Of a stretch of 64,000 nucleotides of DNA, positions 1-64,000 are shown piece after piece (within the stretch, counting starts at the first letter, position 1; the number at the start of each line of letters is the position of its first letter). This stretch comes from Primulina eburnea (Eukaryota > Streptophyta > Magnoliopsida > Lamiales > Gesneriaceae). The notes beneath the pieces were generated by a model. It was not told the origin of the DNA. It searched no databases and saw nothing but the letters and a program-made list of their open reading frames with translations. The position numbers and the translations under genes are program-made. The stretch spans positions 8,006,885 to 8,070,884 of the forward strand of contig NC_133102.1 of NCBI RefSeq assembly GCF_022965805.1, in the 5' to 3' direction.

Positions 1-1749
1 ACTTCTAAGGAAGAAACACAGATTGATGATGATGCAGTACATGATGGACAAAATATTCCAAGTAAAATTCAGAAAAATCATCCATCATCTCAAATAATTG
101 GAAATATGCGTGGAGATGTTCAAACTCGAAAGAAAGAAAAAGTGGATTACCGCAAAATGGCTGGACTTATATGTATGAGCTCTATGTACTCACACGTCAG
201 ATTTTCATGTTATAAATCCAATTTGAACCGAAAAATGTTGATGAGGATTTAAAAGATGAATTTCGTATTAATGCAATGCATAATGAGCTTGAACAGTTTG
301 TTCGAAATTATGTCTGGTATTTGGTTCCACTTCTTGATCATGGTGATATAATTGGTACAAAATAGATTTTCAAAATAAATCTGATGAGTCGGGAAAAATC
401 TTTCGAAACAAAGCAAGGTTAATTGCTCAAGAGTACACCCAGGTTGAGGGGGTTGACTTCGATGAGACATTTGCTTCTGTAGCTCGCATTGAGTCAGTTC
501 GACTATTACTAGCCATTGCATGCTATATGAAAATCAAACATTTTCAAATGGATGTCAAAAGTGCTTTTGTAAATGTAATTTTGTGTGAAAAAATGTATGT
601 TAAACAACCTAAGGGTTTTGAAAATCCACATCATCTGGATCATGTTTACAAATTGAAGAAGGTACTTTATGGTTTGAAGCAAGCACCACATGTGTGTTAT
701 GGAAGATTGAAAGAATATCTACTTGAAATTGGCTTTAAACGAGATGAAGTAGACAAAACTCTTTTTATTTAGAAATCCAAATGTGAGATTCTTATTTGTC
801 AAGTTTATGTTGATGATATAATATTTGGTTCTTCATCTTAAAAGCATGCTGATGATTTTGTTGAATGTATGGCATCTACTTTTGAAATGAGCATGGTTGG
901 TGAGTTGAGTTTCTTTCTTGGCTTGAAAATTAAACAAGTGCATGATGACATCTTTCTGTGTCAAAGTAAGTATGCTAAGAATTTGGTTAAGAAATTTGAA
1001 AATGAAAACACCAAACACATGAAGACACCTATAGGCTCGAGTGAAAAATTGTGCAAAGATGATGTTTCCGAAAATGTTGATAACAACTCTTCATACCGCA
1101 GCATCATAGGAAGCCTCTTGTATTTGACAGCCAGTCGACCTAACATCATGTTTAGTGTATGCTGTGTACTAGATATCAAGCCAATCTTAAAATTTCTCAT
1201 TTAAAATCTGTGAAGCGTATCCTACATTACATAGCAGGAATTATTGATTTAGGATTAGGGCACACTAAAGAAACCAATTCGAATTTGGTAGGATTTTCTG
1301 ATGTTGATCGGACTGGTGATTTAGATGATAGAAAAAGTACATCTGGAGGTTGTTTTTATCTTGGCAATAATTTAATCTCGTGGCATAGTAGGAAACAAAA
1401 TTATGTCTCACTTCCAACTGTTGAATCTGAATATGTAGCACCTGGAAGTTGTTGTTCTCAACTTTTATGGATGAATCAAATGGTAGAAGACTATGGACTT
1501 AAGAATGAAACCCTACTTGTGTACTATGATAATTCTAGTACAATTGATATTTCAAAAAATCCAGTACAATACTCTCAAACAAAACACATTGACATTAGAC
1601 ATCACTTTATTCGAGATTTAGTAGAAAATGGATTGATTCGAATTGAATTTGTTGGTACAAATAACCAACTGGCTGACATATTCACAAAAACATTAGATTT
1701 TGAGAGATTCTTTAACCTTAGGAAATCTCTCAGTATGTGTTCTATCTAA
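1..1749 (+). pseudogene. Ty1/copia pol remnant (reverse transcriptase and RNase H)
   Basis: Decayed 3' part of a copia polyprotein, cut by the window start. Bases 60-170 encode the usual linker before RT (NHPSSQIIG, then VDYRKMAGLIC). RT follows: the start motif (AMHNELEQF) at about 270, then DVKSAF, YGLKQAP, and the catalytic YVDDI at about 808-822. RNase H ends with the copia signature QLADIFTKTL at about 1668-1700. Breaks seen: in-frame stops at about 363, 770-772 and 839-841, and a frameshift near 1160-1200, so no polyprotein can be made. A polypurine tract and 3' LTR follow on the same strand. The family would normally copy the element RNA inside cytoplasmic virus-like particles. Call is firm; the exact copia lineage (Sirevirus-like is possible) is not. 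Confidence 0.9.
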
Positions 1750-2968
1750 ATATTCATAGATGTTGTCTCAGATGTTACAACATCTCGGACAACACCTATC
1801 ATGCATGTGTATTTTTAGGACTTAGGCATTCTGCATTTCATACTGTGATATGATGTGTTGGAATAATGTTGTATAATCTTCTGCTGGACTTACAATTTTT
1901 TGTTCTATTTAACCTTAAAAAAACTTGGACTTGATTAATAATCTGTTTAAATCACAAAGTAGTTGAGGGATGATCATGTACTCCATGACATTGACCCGTA
2001 CAAAAAGTGACTTGAAAAGATTGAGTAAAATAAAAATAAATTATGAATATGCTCTATATCAGAAGAAAAGATTGGAAAAATCTACCTAAAAGAGTCCAAT
2101 GAAGACTGTGCTTTTAGTGTGGGAGCTACCTCTTTTGAATTTAATACAGAAGGCAAAATAGAAGAAATTGGAAAAAACCACCTAGAGGAGTCCTAAAGAA
2201 TACCGTTCTTCTAGTGTGGGAGCTATCACTTAGATGGTAAGAAAGTTAACAAGTCTCTAAGTGTGCATAAAATTCAAATTTTTTGGAATTGGACATGTTA
2301 TCAGAAGATGTTACCAACATTTGCGAAAACACTTCATGTGTGAACATATCTCATACTTGTTTTCATGTTTCTAATTCTATTACATTCTGTTATTAGGCAT
2401 AATTAGGACATGCATACATATATTACTGTGAATATTGTTGAGTCAAGATGGTATGAGTATTTCAACAGAGAAAATTTGGAGAAAATCTATATTTTGCTAG
2501 AAGTCCAATATTTTTTTATTTTTGATGGTTCAGTAGGTGTTAAATCGATGTGAGTTTCAAATCTGGAAATTATTTTGAAATGATCTTGGACGCAATTATC
2601 TCAGTAACTTTGGAAAATGATTATGGGCCAAAGCTGATATGGTCTACTACCAGAATTTAGTTTCTGACTAATATAGACTGACTTTGGAGGTAGCTGTCCA
2701 GTCTGGACAAAAAAGGAGAGAAGATGCGACTCAAACTCATGAATGGACTGTGAATGGAAAGGATCAAATGATATCATATATCTAATACCTTTTTTGAACT
2801 TTGTTTTCCTTGCTTTCTCTTTTAATGTTGTGCTCTGTGCTTTCCCTGATATAATTCTTTTTAATGAACTGTTGATGATATTTTGCAGGTGTTGTCTCAT
2901 GTGTTGCCAACACTATTAATAACACACGTACTAACTTTTTTTTTATTAAGTGGAGAAAAATTCTCATA
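1750..2968 (+). other. Post-pol noncoding part of the decayed copia element
   Basis: About 1.2 kb between the end of RNase H and the polypurine tract. No reading frame of recognisable protein is visible on either strand. A motif is repeated twice at about 2080-2125 and 2180-2230 (both contain GTGTGGGAGCTA after a 'rgagtcc' phrase), so a short internal tandem duplication is present. Long post-pol spacers are common in Sirevirus-like copia elements, but no extra ORF survives here. Confidence 0.5.
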
Positions 2969-2980
2969 TTAAGGGGGAGT
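2969..2980 (+). other. Polypurine tract of the copia remnant
   Basis: The purine run AAGGGGGAG sits downstream of the pol remnant in the same orientation, where the plus-strand primer of an LTR retrotransposon is expected. It marks the internal/3' LTR boundary; the LTR begins within the next few bases. Confidence 0.75.
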
Positions 2981-3280
2981 TAACTGGAGTTTAAATGAGG
3001 AAAAGAATTTGATTTGATATTGTCCAAAAAGGCAAAAAGATGGAAATGAAAGGAAAAATAATCTTGAATTTCAAGAGAAATAATATATTCCTAAAATTTA
3101 ATTTCCTTCTTGATAAGATTATGTAGAATATTGGGTTTGTCTTTCTAGATACTATATTATGATAAAGATATTCATGATATGATATTATTGATTTAAAAAT
3201 AAGTTTGTTCCTAATTAAACTCTTACTTTCCTTGTATAATAGGTTTCTTTATGAAGATAAACTCTAGGAGAGATGAAGTC

Positions 3281-3288
3281 TATAAATA
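3281..3288 (+). promoter_or_regulatory. TATA box of the copia LTR
   Basis: TATAAATA about 300 bp into the LTR, in the position expected for the U3 promoter of a copia element. Confidence 0.55.
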
Positions 3289-3324
3289 AGAAGATTTATA
3301 TCATGCAAAAAGAGACGGAGAGTT

Positions 3325-3500
3325 TTTTCGTGGAGGTGGTTTTTCGTGGAGTTGATTTACGTGAGGTGATTTTCGTTGGAGTTTTTCGTGGGGGCTCTTG
3401 GAAGTTTTCGTGGTTTTTTTATCTATTGCTCTCGTGTTTTTTACTATTCACTTGAAATTTTTCGTGGCTGCATATTATGTGCACTTTGCACGTCGTGGTT
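3325..3500 (+). repeat. Cluster of TTTTCGTGG-type repeats in the LTR leader
   Basis: At least six irregularly spaced copies of a core like TTTTCGTGG (variants TTTACGTGA, TTTTCGTTG) start 40 bp after the TATA box. Seen directly; function unknown. Confidence 0.6.
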
Positions 3501-3940
3501 TTCAGAGAAATGATTTTCAAGGACGTAACTGTTTTGAAGAGTGATGTTGCACGTGCTGCCATAATTGTTGTAGACATTTCAGATAACAAGCGTGCAAGTG
3601 TTGGCTGAAGATCGGGTTTTATTGCTCCAAGTTTTTGGCATCACTTTTCTGCTTTCATATTTACGTTTTTGTGTTTTTGGTTGTTTTAGAAAGCTATTTT
3701 TTTTCTCAATATGTTGATAAAATTGATTTTCATTAAGATCACTAGTGATTGATTTGTGTAAATGGAACAATTGTTTTCTAGTGATTATTTTTGTCCTAAG
3801 ACACCGCAGCACAAATATAAATACTTGTGCAAATTTAATCTTGTACATCATATTTATTTAAAGTCAATCTGTGTTACAAATTTTAATATTTCGCTACATG
3901 TTGTCTTAAATGTTGTAATATTTAGTACAACACTTAATTC

Positions 3941-4497
3941 TGATAAAACAAAAACTTACAATCTTACACTGCTACTATTATATAAATTCACATCTGTGAA
4001 GCAAGATTCCTTACAGTATCATTTGAAATACATCGTACTTTGTATTGCTAATATGTAAATAAGTAACATATGTATTTTAGATTTGATATGTTATTTCATT
4101 GTAAAAATAAAACTAAAATCGAAATCCATCGATTTCAAATTCATATTCTCTAATGTACCCTAAAAGTTATGGGGATCAAGTAGCTCCCGTAGAATCTGAA
4201 GTAAGTGGAAATTATTTGCCGAGTTCTCCGAGCATTTTGGAAAGAGATATATCCGATCCCGAAGTGTACATGGCATCAGCTTTTTTTTCTTTAGCAAAAT
4301 ACACGCATATGACTGGTTTTAACTTATGTGTTGAGGTCGAATCTTGCCGATATATATTCCATATTTTCTGGGTTTTCTTTTCCTTTTAGCAATAATTTGC
4401 ATGGGGTCCGTTTAATTTTTAGTGATAGAAATTACATGCAAAATTTGATATTTTTGAACCTCAAATTGGTTAATCATTTATATGTATCGTCTTCGGA

Positions 4498-4499
<2 letters not shown>
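3941..4499. other. Spacer without a recognised gene
   Basis: AT-rich sequence. A 78-codon frame at 4153-4389 (+) has protein-like composition in its first 45 codons (starts MYPKSYGDQVAP), but no family is recognised and it runs into AT-rich sequence. I treat it as unproven. Confidence 0.4.

Positions 4500-4576
<77 letters not shown>
4500..4576. repeat. (AT)n microsatellite
   Basis: About 77 bp of uninterrupted AT dinucleotides. Confidence 0.95.
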
Positions 4577-4580
<4 letters not shown>

Positions 4581-6393
4581 CTTTGAGTCCAAGTGCACGC
4601 AAATTGCGGGTAGATGAGATCCTACCTATGTCGGCACTACACTCGCTTCATTTCAATGGGTAAGATCTTGTCACACATACAATTTCAAAAAAAAAGTGGG
4701 TCATATATATGCATGGGCAAATCTTGGTCATCCATATCATGGGGGCAATGCCCGGCCACATGGGTAGAATGAAATAAATACAATTGGCGACCGGACGGAC
4801 AATCGACTCTTATATCAACTATTTCGAATCCATAGCAGAAATTATGTTTCAAACATTCATTTTAAACAGATGCGGAAGAAGGGCGTTACATAAATTTCGT
4901 TAAACGAATTAAGTAAAAACAAAAACTTTTCAATTATATTATATATATGTTTTATATAGTGAAATATTTCACTATATAAAACAATATACTCTAAATTAAA
5001 TGCATATCGTTATAATATAGATTCTAAAAATGATACACATTGAAAATACTGCTTTGCTTTTTGTCTTCGATCGATTCTCGATAATAGAATATTTGATACG
5101 GAGCAAAAGCAAAAGGACCACAAAGCATCCTCACGATAACAGTTGTTTCGGTAGGCTGAAATACGTCCCATCGAGTTCAAATTTGCATGGCAATGAACTA
5201 TGTGAAATTTGCTATTTACATTCACTGAGTTTTACCAATTTAGCATAAGTTTGAAAAAAAGATGAAGAACAGTTTAAATTTTTTTAATGGAAAATAAATT
5301 TTTTTGTTCGTTAATTTGTCCAATTTCGGTTTTTGGTTTCAAAGTTTGATTTCGATACACGAACTTTTAAATCTCGATTATTTTGTTCTAATTACTGACG
5401 TGATATCAGACAAGTTAGCATTTTTTGATGTCACGTCATCATTTTTCGATTTTATGTCATACTTTTTCGGTGTCATGTCAGCGCTCCGACAAAATATAAC
5501 TGAAAGTAAAAAAAAAAAAAAAAAAAAGAGTACTAGTTCGAAAACTGAACTTTGAAAACTTAGTAGAGCAAAACTTTAAACAAGAAAAACCAATAAATTT
5601 GTTATTTTATCTTGTTTTAATATAACATTCTTCTCATGTTCGATATGTATATCACAGGATAAGGCCTCATAAAGAATACGCTAAATAATGATACATCAAT
5701 TTGTGCAAGTGTGAAGGTTGACATTCCATTTTATGTTACGAGTGAATATATATATTCCTTCAAAATCTGCAACAAAATGCACCACTTTATTCAAGGAAAT
5801 GGATAAAGGAATAAAGTTTTGGATAGACAACTTGGCCAAGGGTTGACAAAAAAAATTGAAGATGAGAATCTAAAATGAAATTCAAAAATGTTGGCAATAT
5901 ATAAATAGAGATCATGATTCCAATGAAAGATGAAATATATCTGGCTTTGGGAAGAGAGGGTTTACATGAGGAAAAATTTCTGAGTTTCGTTTAGTAGCCA
6001 AGAATGACTTGCCTGTTATCTCGTGAAAATAATATTCGAAATATTATATATATACATACATAGATAGAAGCATTCTTTTGAAGAGGATATTGCATGGTTT
6101 TGCAGGCGAGTCTGATTGGTTACTTCACGGGTCTTTCTTTCTCATGCTAGTCCTCTTCTTCCCTGAAAAAGAAGATATCAAGAGGGAAAATGAATTTTGG
6201 GTTCAATTTTTAAAACTGTGGTTTATATTTCTGTATAATCTTGTGAATTCGATATGAGCGACTCGGGCTAGGTCATTTTTCTCATCTCATGGATAGAATG
6301 CGATCAGGTATTTGTTTTTAATGCGTTGATATTTTCATTATATATTTTATTAATTCACACTCCAATTTTGCTTTTAATATTTTTAATACAAAA
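4577..6393. other. AT-rich intergenic stretch, no gene seen
   Basis: No supported reading frame. Bases 4728-4770 (CATGGGGGCAATGCCC ... CACATGG) resemble the palindromic end of the MITE at 46304/54051, so a MITE remnant may lie here. A poly-A run sits at about 5510-5527. The rest is unremarkable AT-rich spacer. Confidence 0.5.
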
Positions 6394-6398
6394 AACAC

Positions 6399-6761
6399 TA
6401 TTGGGTTAAGCGTGCATGTATAAAACTAGTAATGAGATGAGTGTCCTCCTGAGAAGTTCTCGTCAATCTGCTGACGTTGTGTCGCTTTATCTAGTTTGCT
6501 AGGTGAGTATTAAAATAGTGATGTCATATTTTAACGGATAATAACATTTCTTCAGGGAATAAGGCTGATGGTAGAGTTATGGTAAGACTGATCTCTAAAT
6601 AATATGAGATAACACTAGAAGATAGACTATCCCCAGAATCATAGGTCTAACAACCCGACCTATGTAGTGCACTTTGCGCTGTCACATATATAAAGAAATA
6701 AAGTTGTGCATTGGCTAACATCGATAGCTTTTGGCCTAGTAGTAAATGTTTGATCCTAACA
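6399..6761 (+). repeat. TRIM 5' LTR
   Basis: Begins TATTGGGTTAAG (first dinucleotide decayed from TG) and ends CCTAACA. It aligns throughout with the 3' LTR, for example the shared CCTGAGAAGTTCTCG. Confidence 0.85.
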
Positions 6762-6762
6762 A

Positions 6763-6775
6763 TTGGTATCAAAGC
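6763..6775 (+). other. TRIM primer-binding site
   Basis: TTGGTATCAAAGC, one change from the sequence complementary to initiator-Met tRNA (TGGTATCAGAGC), one base after the 5' LTR. A second, better copy lies at about 6864-6876 (ATTGGTATCAGAG) because of the internal duplication. Confidence 0.85.
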
Positions 6776-6931
6776 AATGTCATATGTTCAAATCTCCGAA
6801 GAAGCATATAGCCTTGACTAACAGCAATAGCTTTTGGCCTAGTGGTAAACGATTGATCTTAATAATTGGTATCAGAGTGATGTCATAAGTTCAAGTCTCC
6901 CAAGAAGTATATAACTTCTTGGGAGTGAAAA

Positions 6932-7312
6932 TGTTGTGTTAAGCGTATATTAGTGAGAGTAGTACTGAATGAGTTATTTCCTGAGAAGTTCTCGTGTGTC
7001 ACTGACGTAGCACAACTTGATTTTTTTTTGTCTAAAGGGGCCGTAAGAGTGATGATCTATCTTAACTGGTAAAATTGTCTTTTTTGGGGACATAGCCGAT
7101 GGTAGAGAAAAAGTAAGACTGATCTTTAAAAGATATGAGACAACACTAGCATATAGACAAGCACCTTCCCAGGATCCATGCTCCTTATAACTGTTCGACT
7201 CATTGGCACCCACGTAGGTGTACTCTGTGCTGCCATAAATATAATAAAATAAAGTTACGTTTTAACTAACAAATGTAGTTTTTGACTTATTGATAAACAC
7301 TTGATCATAACA
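6932..7312 (+). repeat. TRIM 3' LTR
   Basis: Starts TGTTGTGTTAAGC right after the polypurine-like tract and ends ATCATAACA, followed by the AACAC target duplication. Confidence 0.85.
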
Positions 7313-7317
7313 AACAC

Positions 7318-8000
7318 CCTGAATTACTCATTTAGTCTTTAAATGATAATGATCTCTCAAATCTTTGAGAAATTTTATTTTAACAAAAAAATTATTTAAA
7401 ACAATTTTTGAGATTCATTCGAGAAAAACAAAAAAGAAAGGGAAAATCATAATAAAAACTAATATACTAATTATTGGTTTTTTAGTATTTAAACAAAATC
7501 GAATCTTCAAAATTTTAATGTAAGGTGGCTTCTTGTTTAATATTATATAAACTAAAATCAAATTACTAGTTTAAGCAAAAATCTATATAAGATTAATAAA
7601 CTAAAATCATAACTAGTTTAAGAAAAAATTTATATCAATTAAAAAAAATTATTTTAGTGAAACAATATCATAAATTTTAAATATCTATTGTAAATTTTAA
7701 TTTGATAAAGAACTTGATTATTATTTTTTATGATCAAAGTAATTAGTAATTGATTGTAGTTCCATTGATGTTCCAATAATTTTAAAAAATAATTAAGGGT
7801 ACTTTGGTCAACTTCTAGACTAAAATATAACTAAGGAGATTAGTAAAATATGGAATGTAAATAACATTATCTTTGTTTTTATAGTAATACTATCCATTAT
7901 CTCAATTCAAATTTTCTGATTATTTTAAAAAATAATATTAAAATGTCATTCATTTATTTAATTTTCATATTCATTAAAAAAATTTAAAGAAATAATTAGT
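7318..8000. other. AT-rich spacer, nothing recognised
   Basis: Very AT-rich, many short poly-A/T runs, no gene-like frame and no clear repeat boundary. Confidence 0.6.
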
Positions 8001-8009
8001 CTCACAACA

Positions 8010-8517
8010 GGGATGTAAATGAATCAAACCGTTTGTGAGCTATTCGAATTTCGATTCGATAAAAGGTCTGTTTAATGAAGCTCGTTAAAAAAAACAAATC
8101 AAGTTCAAACTTTATAATATTAGGTCCGTTAGCTCGTGAACATGTTCGTTGGTAAGTTTTTGAGTCATCTCTTAGATGAAAAACTAATAGTTTTGATATT
8201 TGATTTATTGATTTTGTACATTATTTATGAAATATATAGAAAAATCTATTAAATTTAGTTATTATAATAAATGTAATTTTTTTAATAATAATGCTATATT
8301 TTTATCTAAATATATAATTTATTTTTTAATGATTTTAATAAAAAAATTAAATATATAATTCATATTTATTAAGCTCGTTTAGGTTCAATAAAAGCTTGAA
8401 TAAGCTCGTAAACCATGGATACATTCTTTACATAAAGCTCAAGCTCGGCTCGATTATAAACGAGTCAATTTCAAATATTCAAGAGTTCGGCTCAACTCAA
8501 CTTGATTACAAAGTCTA
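8010..8517. mobile_element. Small non-autonomous element with 9-bp target duplication
   Basis: A 508-bp block bounded by perfect copies of CTCACAACA (8001-8009 and 8518-8526). The interior is rich in GAGCT/AGCTCG words in both orientations (about 8036-8160 and 8368-8500), a style I associate with a dispersed plant repeat that starts GGGATGTAAATGA. A 9-bp duplication is typical of Mutator-like elements, but no convincing terminal inverted repeat is visible. A SINE-like origin is an alternative. Confidence 0.6.
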
Positions 8518-8526
8518 CTCACAACA

Positions 8527-9175
8527 TCCACGACGACAATTTTTGTGGTGATATCCGACGTTTGTTGTGAAACAAGGAAACATTAATTGTTGAATATTTA
8601 ATTTTTTTAAAATTATTTGCATTGATTGATGTATACATCTATCTACCACCTAAAAATTCTGGAAAAGTAATACGATTTCGACGTAAATAGTAGAATGATT
8701 TCTGGGATTTATGGTTACATTATTTCATATGAAAGATTGTCATCGGCAATTTTCACGAAAATTGTATATTTCTCCTTATTGAGAGCCCGATTGGTTAAAT
8801 AAGCTCATGGGTTAAACGCATTTAAAAAAAAAATTTATTTCTTAAAAATTGTAGTGTTTGGTTACAAATTTTTTTAAAAAAAATCACTTAAAAAAATATT
8901 TATTTAGAAGCTGAAATTTATGGCTTTTTAGTTTTTACTTCTAATTCTTTTTAAAAATTTAAAACAAGCGTAATTTTTTAGCATATATCCAACCGACAAA
9001 ACCTTTTTTAAAAAAAATAAAAATTAAAACACGTAAAAAAATTGGATTTATTTAAATGTTTTTTAAGGTACAACTTCTGTATACAAACTTGCTCTAAATA
9101 TCGAAAATCATATCAAGAGCACACCCAACTTGGGTGACCCAAGGCGTCAATTTCAAAGATCATATGGAAACATAC

Positions 9176-9178
<3 letters not shown>
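8527..9178. other. AT-rich spacer with possible decayed MITE
   Basis: No gene. Between about 8788 and 9050 a pattern of A/T homopolymers around TAGTGTTTGGTTACAAA and a matching CCAACCGACAAAACC suggests an old MITE, but the ends cannot be placed. Confidence 0.4.

Positions 9179-9256
<78 letters not shown>
9179..9256. repeat. (AT)n microsatellite
   Basis: About 78 bp of AT dinucleotides. Confidence 0.95.
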
Positions 9257-9259
<3 letters not shown>

Positions 9260-9353
9260 GAAGATAATTTTCAAATGACATTCATCATAAATTTATGATA
9301 TAACATGATTTTATTACTATATAGTTTTAGAAGGAAAAAAATTATTTTTTAGT

Positions 9354-10424
9354 GTATTAGTGGAACAATAATTTTTTTGGAGAGGAGTCTATTGTGGTGA
9401 TGATAGTTAAAACCAGTAAATCTCGTTAGTAAAACCAGAAGATCTCGTTAGTAAAATCAGAAGATAGTATAAAAGCAGAAGTTCGAGTGTCGCCTTGACA
9501 AAGCAGTACTCTTCGAGTACTTATCAGTTTAAAAAACAGAAACAGAACTTGGCTCTTTGCTAAAACAGAACATATCGTTCATATATTACTTTACCAAGTA
9601 CGAGTATTTAATGTATCATTAAATGCTGAACAAAGTCATTTAATATGTTTTACCAAATGTGGTATGAAACAAGAGTGAATGTTCTGAAGCTTTTTGCAGG
9701 AGCCTTTTTAGGTAATAAAGCTGATCCTATCAGTGTCAAAGAAGCCATTTTGTTTATTGACGTTGGATTTAAGACTTCTATATATACGCAAGATCAACGA
9801 CGTTTATAGGTTACCAAAAAAACTACGAGCACATTCTCCAACATACGAACGTTGATTTGAGCACTCAAAACTTTTTATCATCTTCAAGCTCAATATACAG
9901 AAAAGCAGCACATGCTTCATATTAGTTATTTGATTTTTTGAGATCATATTGTGCTAACTGTTTCTTACTCTCTCTACAAACAGATTCACGTTACTATATC
10001 TTTGAGAATAGTTTGTAAACTGGAAAAGAGTATTTTCCAGAACTTTGCTGTATTCTTTTTATCGTGTTGAGTTACTAAGAGTTTCAGTAGGCAAAGGATA
10101 AGTCCTACTGAAATGGGTGTGTACAAGTGTTGTACTGTAAAAACCAAAGTATTTTAGTGATACCTTCTGAAAACAGAAGAAAAGAGACGTAGAAGATTTT
10201 ATCTTCGAATTTCCATAAACAACCATTGTCTACTTTCTATTGTTTTATTGTGTTTTATCGTACTACATTGGATCGTTTCCGCACTTTTTATTGTGATCTG
10301 CCGGACTTACTCTTGAACAAGATTAGCTATAATCTCTAACAGGATTCTAACACCCTTTGCAAAAACGACCGTCAAAGGAAAGAGTTTATTCATCCCCCTC
10401 TAAACTCTATATCGACCCTCAACA
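9354..10424 (+). repeat. Solo or truncated Ty1/copia LTR
   Basis: The 3' part resembles the LTR of the copia element at 13972-36439 read on its own strand: both have TGTACAAGTGTTGTACT, then an AGT[AC]TTTTAGTGA phrase and a GACGTAG phrase. The LTR ends in CCTCAACA at 10424. A TATA-like TATATATA lies near 9780. The 5' edge is uncertain (about 9354-9390) and no target duplication was found. No internal domain or primer-binding site follows, so this is a solo or truncated LTR. Confidence 0.6.
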
Positions 10425-10744
10425 GAAAGATGCGATAAAGTTGAAAAAATGTTTTCAGATATTATTTTATAAATTTAGCAAAATTTAATTATCCATTTTG
10501 TTGCGCAAATTTTGGATGGAAACAATTATTATATTTTAAACTTATTCGTTCATCAATATCAATATTAACGTTCATCATAAATTTATTGATCTCGTCATAC
10601 TTTAAGCTTTATTACAAATAAAATATACGATAAACAATCATTTTTAACTAATATTATTTTCCAACTGAGAAAAAATTACATTAATACCATTTATTTTCCA
10701 AAAATTAATATATAAAACACCTATTTACAAAAATAATAACGCAA
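10425..10744. other. AT-rich spacer, nothing recognised
   Basis: No coding frame or repeat boundary seen. Confidence 0.6.
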
Positions 10745-10932
10745 TTGTGTTTAGATTGAAAGATTTGAGAGAATTTAATTTCAAATACAAGTCTCAAATT
10801 TATTGTATCCATTTAGTTCAAAATTAGAACGAAGAGATTTGAAATCTTTTACGTTAGCGTGTATGATTTTTCCTTCAATTTCAAATTCACTCGTCAACCT
10901 ACACAAATCCAAATCCATCGATCCAAACACAA
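10745..10932. mobile_element. MITE with imperfect terminal inverted repeats
   Basis: Starts TTGTGTTTAGATTGAAAGA and ends with the inverse form ATCGATCCAAACACAA, with Ts and As placed symmetrically inside. About 188 bp, no coding capacity. Matches a very common plant MITE style. The target duplication would be only 2-3 bp and is not certain. Confidence 0.6.
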
Positions 10933-11169
10933 CCTAAAATATTTGTTGATATTTGGTCGATCGGATTCATTTGCATCTATAAGAATAGTACTTGGGAATG
11001 GTGTGTTCCTTCAGCAGTTTCTGTTTTGCTAAAAATATTTTTTTTTTACTTTTTCTTGTATTTTAAAGAAATCCTCGAGTCACTATCATTTATGCTATGA
11101 ATCTTACCAAATTGATTAAAAAGGGATAAAATATTTCAATAGAATATTTTAATATTTAGCGAATTCAAA
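10933..11169. other. Spacer before the segmental duplication
   Basis: AT-rich, no gene. Weak similarity to 46140-46216 suggests the duplicated block may start slightly earlier than 11170. Confidence 0.4.
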
Positions 11170-11362
11170 TAATTTTTCACTATATTTATTTATTAACAAA
11201 ATGATTTGTCATTTTTTATAGAAAAAATCCCTCGTGCTTCTTGCCTGGAACAGGTAATTATCCTCTACCATTCCGGGGAATTTCCGATGTCATTTTCTTT
11301 GAATTTTGGAGAAATTCCTGGGGAAACAGACTTCATGAATTCTTAAAGGCTAATTCACTTGG

Positions 11363-11540
11363 GAGTGAGTCTCACGTGAGACCATCTCACGGATCTTAAT
11401 CTGTGAGACGGGTCAACCCTACCCATATTCACAATAAAATATAATACTCTTAGCATACAAAGTAATATTTTTTCATGGATACCCAAATAAGAGCTCCGTC
11501 TCACAATGATCCGTGAGACCGCCTCACACAAGTTTTTGTC
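11363..11540. mobile_element. 178-bp MITE with 8-bp target duplication, absent from copy 2
   Basis: Flanked by TCACTTGG (11355-11362 and 11541-11548). The second duplication copy has the empty site with one TCACTTGG (54153-54160). Ends are inverted: a GTGAGAC..TCTCACGG phrase near the start and its inverse near the end (CCGTGAGACCGCCTCAC). A core phrase on strand + (GACGGGTCAACCCTACCC) is one I recall as very common in Lamiales genomes. An 8-bp duplication fits hAT-type mobilisation. Confidence 0.85.
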
Positions 11541-11760
11541 TCACTTGGTTCAATAAGCTACTGCTCTGTTTTATAAAAGATCACACACACAATCGCTAAA
11601 TATAATACATTCAATGAAGCATTTTAAACCGATTCTTTCAATTTCCACTTTTATTCCACACCAACTTCAACTTACAGTATTCTAAATTCTATGGATTTCT
11701 CCTAAATCCAACCGAGAATTTTAAAACAAATAAATCCCAACAACCCTTTCAGAACCTCCC

Positions 11761-12189
11761 ACACCCCAAGTTGTCTCTCGCTATTCTGAATCCACCCAGG
11801 ACAAATGACGGCTCCTGCACGAGCACGTCGGTATTTCGGCTATGCACATGCAACTTCTCAGAAACAACAAAGTTGTCATGTTTGATACAACTGATTTTGG
11901 TCCTTGTAACCTTTCGCTGCCACGAGGTCGTCATAGGAATGATCCGAATGATACGGCCCTTAAAAAAGATTGTAATGCTCACTCTGTGACGAATACTTAT
12001 CGTCCCTTAACCATTCAAATAGACGTGGTGTGCTCATCTGGTGCGGTGCTCCCCGATGGGACTCTAGTCCAGACCTAGGGATTGAACGACGGTGACCATG
12101 TTATGCGTAGTTTTGCGCTATGCAATGGTGAGATTTCTGATTGGGTTGACTTCCCTCGAGCACACACCAAGTTCCGCTGCGTGGGTTAA
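11761..12189 (+). pseudogene. Aldehyde (glyoxal) oxidase GLOX-like fragment, copy 1
   Basis: One frame reads through about 140 codons with family landmarks in order: W-to-stop at 11806 (the W is intact in copy 2), RLLHEHVGISAMHMQLL, VVMFD.TDFGP, ALKKDC.AHS, SSGAVLPDGTLVQT, then after a second stop (12076-12078) NDGDHVMRSF and DWVDFP. These match the first beta-propeller blades of plant GLOX proteins, secreted copper-radical oxidases that turn aldehydes into acids with release of H2O2. The rest of the propeller and the C-terminal domain are missing after 12189, and no clear signal peptide survives. Two stops and the truncation make this a pseudogene. The same fragment lies in copy 2 of the duplication. 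Confidence 0.85.
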
Positions 12190-13250
12190 AATTTAGTAAT
12201 TGGTAGTTCATTGAAAAGTGAAAAATGTGAATATAAAATATGAATAATCGAATGAATCCCTCAGACCTCGATGCCCTACATTAGTACTGTTTCAAACAAG
12301 TAAAATTGGTGCTCTGCTTCATATTATATAAGGAGAAACTTCACAATGATGGAAGAGAGACAATTTTGGGTGATGCCGACGAGGACGGCGGTGAGGAGAG
12401 CTTCATGTAGCCTAATCGTGACGATGTGGATTTCTAATTTTCTATTGATACAAGGGATCTTATACATGGACAATGCCCTTTACGTGATTTGGTGTTGCGC
12501 TTGCGGACCAATAACATGGTAGATTATAGTTTTCTAACACCTAGATGATGATCGTCGGGGGCAACAACATGAGTCGCATATCGTTAGCTCCTTATGAAGT
12601 GCGTTGTATGCATGGTTTGCTGAAACTTCTGATCGTTTCGGAATAGGAACGAGACCCACATTGACGAAGTTTCGAGGTGTGAATGCTGATGCTTTGGGAG
12701 GGCGTTATGTAGATATAAAACGTCGTGTATCAGTGCAACGACACGGATCGACGAAACGGCACGGAACATAACTGTAAAAAGAGAAAAATGGAATACATGA
12801 GCAAAGTATTCTGGAATTCTTTTGGGCATCGAGAATTTGGAGACCGTCATCGTCGTGATGAAGCGTTACTAAATCCTCCACATTCATTACACCACACCGA
12901 CTCGTTTCAATCCCCGATTCAATCAATATCAAGGTGGACAATTCAACACTGATTTATATCCACGACCATATGGTGAAGATAGATTTTCTCAGTTGAATCT
13001 CGAGGGAGAGTATAATGATGATTTAGTTCATGTACGTCACTCTTCTTGTGTTAGTCTCGATGGTATAGCATTTACAGGTATTTTTCTATATTAATATAGT
13101 CATATAATTATATGTCAATACATCATTTTTCAATCAATTTATATTTAAGTTATTATTATCATTTTATTCTCATTTATCTCATATACATAATTTAATATGG
13201 TTAACAATAATTTGACTAGAATTCAAAAAAAAAAAAAAAAACAATAATTT
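12190..13250 (+). other. Unrecognised, formerly coding-like sequence, copy 1
   Basis: Conserved with copy 2 (58467-59520). Protein-like pieces can be read: ALYAWFAETSDRFG ... TRPTLTKFRGVNAD at about 12600-12690, and YPRPYGEDRFSQLN..GEY at about 12958-13015, ending before a GTATTT donor-like site at about 13078. Stops and frameshifts interrupt them. I do not recognise the family. It could be a second captured or decayed gene beside the GLOX fragment. Confidence 0.4.
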
Positions 13251-13971
13251 GACTAGGAACATTGGAAAGCACATCAATTGATCTAAGATGGTGAATCTCG
13301 AGTCTACTTCCCGCTCCATCCATCAAATAAAGAAGAGCGCTACAATGAGATTTAGCTATTTATATTGGGAAAATTTCATTAGAATGTGTAATAATAAAAT
13401 AATTAAATTGGTTGTAAAATATCGATTTTGGTTGATATATTTTAATTGGTCTTAAATAATATGTAACTCGAAAGTAAACTTTGAAGAAATTTGATTCCAA
13501 TTTGGGTTAACATATGTACCTCCAATTGAATTTTTTTCTAAAATTTAATTGATTTTAACCCAAAACTTTCTTAATAGTATATTTCAATTTTTAGAGGGTT
13601 GTGAACATTTCGAATGATTCAATAATGTATGAATAAAATTTTAAAATATATTTAATATCTTGTTTTCATCAAATAATCTATTTTAATGATATTTATTTTG
13701 ATTTACATATTTTTAAATATTTTTTCAAAATTTTCAAATTATATTAATTTTTAAAAAATATATGCGCCGTGATTGTTCCGCGAAATATCATGAGAAGTGG
13801 AATGGTAACCTCCGCGACGGTCTTCGCAACCTCGACCGCGACTGCGAACCATGGTTGTAAGTTACCATAGAGGTTTTGAGATATTCGTTCCCCTCACTTG
13901 TATGACTTATCGTTTTCTAATAAAAGCATGTCTATGCAAAGTTATTTTAAAATAATGTGATCAATGGTATT
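13251..13971. other. Noncoding remainder of duplication copy 1
   Basis: AT-rich and collinear with 59480-60207. No gene seen. The last bases GTATT (13967-13971) are the left target duplication of the copia element. Confidence 0.6.
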
Positions 13972-14943
13972 TGATAGGATCGGTTGTAGTAACAAGAGTG
14001 TTTAGAAGGGGGGAGGGTTGAATAAACACTTACACTTAAAGTTGTTCTTTAAGAATATTTGAGTTCAGTTTAGTGACAAACTGAATCTCGGAATCTTATT
14101 GGTCAATAACAATCAGTTAAACTAGAGTAGTTGCGGAAAGTAACTGACTGAAAGATAGAATACGAAACTGAAAGAAATATGCAAGAGTTGTTTCTGGATG
14201 TTCGGAGAATTTAATTACTCCTACGTCACCCCTTCTATCACAAGGATAGGATATTCACTAAAAGACTTTGATCAAGTACAACACTTGTACAGAACCACTT
14301 CAGTTTGGACTTACAACTGCCAAAAATGTAACTCTTAGTTCTACACAATATTTCAGTACGTAACTGATATTAGCACAATTGAATCTAACAGCTTTTAGAG
14401 AGTGCTAATAAGCTCAGATTGTAGCCTTGATTGCTACGAGTAATTCAAGTGAAGGTGAGCTAAGATTTTGACAGAGTAACAGCAAGCTTAAGATTGAGTA
14501 ATCGTCTCTTGTGTCTTCTGCTGTTCTTCAGTCATATTTATACTTCTCTTTCAACGGTAACTTTGATATGCATTTGAATTCTAGTATCCGTTGAATGCCA
14601 CTTCATTATTTGTTGGTCAATGTTCTCTTCATTGATTGTCATATGGCGTCTTAATTGCAGTAGCCGAAATACGTTGTTCTATGCTGTAATGATTGAGGTG
14701 CGGCTTTCCATATTCATTTGCTGTTTACTATGTCTTTTTTTCGGTTGAATGTCCTTTCCCGAGAATCATTCAGTTGAGATATGTTTTGACTGAAACTTAT
14801 GCGGCTAAGTATATTAACTGATCGGTTTCTAACTGATCAGTTTTCTTCATTTGTTCAGCTGGTTTCAATTGTTAAATATTCAGTTGTCTCATAATTCAGT
14901 TAGTTTCTTCAATTTGTCAAACTCCAAAATTTTGTTTCCAACA
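13972..14943 (-). repeat. Copia 3' LTR (left copy)
   Basis: 972 bp. On the + strand it runs from TGATAGGATCGG to TTTCCAACA and matches 35467-36439 with scattered differences, at roughly the percent level by eye. Confidence 0.95.
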
Positions 14944-14957
14944 ATTTTCCCCTTTTT
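14944..14957 (-). other. Copia polypurine tract
   Basis: On the minus strand AAAAAGGGGAAAAT directly precedes the TGTTGG start of the 3' LTR. Confidence 0.85.
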
Positions 14958-15096
14958 GGTGTTTGACAAAACTAAGCATATATTAACTGAAGGTAACTGA
15001 AGGATTGAACTCTTATAGACTGCTTCTTAACAAAAAACTATCTCAAAATAAACTGCTAAACTGCTAACTGCTCTTCAATGCTTTTTCTGAGTCATA

Positions 15097-17833
15097 CTAA
15101 ACTTCCCCCTTTTTGTCAAACTGAGCCATGTGGAGAGATAATTGTCGAACTTCAGTAGATAAAATGCCGACATCGGCTGAGATACTGGAGATGGCAGTAA
15201 GAACTGAGGTTTGCAGCGAGTCTATTTTGTTTGTAACAGATGTTTCTAGTCTTTCAACTCGTTGGTTGATTACATCTTGAGCAACGAAAAGAGCAGCAGT
15301 TGTGGCTTTGTTCGGCTTGTGTTCTATGGCAACTGAGAGTTCATTTACAACTTCTTGAATATTCTTCAACTTTGCAAAAACAAAATCTTCGGATCCATTC
15401 AACTTTACAGAATGATAGTATTGGGTTGACTAAATGGATTTGATGACATCCATTATTTGATTCATATTTGTCTTGATGGTGTTGCTTTCTTCGAACAATG
15501 CTTCTGAATTTGAGTTTTCAGGAGACATGACTCCTATATCTTCCTGATGTGGCACTTGTTCTGGTGGAGTGAAAATTATCATAGTGCGATCAACTGTCTC
15601 TTCTTGACCTTGAGATGAAGAAGGTTGCTTCTGAGCATCAGAAACACTTTGTTCTAGAATGTCAGGGTTATCTGTGGTAACTGCTGTTGGATAATCATGG
15701 GCTTGTTATTCTGTTTGATCAACAGCTGAAACTTGGGGGGGTTCTTCAGTTTGAAGATTTCCAACACTAGGCAACTGCTCTTCCACAGATTTAGTGAGTG
15801 TTTCCTCTTGGTTCTGAGTGAGCACTTCAGTTTGCTCTTCAGTGTCAGATGTTACTTGCTGAACTGTTTCTGGAGCAACAAAAAATTGAGCTTGTTATGC
15901 ATTATCAGAGAATTGAACATGTTCTTCAGCAATAAAGGTTTGAACTGGGTCTTCAGATGTAACCAGAACTTCTTGTTCTGTTTCTTCAGTCAGAGGATCA
16001 ACTGATTCAAGATTATGTGCTTCAGTTTGAGCTTCCTGAGCAAATGACTGAATGATTTCATCGATATTGGCAAAGGTAAGTTCATTCTCAGAGTACAGAT
16101 GTTGATCCCCGGCTGTTGTTTGTGGAACCTCCTGGGCTGATTTTTTAGCAATGAGTTCTTCAGAAGATTCATTCTGCTGAGGTGATGAAGATTTGTATTC
16201 CTCTGTTCCTGAAGATTTTTCTGGAAGAACAAGTTCTTGATCTTGTTCCCAAAACCTTATTTCCCTCTGTAGGCCACTAAGATCTGCATCCAGTTGAGTG
16301 AACACAGCTCTATCTTGATATGCAGTTGGCCCTGTGGGGTTGTAGTTTTCTTTCAACTGTCTAACCATCTTATTCAGTTGATTAGCCCGTATTTGATCAA
16401 AGAAATACTGTCTCCTTTCCAGTGCTTGAACAATGGTAGCAAGCTTTAACTACCCTAAAAACTATCTTTTCTAGTTTAATAAACGACTTCAGTTGGGATT
16501 TGTGCTTCAGTTTCTTGGAAAAAATTTCAGTCCTGAAGCTTTTCAAACGGTCAAAAGCTGTGAGTTTTGATGTGGCAAATGTATTTACCTCTTCCCAAAT
16601 TAGATCGATATGAGTTTGAATGGAGTGAGATGGCCTTGGCTCCTCCTCAAGCTTGCCTTTTCCCTTCTCCGTGGTTAGAATATGAGGAATTTGTAAGCCA
16701 TATTTTGTAGACTCCGCTGGTTTCTTCAATGTGACGCCTTTTGGGCTATCTTGAGGTAAAATAGTGGGTTGATGTACACGAGTGAAGGGAGCTTTTACTC
16801 TCGTGGGTATCTTTTCAGTTGGAACTGTATCATCAGGAGGGATAACCTGCAATGGAATAGCCTGAATAGGCTTTTCAGCAGCTGACTGAGACAGTTACTC
16901 AGTAATGGTTGGTTCCAGTGCTGATATTGTTTTGGTTCTTTGTGTCCTCGGTTTCTTGATAAGTTTGGGAGATGGAGTTTTCTCAGAATCTGATTCACTG
17001 AGAATCAGTTTTCGCTTTGTAGCCTTCAGTTGGGCCAGCGTCTTGGCTTTCTTGACTGATTTAGGAGCAGCTTGCTGCATCCCAATCTCCTTCTTGACTT
17101 TCATGAATTGTTTAGGCGAGAGATCCATCTTGGTTTTTGGTGGCAATATATTCTTGGTAGTGAATATCTTGAATTTTGAGAATTTTTCGGCATTGTTAGC
17201 TACCAATCCTTTGAGTTTCAGAATATAACTGATTGGAATAGCAAACCCCCTGGACTGTTTTGTTGATTGAAGCATATTCTTTAGAATGCTGAAAATAATG
17301 TACCTCCAGTTGGCTTTCTTTTCACCCATGATGATTGTCATCACTTGGAATTTCTCAAGAGTGAGAGCTGCGTATGAGCCAGTTTTAGCTAAAATTCCCT
17401 TTGCTACAATATCAGCCAACAACTGAATTTCTGGTTTCAATTCTTTCTTTGGGTCGGAGACTTTGATTTTCCGCCCATCAGCAGATAATGAGGATTGCAT
17501 TTTCTCAATATCGAATGTTTTAACTTCAGAGAAACTGACATATCCATCAGTCGGCAAGGAAAACATTTCTCCAAAGTTTTCTTCAGATAAGATCAGCAAC
17601 TGATCATTGATAGTGACAGCGATGTTTCCTTCAACAGTAACATACCCTTTCAGATAGAATTCATTCACTTCCTTTGAGTATATTTCTTGTGAAGATTGTC
17701 CCAAGAACATTCTGAGCCCAGCAGATTCAATCTTCAGAAAGACATTTTTGATATCAGCTTCTTGAATTGATAAAACTGAGTCAAAATCGATTGCCATGGC
17801 ATTCATCACGTGAGCAGGGATTTGATTAGCCAT
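15097..17833 (-). pseudogene. Extra ORF after pol in the copia element (unknown protein, broken)
   Basis: Starts with ATG at 17833 (MANQIPAHVMNAMAIDFDSV). 312 codons are open to a TAA at 16895. The same frame continues to a frameshift near 16440, then a second frame continues to 15097 with stops at 15895, about 15705 and 15430. An intact version would be about 900 residues. The N-terminal 250 residues look globular (GLRMFLG, EFYLKGYVTVEG, FSLPTDGY). Residues ~255-312 are basic (KKAKTLAQLKATKRK). The middle is very acidic and Gln/Ser/Thr rich, and the last 100 residues (15402-15097) form a heptad-like coiled coil (VERLETSVTNKIDSLQTSVL). It resembles a protein type I recall among predicted proteins of Gesneriaceae. 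Position equals the post-pol extra ORF of Sireviruses; no membrane segment is evident, so envelope function is not supported. Confidence 0.7.
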
Positions 17834-17975
17834 TTCGGAAGGTAAGATGATATGAAATTCGTAGAAAATAAGCTTTGGAAATTAGTATGCTCTTAGAACT
17901 GATCGTATGCGTGAAGGAGAAGAACTGAATTGAAGCGGGTATAGTACATTTGAGCGTGACTGTTCAAATTCTGGA

Positions 17976-17987
17976 CACGTGTCAGTC
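17976..17987. promoter_or_regulatory. G-box palindrome upstream of the extra copia ORF
   Basis: GGACACGTGTC, a perfect ACGT-core palindrome about 145 bp before the ATG of the extra ORF. A site for bZIP/bHLH factors is plausible; an independent promoter for the ORF is only inferred. Confidence 0.35.
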
Positions 17988-18363
17988 CATGAAAATTTTG
18001 AATAAAAAATAAGTGTACGTGTGCTGTAATTGTGTGTATAAAGGTTAGCGGTTTTAAATTAAGCCATGTTTTCAATCTACAGTCACGTCAATTGATTTAG
18101 AATATAATAAATTTTAATTAATTAACGTATGTGAGAAGATTTGTAATAAATCCAACTAAACGATCAGTTGGGAAACTGATTCATTTCAGTTGAGAAGTTG
18201 CAAACAACTGTCTTCTCAGTTAACCTTTTTTTTTAAAATTAATATTCCCCCTAAATTGGTGCATATAATAATTAAAGTAGTGCTACAAAATAATTTGAAG
18301 AGTGCGAGAAGTTATTGGTCTTGCTGAACCATTGGCGACTCTTCAGCTGTCTTGATATTCTCC

Positions 18364-18371
18364 TATAAATA
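18364..18371 (+). promoter_or_regulatory. TATA box of antisense ORF A
   Basis: TATAAATA, 47 bp before the ATG at 18418, on the strand opposite to the copia element. Preceded by a GACTCTTCAGCT phrase that is repeated before antisense ORF B. Confidence 0.6.
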
Positions 18372-18417
18372 GAAATAACTCAATTAGTTTTAGACATATC
18401 ATCCAAAATATTCAAAA

Positions 18418-18816
18418 ATGTCTGACACGGGTGACTCGAGTCTTTCTCCCTTTTCTGTAGAGGCCAGGAAGGCTGAGATTGAAGACGAAGTCTTCTATGA
18501 GAGTCTGCATTATTGGGAGCGATTACAGGAGCTTGAGATCTTGTACAATTCTGGGGAGGCCACCACTCCTGAATTGGTGGCAGAACTGAATCAAGTGCGA
18601 GAACACTTGAATATTGATGTGTGGGTGGACGTCTTCAAGGATGGTCACATGTATCAGCTGATGCTCCGCAAGGAATTGAAGATCCTGAGGCGCATAGCTC
18701 ATTCTCACAGCTTTCTCATGATTGCTCCTTCTTCTTTATCTGTTTGGCTGAAATTTTGGATAATTGTTGTGGAGAATATGTATGATGATGTAATCCAGAC
18801 AAACATTTATAAGTAA
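18418..18816 (+). CDS. Antisense ORF A within the copia element (unknown)
   Basis: Intact 132-codon frame from ATG to TAA, opposite in direction to the retrotransposon, in the gap between the end of pol (about 19620) and the extra ORF (17833). It has a TATA box at a normal distance. Sequence is charged and helical (FYESLHYWERLQELEILYNSG, then a leucine-rich stretch), with a more hydrophobic tail (LSVWLKFWIIVVENM). It is a paralogue of ORF B at 19120: both start MSD, both carry WE[RK][LI][QH]EL followed by SG and T. No known domain recognised. Antisense extra ORFs are described for some plant gypsy (Tat-clade) elements; I do not know of this one. Confidence 0.5.
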   Translation: MSDTGDSSLSPFSVEARKAEIEDEVFYESLHYWERLQELEILYNSGEATTPELVAELNQVREHLNIDVWVDVFKDGHMYQLMLRKELKILRRIAHSHSFLMIAPSSLSVWLKFWIIVVENMYDDVIQTNIYK

Positions 18817-19070
18817 TGAAATATTTATCTGATTTTAATTCTGTTTTTCTGCAAGTGATATGTTTTATCAGTTGTGACATAAACTGATGAGAAACTAATT
18901 GTCATTTGTTGATCATGAACTGGGACTATTTAAACAATTATTAACAGAATTCAAACTGGTGTCAGTTGACTATTAACAACTGACAACTTAAAGTCCTTGG
19001 TAAATGTGAAAGACGTATTAAATGTCGTGAGACTCTTCAGCTTCTCCAACGTCATTTTCCTATAAATAAG

Positions 19071-19078
19071 ATGATAGT
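19071..19078 (+). promoter_or_regulatory. TATA box of antisense ORF B
   Basis: TATAAATA, 49 bp before the ATG at 19120, in the same setting as the TATA box of ORF A (CATTTTCC before B, ATATTCTCC before A). Confidence 0.6.
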
Positions 19079-19119
19079 GATAAAAATGTGATGCAATATC
19101 AGTTCAAAAATATTTCAAT

Positions 19120-19395
19120 ATGTCTGATTCTGATGCATGCAGCAGCACTCATGTTCATGATTCTGAGCAGTCGGCCCCTCGTTTAACAATCATCAAGAAA
19201 AAGATGGAGATATATGTCTTTCGGAAGGTGATTTCAACTTGGGAGAAGATTCATGAGTTGAAGGTGGTGAGTGACAGTGGTGCTATTCCTACTCGTGCTC
19301 AGGAGGCAAGAGTACTGAAGTACCTTGAACGTTTTGAAGTTAGACATGTTAGGGATTTGGTTGAAGACAAATGTCTTTTGGAGGCGATGCTATGA
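19120..19395 (+). pseudogene. Antisense ORF B within the copia element, paralogue of ORF A
   Basis: 91 codons to a TGA at 19393-19395. The same frame then stays open for about 60 more codons (KEWHVVDKISKSRAF ... DWVRAWLDSVD), so the TGA probably replaces a Trp or other codon of a roughly 150-residue protein. Shares with ORF A the MSD start, WEKIHELKVVSDSG, and a downstream R..L..L...H..DLV.D.C.. block. The upstream control region is also duplicated. Unknown function. Confidence 0.5.
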
Positions 19396-19619
19396 AAAGA
19401 GTGGCATGTTGTTGATAAAATTTCGAAATCTAGGGCATTTGCTAGAGTTCGAATTTATGAATTAAATGATTGGGTTAGGGCGTGGCTAGATTCAGTTGAT
19501 GCCATGATATCTTCTGTAAAATGGGAACATTGTATTCTTAATGAAGTGTTATTTTCAATTTGTTGTGTTCTTATTTTCTTCGTATAATTCTGTTAGTGAA
19601 GCAGCATTACTAATAATTT

Positions 19620-22600
19620 CTAAAATAAATCAATTAAACCAAGAATATTTCGAAAATAAGAAAACTTAGCCTCGGGTAATGGTTTTGTGAAGATGTCAGC
19701 TGCTTGCTGTTCAGTTGAAATATATTCTAGTCGAATATCCTTCTTTAACGCATGATCCCTGATGAAGTGATGCCTGACATCTATATGCTTGGTCCTTGAG
19801 TGAAGAACTGGATTGTAAGTGATGGAAATTGTGCTGGTATTATCACAGAATATGGGCGATTCAGTTGATGTTACTCCATCATCCTTCAGTTGTTGCTGAA
19901 TCCAGATCAGTTGTGCACAACAACTACCAGCAGCAAGATATTCTGCTTCTGTTGTTGAGGTAGCTATGGATGTCTGCTTCTTGCTGAACCAAGAGATCAG
20001 TCTGTCTCCTAAGAACTAACAAGATCCACTTGAACTTTTGCGATCAAGCTTAAATCCTGCATAATTTGCATCTGAGTATCCAACTAAATTGAATGTGGAG
20101 TCTTTGGAATACCATAGCCCAACATTTTGCGTGTCCTTAAGATATCTCAGAATTCTTTTAGCAGCTGAGAAATATGACTGCTTAGGGTTTGCTTGAAATC
20201 TGGCACACATACAGACAGCAAAACAATATCAGGACGACTGGCTGTTAGGTATAACAATGAACCTATTAACCCTCTATACAATGTCGCCTCCACTGATATT
20301 CCCCCTTCGTCAGTGTCTAGTTTAACTGATGAGCACATGGGAGTTGTTGCAGCTGAACATGATTCCATACCAAATTTCTTTAGCAACTCCTTTGTATATT
20401 TGTTTGACTAATGAATATACCAGTTTCCAGTTGCTTCACTTGCAGTCCAAGAAAGAATGTCAGTTCACCCATCATGCTCATTTCAAACTTATCCTGCTTT
20501 AACTTAGCAAACTTTTCGCACAATTTGGGGTTAGTTGACCCAAAAATTATATCATCCACATAAATTTGAACTAGTAGAATATGATTATTTTTAGTAAATT
20601 TAAACAAGGTCTTATCAACTGATCCGAGTGTAAAGTCATGATCAGTTAGGAATTTTGAAAGAGTTTCATGCCAAGCCCTGGGAGCTTGTTTAAGACCATA
20701 TAATGCTTTGTTCAAATAGTATACATAATCAGGAAATTTGTGGTTTATAAAACCTGGAGGTTGTTCAACATATACTTCTTCTTGTAACTGACCATTTAGG
20801 AATGCACTCTTCACATCCATCTGGTAAACTTTGAAGTTTTTGTGAGATGCATATGCAAGAAATATTCTGATTGCTTCCAATCTTGCAACTGGAGCATACG
20901 TCTCATCGTAGTCAATTTCTTCTTCTTGCCTATATCCTTGTGCTACTAGTCTTGCTTTGTTGCGTATAACTGAACCATCCTCGTTTAGTTTATTCCTGTA
21001 CACCCATTTTGTACCTATAATGGTTTTTGAAGTTGGTCTTGGAACTAAGTTCCAGACGTTATTGTGAGTGAACTGATTCAGCTCTTCTTGCATAGCATTT
21101 ACCCAGTTAGGATCAGCAAGAGCTTCATCAGTTTTCTTTGGTTCCAGTTGTGAAACAAAGGCTGAATGAATAAATAAATTTAACATTTGATTGCGAGTTC
21201 TTACTGGATCAGATAGATTTCCTATTACCAGATGTGGTGGATGTGATTTTCTCCATCTGTACTCTGCATTTGTTTCGTCAGCAACTGCTTCAGTTGGTAA
21301 CTGAGTGCAGTTTCAGCTTCAGTTGATGCCTCGTTAGCTGGTATTTGAATGTTATCAGTTTGCTTTAATAACTAATTGTCATCATTGACTTCCTGCTCAT
21401 TTAATTGATCCAATATTTCTGGTTCTGGTGTTTGAAAGATGTCTTGATTGTTATGACTTTCTTCTTTGTCATCATCTTCCAAACTGATATCTGTAAATCG
21501 ATCAGCTAGCTCAACTTGATCAGTTGGCTTATCAGTTAGTACAATTTCATCAAAATCAACATGCGCATATTCTTCAACATTTAAAGTTTTCTTATTAAAG
21601 ACTCTATAAGCTATACTAACTGATGAATATCCAAGGAAAATTCCTTCTGCAGATTTGGCATCAAATGCTTTTAAGTAATTTTTACCATTATCATGAATAA
21701 AGCATCTACAGCCGAATATTTTGAAATAAGTGATTATACTTTTTCTTCCATGCCAGATCTCATATGGTGTTTTCATATGATTCTTATTAATCATTGATCT
21801 GTTCTGAGTATAACATGCAGTGTTTACTGCCTCTGCCCAAAATCTTTGAGAAATGCCAGAATCAGCAAGCATTGTTCTAGCAGCTTCTTTAAGAGTCCGA
21901 TTTCTTCTCTCAGCTACACCGTTTTGCTAAGGAGTTCTTGCTGCTGAGAGCTCATGATTGATTCCAGCATTTTCTAGAAAACTTGAAAGTGTTTGATGGA
22001 TGAATTCAGTTCCTCGATCAGATCTGATTCGATCAATCCCAACTGATTTTTCATTTAAAAGTTTTTTGAAGAGTTTAATCAGTTGTGCAGCCGTGTGGTC
22101 TTTGGATTTGAGAAATATAACCCAAGTAAATCTTGAAAAATCATCTACAACCACCAAGGTGTATTTCATTCCCCCTAAGCTCATGACTGGTATTGGACCG
22201 AAGAGATCCATGTGCAATAGTTCTAAGCACCGGGATGAAGATTTACAGCCCTTGTTTTTGAAAGAAGATCGTACTTGTTTTCCATACTGACATGCTAAGC
22301 AAAGTTTTTCTTTTGAAAAATTTATTTTGGGCAAACCAGTTACAAGTTCATGTTTACTCAGATAAGCAATGGATTTAAAGTTTAAATGATTTAACCTTTT
22401 ATGCCACAACCAGTTTTGAGATGATTTTGAAGCAATGAAGCAGACTGGTGCATGAGGCTGTTCATTCCAACTGACTTTATATGTGTTTCCACATCGTTTG
22501 CCAGTTAGTATGATTTCATCAGTTGATGTTTTAACTAAGAATGAGTTTTTATCAAATTGTACCGAGAATGCATTGTCGCATAACTGACTGATACTAATCA

Positions 22601-22646
22601 AGTTATACTTCAGATTCTCTACTAATAAAACATCTTTAATAGTAAA
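19620..22646 (-). pseudogene. Copia pol, part 2: integrase, reverse transcriptase, RNase H
   Basis: Reading right to left: linker (NLKYNLISISQLCDN), GAG-pre-integrase (LWHKRLNHLNFKSI, CLACQYGKQ), integrase core (LLHMDLFGP, DDFSRFTWV, IRSDRGTEF), a TAG at 21927 inside the ARTP-QNG motif, then RT ([54 protein letters not shown] at about 20550) and RNase H ending QAADIFTKPLPE at about 19640. Frames change at about 21280, 20390 and 20200 and several stops occur, so the gene is dead. It continues upstream across the gypsy1 insertion at 33253-33470. Confidence 0.93.
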
Positions 22647-23290
22647 GGTACTGTAACGAACCGTATTCTACACTACTTAAAATTTGCGGAAGAATTAAAA
22701 ATTTTCTTAGACATAAAATAACATTCAAAGTTTGCCATAAAAATATCCCAACCAAGTCCCCCATAAGACATGGCGGTTCAAAGTACTACAATAAAATTTG
22801 CTCACAAAAGTTTTGCTCAAAATATTTCCCTCGAACCAAGAAATCAGAGTTAATTAACATTTGCGTAAAAACATAAACTTTGCGGTCCTCGGGTTAGCCT
22901 CCCGCTCAGTCCAAGCCTGCCCCTTGGTCATCACCTCCTGTCTCCTCAACATAGTCACCTGCATCGATCAAGTCTAGTGAGTCTAAAGACTCAACACGTA
23001 TAAACTGGAATAACGAGTACTACATATTAAGGTCGCATGCAACTTTAAAATAGGACATACATAATTTGAAACTTGAACTTGTGCATTAAAACTTGAACAT
23101 ACGTACATACGTACTCCGACGTGCCATAACTTAAACTTCCATAAACATACTGCATACGTAAACATACATAACTTCATCATTTTGCGTAGAGGATGTTTCA
23201 AAGCAAGTGACCCATACATAATAAACGCCTGATCAGACATACCACAGTACTGGGCTGACAGGGACGTATCCACTGTCGCATACATGAGAT

Positions 23291-23433
23291 CCCCGTTCAT
23301 AATTTAACGGGCTGGTTGGTCCCCGTTCATAATTTAACGCTTTCCAACCACGATCTAACCCGTTCATAATTTAACGGGGCGGAGAGGTCCTCGGCCACGT
23401 TCACCGACTTCCAAACCCATTCATAATTTGGTC
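23291..23433. repeat. Hairpin array in gypsy1 LTR
   Basis: Three copies of CCCGTTCATAATTTAACG(GG) at 23292, 23332 and 23359 and a decayed fourth at 23416. The first and third can form a stem of CCCGTT with AACGGG around a short loop. Same array at 31049-31191 in the other LTR. Confidence 0.85.
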
Positions 23434-23724
23434 ACAAGTCAATTAGCATACCTCAAAAACTTAAACATATTTTCTCTGCACGTCATACATACTTACTTGG
23501 CGTTGAGGGATTCGTTGGACTTCGACTGGGGCCGTTGCTGCAACTTACTAACGTGAATTTCATACTTAACTTGCATTGCTTAGACATAGAAAACACATGC
23601 TTACTCTCAAGCTCAATCATACCTTAGGACCTTCTACGATTTGCCACGACACGCCCTTAATAATCCTTGCACTAACCCATAACATCAAACTTAAAATGAA
23701 CTTACAAATATTTCCCAAAACAAG

Positions 23725-24064
23725 GGTACACGGACCCCGTGTTTGGGTCCGGGAGAGGGTCCGTGTACATACTGCCTAGAGTGTGTCGGGAAACGGAAGG
23801 GGCACGGACCCCGTGCTCGGGTCCGGATGGGGGTCCGTGTAGACTCTGGAAGAAGACATTGAAAGGAAGCAAAGGCACGGACCCCGTGTCAGGGTCTGGG
23901 TAAGGGTCCGTGTAGATACTGGAAAAAGACACTAAGTGAAACCCAAAGGCACGGACCCCGTGCCCTCATCCGTGTAAGGGTCCGTGCTGTCTCGCAAAAT
24001 TGACACTGAAGGAATAACAAAGGCACGGACCCCGTGCCCGGGTCCGTGTTTGGGTCCGTGTTCG
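23725..24064. repeat. Five-unit GC-rich palindromic array in gypsy1 LTR
   Basis: About 74-bp units, each beginning CACGGACCCCGTG (near palindrome) and followed by one or two GGGTCCG(TG) words. Starts at about 23728, 23803, 23876, 23950 and 24024. Same array at 31483-31822. Much more GC-rich than the rest of the LTR. Confidence 0.9.
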
Positions 24065-25503
24065 CTCGTTGCTTCGAAACCTGCGAGAAAACTTATGCAC
24101 CTGCCTAATCTCCCAATTGCACATCAATGGAACGAAATTTACCATCTTAGGACTCTTCTTAGAACACCATAACATTGCATCAAAACTTATACAAACACCT
24201 CACAATACGACGTCCACTATACTACACAACGCAACACCAATTATGCAATTAACCTCAATCCCTTTCCTACAACTTTAAACTCATTCAAACGCCTAACAAC
24301 TTGCATCAAAATCTTAAAAATACACCAAACCTCAAAACTAGCATGCTTATACGCAGCAACGATCGCCCGTCAGTTTCCAACGAAGCCTGCAACACTGAAA
24401 CTTCAAGAATTATCAAAATCTTAACTTTTCTGAAACGCAGTTTGAGCAGTCCCACGAAAAATGCCATAACTCACTCAATATTTGTCCAAAAATTTCGAAT
24501 CATATATCAAATCGAAGGTATCGAAATTTTCTAGCACTGGCGGATACACGTTTTTGCCGTTGAAAGTTTTCCCAAAATATGAACAGAAAAATCGCAGTTT
24601 TGACATGAACAGTAAAAAACGAGTTTTTGATCTAAAAATTTTCCTTCGAAATTGATCCGATTCATGATCCGCTCAAACTACTATCATCATACATAACTTT
24701 TACGCATAAAAATCGACACAACGCATAATATGACTTGATCGACACAGCAAGAACAGAGTATACGTGCCTTTTTGATGATAACGTTACCGAAAGGCGACAC
24801 CGAAGCGGAGATAGGAGCGAGGTTGATCCGGGACGAACGTGGCACCGTTACTCTTGAATAAAACTGACCGAAATCTTGCTGGAATTTGAAGGGAAGGGGG
24901 CGGCTACTCTAGGGGAATAAGAACCCTAATCTTTCTCTCAAAAAAAATAATAAAACTTGAATGAATTGTTGTGTGTGTGTTTAGGCGTGTATTACTGTGT
25001 GTAAAAGTGTGTTTGTGTGTGTGAGGCGTGTGTTTTAATTAATTAAAAGACTAACTTTTGGTTTACTAAAATAATTGTCTACTAATTAAAACACTAACTC
25101 ACACTCAACTTTTTAAATAAAACTCTATAATTAAAATATAACACACCATATTAGACTTTAAAAGTTCTAAAATCAAAAACTCACAAAATAATTAAATTTA
25201 GGATTCAAAAATGCTAACACTCACTAAATTATTTAAAATGCCCCCAAACTCAACTTAAAATAAAATACCATATCTAAAATTGCCAAAAATCGTCACCGGG
25301 TCTTTTCCTCACTCCCACCTCGAATGATCGCCTGAAACATGAGACTCGAAAGACATTTTAACGTGCATCACATAAACATAAATAATTTAAAACAATGCAT
25401 TTAAATAAATCATGCATCACCGAAACTCATTTAAAATTAATTTAAATGATTTAATAATTAAATGAATGCATGGGTTATACGTGTATTAAATTTGGGCACT
25501 ACA

Positions 25504-25517
25504 GTTCCTCCCCCACT
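25504..25517 (-). other. gypsy1 polypurine tract
   Basis: On the minus strand AGTGGGGGAGGAAC precedes the TGTAGTG start of the 3' LTR. Just upstream lies TTTCGAGGACGAAAT, the phrase typical of Tekay elements, also found in gypsy2. Confidence 0.88.
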
Positions 25518-25564
25518 TATAAAAATTTCGTCCTCGAAATTAAGTCTTACCGAACAATTCCGGG

Positions 25565-28500
25565 TAGCGAAGTCTCATATCTATCTCTGACTCCCAAGTG
25601 GCCTCTTCCACTGATTGGTTTAACCACCGAACTTTGACTAGCTTAGTCACTTTGTTCCGAAGCCTGTGCTCCTGTCTGTCTAGGATTTAGACTGGTTTCT
25701 CCTCATAAGACAGGTCTGGAGTCAACTGTAACGGCTCATAACTCAGCACATGAGAGGGATTAGCCAAATATTTTCTCAACATCGAGACATGGAACACATT
25801 GTGCACCCCGGCCAGATTCGGCGGAAGGGCTACACGATAAGCTAGCGTCCCAACTCTGTCCAAGATTTCAAACGGTCCAATAAACCTCGGACTCAACTTG
25901 CCTCTCTTTCCAAATCTCATAACACCCTTCATAGGTGCTATCTTGATAAAAACGTGATCTCCTACGGCAAACTCGAGATCTCTCCTCCTTTTATCTGCAT
26001 AGCTCTTCTGTCGGCTCTGGGCGGTCTTCATTCTGTCACGAATCTTGACCACCACGTCTGCAGTCTGCTGAACTATTTCTGGACCAAGTTCTGTCCTCTC
26101 ACCAACTTCATCCCAATGAACTGGTGATCTGCACTTCCTCCCGTACAACGCCTCATAGGGAGCCATACCAATAGATGCTTGGAAGCTGTTGTTGTATGTG
26201 AACTCCACTAGAGGTAGTCTACATTCCCAAGTTCCTTGAAAATCAATTATGCACGCCCTTAGCAAGTCCTCTAAAACCTGAATCACTCGCTCAGACTGGC
26301 CATCTGTCTGCGGGTGAAAAGCTGTACTGAAAAGCAACTTCGTCCCCATGGCTGCATGTAAGCTCTTCCAGAAGGACGATGTAAACCTCGGGTCCCTGTC
26401 GGACACAATAGAGACTGGAAATCCATGCAAACGAACTATCTCTCTGAGATAAAGCTCCGCATACTGCGTCATAGAGAAAGTCGTCTTCACTGGCAGAAAA
26501 TGCGCTGACTTAGTGAGTCGGTCCACTATAACCCAAATGGAATTCGATCCTCTGACTGATCTCGGCAACCCAACAACAAAATCCATAGTAATGTTCTCCC
26601 ACTTCCACTCGGGGATGGGGAGTGACTTTACCAACCCTGCTGGTCTCTGATGTTCAGCTTTTACTTGCTGACAAGTGAGACATTCTGATACGAACCTACG
26701 GATGTCTCGCTTCATCCCTGGCCACCAAAACAATAACTGAAGGTCTTTGTACATCTTGGTGCCTCCTGGGTGAATGGAATACGGAGATGCGTGTGCCTCT
26801 GTCAAAATATCCTGTCTGATCGAACCAACACTAGGCACCCACATTCTACCTCTGTATCTCACAATGCCGTCTGAAACTATGTACAGCACACTGCCCTTGG
26901 CTTCGTCTTTCAGTCTCCATTTCTGTAACTGCTCATCTGAAGACTGACCTGCTCGGATTCGGTCTAGCAAACCAGATTTGACTGTCAGATTAGACAGCCT
27001 AGGAGCCTTGCCATCACGATAAATCTTTAGCCCAAACTTCTGAATCTCCGACTGTAGTGGTCTCTGAGCTGTCAACTGAGCTATCACTGCCACTTTTCTG
27101 CTCAACGCGTCTGCCACGACGTTAGCTTTTCCCGGATGATAGCTAATCTCGCAATCATAATATTTCACAAGTTCCAACCACCGTCTCTGCCTCATATTCA
27201 GCTCTCTCTGCGTGAAGAAGTATTTGAGACTCTTGTGATCGGTGAAAATCTGACATTTCTCGCCGTATAGATAGTGTCTCCAAATTTTCAGTGCGAAGAC
27301 AACGGCGGCTAACTCAAGATCGTGAGTCGGGTAATTCTTCTCATGCACCTTTAACTGTCTGGAAGCATAAGCTATAACTCGACCCTGTTGCATCAACACT
27401 GCGCCTAATCCGAGCTTAGATGCATCGGTATAAAGCACAAACTCACCTTGCCCTGTTGGCATGGCTAGCACTGGTGCCGAAATAAGAGCTTGCTTCAACG
27501 TGTCGAAGCTCTTCTGGCATTCTTCACTCCACACAAACTTGGCATTCTTCTTGGTGAGTGAAGTGAGTGGTACTGCTATAGATGAAAATCCTCGAATGAA
27601 CTTACGGTAGTAACCGGCTAAACCCAAAAAGCTGCGGATTTCTGATGCGTTCTTTGGCTCAACCCATTCCTTAACGGCTGCTACTTTCGATGGGTCCACC
27701 TCAATACCACTGCTGGATACTATATGCCCCAAAAATGCAACTTTCTGCAGCCAAAATTCACACTTACTGAATTTCGCAAATAACTTGCGACTCTGCAAGG
27801 TCTGCAAAACTGTCCTCAAATGCTGGTTGTGCTCCTCATGGCTCTTCGAGTAAATAAGAATGTCGTCAATGAATACTATGACGAATTGATCGAGGAACGG
27901 CTGAAATACTCGGTTCATGAGGTCCATGAAAATCGCTGGAGCATTTTTCAATCCAAATGGCATCACCAAGAACTCGTAATGCCCATATCTGGTCCTGAAA
28001 GCTGTCTTGTGGACATCTGCATCCTTCACTTTCAGCTGATGGTACCCTGATCGAAGATCTATCTTAGAGAACACGGTGGCTCCCTGCAATTGATCGAACA
28101 AGTCTTCGATTCTAGGCAAAGGGTATTTGTTCTTGATTGTTACCTTGTTCAGCTCACGGTAATCGATGCACAGTCTCATGCTCCCATCCTTCTTCTTCAC
28201 AAAAAGCACTGGTGCGCCCCACGGTGAGAAACTAGGGCGGATAAACCCTTTGTCGAGGAGCTCCTGAATCTGCTGTTTGAGCTCTAACATCTCAGCTGGA
28301 GCTAATCTGTATGGCGCCTTGGAGATTGGCGCTGTGCCTGGCACGAGATCGATTGCAAACTCCACCTCTCTCTCTGGTGGAAGACCGGTGACGTCATCAG
28401 GAAAGACGTCTGGAAATTCTTTGACTACTGGCACCTCTGATAAGGATGGAGTGGACACGTCAGGTGCTGAAATAATACTAGCCAAAAAGGCCTGGCATCC

Positions 28501-28919
28501 CTTGGAGATCAAACTCCTCGCCTGCATGCATGAAATCATGCGAGGAAAGCTTCTCCATCTGGCTGTCTCAAAAAGAAATTGCTCCATGCCCGACGGTCTA
28601 ACTAAAACTGACCTCTTCTGAAAATCTATCAGAACTCTATTCTTAGTCAGCCAGTCCATGCCCAAGATAATGTCGAATTCTGGCATCGGCAATATGATTA
28701 AATCTGCATACACTAGGTGGCCATGCAGTTCTAGGTCGATATCTCTGACCACACTGGTAGCTAACAGCTCTTCCCCTGATGGGACTACTACCGAAAAATT
28801 CACGTCTAGGCCGATGGACTTGAGGTCTAAATGATTGGCAAACGTCTCTGATATGAAGGAGTGAGTGGCTCCTGAGTCTATCAACGCGGTTGTGGATAGT
28901 CTCTTAATGAAAATGTTTC
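25565..28919 (-). pseudogene. gypsy1 pol: protease, RT, RNase H, integrase; stop before chromodomain
   Basis: Open for more than 1065 codons to a TAA at 25687-25689. Domains in order from the protease DSGATHSF: aspartic protease (residues ~1-90); RT (~190-350) with LCIDYRELN, the catalytic FIDDILIYS near 340; RNase H with [12 protein letters not shown] and FTDHKSL; integrase with the HHCC zinc region (ending [12 protein letters not shown]), DFVVGLP, SDRDPRF and [12 protein letters not shown]; then [10 protein letters not shown] and [11 protein letters not shown]. The frame continues after the stop with ILDRQEHRLRNK ... EEATWE ... YPELF, the Tekay chromodomain, to about 25565. The stop looks like a single CAA-to-TAA change. 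The upstream junction with gag runs through a candidate intron (28920-29099); the pol frame has no proper start of its own. Confidence 0.9.
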
Positions 28920-29099
28920 CTGAGACGCGTTAGCACAACACAAACTAACTTATATCTCAAAATTTATACCATAAACCTTAAGCACAATAGAACTCAATAA
29001 CCTTAGGTACCCAAAGTATTAATAGCACGCTAATAATCCCAAGAAGAAAAATTCCACATGCAAGACAATATAATACCGAGCTTAGGTAGAAAAGTTTAC
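28920..29099 (-). other. Candidate intron between gag and pol of gypsy1
   Basis: 180 bp on the minus strand beginning GTAAAC after ..ACTG and ending CGTCTCAG before GAAACATTTTC. It is AT-rich compared with flanking coding sequence and carries a CTAAC branch-like motif near the 3' end. Removing it joins gag to protease in phase (..TLLTG | [16 protein letters not shown]..), the arrangement seen without interruption in related elements such as gypsy2. Unspliced, Gag gains about 35 hydrophobic residues and ends at a TAA (28978-28980). Splicing is inferred, not shown. Confidence 0.7.
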
Positions 29100-30174
29100 C
29101 AGTCAGTAGGGTGGTGTCTGGGTCCGCCTCCTGTGCATGCATGGCAAATACTCTGCCCTGGGTTGGTTGCTTCCACTGTGGGCACTCCTTCAGCATATGA
29201 TCTATAGCTCCACACTTGAAGCACCTGCCTGATCCATACAAGCACTGTCCCGGGTGCTGACGATTGCATTTAGGACACACGGGGAAGGCAACGGGCTTCT
29301 GAGGCGCCCCTTGCTGCTGAACTGGACCCTTGCCCTTAGGCGGTCCATGATATGGCTTCTTCGCTGGCGGTCCCTGAAACGGCCTCTTAAACTGAGGCCT
29401 CTGATTCTGCTGCTGCGGTGGAGCCTGGTAGGGCCTCTTGCCCTGCCTATCTGCCTCAATATCTCGCTGGTCCTGCTCTGCCGCCAATGCTCTAGATACG
29501 GCGACTGCATAAGAAGTGGGACCAGCTACTCTCACATCACGGCGCAGGATCGGCCGCAGTCCATTCAGAAAATGCCGCAACTTTGCTTGGGCATCGTTCG
29601 CAATGAGGGGCACGAAGTGACACCCCCTCTCAAACCTTCTCACAAACTCTGCTACGCTACTATCTCCTTGCCGCAGCGTCATGAACTCGTTGGTGAGTCG
29701 GGTTCGTACTTCCTCAGTGAAGTACTTGGAGTAGAAAACCTCTTTAAAACCATTCCAAGGCAGCACCTGTAAATTGACTGCCACTGACGCACTCTCCCAC
29801 CATAGTCTGGCGTCTCCAGTTAATAAGAAAATGGCACAACGTACCCTATCAGCATCTGCCAGCTCCATAAAGTCGAAAATCACTTCGATGGACTTGATCC
29901 ACCCTTCAGCTATCATCGGGTCAGTGGTACCCGCAAACTCCTTCGGACTCATCCTCCGGAACCTCTCATATACCGCCTCAGGTCTAGGCCTCTCCTCGGG
30001 GCCTACAGCAGTCTGGTTCCTCGCAAACTGCGCGAAGAACTGCGTCATGCCTGCAAGCATCTGCGCCTGCATATCTGGAGGTGGTGGTGGAGGTGGAGGA
30101 TTGGCTCTTTCCTCCTCTCGGTGCTCCCTGTCCTCAGTCCTATCTTCCTGGTTAACCATACGTCTAGGAGGCAT
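29100..30174 (-). CDS. gypsy1 Gag (upstream part of gag-pol)
   Basis: Best start is the ATG at 30174 (MPPRRMVNQEDRTEDR). An acidic, proline-rich N-terminus (eight prolines in a row) precedes a retrotransposon Gag core (PKEFAGTTDPMIAEGWIKS, LLTGDARLWWESAS, F..FYSKYFTEEVR, LRQGDSSVAEFVRRFERG), then a basic Gln/Pro-rich stretch and a zinc knuckle CFKCGAIDHMLKEC. A second Cys cluster (CPKCNRQHPGQC) sits just before it. It is open without stops up to the candidate intron; if the intron is kept, the frame runs to 28978. Gag packages the element RNA into virus-like particles. Confidence 0.88.
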
Positions 30175-30175
30175 A

Positions 30176-30328
30176 CTGTTCCAACAATTACCCAACACGT
30201 AAACCCAACATGCATGAATATAATACCAATATCATAAGATGCACAAAATTTGAACTTTAAAACATAAACATGCTGAAATCATGATCTAATGCATAGTACA
30301 TAGCGTAACTCAAAACTTTAAAAATTAC
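30176..30328 (-). other. gypsy1 leader between primer-binding site and gag, possible leader intron
   Basis: T-rich noncoding leader. It begins CT|GTAATTTTT and ends GTTGGAACAG just before the gag ATG, so it could be spliced. gypsy3 has GTAAGT at the matching place after its primer-binding site. Weak evidence. Confidence 0.3.
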
Positions 30329-30397
30329 AGACTTGAGGTGTGACTTCGAGAGCTTCTTGCGACTGGCAGTAGGCGTAACCCTTTACAAGAACACCGC

Positions 30398-30409
30398 TCT
30401 GATACCAAC
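30398..30409 (-). other. gypsy1 primer-binding site
   Basis: Minus strand TTGGTATCAGAGC next to the end of the 5' LTR, complementary to initiator-Met tRNA. Confidence 0.9.
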
Positions 30410-33247
30410 TGTAACGAACCGTATTCTACACTACTTAAAATTTGCGGAAGAATTAAAAATTTTCTTAGACATAAAATAACATTCAAAGTTTGCCATAAAA
30501 ATATCCCAACCAAATCCCCCATAGGACATGGCGGTTCAAAGTACTACAATAAAATTTGCTCACAAAAGTTTTGCTCAAAGTATTTCCCTCGAACCAAGAA
30601 ATCAGAGTTAATTAACATTTGCGTAAAAACATAAACTTTGCGGTCCTCGGGTTAGCCTCCCGCTCAGTCCAAGCCTGCCCCTTGGTCATCACCTCCTGTC
30701 TCCTCAACATAGTCACCTGCATCGATCAAGTCTAGTGAGTCTAAAGACTCAACACGTATAAACTGGAATAACGAGTACTACATATTAAGGTCGCATGCAA
30801 CTTTAAAATAGGACATACATAATTTGAAACTTGAACTTGTGCATTAAAACTTGAACATACGTACATACGTACTCCGACGTGCCATAACTTAAACTTCCAT
30901 AAACATACTGCATACGTAAACATACATAACTTCATCATTTTGCGTAGAGGATGTTTCAAAGCAAGTGACCCATACATAATAAACGCCTGATCAGACATAC
31001 CACAGTACTGGGCTGACAGGGACGTATCCACTGTCGCATACATGAGATCCCCGTTCATAATTTAACGGGCTGGTTGGTCCCCGTTCATAATTTAACGCTT
31101 TCCAACCACGATCTAACCCGTTCATAATTTAACGGGGCGGAGAGGTCCTCGGCCACGTTCACCGACTTCCAAACCCATTCATAATTTGGTCACAAGTCAA
31201 TTAGCATACCTCAAAAACTTAAACATATTTTCTCTGCACGTCATACATACTTACTTGGCGTTGAGGGATTCGTTGGACTTCGACTGGGGCCGTTGCTGCA
31301 ACTTACTAACGTGAATTTCATACTTAACTTGCATTGCTTAGACATAGAAAACACATGCTTACTCTCAAGCTCAATCATACCTTAGGACCTTCTACGATTT
31401 GCCACGACACGCCCTTAATAATCCTTGCACTAACCCATAACATCAAACTTAAAATGAACTTACAAATATTTCCCAAAACAAGGGTACACGGACCCCGTGT
31501 TTGGGTCCGGGAGAGGGTCCGTGTACATACTGCCTAGAGTGTGTCGGGAAACGGAAGGGGCACGGACCCCGTGCTCGGGTCCGGATGGGGGTCCGTGTAG
31601 ACTCTGGAAGAAGACATTGAAAGGAAGCAAAGGCACGGACCCCGTGTCAGGGTCTGGGTAAGGGTCCGTGTAGATACTGGAAAAAGACACTAAGTGAAAC
31701 CCAAAGGCACGGACCCCGTGCCCTCATCCGTGTAAGGGTCCGTGCTGTCTCGCAAAATTGACACTGAAGGAATAACAAAGGCACGGACCCCGTGCCCGGG
31801 TCCGTGTTTGGGTCCGTGTTCGCTCGTTGCTTCGAAACCTGCGAGAAAACTTATGCACCTGCCTAATCTCCCAATTGCACATCAATGGAACGAAATTTAC
31901 CATCTTAGGACTCTTCTTAGAACACCATAACATTGCATCAAAACTTATACAAACACCTCACAATACGACGTCCACTATACTACACAACGCAACACCAATT
32001 ATGCAATTAACCTCAATCCCTTTCCTACAACTTTAAACTCATTCAAACGCCTTAACAACTTGCATCAAAATCTTAAAAATACACCAAACCTCAAAACTAG
32101 CATGCTTATACGCAGCAACGATCGCCCGTCAGTTTCCAACGAAGCCTGCAACACTGAAACTTCAAGAATTATCAAAATCTTAACTTTTCTGAAACGCAGT
32201 TTGAGCAGTCCCACGAAAAATGCCATAACTCACTCAATATTTGTCCAAAAATTTCGAATCATATATCAAATCGAAGGTATCGAAAAGTTACACGTTTTTG
32301 CCGTTGAAAGTTTTCCCAAAATATGAACAGAAAAATCGCAGTTTTGACATGAACAGTAAAAAACGAGTTTTTGATCTAAAAATTTTCCTTCGAAATTGAT
32401 CCGATTCATGATCCGCTCAAACTACTATCATCATACATAACTTTTACGCATAAAAATCGACACAACGCATAATATGACTTGATCGACACAGCAAGAACAG
32501 AGTATACGTGCCTTTTTGATGATAACGTTACCGAAAGGCGACACCGAAGCGGAGATAGGAGCGAGGTTGATCCGGGACGAACGTGGCACCGTTACTCTTG
32601 AATAAAACTGACCGAAATCTTGCTGGAATTTGAAGGGAAGGGGGCGGCTACTCTAGGGGAATAAGAACCGTAATCTTTCTCTCAAAAAAAATAATAAAAC
32701 TTGAATGAATTGTTGTGTGTGTGTTTAGGCGTGTATTACTGTGTGTAAAAGTGTGTTTGTGTGTGTGAGGCGTGTGTTTTAATTAATTAAAAGACTAACT
32801 TTTGGTTTACTAAAATAATTGTCTACTAATTAAAACACTAACTCACACTCAACTTTTTAAATAAAACTCTATAATTAAAATATAACACACCATATTAGAC
32901 TTTAAAAGTTCTAAAATCAAAAACTCACAAAATAATTAAATTTAGGATTCAAAAATGCTAACACTCACTAAATTATTTAAAATGCCCCCAAACTCAACTT
33001 AAAATAAAATACCATATCGAAAATTGCCAAAAATCGTCACCGGGTCTTTTCCTCACTCCCGCCTCGAATGATCGCCTGAAACATGAGACTCGAAAGACAT
33101 TTTAACGTGCATCACATAAACATAAATAATTTAAAACAATGCATTTAAATAAATCATGCATCGCCAAAACTCATTTAAAATTAATTTAAATGATTTAATA
33201 ATTAAATGAATGCATGGGTTATACGTGTATTAAATTTGGGCACTACA
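30410..33247 (-). repeat. gypsy1 5' LTR (right copy)
   Basis: 2838 bp. Nearly identical to 22652-25503; main difference is a 15-bp deletion near 32284 relative to the left copy. Drives transcription leftward. Small frames inside it (for example 30741-31058) recur in both LTRs and are not genes. Confidence 0.95.
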
Positions 33248-33252
33248 GTTAC

Positions 33253-33470
33253 CATGGATAATCTTACTCTTACCCACGATTTTACCTTTGAAATTATCTC
33301 CGAAACTGATGTTTGGACCACTATATTTAATCAGTTGAGATAGCATACTTGCATCTCCTGTCATATGTCGTGAGCAACCGCTATCCAAATACCATATTGA
33401 ATTTTTATTTGTACCTGTTACCTTCAAGCACACACATAATTTGATTTGGTACCCATATCTATTTGGGTCC
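33253..33470 (-). pseudogene. Copia pol, part 1: protease region
   Basis: Encodes the Ty1/copia protease motif WYLDSGCSRHMTGD and the following FGDN.KGKIVGKSKI, then stops at the gypsy1 insertion; the continuation is at 22646. The active-site Asp is present. Confidence 0.88.
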
Positions 33471-33477
33471 AAAGCTT

Positions 33478-35406
33478 ATTAGTCCCTTTGGAACCCATAC
33501 TTGGATTAGTCTAACTGACTTTCCAGTAGCTGTATTCCAAATGGGTTTTCTCGATTTTTGTGTGCTTGGTGAATAGTGTACAGATGATACAGTATGTATT
33601 TTAGCTTGGTTCAACTGATTGTTTAGTCTGTATCTTTTCTGGACTGGTTTGCAGTTATAATAATTTGAATAATTCTTGCTAAATCTTTTTGATGAATGAT
33701 TTTCTGAATTAGTAGAGATTTTTGGACTGTAATCGACTCCATGTCTTCTGGCCTTATACATATTCTCAATAGGTTTTTCATTCAGTTTGCTGGGCTCAAA
33801 TTTCTCTTGTTCTACTGTTAATCTGACAAATTGAATGTACTTCCCTTTGTTCATTGTCAGCTTTGGTTGAGTATCATTTGAAAACGTTTCTCCTTGATTA
33901 TTGAACCCTAAACTAGTTTTATCAGAAACTGATTTTTGTGAATTATGCATCTCATTCAATGCAGTAGATGATTTATTCCAAGATTTAATGAGTTCATTTT
34001 GTTTTGAATTTTCAAGGATCAATTTCTGGATCAGTGACTGATCTTTCTTTCTCTCTGCTTTTAGCTCAGCAATTTCCCTTTCTAGACTCAACCTATCAAC
34101 TGATTCATCAGTTTTGGTTTTGTTGTCCATGGGATCATTTTGCTTTGACTTTATTTCCTCAAATGATGATGCAAGTTTCTGGTACTCATTTACCATTTCA
34201 TGCAATGTTAAAATGAGTTCTTCTCGTGTAAAATCAGTTGAACTAAAATCAAATACCTGTTGACTTGTAGATTCTGCTTCAGTATCATTTGCCATTAGAC
34301 ATTTGACTTCCTCTTCATCACTTGAGCTATATGAGCTTTCTGGTTCTGATTCGTCGCTATCAGTTTCTGCCCATTTGGATTTGTTCTCTTCAGCTAATAG
34401 AACTTCGTGTTTCTTTCTGTAGGTTTTCTTATCATCTCTGGGTCTTCTCTTATGCTCATATGGTTTCTTTCTTCTGTCAGTTGATCCTTGACTGTCCTTT
34501 TTATGTTTAGGACAGTCAGCAATGTAATGACCTGTTTTGCCACAATTGTAGCAAGCATTTGTTTCTTCTTTGGAATTATTTCTCTGGTATTTCTTCTGAA
34601 GATTTCCTTGGTTCTTTCTCATGAACATCCCAAACTTTTTGATGAATAATGACATAGCATCATTGCTTAACTGATCAGCAGATTTCTCAACTGAACTAGT
34701 TGGTTCAGTTCTGACAGCTGCTAAAGCAGTTGTAGTTGTAGGAGTAGATGGTTCTCCTTCTCTGTTTTGCAATTCAAATTCATAAGCTTTTAAATCAGCA
34801 AATAATTCATGAAGTTCGATCTGGTTCAAGTCTTTAGATTCTCTCATAGCCATTGTTTTGACATCTCATTCCTTTGGAAGACCTCTCATCACTTTTAGTG
34901 TAACCTCTTTGTTGGTATACACTTTTCCGAGTGCATTTAATTCATTCACAATACTGCTCACCCTTTCATCATACTCGTTCATTGATTCTCCAACCTTCAT
35001 TTTGATATTGTCAAATTTCTGGACAGCAACTGAGAGTTTATTTTCTTTTGTTTGGTCATTTCCTTCATATAACTGAATCAACTTCTAATTTCTTTTGCTG
35101 TTTTGCACATCTTTATTTTGTTGAAGGTTGCTTTGTCCAGTGTTTCGTATAGAGTATCTTTGGCCACATTGTCAAGATTAGCTTTCCTTTTGTCTTCAGT
35201 TTTCCACTCTTCTCTGGGCTTTTGAATTCTCTTTGGTGCCCCTTCAGTTATGCAATTGTTGTGTTTGCTTTTAGAATCTTCATGGGCCAGTCTGTTATGA
35301 CATACCACATATCATCATTTTGTGCAGCTAAGTGAGCCTGCATTCTGATTTTTCAGTCATCGAAATCTTCTCTTGAGAACATAGGAATTTTATTGAATGA
35401 AGTCAT
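33478..35406 (-). pseudogene. Copia gag
   Basis: Starts MTSFNKIPMFSREDFDD at 35406, followed by a TGA in place of the expected Trp. The UBN2-type core (LAAQNDDMWYVITD, DTLYETLDKATFNKI, MIQLYEGNDQTKENKLSVAVQKF, LKVMRGLP) is spread over two frames. A zinc knuckle CYNCGKTGHYIADC lies at about 34545-34505, followed by an acidic Ser-rich part and a coiled coil (LEREIAELKAERKKDQSLIQK). Two stops and at least two frame changes make it non-functional. Confidence 0.9.
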
Positions 35407-35452
35407 GCTAGCAGATTTATAAATCAGAAGTATTCAAGAACAAGATTCAACT

Positions 35453-35464
35453 GCTCTGATACCA
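35453..35464 (-). other. Copia primer-binding site
   Basis: Minus strand TGGTATCAGAGC two bases after the 5' LTR, complementary to initiator-Met tRNA. Confidence 0.92.
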
Positions 35465-35466
35465 TT

Positions 35467-36439
35467 TGATAGGATCGGTTGTCGTAACAAGAGTGTTTAG
35501 AAGGGGGGAGGGTTGAATAAACACTTACACTTAAAGTTGTTCTTTAAGAATATTTGAGTTCAGTTTAGTGACAAACTGAATCTCGGAATCTTGTTGGTCA
35601 ATAACAATCAGTTAAACTAGAGTAGTTGCGGAAAGTAACTGACTGAAAGATAGAATACGAAACTGAAAGAAATATGCAAGAGTTGTTTCTGGATGTTCGG
35701 AGAATTTAATTACTCCTACTTCACCCCTTCTATCACAAGGATAGGATATTCACTAAAAGACTTTGATCAAGTACAACACTTGTACAGACCCACTTCAGTT
35801 TGGACTTACAACTGCCAAAACTGAAACTCTTAGTTCTACACAATATTTTCAGTACGTAACTGATATTAGCACAATTGAATCTAACAGCTTTTAGAGAGTG
35901 CTAATAAACTCAGATTATAGCCTTGATTGCTACGAGTAATTCAAGTGAAGGTGAGCTAAGATTTTGACAGAGTAATAGCAAGCTTAAGATTGAGTAATCG
36001 TCTCTTGTGTCTTCTGCTGTTCTTCAGTCATATTTATACTTCTCTTTCAACGGTAACTTTGATATGCATTTGAATTCTAGTATCCGTTGAATGCCACTTC
36101 ATCATTTGTTGGGCAATGTTCTCTTCATTGATTGTCATATGGCGTCTTAATTGTAGTAGCCGAAATACGTTGTTCTATGCTGTAATGATTGAGGTGCGGC
36201 TTTCCATATTCATTTGATGTTTACTATGTCCTTTTGTCGGTTGAATGTTCTTTCCCGAGAATCATTCAGTTGAGATATGTTTTGACTGAAACTTATGCGG
36301 CTGAGTATATTAACTGATCGGTTTCCAATTGATCAGTTTTCTTCATTTGTTCAGCTGGTTTCAGTTGTTAAATATTCAGTTGTCTCATAATTCAGTTAGT
36401 TTCTTCAGTTTGTCAAACTCCAAAATTTGGTTTCCAACA
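35467..36439 (-). repeat. Copia 5' LTR (right copy)
   Basis: 973 bp, same ends as 13972-14943. Carries the TATA box at 36031-36038. Confidence 0.95.
36031..36038 (-). promoter_or_regulatory. TATA box in copia 5' LTR
   Basis: Minus strand TATAAATA about 400 bp into the LTR, a normal U3 position. Confidence 0.65.
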
Positions 36440-36846
36440 GTATTTAACAGCCAACATTTCACACACAACGTCTCGAGATTTCTCATTCGTTATATTTTCT
36501 CTGTCTCCAGGTGAATCACAGGTTTTCGTTCGTATATAACTGCTTCGACGCCTATTTTGAATGATCATTCGGCCTCCATCTAAATCCATGAAATGAATAT
36601 ATTGGAATTTATGGTAGAAGATCTCCATTGTAAAATGGTAATATGTAATAGTTAGTCCCACACAGTAATTACTAGGATGGTATAACTTTTGTGGAGTGAA
36701 GCGGAATACTAACTTAATGCATGCGAACATATGTAGTTGATCGTGTAAAGATTCACTTGTAATGACATCCACCCAGTGGGACTGGGACACAATAGAATGG
36801 TACAATACCCAATCTTAGTGCATCGTAGATGTGGGGTGTCCGACTA
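36440..36846 (+). repeat. Segmental duplication copy 1, right part
   Basis: Matches 60208-60616 (shared CACACAACGTCTCGAGATTT, GGTACAATACCCAATC and GATGTGGGGTGTCCGACTA). Begins with the right GTATT target duplication and ends exactly where CACTACAGG of the CACTA element starts. Confidence 0.92.
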
Positions 36847-36859
36847 CACTACAGGAATA

Positions 36860-37420
36860 AATGCTTTTGGTGACATTCATAAATGTCATCATATTCAATA
36901 TTTAGTGACATTTAAGTTTTAGTGACACCTCCAACAAATGTCGTCTATTCCAATGTCGTCTTAAACTTCCTGACATTTTTCAATGTCATTATAAGACGTT
37001 AATGACAACGTCATACGTGTTACTAATTATTTATATAATGACAATTTTAAATGTCAGGTAAAATCATGTTTTTAAGACATTTATACATGTCTGCTTTTAT
37101 AGAAATAATGACAAATTTATATGTCAGGTGACATAATTTATAATGACAACTAAAAGTGTCGTGTATATTATTTATAGTGACAATAAAAAATGTCACTAAT
37201 GATATGTTATAAGGTTAATTTAAAATGTCTCATTATGTAATCTGTAATGACACTTACAAATGTCTTCTATACTAGTATATAAGGATATTGAAAATTGTCA
37301 TTAATAGTTGTTTATAATGACTTTTTGAAATGTCTCCATATGAGTTTTACAATGAAATTTTTTATGTACATGATTTAATGTTCTATTGTGACATAAAAAA
37401 TGTCATATTTTATGAAATGC
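36860..37420. repeat. CACTA subterminal repeats
   Basis: More than 20 TGACA / TGTC(A) words, many paired as TGACA(N)8-12AATGTC, in about 560 bp next to the terminus. In En/Spm such motifs bind the TNPA protein; here this is inferred from position and form. Confidence 0.8.
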
Positions 37421-39371
37421 CATCGATTTTCAATATTTTCATGATATAATATTCAAGGGTATAACAAATTAACATAAATACAAATACAAAATTTTAAAAT
37501 AGAAATTTGCTAATCAATAATTGTCATTAATTTTGCAATCATTAATGTATAAGACTGACAAATTTGTTATCTCGAAAAACATCTATATCACAACAAATGT
37601 ACCAAATATATTTAGTTTAAGAACTAACAAACAATTAAGTCTTCTAAAGCAAAACATAAGCAAACTTGTGACGCATCTTCATTTTTCAACCATCTCATCT
37701 TAATCAAAATCCAATATTCTTTCACCTACAATAAAAATTCAAATATTTGTATGAATGAAATAAAATTAAAGAAACACAAAATAAAGAGATTAAAATTTAA
37801 TTCCAACTAGTGAATATCATACCAAATGATAAACTGGAAAATTATTATTTATCCAAATGCACCTAGTAGAAATCTTCATCATTAACTGTCAACTGCAAAT
37901 ATAATTGATATTGGTTTAAAAATATACTAACATGACGGACATAATAATAAATACTAGTTAATTTAAAAGTTGAATATCATACCAAATGACAAGGCCAAGG
38001 TATCATTCCTCTAAGTGTATCCCCAACCTTTTGTAAAAGATCATATGGCCTAATCAAACTCTCTTCCCGTTCTAGGACAACTAGAACTTGTATTTCACAC
38101 TAATTTGGTCCCAACAGTCTGTCTTCCTACTTCGGTATTTGGATCCATGCTACGAACCACTCCTTTTGCCACAATTTTCGTCGAATCAAATAGACTTTTT
38201 ATTGAGACAGAACATCCAATCTACGTGAAAGTGCAAAAGAGAAAGTTTTGATAAAAACAATTATAAAGTATAATCATCAACAACCATTATGCTAATGAGT
38301 ATGTCCAGCTAGCCAGAAAACAAAAAAACATAAAGAAACATCATTCAAATTAGTTAACTCATGACCGCAAATATACATGTAATATATATTCTCAACCAAA
38401 ATATACTATCTAAATCAATAAATGGCTAACTCGAGATAATTATAAGCTCACACAAAACATAGCTTACAAAAAAGCAAACTCCAACTCATTATGCCACATC
38501 AAATAATAAATAATATCAAGGTTATAAAATTCTGCGATATCATCTCAAATTCATCTAAACTTGAGGCCTGATTCTAGCAGCTAAGAACACATATATGCAC
38601 AACTTCAAGAATTTAACATAAGACAGTCAAGAAGAGCATTGATCATGAAAGAAAAGTACTAATTTTACAATGACTGTGATTCTAGTTATCGGAAATCAGA
38701 AATTACTTCTAGCATTAATGCAAATATATCAGCTCGTGTAACATTCAGGCATAAGCTAAATCAGAAATCCTTCCAGCAGTAATGCAAATATATAATGCCC
38801 CTCACATGCCTCATTCTTACACTGCCATACCTACTATTTTTCACTTTGTAAGACAAGTAAATCGTAATCCACATGTTGCAGTGCCGTAGTTTACCTAATA
38901 GCTTAACACTCACGCAAAACACTTTCACGAGCAACATATCATCAGACATCACCCAACATCTACTGCGAGATTGATGAATGAGTAACGCCCCCAAGCACAC
39001 AATTTCTGAGGTACACGATTGAGGTGATTAAAAAATTGATGCCAGTATGAAATGAAACAACGGAACAACTAGATGATGAAATTAGAGCAAACTATCCAGA
39101 AAAGTTAAACAATATGGAACACAAATTAAACACATTCAAACTGTACTAAAGACCAGTTTCTTCCATACCATTTTTTACTCACTAATCTTTCAAAGAAGAA
39201 TCCTATCAGACTATGTATTGAATAGGCGTGCCTAGGTTAAGCGCAATTTTTTTTAAATAGGCCCGCATAGGCGCGCCAGGCCAACTAGATGATCTAACGT
39301 ATATTCTTAAACCAAAAAGCCAATGCTGAATCAATAAAGTACTAACTCAATATAATAATAAAGTAATAAAA
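37421..39371. other. CACTA internal noncoding region
   Basis: About 1.9 kb of AT-rich sequence between the subterminal repeats and the 3' end of the TNPA-like gene. No supported frame or repeat boundary. Confidence 0.5.
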
Positions 39372-42335
39372 CTAGAAAAAAGACTTTACCCTTGGAGATA
39401 ATGGGCTACTAGAGGATGTTGTGTGTTGTATATTGTTGTAATTTGAACCAAAGTTTTGGTTTGGTTGATTGCAAATGTTTGATTCTAACATTGCAATGTG
39501 TTGGCCTTGTTTTCTAATTTGCTCATCCATTTTTGCTAACTTTGTCTTTTGCTCCATCACTATTCGATTGCATGTACTACGGCTTGGAACTTCTCCCCAT
39601 AAATCAGATGGGTTAACACCATCACCAATCATAAGCACTCGGCTTGATCTATCTGGTCCAATGATTTGAGCAAATACGTCATTTTGACCAATTTGATCAT
39701 CCTCATCTTCAGGAAGTTAATTTTCTAGTTCTTTCATTGCATCCTTCACCAAAAAATCAAAATCCATAATTTATTCATAATGATTATGAAAACAAATATC
39801 TTTGAAAGTAATCTAGTTGAAGTTTATAAAACAACTTACCAATTTTTCTGCCACAATGTTGCCTGAGGGACTTCCATTAGCATGAGTGAAACAGGCATGA
39901 AATAATTCAACTCTTGATGGAGGTCGCCCTTTTTCTTTTTTCTAATATGTAATTGGTTAAAAGTTTGTAGATTCTAATGCATGTAGAATTATAAGATTAA
40001 TAAGATAAATTACCAATTTTTGTTGCACTTGAGCGAAAGATCTTCTTCCAGTTGTCTGATTCATTATCTTTTGGTTCCGAGCAATCTTATTTTTTTCACT
40101 GCTCTCCTAATACATTAAATTCAACTTGGTACACAAGACAAATGTCTACATGAACATTTTTCTAAACATATAAAATATTGTATACCTTTGATTTTTCTGA
40201 GTTCCACTGAGCAACTAGTTTCACATATTGTTCTACAAAAGCTCTTTTATCTCTTTCTTCAAGAAGAACTTGCATTGGCAACTCAGGATCATAATACTTC
40301 TTTTTAGTTCTGACTTCCCGTTTCTCCATTTTTTTGCTATTGAACGTAGCGTCCAACTTTCTGTTCCAGGAGGAAGGTCGTACTTTTCCTACAAAGGCAT
40401 TTAGACAATTTACCATCATAGTAAAAAATTATTTAATAATAAAATTATTCAATAACATTTCAATTATCTTTATAACATCTAGTATTTTTTTCTTACTATC
40501 CAGGGGCATTTTATGCAAATCTTCCACGTCAATCGGACAAAATTTACCATTTCTTGCCAAAGTACCCAAAAAATCAGTAAATTTATTTCTTCTTGATCCA
40601 ATAGGACGTCCCATATCATCACATCGAATCTTAATACGTGGCAGCGTGCTAGGTCTACCCCAAATTTCTTTCATAAATGTAGGGCCTCTAGTTTTCTTCT
40701 CAGCGTCAAGAGATTCACTTTCGCTATCTACATCTAGATGCAAAAAAGAGAAATAAATGATTGAATAAATAAAGTGAAATGAGTTATTACATTTTTCGTA
40801 TAGGTTACCTTGATCAGATTCTTCGTCCATAAAATCACTTTGAACATGTGGGTTATTGTTGAATGTGATCCTAGAAGTCAAACATGTATGTTTTTTATAT
40901 GGATAAATAAAGGATGAAGTAAGTATTATAACAAGTTATATCTAAATGTAATCATCGGAACTAAAAAACTATAATTTCATGTCTTTCTATATCTTAATTT
41001 TTAAGATGTTACCTTGTAATTCAATGTCATTTTGATTTGAAGCTTCGTCTATTTGGTTTCTTGATGCACCTTGAATGTTTTGACAATCTGCACAAGCATT
41101 ATTTCAACAAAATATATGCAAATTGAGTTTATAATTATAAATAAGATGCTACCTCTTTCTTTTGAATTTCGAGTTGTGTGATTGTCAATCAAAATCAGTG
41201 GTTGAGTAGTTGTCTCATCTTGAAGTTGAAAATGAGTTTTTCCAACATTTTTATTTTTAAGAGCCATTCCTATCAAAAGCAAGTTATATAAGATAAATAA
41301 AGCATTAATAATCATTATACCGAATTATATCAAAATTTAATCTTTTGAAATAAAAAATTCTTAAGTTTCATATATTTTTATATATCATACCTTGTACATC
41401 ATTGTGTTGCTGCTTTGAAACTTTATCCTTTTGGTTATTTGGCATATCTTGTATGTTTTGACATTCTGCACAAGTATCGACTCCACCAAAATATAAGCAA
41501 GTTAAGTTTTAATTATAAGCAACAAAGTTCTAATATTTTTCTCTAGCTACCATGTTATTACCAAGTTCTCTTGCAAGACTGACTTGAACAAAGTATACAA
41601 CATTCATACAAATGCAAAAGGTCAAATAAGAGTTATAAAGCAACAAACAGATTGTTTTTGTGTAAAATGCGATGATACCTCTTTTGTTTGAATTTCGAGT
41701 TGCATGATTGGCAGATATAATACGTGGTTGTGTATCTTCCTCATCTCGAAGTTGAAAATGAGATTTTCCAACAAATTTACTCTTACGAGTCATTCCTATC
41801 AAAAGAAAATGTTAAAAATTACAAATGCTTTTATATAGAATAAATAAAACATGAAGTAAGCATTATACATATCTAAACTTAATCGTTTCAAATAAAATGC
41901 TATAAGTTTCATATCTTTTTATATTTAATACCTTGTAAATCATTGTGTTGGTGCTTTGAAACTCCATCCATTTGGTTATTCAACATACCTTGTATGTTTT
42001 GAACTTCTGCACAAGTTTTGATACCACCAAAATATAAGTAAGTTGAGTTTTTAATTATAAACAAGAAAATGCTAACCTTTTCCGCTATCATTCATGCTAC
42101 CGAGTTCTCTTGCAAGACCAACTTGAACAAAGTACATAAAATTCAGACAAAATCAAAAGGTCCAATAATAGTAATACAAAATCAGCAAACATATCCTTGA
42201 TGTATAAAGTTACATGCTACCTTTTTTTGAACTTCGAGCTGCGTGATTGGCAATCATAATTCGAGATTGTGTATTTGCCTTATCTTGATGTTGAAAATGA
42301 GGTTTTCCAACAGTTTTACCTTCACTAGCCATTCC
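39372..42335 (-). pseudogene. TNPA-like gene of the CACTA element (Ptta/En/Spm transposase family)
   Basis: Multi-exon gene read leftward with clear GT/AG borders. N-terminal small exons begin M..K.VGK.HFQ..D and are present three times (42335-42220, 41795-41680, 41270-41150). A central exon at 40750-40500 (GPTFMKEIWGRPSTLPRIKI, GRPIGSRRNKFTDFLGTLAR) is followed by 40400-40186 (KVRPSSWNRKLDATF, then WNSEKSK), 40110-40021 (NQTTGRRSFAQVQQKL), 39943-39838 (GRPPSRVELFHACFTHANG) and a last exon with a coiled coil (TKLAKMDEQIRKQGQHIAML). These are hallmarks of the plant transposase_24 family, the DNA-binding accessory protein of CACTA transposition. A TAA in the last exon (about 39718) probably breaks it. 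Confidence 0.8.
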
Positions 42336-42345
42336 TGTCAAAAGC
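41012..42345 (-). repeat. Triplicated two-exon block in the TNPA-like gene
   Basis: Three tandem blocks, each with an exon of the VGK.HFQ..D..TQ.. type and an exon whose + strand copy reads CCTTGTA[ACT]ATCA.TGT... (41012, 41392, 41931). Period about 540 bp between the two right blocks and 380 bp for the left one, which lacks the middle GTTCTCTTGCAAGAC exon. Confidence 0.8.
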
Positions 42346-42550
42346 AAGAGCCACAGCTTGAAGATAAAAAAAGTTAGTTATATCCTTTGATATGATAAAT
42401 AAAAGATCCATAGTGAAAAATGAAATTAAAATATATACTGTTATTATTATTCTAGTATCCAGCAAACCTACTAGTTTCACTTTATATCATATTAACTAAA
42501 CATAAAAAATTATATATGCAAGAAAAAATCTCATCATTAACTAAATCTCA

Positions 42551-45500
42551 TCATGCATCAACAACAATTTCAACTCCTGCAACATCATCCCGAACCCAAA
42601 CGACTTCTTCATGTTCATTCTCGTCTTCAGGATAACAAATAAAACTTTGAAGATATGTATCAACATCTGCCAGAGGTTGCATTTTATACTTTGCTCGTGC
42701 ATCGGTGGTGATAATTACATGCCAATTACAATCAACTGGATCTTCCACATAAAAAGCTTGCATGGCTTGGGATGCTAATATATAAGGCTCGTTGTGACGC
42801 TTCACATTTGTAAAATTGACCAACATAAAACCATCATCATCCAGTTTTAGTCGTTTGCCTTTGGAGACCCAATCACATTCAAATAAAACAACTCTTCGAC
42901 CTCCCTCATACTCTAACTCAATCACATTTTGCAAAATCCCGTAATAATCAAGTTCACTTGATACTGGATTCTGATCTCTTATACTCGAATAACTTGAAGT
43001 GGTAGCCCGAACAATTACACCACAATTCTGAGTTTTTCTCTTGCGTTCCACTTCTTTTGTATGAAGCCTAAATCCATTGGAAATGAATTTTTCATATCGT
43101 ATCCCTATGAAATTTGGGCCTCTGGCGAGTGATTTCAAATCATTTGATATTGGATCATCTTGTGAAGGATTTGTATTTTCAATCTATCACACAAGGAAAA
43201 ATTAATAAATTATGTATAAAAATCATAATATATAACCTTAATGAGAATTACAACAACAACTTACATGTGTGGCAAACCAAGAGGCAAAAGACTCACTGTG
43301 CATACGTTCAATTTGGTGTGGTGGAAGACCTGAATGAGTAAGATTCAAAATCTGACGGTGTTCACTGCAAATTAAGAACGGTGATTTGATAAACAATGAT
43401 GATTATATATTTAAACACAATGAAATATATAATCACATACTCTATATACGATTGTACTTGATGACAGTTGAATAACACGTATTGATGTGCCTTCTTCAAT
43501 GTCTTGTCATCAAACTTAGTTGCAATGGCCTTTCCAAGTGCATAACCAGAGGCCGTAAACACATCCAATGTGAATGTTGAGCCGATAGTTGTCTCATCAT
43601 TTCTTGTTGATTGATTGAATTTTGTCTCTACATAATCAGTTAAATAAAGAGAACAGAATGTCAAACATTCCTCAGCCAAATACCCTTCAGCAATAGATCC
43701 TTCTGGCCTACTTCTATTTCGAACATACGACTTCAATGTCCCCAAGTACCTTATACCAAAAACATAAATTTTTTATTATTTATTGAAAATAATAATTTAA
43801 ATAAAACAATATCAATAATATTTGTTTTTACCTTTCAATTGGATACATCCAACGATAGTAAACTGGTCCAGCAAGTTTTATTTCAGTAGCCAAATGTACA
43901 GTCAAATGAATCATTATGTCAAAAAATGAGGGAGGAAAAATCTTCTCTAATGACAGAGGATCACCGCAATTTCTTTCCTTAGACGAACCACATCAGTAGG
44001 AGAAATTACTTTACAACATAGCTCTCTGAAATACCTACTCAATCTAATCAAAGGAGTCCGAACTGATTTAGACAAAGTTCTACGTAGTGCCACTGACAAC
44101 AACTGCTGCATCAAAATATGGTTGTCATGGCTTTTTAGACAAATTAATTTTGTCGGTTTCATTTGAACACACCGTGAAATGTTAGAAGCATAGCCATCTG
44201 GAACTTTAACTTTTTTCAAAACCTTGCAAAATGTGCCCTTCTCATTTTTGCCCATTGAATAACATGCTGGAGGCAGATAAACTCTACTTGGTCCTTTCTC
44301 AATAGGATGAAGTTCTGATCTTATTCCAATTTCTTGCAAATCAAGACGTGATTTAATATTATCTTTTGCTTTCCCTTCCATATTCAGCAGTGTCCCACAA
44401 ATTGATTCGCACACATTCTTCTCAATATGCATAAAATCAAGATTGTGGCATACCACATTATCTTTCCAATATGGTAAATCGAAGAAAATACTCAACTTTT
44501 TCCAATTGAATGGTAGTCCTGGATTATCATCAACTGTTTTTCCAAATTCAAATTAAAATTTTTCAACTCGTTGATCACTGAGTCTCCCAAAAGTATGGGT
44601 GATGGTCTTCCATACTCTTCTGTGCCATCAAAATGTTGAGCATCTTTGCGAAACTCATGATCACCATTCAAAAATTTGCGATGACCCATATAACAATAAA
44701 TTTTTTTCCATTTTTTAAACATCGTGAATGTGTAAATTTGTGGCACACTGGGCATGCAAATTTACCTTTGGTGCTCCATCCAGATAGGGTTGCATATCCA
44801 GGAAAATCACTTATAGTCACTAATGATGCGGCATTCAATTGAAAATTCTGCTTGGTTGATGCATCATATGTCTCCACTCCTACCTCCCAGAAATCCTTCA
44901 AATCTGCAACAAGGGGCTGCAAGTAGATGTCGATGTTATTTCCAGGAGAAGATGGACCAGGTATTAGCAATGATAATATAAAGTATGGTTGTTTCATACA
45001 CATCCATGGTGGAAGATTATAAGGCACTAAAATGACTGGCCACGTACTATGCGCCACACTCATATTTTTGAATGGATTAAATCCATCTGAAGCTAATCCT
45101 AGCCTTATGTTTCGGGGATCCTTTGCGAATTCAGGGTGGTTATGGTCAAATGTTTGCCAAGCTGGGGAATCAGCTGGGTGTCGCATGTAACCGTCTTTCG
45201 TGCGAGATTCAGAATGCCATCTCATATGGACTGCCGTTTTGCAAGACATGAACAAACGTTGTAACCTAGGCTTTATAGGAAAATACCATAAAACCTTGCG
45301 TGCAACTTTCCTCTTGTCGCCAATAGGATCATTTTCAGATGTTTCCCATCTAGGCTCGTTGCATGTTTTGCATCGAACTCGTTCTTCGTCCAACCTCCAG
45401 TATAAAGTGCAATCATTAGGACAAGCATCGATCTTTTCATAACCAAGTCCTAATTGCTTCATCAATTTCTCTGCTTCATAGTATGACTTTGGTAAATCTT

Positions 45501-46068
45501 TCATGGCATTTGGAAATGCTTCTCTCAACAAATCCAAAAGCATATCGAAGATTTTATTGGTAATTTTTCCAAGACATTTTAAGTGAAGCAAGCGAATGAT
45601 GAATGAAAGTTTTGAGAATTTCTTACATCCGGGATATAACTCTTTTTTTGAATCATCAATTAGTTTATAGAATTTCTCGGCCTCTCCGATTGGAATCTCT
45701 TTATCCTTTTCAAATCCTGTTGTATTGATCGTATCACCATAGTTTTGTGGGACCCCAAAAGCATCGTGAACTAATCCCTCCATATCATCTACATCATCAC
45801 GAGATGGAACAGAACTAGATATTGAAGATGCACTACATGATATCTCTCCATGAGCCACCCAGTGAGTATAACCTTTGATAAATCCATCAACCGTCAAATG
45901 ATCACAAGCATCCTCTCTTGAAACACATATGCCAATCTTACATCTTGCACAAAGACATGCAATCATTCCATTTATGTTTGCATTAGAAAATGCAAAATCT
46001 AAGAAACCCTCAAGTCCTTTCCTGTATTCCTTGGTTTGTCTCGGCAAAAGCATCCAACTTTTATCCAT
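42551..46068 (-). pseudogene. TNP2-like CACTA transposase
   Basis: Start at the ATG at 46068 (MDKSWMLLPRQTKEY). Order: Transpos_assoc domain with Cys/His motif (CLCARCKIGICVSREDACDHL), linker, Transposase_21 core (TLYWRLDEERVRCKTC, MRWHSESRTKDGYMRHPADSPAW, LGLASDGFNPF, YNLPPWMCMK, GVETYDA, FPGYATLSGW, CPVCH), then after a frameshift near 44715 YMGHRKFL..GHEFR-type sequence, and after another LPYWKDNVVCHNLDFMHIEKNV. DUF4218 follows (FPPSFFDIMIHLTVHLATEI ... YPIER|YLGTLKSYVRNRSRPEGS), split by an intron with clean GT/AG ends at 43750-43831. A short exon (QIERMHSESFASWF) lies at 43375-43264 and DUF4216 at 43183-42551. At least three frameshifts in the first long exon make it inactive. It would be the catalytic transposase that binds and cuts element ends. 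Confidence 0.9.
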
Positions 46069-46216
46069 CACAATTCTGGTAAAAAGATCTATTTAATTAT
46101 CTATCAAATTATTTTAAGAATATTTATAATTATTTTAAAAAAATAATATTGTAATTATTAATAAACTTTATTTAACATTAACATTCAAAATATTATCGCT
46201 ATTTTAATTTTTCACT

Positions 46217-46303
46217 ATTATTATATTTATTTATTAACAAAATGATTTGTCTTTTTTTATAGAAAAAATCCCTCGTGCTTCTTGCCTGGAACAGGTAATT
46301 AAT
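46217..46303 (+). repeat. Segmental duplication copy 2, first piece
   Basis: Matches 11180-11262, including CCCTCGTGCTTCTTGCCTGG. Ends with GTAATTAAT, the left target duplication of the MITE that follows. Confidence 0.88.
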
Positions 46304-46328
46304 GGTTCGTTCGATGCTACATGTGGGG

Positions 46329-47779
46329 TGTAGTGACCCGTTCCAGAATCACCTACTAATCAAAAACTAAGCATGCAATTAACCTAATCAATTATAATCA
46401 GAGATAACAGCGGAAATATGGCCAACAACAAATAGTTATACAACCCAATCGAAATCGAAGTCTAGACTAACTCAAAATGAAATATCCAGTACAACCATAT
46501 CGAATCAAATGGAAAACACTGAAAACTAAACCAACCAGCTACTCAACGTCCTCCTCCTGCTCCTCCTGAGCCATCCAACCTGAGGCCTGCCCCGTGGGAA
46601 TGGGGTGTCCAAGAATAAACAAAACCGAGGACGTGAGCGATAAGAACGCCCAGTACAAAAGTATGAGTATACAAACCTATAAGAAATGCACATGCTATGA
46701 TATGATACCAGGGTAGTCAAGAAACAGGAATCACAAAGGATCTCAAAATGCTCAGTATAGAGGCGCCAAGTGGATAGTGCCGCGCGGTCCAACCTCTGGG
46801 TCACTGCATCCACTACAAGACAGACGTGGACCTAAAATGTCCCGGACCACCGAAGCCCTCCCGACCCGTCGGCCACTGTGTACTCTCGGTGTCCATGCGT
46901 CCACAAGACAGGGCTGAGCGGCCCCAAGATATAGCTTATCTCGAAAGAGATACAGCTCAACAGTAAAGGCTATCTCGAAGGAGATACGGCTCAACATGAT
47001 ATGCAATATGCATCATAACTCGTGACATAATAGCATGCATCATATGACATATAACAATGCAGCAAATACTCATGCAACACATATAAGAATGTATACTCAA
47101 CCAGGATATCTCGGATAGTACTTTCGTACCTCTATCACAGCAAGCCTAGCCTTACGCAACACCGCTAATCAAGTCTAGCCCAAGCCTACGCATCAAAAGC
47201 ATACTCAATCAATACTACCATGCTCGACTAGCAAAACCAGTACTCCCTAGTACTACCAAAGGTTTAGGGTTTACCTTCGTCCGTCGACAGCCCTTTGATG
47301 TCGATTGCCTTGAAACTCAGGCGCCGCTACGCTACTACTCCTGGCAGCTCTTGGCTATCGCTCGACCAACAACTAACCCTAGAAACCTTCCAAATCCTCT
47401 CAACTATGAGGCAAAACTCAAGAAATTGGCAAGTCAAAATGAGGAAATCCGAGCACTATTTATAGGCCATGTTCGGATCCTCCGAACAACACTTCGGAAC
47501 GTCCGAACGCTACGTGTCCATTGGCTCTTGACAGCTCATGATCGGATCCTCCGATCATACACTTCGGACCGTCCGAACATGCATGGAAAATGACGTGTCG
47601 ATCAACACTTGACACCTATGATCGGATTCACCGAACTACACTTCGGATCGTCCGAACTCTTCGGTGCTTCCGAACCCTCTTCGGTCCGTCCGATCATGAC
47701 CATAGCCAAAATTACACCTTAAACCTTCTTAATCACCATTACTCCGTTAATTACCCAATTTGGAATTCGGGCTACTACA
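46329..47779 (-). repeat. gypsy2 3' LTR (left copy)
   Basis: Runs TGTAGTGACCCGTT ... GGGCTACTACA on the + strand. Contains the twin TATCTCGAAAGAGATA hairpins (46937-46952, 46971-46986) and the TTCGGA/TCCGAA array (about 47470-47695). Confidence 0.96.
47470..47695. repeat. TTCGGA/TCCGAA palindrome array in gypsy2 U3
   Basis: About ten inverted pairs such as TTCGGATCCTCCGAA, GATCGGATCCTCCGATC and TTCGGACCGTCCGAA, lying just upstream (in element sense) of the TATA box. Same array at 53591-53816. Confidence 0.85.
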
Positions 47780-47797
47780 TTCTCCCCCCCTCAAAAG
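47780..47797 (-). other. gypsy2 polypurine tract
   Basis: Minus strand CTTTTGAGGGGGGGAGAA directly before the 3' LTR, preceded by the Tekay phrase GATTTCGAGGACGAAATC. Confidence 0.9.
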
Positions 47798-47929
47798 ATT
47801 TCGTCCTCGAAATCAGGCTTAGAGAATGAACAAAATGAAATAACAACATCATTAATACATCTCAATTGTTGTTGAATACAACTGATACTATAATTACAAC
47901 TGAAAACACAAACTTATACAAAGCACAAC

Positions 47930-50900
47930 TCAAAAGAGCTCTGGATGCTCCGAACGCATACGACTCTCTAACTCCCAAGTGGCTTCTTCAGTGCCTCGAC
48001 GCTGCCACTGCACTAAGACAAGAGGAATGATCTTATTCCGCAACACCTTATCTTTGCGATCTAGAATCTGAACTGGTCGCTCCACGTAAGACAAATCCGT
48101 ATCAAGTTGAACTTCAGATGGATGTAGGATGTGTGACTCATCTGCTACATAACGTCTTAACAAGGATACGTGGAACACATCATGAATACTTGATAGGTAC
48201 GGCGGCAACGCAAGTCTGTAAGCTAAATCTCCCACACATTCCAGTATCTCGAATGGACCAATAAATCTCGGAGACAGCTTACCCTTGAGACCAAATCTCA
48301 AAATCCTGCGAAAAGGCGAAACTCGGAGAAACACCTTCTCACCTGGCTGAAAATGAAGAGGTCGACGCTTTGTGTTCGCATAACTAGCCTGTCGATCCTG
48401 AGCAGTCTTAATCCGCTTCTTGATTACTGCAACCTTATCTATAGCCTGCTGGACTAACTCCGGTCCCTCTACCTGTCGTTCCCCGACTTCATCCCAGAAT
48501 AATGGAGTACGACAACGTCGCCCGTACAACGCCTCAAATGGTGCCATACCAATACTACGATGATAGCTGTTGTTGTACGCGAACTCAATCAAAGGCAAAT
48601 GATCCTGCCAAGCGGGTCCGAAATCCATAACACAGGCTCGCAACATATCCTCAAGCGTACGGATAGTCCTCTCTGATTGACCGTCAGTCTCCGGATGATA
48701 AGCAGTACTCAGACTCAGTGTAGTACCCAAAGCTGACTGGAAACTACCCCAAAACCGTGAGGTAAAACGAGGATCTCTGTCACTAACAATACTGACAGGC
48801 ACTCCATGCAAACGTACAATCTCCTGAATGTACAATCGAGCCATACGATCGAAAGTGAAATCACGATTATACGGCAGAAAATGAGCAGACTTGGTGAGTC
48901 GATCCACCACTACCCAGATAGCATCGCTGTTCCTCGAAGATAATGGCAAGTGAGTAATGAAATCCATCGTAATATGCTCCCACTTCCATTCTGGAATAGG
49001 TAAGTTCAACAACAATCCTCCCGGTCGACGGTGCTCTGTCTTAACCTGTTGGCAAACTAGACACTTGGAGACAAACTGATACACGCTGCGCTTCATCCCT
49101 TTCCACCAAAACCGCATCCTCAAGTCTCTATACATCTTGTTGCTTCCTGGATGAACACTTAACTTGCTTCGATGCGCCTGAGACAATATCTCGTCCCTCA
49201 AAGTGTCATCCTCTGGTACTACAACCCGATTAGATAAGCACAGAAGACCATTGGACTGATAATGGAAATTACTATCACCACCAACTAACCGAGCTAATCT
49301 CTGAGTCTTGAGATCAGACATCTGAGCTTCTCGAATCCGAGTGAACAAATTGGGCTCAGATAAAATGGTAGCAACACGAATGCTCTCCATACCTTTCCGA
49401 TGCTTGAAGTTAAACCCCAACGAGCAACTATCCTGGATGGCACTAGTCATAGCACAAGTCTGAAGTGCAGAGGCTCTCACCTTGCGACTAAGCGCATCAG
49501 CTGTGAGATTCGCAGAACCTGGATGGTACTTGATCTCGCAATCATAATCCTTCAGCAAATCCATCCAACGACGTTGCCTCATGTTCAACTCAGCCTGAGT
49601 GAACAGATATTTCAGACTCTTATGATCAGTAAAGATTTCAAACTGAACACCGTACAAATAATGACGCCAAATCTTCAGCGCAAACACAATAGCTGCCAAT
49701 TCCAGATCATGAGTGGGATACTTCTCCTCGTGAGATTTCAGCTGTCTGGAAGCATAAGCAATCACATGACCGTTTTGCGTCAAAACACACCCTAAGCCTT
49801 GAGTGGAGGCATCGGTGTAAACACTGAAACCATCAGATCCTGACGGTAACGCCAAAACAGGTGCAGAAGTCAGAAGTCGACGAAGCTCTCTGAAACTATC
49901 TTCGCACTCGGATGACCACTTAAATGGAACATCCCTCCGAGTAAGTTGCGTCAATGGTCTGGCTATCTGAGAGAAATTCACGATGAAGCGACGATAATAC
50001 CCTGCCAGACCTAGAAAACTACGGATCTCAGCCACCGTCGTCGGACGTGACCAATTCAGCACTGCTTCAATCTTGCTGGGATCCACAGAAACTCCTTCCT
50101 TGGAAATCACATGACCAAGGAATACCACACGATCAATCCAGAACTCGCACTTACTCAGCTTAGCATACAATTGCTTCTCGCGAAGAATCTGCAACACAAT
50201 CCTCAAGTGTTGGGCATGCTCTTCCACACTGTGGGAATAGATCAAGATATCGTCAATGAAAACCACCACAAACTGATCCAGAAAATCTTGGAAGACTCGG
50301 TTCATCAGATCCATGAACACCGCTGGCGCATTCGTCAATCCAAATGGCATAACTAGAAACTCGTAATGCCCATAACGAGTACGAAATGCAGTCTTGGAAA
50401 TATCATCATCTCTGACTCTCATCTGATGATAACCCGATCGCAAGTCGATCTTGGAGTAAACAGAAGTACCCTGAAGCTGATCGAACAAGTCATCAATACG
50501 GGGTAAAGGGTACTTGTTTTTGATCGTCACCCGATTCAGCTGGCGATAATCAATGCACAACCGCATCGATCCATCCTTCTTCTTGACAAACAAAACTGGA
50601 GCTCCCCAAGGCGAAACACTCGGACGAATATAACCCTTATCAAGAAGATCCTGCAATTGCTGCTTCAGCTCTCTCATCTCTGACGGAGCAAGACGATAGG
50701 GGGCACGAGAAATAGGTGCAGTCCCTGGCATTAAATCTATGCCAAATTCCACCTCTCTAACCGGAGGAAAACCAGGAATCTCATCTGGGAAAACATCAGG
50801 AAATTCACAAACCACTGGAATATCCTCTAGACCAACACTACCTGTGGATGAATCAATCGCATAGATGAGGTAGCCTTCCCCGCCCGACTCTAAAGCACGA

Positions 50901-52351
50901 CAGGCTTTCAGAGCAGATACCACTGGCATCGGAGGTCGCGCTCCCTCACCATAGAAAAACCAACTAGAGCTTTCAGTCGTACGAAACTGAACAAGCTTCT
51001 GGTAACAATCCACAGTAGCTCGGTAGGTAGTCAATAAGTCTATACCCAAGATACAATCAAAATCTTCCATCTCTAGGATCATAAGATTCGCAGTCAACTC
51101 GTTACCCTCAAAATCTAAAGGACAACCCATCACTAGACGCTTTGCTAACACCGAATGACCCATCGGAGTAGAAACAGAAAGAATGACGTCTAGAGAAACA
51201 TAGGGTAACCTATGACGCTTAACAAATCGTGCAGAAATGAAGGAATGAGAGGCTCCTGTATCAATAAGAACAAAAGCAGGAATACCGCATAAATGAAAAG
51301 TACCTGCTATGACTCTCTCCGTCTCATCTGCAGCCTGATCCTGGTTCAGCGCAAAAACCTGACCTTGGGCACGAGGTCGAAGATTCGAACTACCCACTGC
51401 CTGACCCTGCCTCCTCTGCTGAACAGTCGTCTGAGATCCAGAACCGGATCCTGCTCCACCTCGCAACTGAGGACAATTCTTCTTAATATGCCCCATCTCT
51501 CCGCACTGATAACAAGCTCCTGCGGCTACTCGACATTGCTCCGTTGGATGGTTCTTCCCACAATGCGCACAAGACTCCTTCTTCTTACCAAAGCGGAAAA
51601 CACCACTAGATCGAGATCCAGATCCAGAAGAAGATGAACCAGATTTCTTGAATGACTGAGATCGAGGCCTCAAAGTACTCGGAGGTCTAGAAGAAGAAAG
51701 AATAGCCCTACCACGCTGGAGACTGATCTCTGCCTGGCGACACCGGTTCACTAACCCATCATAAGAAGTAGGATTATCACAGACAGTGACTCGATCAAAG
51801 ATCTCCTGATTAAGGCCCTGGAGGAAATGATCATACTTGGCCTCAGAACTGCCACTGATATGAGGAGCGAAGGGTAACAACTCAAAGAATTTCTGCTGAT
51901 ACTCATCAACAGACATACTCCCCTGCTTAAGGTTCAGGAGCTCAATCGTCTTGGCCTGGCGAAGGGCTGGAGGAAAGTACAGCTGCATGAACGCTGCACG
52001 GAAATCGACCCAAGTCGCTCTACCCTGCAACTGAACTATCGGCGCAGAAGTCGATCGCCACCACCTGCGAGCACGGCCCTCGAGAAGAAAACTAAGGGTC
52101 TCCATCTTCTGCTCATCGGTGCACTGGAATGCGCGGAAACAACTCTCCATGCGCTCTAACCTATCCTCCGCATCATCGGGAGTCTCACCGCCAACTAAAG
52201 GCTTAGGCCCCATCTGCATGAAACGATGCATATCGAAACGCCTAGGACCATCCCGACGATGACGATGCTCATGATGACGTCTATGATCGTCCTGGTCACC
52301 CCATCGACCTACACTCCCCTGACTACTCCCGTCATCAAAATGGTCAGCCAT
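47930..52351 (-). CDS. gypsy2 Gag-Pol polyprotein with chromodomain
   Basis: Single open frame. Start chosen at [13 protein letters not shown] (52351) because the related gypsy4 begins at the same Met; 17 codons upstream are also open. Order: Gag core ([32 protein letters not shown]), zinc knuckle [14 protein letters not shown] (~300), protease [10 protein letters not shown] (~365), RT with LCIDYRQLN and FIDDILIYS (~720), RNase H ([23 protein letters not shown]), integrase (HHCC region ending [38 protein letters not shown]), [10 protein letters not shown], and a C-terminal chromodomain ([14 protein letters not shown] ... [12 protein letters not shown]). Catalytic residues look intact. No gag-pol intron, unlike gypsy1. 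Chromodomains of this clade are thought to steer integration to particular chromatin. Confidence 0.96.
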
Positions 52352-52433
52352 CGCTACAAGATAGAATAGGGAAAATGGTAAAATGGTCAACGGAAATCCC
52401 AAAACAGAATCTATATCCCAAAATCGTACGCAT

Positions 52434-52445
52434 GCTCTGATACCA
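52434..52445 (-). other. gypsy2 primer-binding site
   Basis: Minus strand TGGTATCAGAGC, four bases after the 5' LTR end. Confidence 0.92.
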
Positions 52446-52449
52446 TAAA

Positions 52450-53900
52450 TGTAGTGACCCGTTCCAGAATCACCTACTAATCAAAAACTAAGCATGCAAT
52501 TAACCTAATCAATTATAATCAGAGATAACAGCGGAAATATGGCCAACAACAAATAGTTATACAACCCAATCGAAATCGAAGTCTAGACTAACTCAAAATG
52601 AAATATCCAGTACAACCATATCGAATCAAATGGAAAACACTGAAAACTAAACCAACCAGCTACTCAACGTCCTCCTCCTGCTCCTCCTGAGCCATCCAAC
52701 CTGAGGCCTGCCCCGTGGGAATGGGGTGTCCAAGAATAAACAAAACCGAGGACGTGAGCGATAAGAACGCCCAGTACAAAAGTATGAGTATACAAACCTA
52801 TAAGAAATGCACATGCTATGATATGATACCAGGGTAGTCAAGAAACAGGAATCACAAAGGATCTCAAAATGCTCAGTATAGAGGCGCCAAGTGGATAGTG
52901 CCGCGCGGTCCAACCTCTGGGTCACTGCATCCACTACAAGACAGACGTGGACCTAAAATGTCCCGGACCACCGAAGCCCTCCCGACCCGTCGGCCACTGT
53001 GTACTCTCGGTGTCCATGCGTCCACAAGACAGGGCTGAGCGGCCCCAAGATATAGCTTATCTCGAAAGAGATACAGCTCAACAGTAAAGGCTATCTCGAA
53101 GGAGATACGGCTCAACATGATATGCAATATGCATCATAACTCGTGACATAATAGCATGCATCATATGACATATAACAATGCAGCAAATACTCATGCAACA
53201 CATATAAGAATGTATACTCAACCAGGATATCTCGGATAGTACTTTCGTACCTCTATCACAGCAAGCCTAGCCTTACGCAACACCGCTAATCAAGTCTAGC
53301 CCAAGCCTACGCATCAAAAGCATACTCAATCAATACTACCATGCTCGACTAGCAAAACCAGTACTCCCTAGTACTACCAAAGGTTTAGGGTTTACCTTCG
53401 TCCGTCGACAGCCCTTTGATGTCGATTGCCTTGAAACTCAGGCGCCGCTACGCTACTACTCCTGGCAGCTCTTGGCTATCGCTCGACCAACAACTAACCC
53501 TAGAAACCTTCCAAATCCTCTCAACTATGAGGCAAAACTCAAGAAATTGGCAAGTCAAAATGAGGAAATCCGAGCACTATTTATAGGCCATGTTCGGATC
53601 CTCCGAACAACACTTCGGAACGTCCGAACGCTACGTGTCCATTGGCTCTTGACAGCTCATGATCGGATCCTCCGATCATACACTTCGGACCGTCCGAACA
53701 TGCATGGAAAATGACGTGTCGATCAACACTTGACACCTATGATCGGATTCACCGAACTACACTTCGGATCGTCCGAACTCTTCGGTGCTTCCGAACCCTC
53801 TTCGGTCCGTCCGATCATGACCATAGCCAAAATTACACCTTAAACCTTCTTAATCACCATTACTCCGTTAATTACCCAATTTGGAATTCGGGCTACTACA
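52450..53900 (-). repeat. gypsy2 5' LTR (right copy)
   Basis: 1451 bp, apparently identical to 46329-47779. Twin hairpins at 53058-53073 and 53092-53107. Confidence 0.96.
53578..53585 (-). promoter_or_regulatory. TATA box of gypsy2 5' LTR
   Basis: Minus strand TATAAATA about 315 bp into the LTR, right after the TTCGGA palindrome array. Confidence 0.65.
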
Positions 53901-54051
53901 TGGGGGCACTGCCCTCACATGGTTTGGATGGACAAGATTCACACGTATATGTGATTTTAAAAAAATTAGTCGACGTCATGTATATATCGCTAAATTTGAG
54001 CCTTTGATTCTATCATGAGGTAGTGCCCTTACATGTAAGATGGAATCAACC

Positions 54052-54662
54052 GTAATTATCCTCTACCATTCCGGGGAATTTTCGGTGTCATTTTCTTTGA
54101 ATTTGGGAGAAATTTCTGGAGAAACAAACTTCATGAATTCTTAAAGGCTAATTCACTTGGTTCAATAAGCTACTGCTCTGTTCTATAAAAGATCACACAC
54201 ACAAACGCTAAATATAAGATACATTCAACGAAGCATTTTAAACCGATTCTTTCAATTTCCACTTTTATTCCACACCAACTTCAACTTACAGTATTCTAAA
54301 TTCCATGGATTTCTCCTAAATCCAACCGAGAATTTTAAAACAAATAAATCCCAACAATCCTTTCAGAACCTCCCACACCCCAAGTTGTCTCTCGCTATTC
54401 TGAATCCACCCAGGACAAATGGCGGCTCCTGCACGAGCACGTCGGTATTTTGGCTATGCACATGCAACTTCTCAAAAACAATCATGTTTGATACAACTGA
54501 TTTTGGTCCTTCTAACCTTTCGCTGCCACGAGGTCGTCGTAGGAATGATTCGAATGATACAGCCCTTAAAAAAGATTTTACTGCTCATTCTGTAATGAAT
54601 ACTTGTCGTCCCTTAACCATTCAAACAGACGTGGTGCTCATCTGGTGCGGTGCTCCCCGATA
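54052..54662 (+). repeat. Segmental duplication copy 2, second piece
   Basis: Matches 11253-12058, minus the MITE at 11363-11540. Begins with the GTAATTAT target duplication of the 171-bp MITE and stops at CTCCCCGAT, where the gypsy3 fragment begins. Confidence 0.92.
54375..54662 (+). pseudogene. GLOX-like fragment, copy 2, 5' part
   Basis: Same frame and motifs as 11761-12060 (WRLLHEHVGI, then after a short deletion near 54478 the TDFGP, ALKKDFTAHS and LTIQTDVV parts). The Trp lost in copy 1 is intact here, but the deletion shifts the frame. Interrupted by the gypsy3 fragment; the rest is at 58341-58466. Confidence 0.82.
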
Positions 54663-54764
54663 GCAACACACTGAATCATATAAAGCATGTAAAACTTACA
54701 ACTTTGAGGCTTGACGACTGATCTTCCCGGCGCTGATGGTGGCACAACCCTTTACAGGACCTTT

Positions 54765-54776
54765 GCTCTGATACCA
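54765..54776 (-). other. gypsy3 primer-binding site
   Basis: Minus strand TGGTATCAGAGC at the LTR edge. Confidence 0.9.
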
Positions 54777-54778
54777 AC

Positions 54779-57700
54779 TGAAACATCATGTCCTTTTTAT
54801 TGCTTTAAAAGTACTAGAATTTTTTTTTCCAAACAATCAACTCTTGGCCATGTACATTTACCATATGAAAATATTTTTTTAAAATATTTTGCCATTTGAA
54901 ATAAAACGTCGACCAACTAGCATTTAAAAATCAAGTGATATAGTCATAAAAACGAAGTCGTCAAATGTTTTACCAAACCTAAAAGCAATGAATGTTGAAA
55001 AGTGTAGCCCTTACTAAACCTCTCAAAACCTCTCAAAAACATAAATAAAATGTCGTAAAAATCTTTAACTTAAAATCATAAACTTAAATGCGGAAATAGA
55101 AGCGCTGGTCCTCGGGTTGTGTGCACCGACAGTCCAGCAAAGTCATCCGTCAAGACCTCCAACATCATAATTATTAATATCACCTGCATCAACACACCTA
55201 GTGAGTCTAAAGACTCAACACGTCCTATCTTTGATAACAAGTAATACGTAATACAGTTAACATATAACAGTGAAAAATACTTGTACTTAAAATATTATTT
55301 TCTTAATAACGCATAAACTTTAAACTTAAACTTTTTCAAAACATAAACATTTCCAAAACGTAAGCATATCATATAAACGTATTCATATTCATATTCATAT
55401 TCATGTTCATGTTCTTGTTCGTGTTTGTTGAATTCGGATCATGATTATGACTCGTATTCTTAAACGTATTGGGCGATGGATCCATCTAAAGAAAACAACA
55501 GTACTGGGCGGCGGGGGACACCAGCAACACTCTCACCGGTCAATTGGGCCCTGGCATACGTATTAACATATCATGGCATTGGAAATACGATTGTCGGGGC
55601 TCCCTCTGGGGCTTTTTCCCATAAATGGGCTCCCTCTGGGGCCTTCTCCCCTCACGACATCTCCAATCATATTCATCATATTCGTATTCGTATCAACGGA
55701 AACACGATCGTCGAGCTCCCACTAGGACCATAACCCTCACGATATTTCCAACATATTGCAGTAGTCACAATCCCTTCACGTCCTTCAACATGTCGTATTT
55801 CCATCACTCAATAAAACATACATATAATATCATTTTTATTTTGAAACCAAGCATGCAATATGTCTTTTAAATGCCCATATTTAAATCATAAAAAAATCAT
55901 AGACATTTAAAAATCATAACTTAACATATTAAAAATCATAAATATCCATGAATATTTTAAAATAAACATTTTTACATCATAAATGTTTAAAATAAACATA
56001 AACATTTTAGCATACTATATCATAAAACATTAAACATATTAACGTCTTAAAAATCCATAAACATATAAAATTGACATATAAACATCCATAATAATTGAAA
56101 ATAATCATATTAGAATATAAAACAGAATTACGGCAATGCCATGACGTTTACTAATTTCTAGGTGTAAAATGACCGTTTTACCCCTGGACATAAAATTTAC
56201 CGTTTTTGACATTTTCTTAATTTCATTGACTATAAGATGTCCCAAATAATTATTTAAGCTTACATGAATTTTCTCATATTTTTATTTAGCTTAAAACGAG
56301 GACTCTTAATTTATTTTTTAAATAAGTCGTATTACTGCGTTTTAATCCCGAATTAAACCAAACCTTAATGTAAAATTCTCAAATTAAAAAATTAGACTTA
56401 TAATAATTATTTAAGCTTAAACCTAATTTTTCACAATTTTATTAAGCTTAAAACTAGGCGTTTCAATTAACTTGTTAATTAGCGTTTCGTGTGGCGATTA
56501 AATCTCGAATAAATCCAAAACTCGTTATTTTGATCCCAAATTTTAAACATAGCCTTTTTAATATTTATTCTACCCTTCCAAGTCATGAGCCACCCCCGTG
56601 GACCCTTGGAATTAATTTTTGCCTTTTAATTTTCGTTTTTGACACCCTACCGAACACACCGAGCCATCTCCTAATTTAACCGAGCCACGCCCGAGCCACC
56701 TTGAGCCAAAACCTAGCCAACTCATCTAGGGACCCACCTGACCAAGCCCAGCCCGAGAAACAACCCTGGCCCGACCAAAAGCTTGCTGGAGACTCACCTA
56801 ATTTACATGCATGTGTACGTGTGTAGTGCCTTGAACAATTGAACTCCTATCTAGTCTAGGACTCCTCCCAACCCTTAACCATCGTGCCACCCTGTCCCTA
56901 ACTGACCCTGGACCACGCCCAGACCATACCCAGTCCAACCCAAGCCCCTGAACGTGCACAGCAAGCCACTGAACCAGTGGCAGCAACTTCACGCGCAGCA
57001 CTTGCTGCATGCATCTCTCACGTCTTCTTGCACCAGCAGCCAGCCAAGCCGCCACAGCCCCAACCCAGGCTCCTAAGCACCCTCCTAGGACTCTAGTGCA
57101 ACCCCTTGACCCGGCCCTTGAAGCCCAGACCGAGCCCCCATGCCCCGAACAAAGCTTGAACTCTGCGCACCCCCATGGCAGAATTCTCGGGTAGAGTCCT
57201 TGCTGTCAAGGACTCTTCCCAGCCCTTGAGCGCGAGTCCTAGCTTGGCTAGGACTCCCTCCTTGACTCACCCACGAACTTGGCTAGCCCCTGGAACCAGC
57301 CATCCAAGCCCCAGCCCCTGAAACATAAAAACCGAGGCCAATACTCCAAGACAGCAGATTGTGCAACAGCTTGTGCCCTGTGTTCGTGTGTGGTGTTTCA
57401 GGTGCTGTTTTAGGTGTCTATTTTCGTGTAAAGCCGTGTCTAGTCGTGTCCTAATCATGGCAGCCCCTTATATGTACGTAAACATCACAAGTTTGAATCA
57501 AAAACATGATTGAAATCTCATAAATTACACAGGAACGAACATCATGCAAGTGTCACTTGTTTTTCTCAAACTTTTCATGCATAAAACTGATACTATGATG
57601 AGCTGATGGTTTTTTTAAAAAAAAGAATAGGCGTGCCTTTGCGTATTTTACGCACGAAAAACTGTTGCCGATTGCGAAGAACGGAGCAGGAACCGTGGCT

Positions 57701-58340
57701 TGAACTCTCCTTGAGCTTCCACCGAACGTTTTGTCAAAGTTTTTGTATGTGTGTGCTTCGTGTATAGGCTGGCCGAGAGGAGTTTTAATTTGTGTGGAGT
57801 GTGAGGCGTGAGCTTTTTCGTTTTTGGGGAGGGTTTTTGAAGTATTTTATAGTTAATTTGTGTACTAATTAGGCTTAGACCCATTTAACATATAATTAGG
57901 CCCATTAGTGCTCAATTAGCTTTTAATTAAAATATAAAATAGTTTTGGTAAAAATAAGTTTGTAAATTAAATAGCCGGGTTGCCAATAAGTTCGTATTTT
58001 TGTTGAAAAACCAACACTGATAAAATTTACGTCTTGGCGTATTAAATCACCTAAAAACCCCTTATTTCAAAAATAATAAAAAACATCACCTTTATTTTAA
58101 AAACATTTAATTAATAAAATCATTTTCTATTTTTTTTGCCACCGGTCTCCGTTCCTCGATCGCAACTCGAATAGCCCTTAAAAATATAGTTTTATGCATA
58201 ATGACAATTAAATCATATTTAACATATAATCATGAATGACACGTAATTAATTTAGCAATTAAATCAATTAATTTCTTATTTTCATAGTTCCTATATTTGC
58301 ATGTAGTTGGATTACGTCGTCTTAATTTTTGGACCTTACA
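54779..58340 (-). repeat. gypsy3 LTR, 3.56 kb
   Basis: In element sense it begins TGTAAGGTCCAAAAATT (58340) and ends ATGTTTCA (54779). Shares the block around GTGAGTCTAAAGACTCAACACG with gypsy1. Internal features: a TTCATA(G)TTCATG hexamer run at about 55380-55425, a repeated GGGCTCCCTCTGGGGC phrase at 55598 and 55627, and a GC-rich part at about 56680-57330 with many CGAGCC and AGGACTC words. Frames in the GC-rich part are not convincing genes. Confidence 0.85.
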
Positions 58341-58466
58341 CTAGTCCAGACCTAGGGATTGAACGACGGTGACCATGTTATGCGTAGTTTTGCTCTGTGC
58401 AATGGTGAGATTTGTGATTGGGTTGAGTTCCCTCGAGCACACACCAAGTTCCGCTGTGTGGGTTAA
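58341..58466 (+). pseudogene. GLOX-like fragment, copy 2, 3' part
   Basis: Continues the frame GLNDGDHVMRSFALCNGEIC-type sequence to WVEFP and a TAA at 58464-58466, as in copy 1. The stop before GLNDGDH is shared by both copies, so it predates the duplication. Confidence 0.8.
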
Positions 58467-59520
58467 AATTTAGTAATTGGTAGTTCATTGAAAAGTGAAA
58501 AATGTGAATATAAAATATGAATAATCGAATGAATCCCTCAGACCTCGATGCCCTACATTAGTACTGTTTCAAACAAGTAAAATTGGTGCTCTGCTTCATA
58601 TTATATAAGGAGAAACTTCACAATGATGGAAGAGAGACAATTTTGGGTGATGACGAGGACGACGATGAGGAGAGCTTCATGTAGCCTAACCGTGACGATG
58701 TGGATTTCTAATTTCTATTGATACAAGGGATCTTATACATGGACAATGCCCTTTACGTGACTTGGCGTTGCGCTTGCGGACCAATAACATGGTAGATTAT
58801 AATTTTTAACACCTAGATGATGATCGTCGGGGGCAACAACATGAGTTGCATATCGTTAGCTCCTTAAGAAGTGCGTTGTATGCATGGTTTGCTGAAACTT
58901 CCGATCGTTTCGGAACAGGAACGAGACCCACGTTGACGAAGTTTCGGGGTGTGAACGCTGATACTTTGGGAGGGTGTTATGTAGATATAAAACGTCGTGT
59001 TATCAGTTCAACGACATGGATCGGCGAAACGGCACGGAACAGAACGGTAAAAACAAAAAAATGGAATACAAGAGCAAAGTATTCTGGAATTCTTTTGGGC
59101 ATCGAGAATTTGGAGACCGTCATCGTCGTGATGAAGCATTATTAAATCCTCCACATTCATTACACCACACGACTCGTTTCAATCTCCGATTCAATCAATA
59201 TCAAGTTGGACAATTCAACAATGATTTATATCCACGACCATATGGTGAAGATCGATTTTCTCAGTTGAATATCGAGGGAGAGTATAGTGATGATTTAGTT
59301 CATGTACGTCACTCTTCTTGTATTAGTCTCGATGGTATATCATTTGCAGGTATTTTTCTATATTAATATAGTCATATAGTTATATGTTAATACATTATTT
59401 TTCAATCAATTTATATTTCAGTTATTATTATCATTTTATTCTCATTTATCTCATATACATAATTTAATATGGTTAAGAATAATTTGACTAGGAACATTGG
59501 AAAGCACATCAATTGATCTA
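58467..59520 (+). other. Unrecognised coding-like sequence, copy 2
   Basis: Better preserved than copy 1: about 100 codons are open at 58846-59145 (SSLRSALYAWFAETSDRFG, TRPTLTKFRGVNAD, YVDIKRRV), and another frame at 59160-59350 carries FNQYQ..QFN.DLYPRPYGEDRFSQLN and VRHSSC.SLDG, ending at a GTATTT donor-like site. Family not recognised. Confidence 0.4.
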
Positions 59521-60616
59521 AGATGGTGAATCTCGAGTCTACTTTCCGCTCCATTCATTAAGGAAAGAAGAGCTACAATGAGATTTAGCTATTTATATTA
59601 GGAAAATTTCATTAGAATGTGTAATAATAAAATAATTAAATTGGTTGTAAAATATTGATTTTGGTTGATATATTTTAATTGGTCTTAAATAATATGTAAC
59701 TCTAAATTAAATTTTGAAGAAATTTGATTCCAATTGGGTTAACATATGTACCTCCAATTGATTTTTTTTTTCAAAAGTTTAATTGATTTTAAACCAAAAC
59801 TTTATTAATAGTATATTTCAATTTTGAGAGTGTTGTGGACATTTCGATATATAACAAAAATATAATTTATGATTCAATAATGTATGAATAAAATTTAAAA
59901 ATATATTTAATATCTTGTTTTCATATTTTAATGATATTTATTTTGATTTACATATTTTAAATATTTTTCCAAAATTTTCAATTTATATTAATTTTTAAAA
60001 AATATATGCGCTGTGATTGTTCCGCGAAATGTCATTAGAAGTGGAACGGTGACCTCCGCGACAGTCTTCGCGACCTCGACTGCGAACCATGGTTGTATGT
60101 TATCGTAGAGGTTTTGAGAATTTCGTCCCCACACTTGTATGACTTATCGTTTTCTAATAAAAGCATGTCTATGCAAAGTTATTTTAAAAAAATGTGATCA
60201 ATGATATTTAACAGCCAACATTTCACACACAACGTCTCGAGATTTCTTATTCGTTATCTTTTCTCTGTCTCCAGGTGAAACACAAAGGTTTTCGTTCGTA
60301 TATAACTTATTCGACGCCTATTTTGATTTATCATTCGACCTCCATCTAAATCCATGAAATGAATATATTGGAATTTATGGTAGAAGATCTCCATTGTAAA
60401 ATGGTAAGATGTAATAGTTTGTCCCACACATTAAGTACTAGGATGGTATAACTTTTGTGGAGCGAAGCCGAATACTAACTTAATGCATGCGAACATATGT
60501 ATCTGATCTAGTAAAGATTCACTTGCAATGACATCCACCCAGTGGGACTGGACACAATAGGATGGTACAATACCCAATCTCAATGCATCGCTGATGTGGG
60601 GTGTCCGACTAAATGT
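59521..60616. other. Noncoding remainder of duplication copy 2
   Basis: AT-rich, no gene. Includes the empty site for the copia insertion (about 60207) and the point (60616) at which the CACTA element sits in copy 1. Confidence 0.6.
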
Positions 60617-61068
60617 GTACCGAGGATGTCCTGGAATGAGAAATGCCAACAACGAAATGAATGGTAGCAATAAATGCATTAAATATGGTCGATGCAAATT
60701 TGACAAATGAAACATTAAGACAAAAAGACTCATTTTTTACACGGACGACGAGCTCTATAAATAAAACTCCCTCATCTCATTCAGAATCATCTCATTCTCG
60801 AGTTCTTTTCTCATCTCAATAAATTTTTATTTTAGTGTGTTATTTTATAATATTTGTGAGGTGTTTTGTTCTCTTATATTAAGAGAGTGTGAGTTCACTT
60901 TGAAAATACAGTGAGTTCTTGTATATCATAAAATATTATAGTGAAATTCTTTTCATATTGCCTGTGATTTTTACTCTAATAATTTTTAGGTGCTTTTCAC
61001 GTAAACTCGGTATCTAACTTTATTATTTATTTTCATGTTTATATCTCAAGTTACCGCCCCTGGGACCA
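60617..61068 (+). repeat. Probable 5' LTR of an Ale-like copia remnant
   Basis: Contains a TATA box (60756-60763) in an LTR-like setting and is followed by a degenerate primer-binding site (TGGTAACTGAGCC at about 61070) and copia gag. The left edge is uncertain; it may start before 60617, inside the duplicated block. Confidence 0.5.
60756..60763 (+). promoter_or_regulatory. TATA box of the Ale-like copia LTR
   Basis: TATAAATA after GAGCTC, about 300 bp before the LTR end. Confidence 0.5.
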
Positions 61069-61223
61069 ATAAATGGTAACTGAGCCGTAGTTCAAAAATT
61101 TTAATAGATTCTGAGTATGCTTTATGGTTGCATCCTATACTGATCTTTCACATCAGAAATTTATTTTTAATATTTTTTATTAAGGCGAGATTATTTTTTC
61201 TAGTATACTAAATTGTTGTAGAC

Positions 61224-62147
61224 ATGATGACGGGCATGTATGAGATAACAAAGTTCAATGAGAACAATTTATGATGCGAAAAATAAAGATACAAGCAGTT
61301 TTAAGAAATAAGAATTGTTTGGCATCTATTGGAGATAGACCGAGGGATATGGCAGATGACGAAAAAGGGAATGAAATAAATGAAAAGAGAGTGGCACTAA
61401 ATGGCACTTCAAGAAAGAGTGTACGAGTATCAAGAAGGGTTCTCAAGGAATGTGACTAGTACTTCAGGCGGGGTAAAATATTATTCAACGAAGCAGCAAT
61501 AGTTCTAGAAGGTGGACACAAATTTTGGGACACATAGATTATGGATTCAGGAGCGACGTGACACATGATGTCTTGGGGAGAATGGTTCAATCAGTATGAA
61601 CCAGTCTCAGGATGATCTGTATTCATAGAAAATGATCATGCCTTGGAATAGCTAGGGTCGGCACTATTAAAATAAAAAAATTTTATGACATTGTTTGCAC
61701 TATACAGGAGGTATGATATGTGAAGGGGCTGCAAAGAATATTTTGTCCTTGAGGCAATGGGACGATATCGGGTGCAAAATCCGTATTGAGAACTTGATCA
61801 TGAAAATTGTGAAAGTTGCGCTAGTGGTTATGAAGGCGGAAAATGTTGCTGCAAATTTGTATATACTTTTGGGAGAAACACACAAACAGGCAGAACTAGC
61901 TATTGCATTTATTGGTTTCATGAGAAGAATTAACAGTGTTATGCTATAGAAAGCTCGGACACATGAACTAGGGTTGACACAAGAGATTTGATTCCTATAT
62001 CATGAGAGGACTTAGTTTGCAGGTTGAACAAATCTATGTACAGTCTCAAAAAGGCGTCAAGGTGTTAGTACAAGAGATTTGATTCATATATCATGAGTTT
62101 GGATACAACGTACTAAGTGCAGACCCTTGTACATATTCAAGATGCAT
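61224..62147 (+). pseudogene. Ale-like (Tnt1-related) copia gag-pol remnant
   Basis: Gag start MMTGMYEITKFNENN at 61224, a stop/frameshift, then KIKIQAVLRNKNCLASIGDRP, a signature of this copia lineage. A large deletion removes the rest of gag. Protease MDSGAT followed by TGA in place of Trp (about 61545-61560), EWFNQYEPVSG, then GGMICEGAAKNILSLRQWDDIGCKI and VVMKAENVAANLYILLGE (61715-61880). RT survives as a short piece (MYSLKKASRC.YKRFDSY, about 62035-62090). A nearby direct repeat of about 28 bp (61978, 62072) shows local rearrangement. Dead element, cut on the right by gypsy4. Confidence 0.82.
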
Positions 62148-62260
62148 TGTAGTAGCCCGAATCCTATTTATTTAAATAAACATGATTAAGTATCTTTAAT
62201 TAAGTAAATCATGTGTAATTTGGCTTTAGAGTTCGTGTGAGTAAGCCGAGGTGTAGCCAG

Positions 62261-62395
62261 AAAGGGAAGAGCAGCCCGGGAAGGGAAGAACGGCCCGGGA
62301 AGGGAAGAACAGCCCGGGAAGGAAAGATCAGCCCGGGAAGGGAAGATCAGCCCGGGAAGGGAAGATCAGCCCGGGAATAGTATTTGGTTGACACG
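62261..62395 (+). repeat. CCCGGGAAGGGAAGA tandem array in gypsy4 U3
   Basis: About six units of roughly 20 bp (CAGCCCGGGAAGGGAAGATC), upstream of the TATA box. The CCCGGG core is palindromic. Confidence 0.9.
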
Positions 62396-62534
62396 CCTGC
62401 CGGACAGGTGTCAAGTGCATGGTAATTGTTGGACACGTTCATGCATGTAAGGTGAGGTGTCTTTGTGCATGCTGCCTAGCGACAGATGTCCGGATGCATG
62501 GGATTTGGTTGACACGTTCATGCAGACTGAGGTC

Positions 62535-62542
62535 TATAAATA
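62535..62542 (+). promoter_or_regulatory. TATA box of gypsy4 LTR
   Basis: TATAAATA about 390 bp into the LTR, lying between the two tandem arrays. Confidence 0.7.
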
Positions 62543-62600
62543 GGTCATGGGATTTCTCATTGTGGAGGGGGTACTGTGTGTTTAAATGCAAGTTTTAGCT

Positions 62601-62780
62601 CTCTAGAGCAGCCCAAAAAGGGAAGAGCAGCCCGGGAAGGGAAGATCAGCCCGGGAAGGGAAGAGCAGCCAGGAAGGGAAGATCAGCCCGGGAAGGGAAG
62701 AGCAGCCAGAAAGGGAAGAGCAGCCCGAGAAGGGAAGATCAGCCCTGGAAGGGAAGAGCAGCCCGGGACAGAGCAGCCGG
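62601..62780 (+). repeat. Second CCCGGGAAGGGAAGA array, downstream of the gypsy4 TATA box
   Basis: About nine related units, some missing bases (CAGCCAGGAAGGGAAGATC, CAGCCCGAGAAGGGAAGATC). Being after the TATA box, it would be part of the transcript. Confidence 0.88.
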
Positions 62781-63688
62781 GCATAGCCGACGGTCCGAGA
62801 AAGTCAGTCAGGGAGCTCAATATTGTCAGGGCTGACGACGGACTAGACCCGATTGATAGGATTTCCTGTGGACTAGGATTGCTTTACTAGAGGTACGAAA
62901 GTACTATCCGAGATATCCTGGTCGAGTATACATTCTTATATGTGTTGCATGATTATTTGCTGCATTGATATATGTCATATGATGCATGATATTATGTCAC
63001 GCTTATTGCTGCATGTTACATTTCATCTTGAGCCGTATCTCTTTCGAGATAGCCTTTATTGTTGAGCTGTATCTCTTTCGAGATAAGCTATATCTTGTGG
63101 GGCCGCTCAGCCCTGTCTTGTGGACGCATGGACACCGAGAGTACACAGTGGCCGACGGGTCCGGAGGGCTTCGGTGATCCGGGACATTTTAGGTCCACGT
63201 CTGATCTTGTAGTGGAGGCAGTGACCCAGAGGAGTACCGCGCGGCACTATCCACTTGGCGCCTCTAGACTGAGCATATTGAGATCTTTTGTGACTCCCAT
63301 TTCTTGACTACCCTGGTATCATATCATAGCATGTGCATTTCATATAGGCTTGTATACTCATGCTTTTGTACTGGGCGTTCTTATCGCTCACGTCCTCGGT
63401 TTTGTTTATCTTGGACACCCCATTCCCACGGGGCAGGCCTCAGGTTGGATGGCTCAGGAGGAGGATGATGAGGACGTTGAGTAGCCGGTTGGTTTAGTTC
63501 TTCAGTACTGTTTGTTTCGATATGGTTGTACCGCATATTTTTATTCTGAGTTATTCTGGACTTCATTTGGGTTGTATATCTATCGTTTGTTGACCATTTC
63601 CGCAATTATCTATGATTGTTATTAATTTAGTTAATTGCATGCTTAACTCTTGATTAGTAGGTGATTCTGGAACGGGTCACTACATTTA

Positions 63689-63700
63689 TGGTATCAGAGC
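63689..63700 (+). other. gypsy4 primer-binding site
   Basis: TGGTATCAGAGC, four bases after the LTR, as in gypsy2. Confidence 0.93.
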
Positions 63701-63783
63701 ATGCATATGATTTTGGGATATAGATTCTGTTTTAGGATTTCCGTTGACCATTTTACCATTTTTCCCCATTCTATCTTGTAGCG

Positions 63784-64000
63784 ATGGCTGACCACCTTGG
63801 TGATGAGAGTAGTCAGGGGAGTGTAGGTCGTTGGGGTGACCAGGGCGATCGTAGGCGTCATCGTGAACATCGTCATCGTCGTGATGGCCCTAGGCGTTTT
63901 GAGATGCACCGTTTCATTCAGATGGGGCCTAAGCCTTTAGTCGGTGGCGAGACTCCCGATGTTGCTGAGGATTGGTTAGAGCGCATGGAGAGTTGTTTCC
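63784..64000 (+). CDS. gypsy4 Gag, N-terminal part (cut by window end)
   Basis: Starts [20 protein letters not shown]. The 72 visible codons are open and closely follow gypsy2 Gag: an Arg/His-rich patch ([17 protein letters not shown]), then [21 protein letters not shown]. The element may be intact; only the first part of the Gag core is in view. Confidence 0.92.
   Translation, partial: MADHLGDESSQGSVGRWGDQGDRRRHREHRHRRDGPRRFEMHRFIQMGPKPLVGGETPDVAEDWLERMESCF

What the first reader, a model, noticed from the sequence alone, without database searches (positions are those of the whole stretch)
28920..29099. Candidate spliceosomal intron between gag and pol of a Tekay-type gypsy element
Seen: gag and pol of gypsy1 are separated by 180 bp with GTAAAC...CTCAG borders, AT-rich sequence and a CTAAC motif near the 3' end. 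Removing it joins the codons exactly (TLLTG|NIFIKR...DSGATHSF), where the related gypsy2 has uninterrupted coding (AGTFHL...DTGASHSF). Without splicing, Gag ends inside the segment with about 35 mostly hydrophobic residues (LSSVLYCLACGIFLLGIISV and more). Known: Ogre elements of the Tat clade carry a partly spliced intron in gag-pol. I know of none in Tekay chromoviruses. Inference: splicing would set the Gag:Gag-Pol ratio, and retained-intron Gag may gain a membrane-seeking tail, although T-rich introns translate as hydrophobic by chance.
Basis: partly seen in the sequence, partly recalled or inferred. Interest (0 to 1): 0.87.

Follow-up and report, generated by a model that had tools for sequence, protein, structure and literature searches.

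The report
Spliced intron in a plant chromovirus
A jumping gene in a plant genome carries an intron between its coat-protein gene and its enzyme genes, and other copies that lack this intron exactly from end to end indicate that it is spliced out in nature, which points to a splicing switch that I did not find described for this group of jumping genes.

Summary
The 180-bp segment 29099-28920 (minus strand) of gypsy1 behaves as a spliceosomal intron. In the same genome its donor junction occurs 473 times and the exactly joined exons 24 times, with 0 in each reversed control; 21 of the 24 joined sites were verified with both flanks. Eight divergent copies have introns of 173-181 nt that do not keep frame, all ending in AG with CTAAC or CTAAT before it. 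Two further gag families have an intron at the same codon and phase (193-602 nt), also with exact empty copies. Pol is under purifying selection in intron-bearing copies.

The donor has a second candidate partner: an acceptor inside the LTR. Gene models in Primulina join gag to it, giving a short Gag with an acidic or glycine-rich tail, and the site is conserved. This distal splice is inferred, not shown. The membrane-tail idea is not supported as a general function. No RNA was examined. My paper searches listed no report of an intron in Tekay or other chromoviruses.

The parts
28920..29099 (-). Intron, 180 nt, GTAAAC...CTCAG, phase 1, between gag and protease
   Evidence: exact empty copies
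29098..29099 (-). 5' splice site, ACTG|GTAAAC, inside the Gly codon GGT
28920..28921 (-). Near 3' splice site, GTCTCAG|GAAAC
   Evidence: AG in 8 of 8 divergent copies
28929..28933 (-). CTAAC, candidate branch site; CTAAC in 7 and CTAAT in 1 of 8 divergent copies; close to the acceptor for a plant branch site (recalled expectation)
29100..30174 (-). gag exon (ATG by reading the ORF; unspliced frame ends at 28978); capsid and zinc-knuckle domains
25687..28919 (-). pol exon: protease, RT, RNase H, integrase zinc-binding and SH3 domains; ends in TAA 25689-25687 in this copy
25540..25686 (-). Chromodomain (PF00385) behind that stop
22652..25503 (-). 3' LTR (TG...CA)
30410..33247 (-). 5' LTR, 99.16% identical to the 3' LTR in the BLAST alignment
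30396..30407 (-). Primer binding site TGGTATCAGAGC (tRNA-Met type, recalled)
22951..22999 (-). 49-nt LTR block with inverted repeat TGAGTC-TTTA-GACTCA, ending just past the far acceptor
22959..22960 (-). Candidate far 3' splice site, TTGATCGATGCAG|GTGACTATG
22906..22958 (-). Candidate LTR exon; with the Gly of gag reads GDYVEETGGDDQGAGLD and stop
51302..51304 (-). gypsy2: the matching Gly codon GGT (GCAG|GTACTT) in an uninterrupted gag-pol frame
46586..46588 (-). gypsy2 3' LTR: first bases after GGGGCAG, where gene models of its family continue (read by hand)

Best explanation
The segment is a spliceosomal intron of a chromovirus LTR retrotransposon, removed by the host spliceosome from some transcripts. 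Unspliced RNA encodes Gag ending shortly inside the intron and serves as genome. RNA spliced at the near acceptor encodes Gag-Pol. Spliced RNA is sometimes reverse transcribed and integrated, which leaves exact intronless copies. SHOWN by genomic sequence: a homologous intron with conserved ends in many copies, length changes that do not keep frame, exact empty sites, selection on pol in intron-bearing copies. INFERRED: that the empty sites come from spliced RNA, that splicing is partial, and that it sets the Gag to Gag-Pol ratio (about 0.7). INFERRED, about 0.65: the same donor is also spliced to a conserved acceptor in the 3' LTR, removing all of pol and making a short Gag with an LTR-encoded tail; intronless relatives would rely on this splice. 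The confidence below is for the intron being real and spliced.
For: 473 donor junctions and 24 exact exon-exon junctions, reversed controls 0 and 0; 21 of 24 joined places have gag and pol meeting with gap 0. 30 of 30 distinct intron-bearing loci read (window copy included) keep GTAAA and CTCAG. Eight divergent copies: 173-181 nt, three length classes modulo 3, AG in 8 of 8, intron less conserved than adjoining pol in 6 of 8. Second family: GT in 19 of 20, AG in 15 of 17 located, 328-602 nt with 5, 4 and 8 in the three classes, and one exact empty site among intron-bearing relatives. Third family: 9 introns of 193-269 nt, two empty sites read of 12 places, 22 joined patterns, control 0. Pol differences at codon positions 1, 2, 3 in 29 intron-bearing copies: 131, 84, 826.
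Against: No RNA was examined. The donor GTAAAC is not the best plant consensus and CTAAC lies close to the acceptor (recalled expectations). The first tree, with near-identical intron copies only, put intronless copies at the base, as if the segment were a recent gain; a wider sample mixed the states (9 changes on 65 tips), but that tree rests on 360 nt, its support was not examined, two outgroup rows lie on very long branches and are probably mis-cut, and the elements recombine. In two of eight divergent copies the intron is as conserved as pol or more so. GT in those eight is part of how they were found.
Confidence: 0.92

Rival explanations
1. The LTR 'acceptor exon' is not used in splicing: the conserved block is a promoter or RNA-end element, and gene predictors pick up a chance acceptor near it. 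The near intron stays real.
For: The block holds an inverted repeat and could lie at the transcription start or in R. Codon-position counts in the exon are mixed: pair differences at positions 1/2/3 are 22/24/45 in one class and 28/53/32 in the other. No gag-LTR fused copy was found for the one sequence searched. The acceptor scan found no such exon in L001-L005.
Against: The only match below E 0.05 between the gypsy1 LTR and the 53-62 kb region spans the acceptor. In 40 sampled sites 38 have a recognised acceptor, 36 of them GCAG, and GTG follows in 36 of 38; in the splice frame D+E is 31% and K+R 1%, against 11% and 14% in the next frame; the third frame gave only one peptide of 5 or more residues. 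Gene models in three Primulina species end there. A fused copy is not expected, since the spliced RNA would lack most of the 3' LTR. The Gly codon is GGT in six of six families.
Confidence: 0.35
2. The segment is a neutral intron, removed from nearly all RNA, with no role in the Gag to Gag-Pol ratio.
For: Its body changes faster than pol in 6 of 8 divergent copies. Intronless copies are themselves under purifying selection on pol, so the element can do without it.
Against: Intron copies outnumber empty ones 473 to 24 in the window family at equal stringency, so unspliced RNA is what is mostly copied. Introns at this codon are found in three gag families.
Confidence: 0.3
3. gag and pol are separate ORFs and pol is reached by frameshift, read-through, reinitiation or an internal ribosome entry site; gene models and borders are chance.
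For: Gag and pol lie in the same frame in the window copy.
Against: Four in-frame stops; frame relation differs among close copies; exact empty sites at the GT and AG borders.
Confidence: 0.03
4. The segment is a late insertion, such as a small DNA transposon, in otherwise normal elements.
For: Intronless copies exist, and in the first tree they were basal.
Against: No target duplication beyond 1 nt, no inverted ends; an interruption at the same codon and phase in three gag families with different sequences and lengths.
Confidence: 0.03

Closest known systems
Ogre (Ty3/gypsy, Tat lineage) gag-pol intron
   Same: An intron between polyprotein ORFs spliced from a subset of transcripts to allow the whole polyprotein (PMC6317226, section 13, citing work I could not read).
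   Different: Ogre is a non-chromovirus; its intron parts GAG-PROT from RT-RH-INT, about 274 bp; here the intron lies before protease in a chromodomain element, and a second acceptor in the LTR is proposed.
EVD/EVADE and other Ty1/copia short-GAG producers (BARE, Tyran, Varan)
   Same: A Gag-only messenger made by splicing (passages of PMC12786077, PMC7730604, PMC7765848).
   Different: Those are Ty1/copia. In EVADE the splice removes the protease domain and makes a premature stop (PMC12786077 passage). Here the proposed far splice would use a conserved exon within the LTR.
Bianca (Ty1/copia) two-ORF layout
   Same: Two ORFs parted by a spacer of 172 bp on average (PMC6317226, section 13).
   Different: Different superfamily; that section reports splicing for Ogre, not for Bianca.
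Tekay (Del) chromoviruses
   Same: Chromodomain, tRNA-Met type primer site, long LTRs.
   Different: Section 13 of PMC6317226 names only Bianca and Ogre as having ORFs parted by a spacer; this family has an intron.

Membership tests
Spliceosomal intron | GT...AG ends kept while the body varies | tested here: met
   (AG lost in 2 of 17 in the second family)
Spliceosomal intron | Exact excision seen in related DNA | tested here: met
Spliceosomal intron | Spliced RNA | not testable with these tools
Chromovirus | Chromodomain after integrase | tested here: met
   25.8 bits against a cut-off of 25.1
Tekay clade | RT, RNase H and integrase grouping with named Tekay elements | not tested
Ogre | Tat lineage, additional RNase H domain, no chromodomain | tested here: not met
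   chromodomain present; one RNase H region in the Pfam scan
Ogre-type gag-pol intron (mechanism) | Intron between polyprotein ORFs, spliced from part of the RNA | tested here: inconclusive
   intron and excision supported; partial splicing not tested
Short-GAG producers | Spliced Gag-only RNA | tested here: inconclusive
   gene models and conserved sites only

The most novel reading that the evidence does not exclude
Tekay-type chromoviruses in both eudicots and monocots share one splice donor, hidden in a conserved Gly codon at the end of Gag. It is spliced to an exon encoded in the LTR to make Gag alone. One large lineage has a near acceptor as well, making an intron, so that three RNAs (unspliced, near-spliced, far-spliced) divide genome, Gag-Pol and Gag. 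Spliced RNA is packaged often enough to shed the intron repeatedly.
Probability: 0.5. Interest if true: 0.88.

Novelty: new variant of a known kind. Interest (0 to 1): 0.78.

Why it matters
How a chromovirus with one gag-pol reading frame makes Gag in excess over Pol is an open question (recalled). An intron whose donor has two candidate acceptors is a concrete, testable answer for an abundant plant group. The exact intronless copies look like a natural record that spliced retrotransposon RNA is packaged, copied and integrated. If the LTR exon is used, an LTR codes for protein. It would also explain gag-like gene models with short odd tails in these genomes.

Tried and rejected
Retained-intron Gag as a membrane protein: unspliced tails are usually about 4 residues in the other two families, and from 19 to at least 40 residues (40 codons read, Gly counted) in eight divergent copies of this family, one of them with a different sequence that looks like a frame change. 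Rejected as general; within this family the first 17 residues are fairly alike, so it is not excluded there.

Recent gain of the segment: suggested by the first tree, which held only near-identical intron copies. Adding eight divergent ones mixed the states. Polarity inside the window family is not settled; in the second family loss is clear.

Homology of the window intron to third-family introns: global alignment z 1.1-4.1 against simple shuffles; weak, left open.

Codon-position test of selection on the LTR exon: inconclusive (an earlier parse mis-set two rows and is not used).

gag-LTR fused copies: 0 with up to 3 mismatches, one sequence tried. Viral contigs: no relatives. Acidic exon in L001-L005: none found by the scan used, which asked for [CT]AGGT.

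Full report
WHAT WAS CLAIMED AND WHAT IS THERE. The window holds a gypsy element on the minus strand with LTRs 25503-22652 and 33247-30410, 99.16% identical over the 2858-column alignment, so it is young. Its gag ORF (30231-28978) and pol ORF (28929-25687) are parted as described. The 180-nt segment is richer in T (43%) and A+T (66%) than any of 3952 windows of 180 nt in the flanking coding DNA (maxima 34% and 59%), has stops in all frames, a flanking repeat of 1 nt only and no inverted ends. Capsid, zinc knuckle, protease, RT, RNase H, integrase zinc-binding and SH3 domains are recognised, and a chromodomain follows a TAA that ends pol in this copy. The element is therefore a chromovirus.

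WHERE IT COMES FROM. The window lies at G000:C2:8006885-8070884 of an 812-Mb assembly. Four contig lengths of that assembly (C2, C5, C8, C17) equal those given for proteins named Primulina eburnea, so the host is probably that plant (inference).

INTRON COPIES AND EMPTY COPIES IN THE SAME FAMILY. A 27-nt pattern across the donor was found 473 times with up to 3 mismatches, and a 27-nt pattern of the two exon ends joined 24 times; the reversed controls gave 0 and 0. All 24 joined places were fetched. In 21 gag and pol meet with a gap of exactly 0; L085 gave no pol hit, L097 no gag hit, and L091 aligned only partly. The intron-bearing set of that call comprised 30 distinct loci, the window copy among them (7 duplicate rows set aside): 28 of 180 nt, one of 179, one of 181, all with GTAAAC or GTAAAT and CTCAG. 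These were the best of 40 scored places each and are close copies. The 21 intronless copies are 75-91% (gag) and 84-97% (pol) identical to the window copy.

DIVERGENT COPIES SHOW HOW IT EVOLVES. Eight intron-bearing copies taken from those with one mismatch in the donor pattern have introns of 173-181 nt, in all three length classes modulo 3, 77-98% identical to the window intron; the adjoining pol is 85-93% identical. The intron is the less conserved of the two in 6 of 8; in L152 it is better conserved and in L157 equal. All eight end in AG; CTAAC stands near the end in seven and CTAAT in one. GT in these eight is part of how they were found. On a tree of 360 nt of pol with 65 tips (43 with, 22 without), the state changes 9 times. 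Support values were not examined, two outgroup rows lie on very long branches and are probably mis-cut, and the elements recombine: the intron is 99-100% identical between copies whose gag is about 85% identical. An earlier tree of 51 tips without the divergent copies put the intronless copies at the base on pol (2 changes) and gave 4 changes on gag; it goes against repeated loss but held only near-identical intron copies.

OTHER FAMILIES. A search with the gag model P0122 scored 110 places of 34374 first-look candidates, 62-100% identical, most ending near the same residue. I fetched 20 chosen for spread. 19 of 20 carry GT in the same codon; exon 2 was located in 17 of these, with AG in 15; lengths are 328-602 nt, with 5, 4 and 8 in the three classes modulo 3; two had no exon 2 within reach, and one, L064, is an exact empty site. 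L064 has an open frame of 657 codons through the junction, is 90% (gag) and 92% (pol) identical to an intron-bearing copy, and its pol is 89-95% identical to other intron-bearing relatives, so here loss is clear. In a third family (gag model P0101; 150 scored of 28959) I fetched 12 places: 9 gave parsed introns of 193-269 nt; L124 and L125, picked for their long open frames, are empty sites (L124 read by eye in the printed sequence); L129 was not parsed. The joined pattern of that family occurs 22 times with up to 3 mismatches, control 0; these were not read one by one. The changing frame relation in the second family excludes read-through or a single frameshift as the common route to pol.

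POL IS UNDER SELECTION IN INTRON COPIES. Against the window copy, pol differences at codon positions 1, 2 and 3 are 131, 84 and 826 over 29 intron-bearing copies, and 419, 199 and 1962 over 21 intronless ones. Selection on a pol that cannot be reached without removing the segment speaks for splicing, although shared ancestry with intronless copies contributes.

THE SECOND ACCEPTOR. Two protein searches (best 120 listed of 198 and of 184) gave 185 distinct relatives, named as Primulina, Henckelia, Zingiber and Dorcoceras or unnamed. In 105 of the 185 the end of gag could be parsed: 48 run on into protease, 39 end within 70 residues, 18 do something else; 80 were not parsed. Several of the 39 do not read into the intron but end in short acidic tails, such as GDYVDEETGGGDQGAGLD. 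In the window a close match to that tail is encoded in both LTRs, directly after TTGATCGATGCAG. For P0122 the annotated tail EHVEQETGGAEL was found downstream of pol in its own element, after the same block. Tails of Henckelia, Zingiber and Dioscorea models look alike, but their DNA was not seen. Between the gypsy1 LTR and the 53-62 kb region, the only match with E below 0.05 is 49 nt (E 2.5e-10) spanning this acceptor; I take the 55-kb site for another LTR, untested. The block core occurs 7109 times in the genome, control 0. Forty sites, all plus-strand hits on C1 from the listed head of that result, were read: 38 had a recognised acceptor (36 GCAG, 2 GCAT), 36 of 38 had GTG after it. The frame set by the splice is acidic (38 peptides, D+E 31%, K+R 1%), unlike the next frame (33 peptides, 11%, 14%); the third gave one peptide of 5 or more residues.

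INTRONLESS ELEMENTS FIT TOO. gypsy2 has GGT at the matching codon, and gene models of its family end VIAGLRLDGS... (P0187, P0198, P0199), which reads by hand from its LTR after GGGGCAG in the sequence printed. A Dioscorea model named isoform X4 ends VVAGEDQG (P0271). The Gly codon is GGT in six of six element families compared, five of them uninterrupted there; L002 is a near copy of L001 and was not counted. By each element's own codon usage the chance is about 0.001; of 39 invariant columns downstream 2 keep an identical codon, and none of 6 Gly columns does (L004 and L005 are short, which limits the columns). A shared donor is likely, but the far splice itself is inferred: gene models are predictions, the codon-position test was inconclusive, and no fused copy was found.

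MECHANISM. I commit to this: the host spliceosome removes the intron from part of the RNA; unspliced RNA is genome and Gag messenger; near-spliced RNA makes Gag-Pol (0.92 that the intron is real and spliced; about 0.7 that partial splicing matters for the ratio). Far splicing to the LTR makes Gag alone (about 0.65).

PRIOR WORK. Neumann et al. 2019 (PMC6317226; passages and section 13 read) report two ORFs parted by a spacer for Bianca and Ogre, and cite Ogre splicing (that paper, PMC2596294, is not held). For short GAG I saw passages of PMC12786077, PMC7730604 and PMC7765848: the first describes EVADE and BARE1, and the third classed nearly all its GAG transcripts as Ty1/copia and found its single Ty3/gypsy one without an intron. 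Passages of PMC2829016 mention predicted env acceptors in BAGY2 and Athila. The listings of the searches (up to 20 titles each) showed no paper on an intron or LTR exon in Tekay or other chromoviruses; subscription papers are mostly not held.

Noticed in passing
window 20380-22667 and 33459-34865: ORFs on both sides of gypsy1 look like halves of one Ty1/copia element (by eye), so gypsy1 is nested in it; the 5-bp flanks of gypsy1 are GTAAC and GTACC, one mismatch.
   Followed up: partly
window 42551-46092: ORFs that look like a CACTA-type transposase region (by eye, recalled; no family search done).
   Followed up: no
L001-L005: Plant-type gypsy elements lie in contigs of bacterial genome assemblies, probably plant DNA contamination.
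   Followed up: partly
window 28400-29600 and copies L015-L044: The intron and its flanks are 99-100% identical between copies whose gag differs by about 15%: recombination between element lineages.
   Followed up: partly
proteins P0018, P0029, P0038 and others: Gag of the same type is known here mainly from Gesneriaceae and Zingiber officinale, about 50-56% identical; horizontal transfer or patchy sampling.
   Followed up: no
P0044 (unnamed assembly contig, 1146 nt): A gag ORF ending VITGEPVVQDQGQ, an exon-like and not intron-like tail, on a short contig: possibly a spliced cDNA.
   Followed up: no
window 55183 (minus strand): A third repeat with the same block and acceptor, reading GDINNYDVGGLDG; a similar site lies in L071.
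   Followed up: partly
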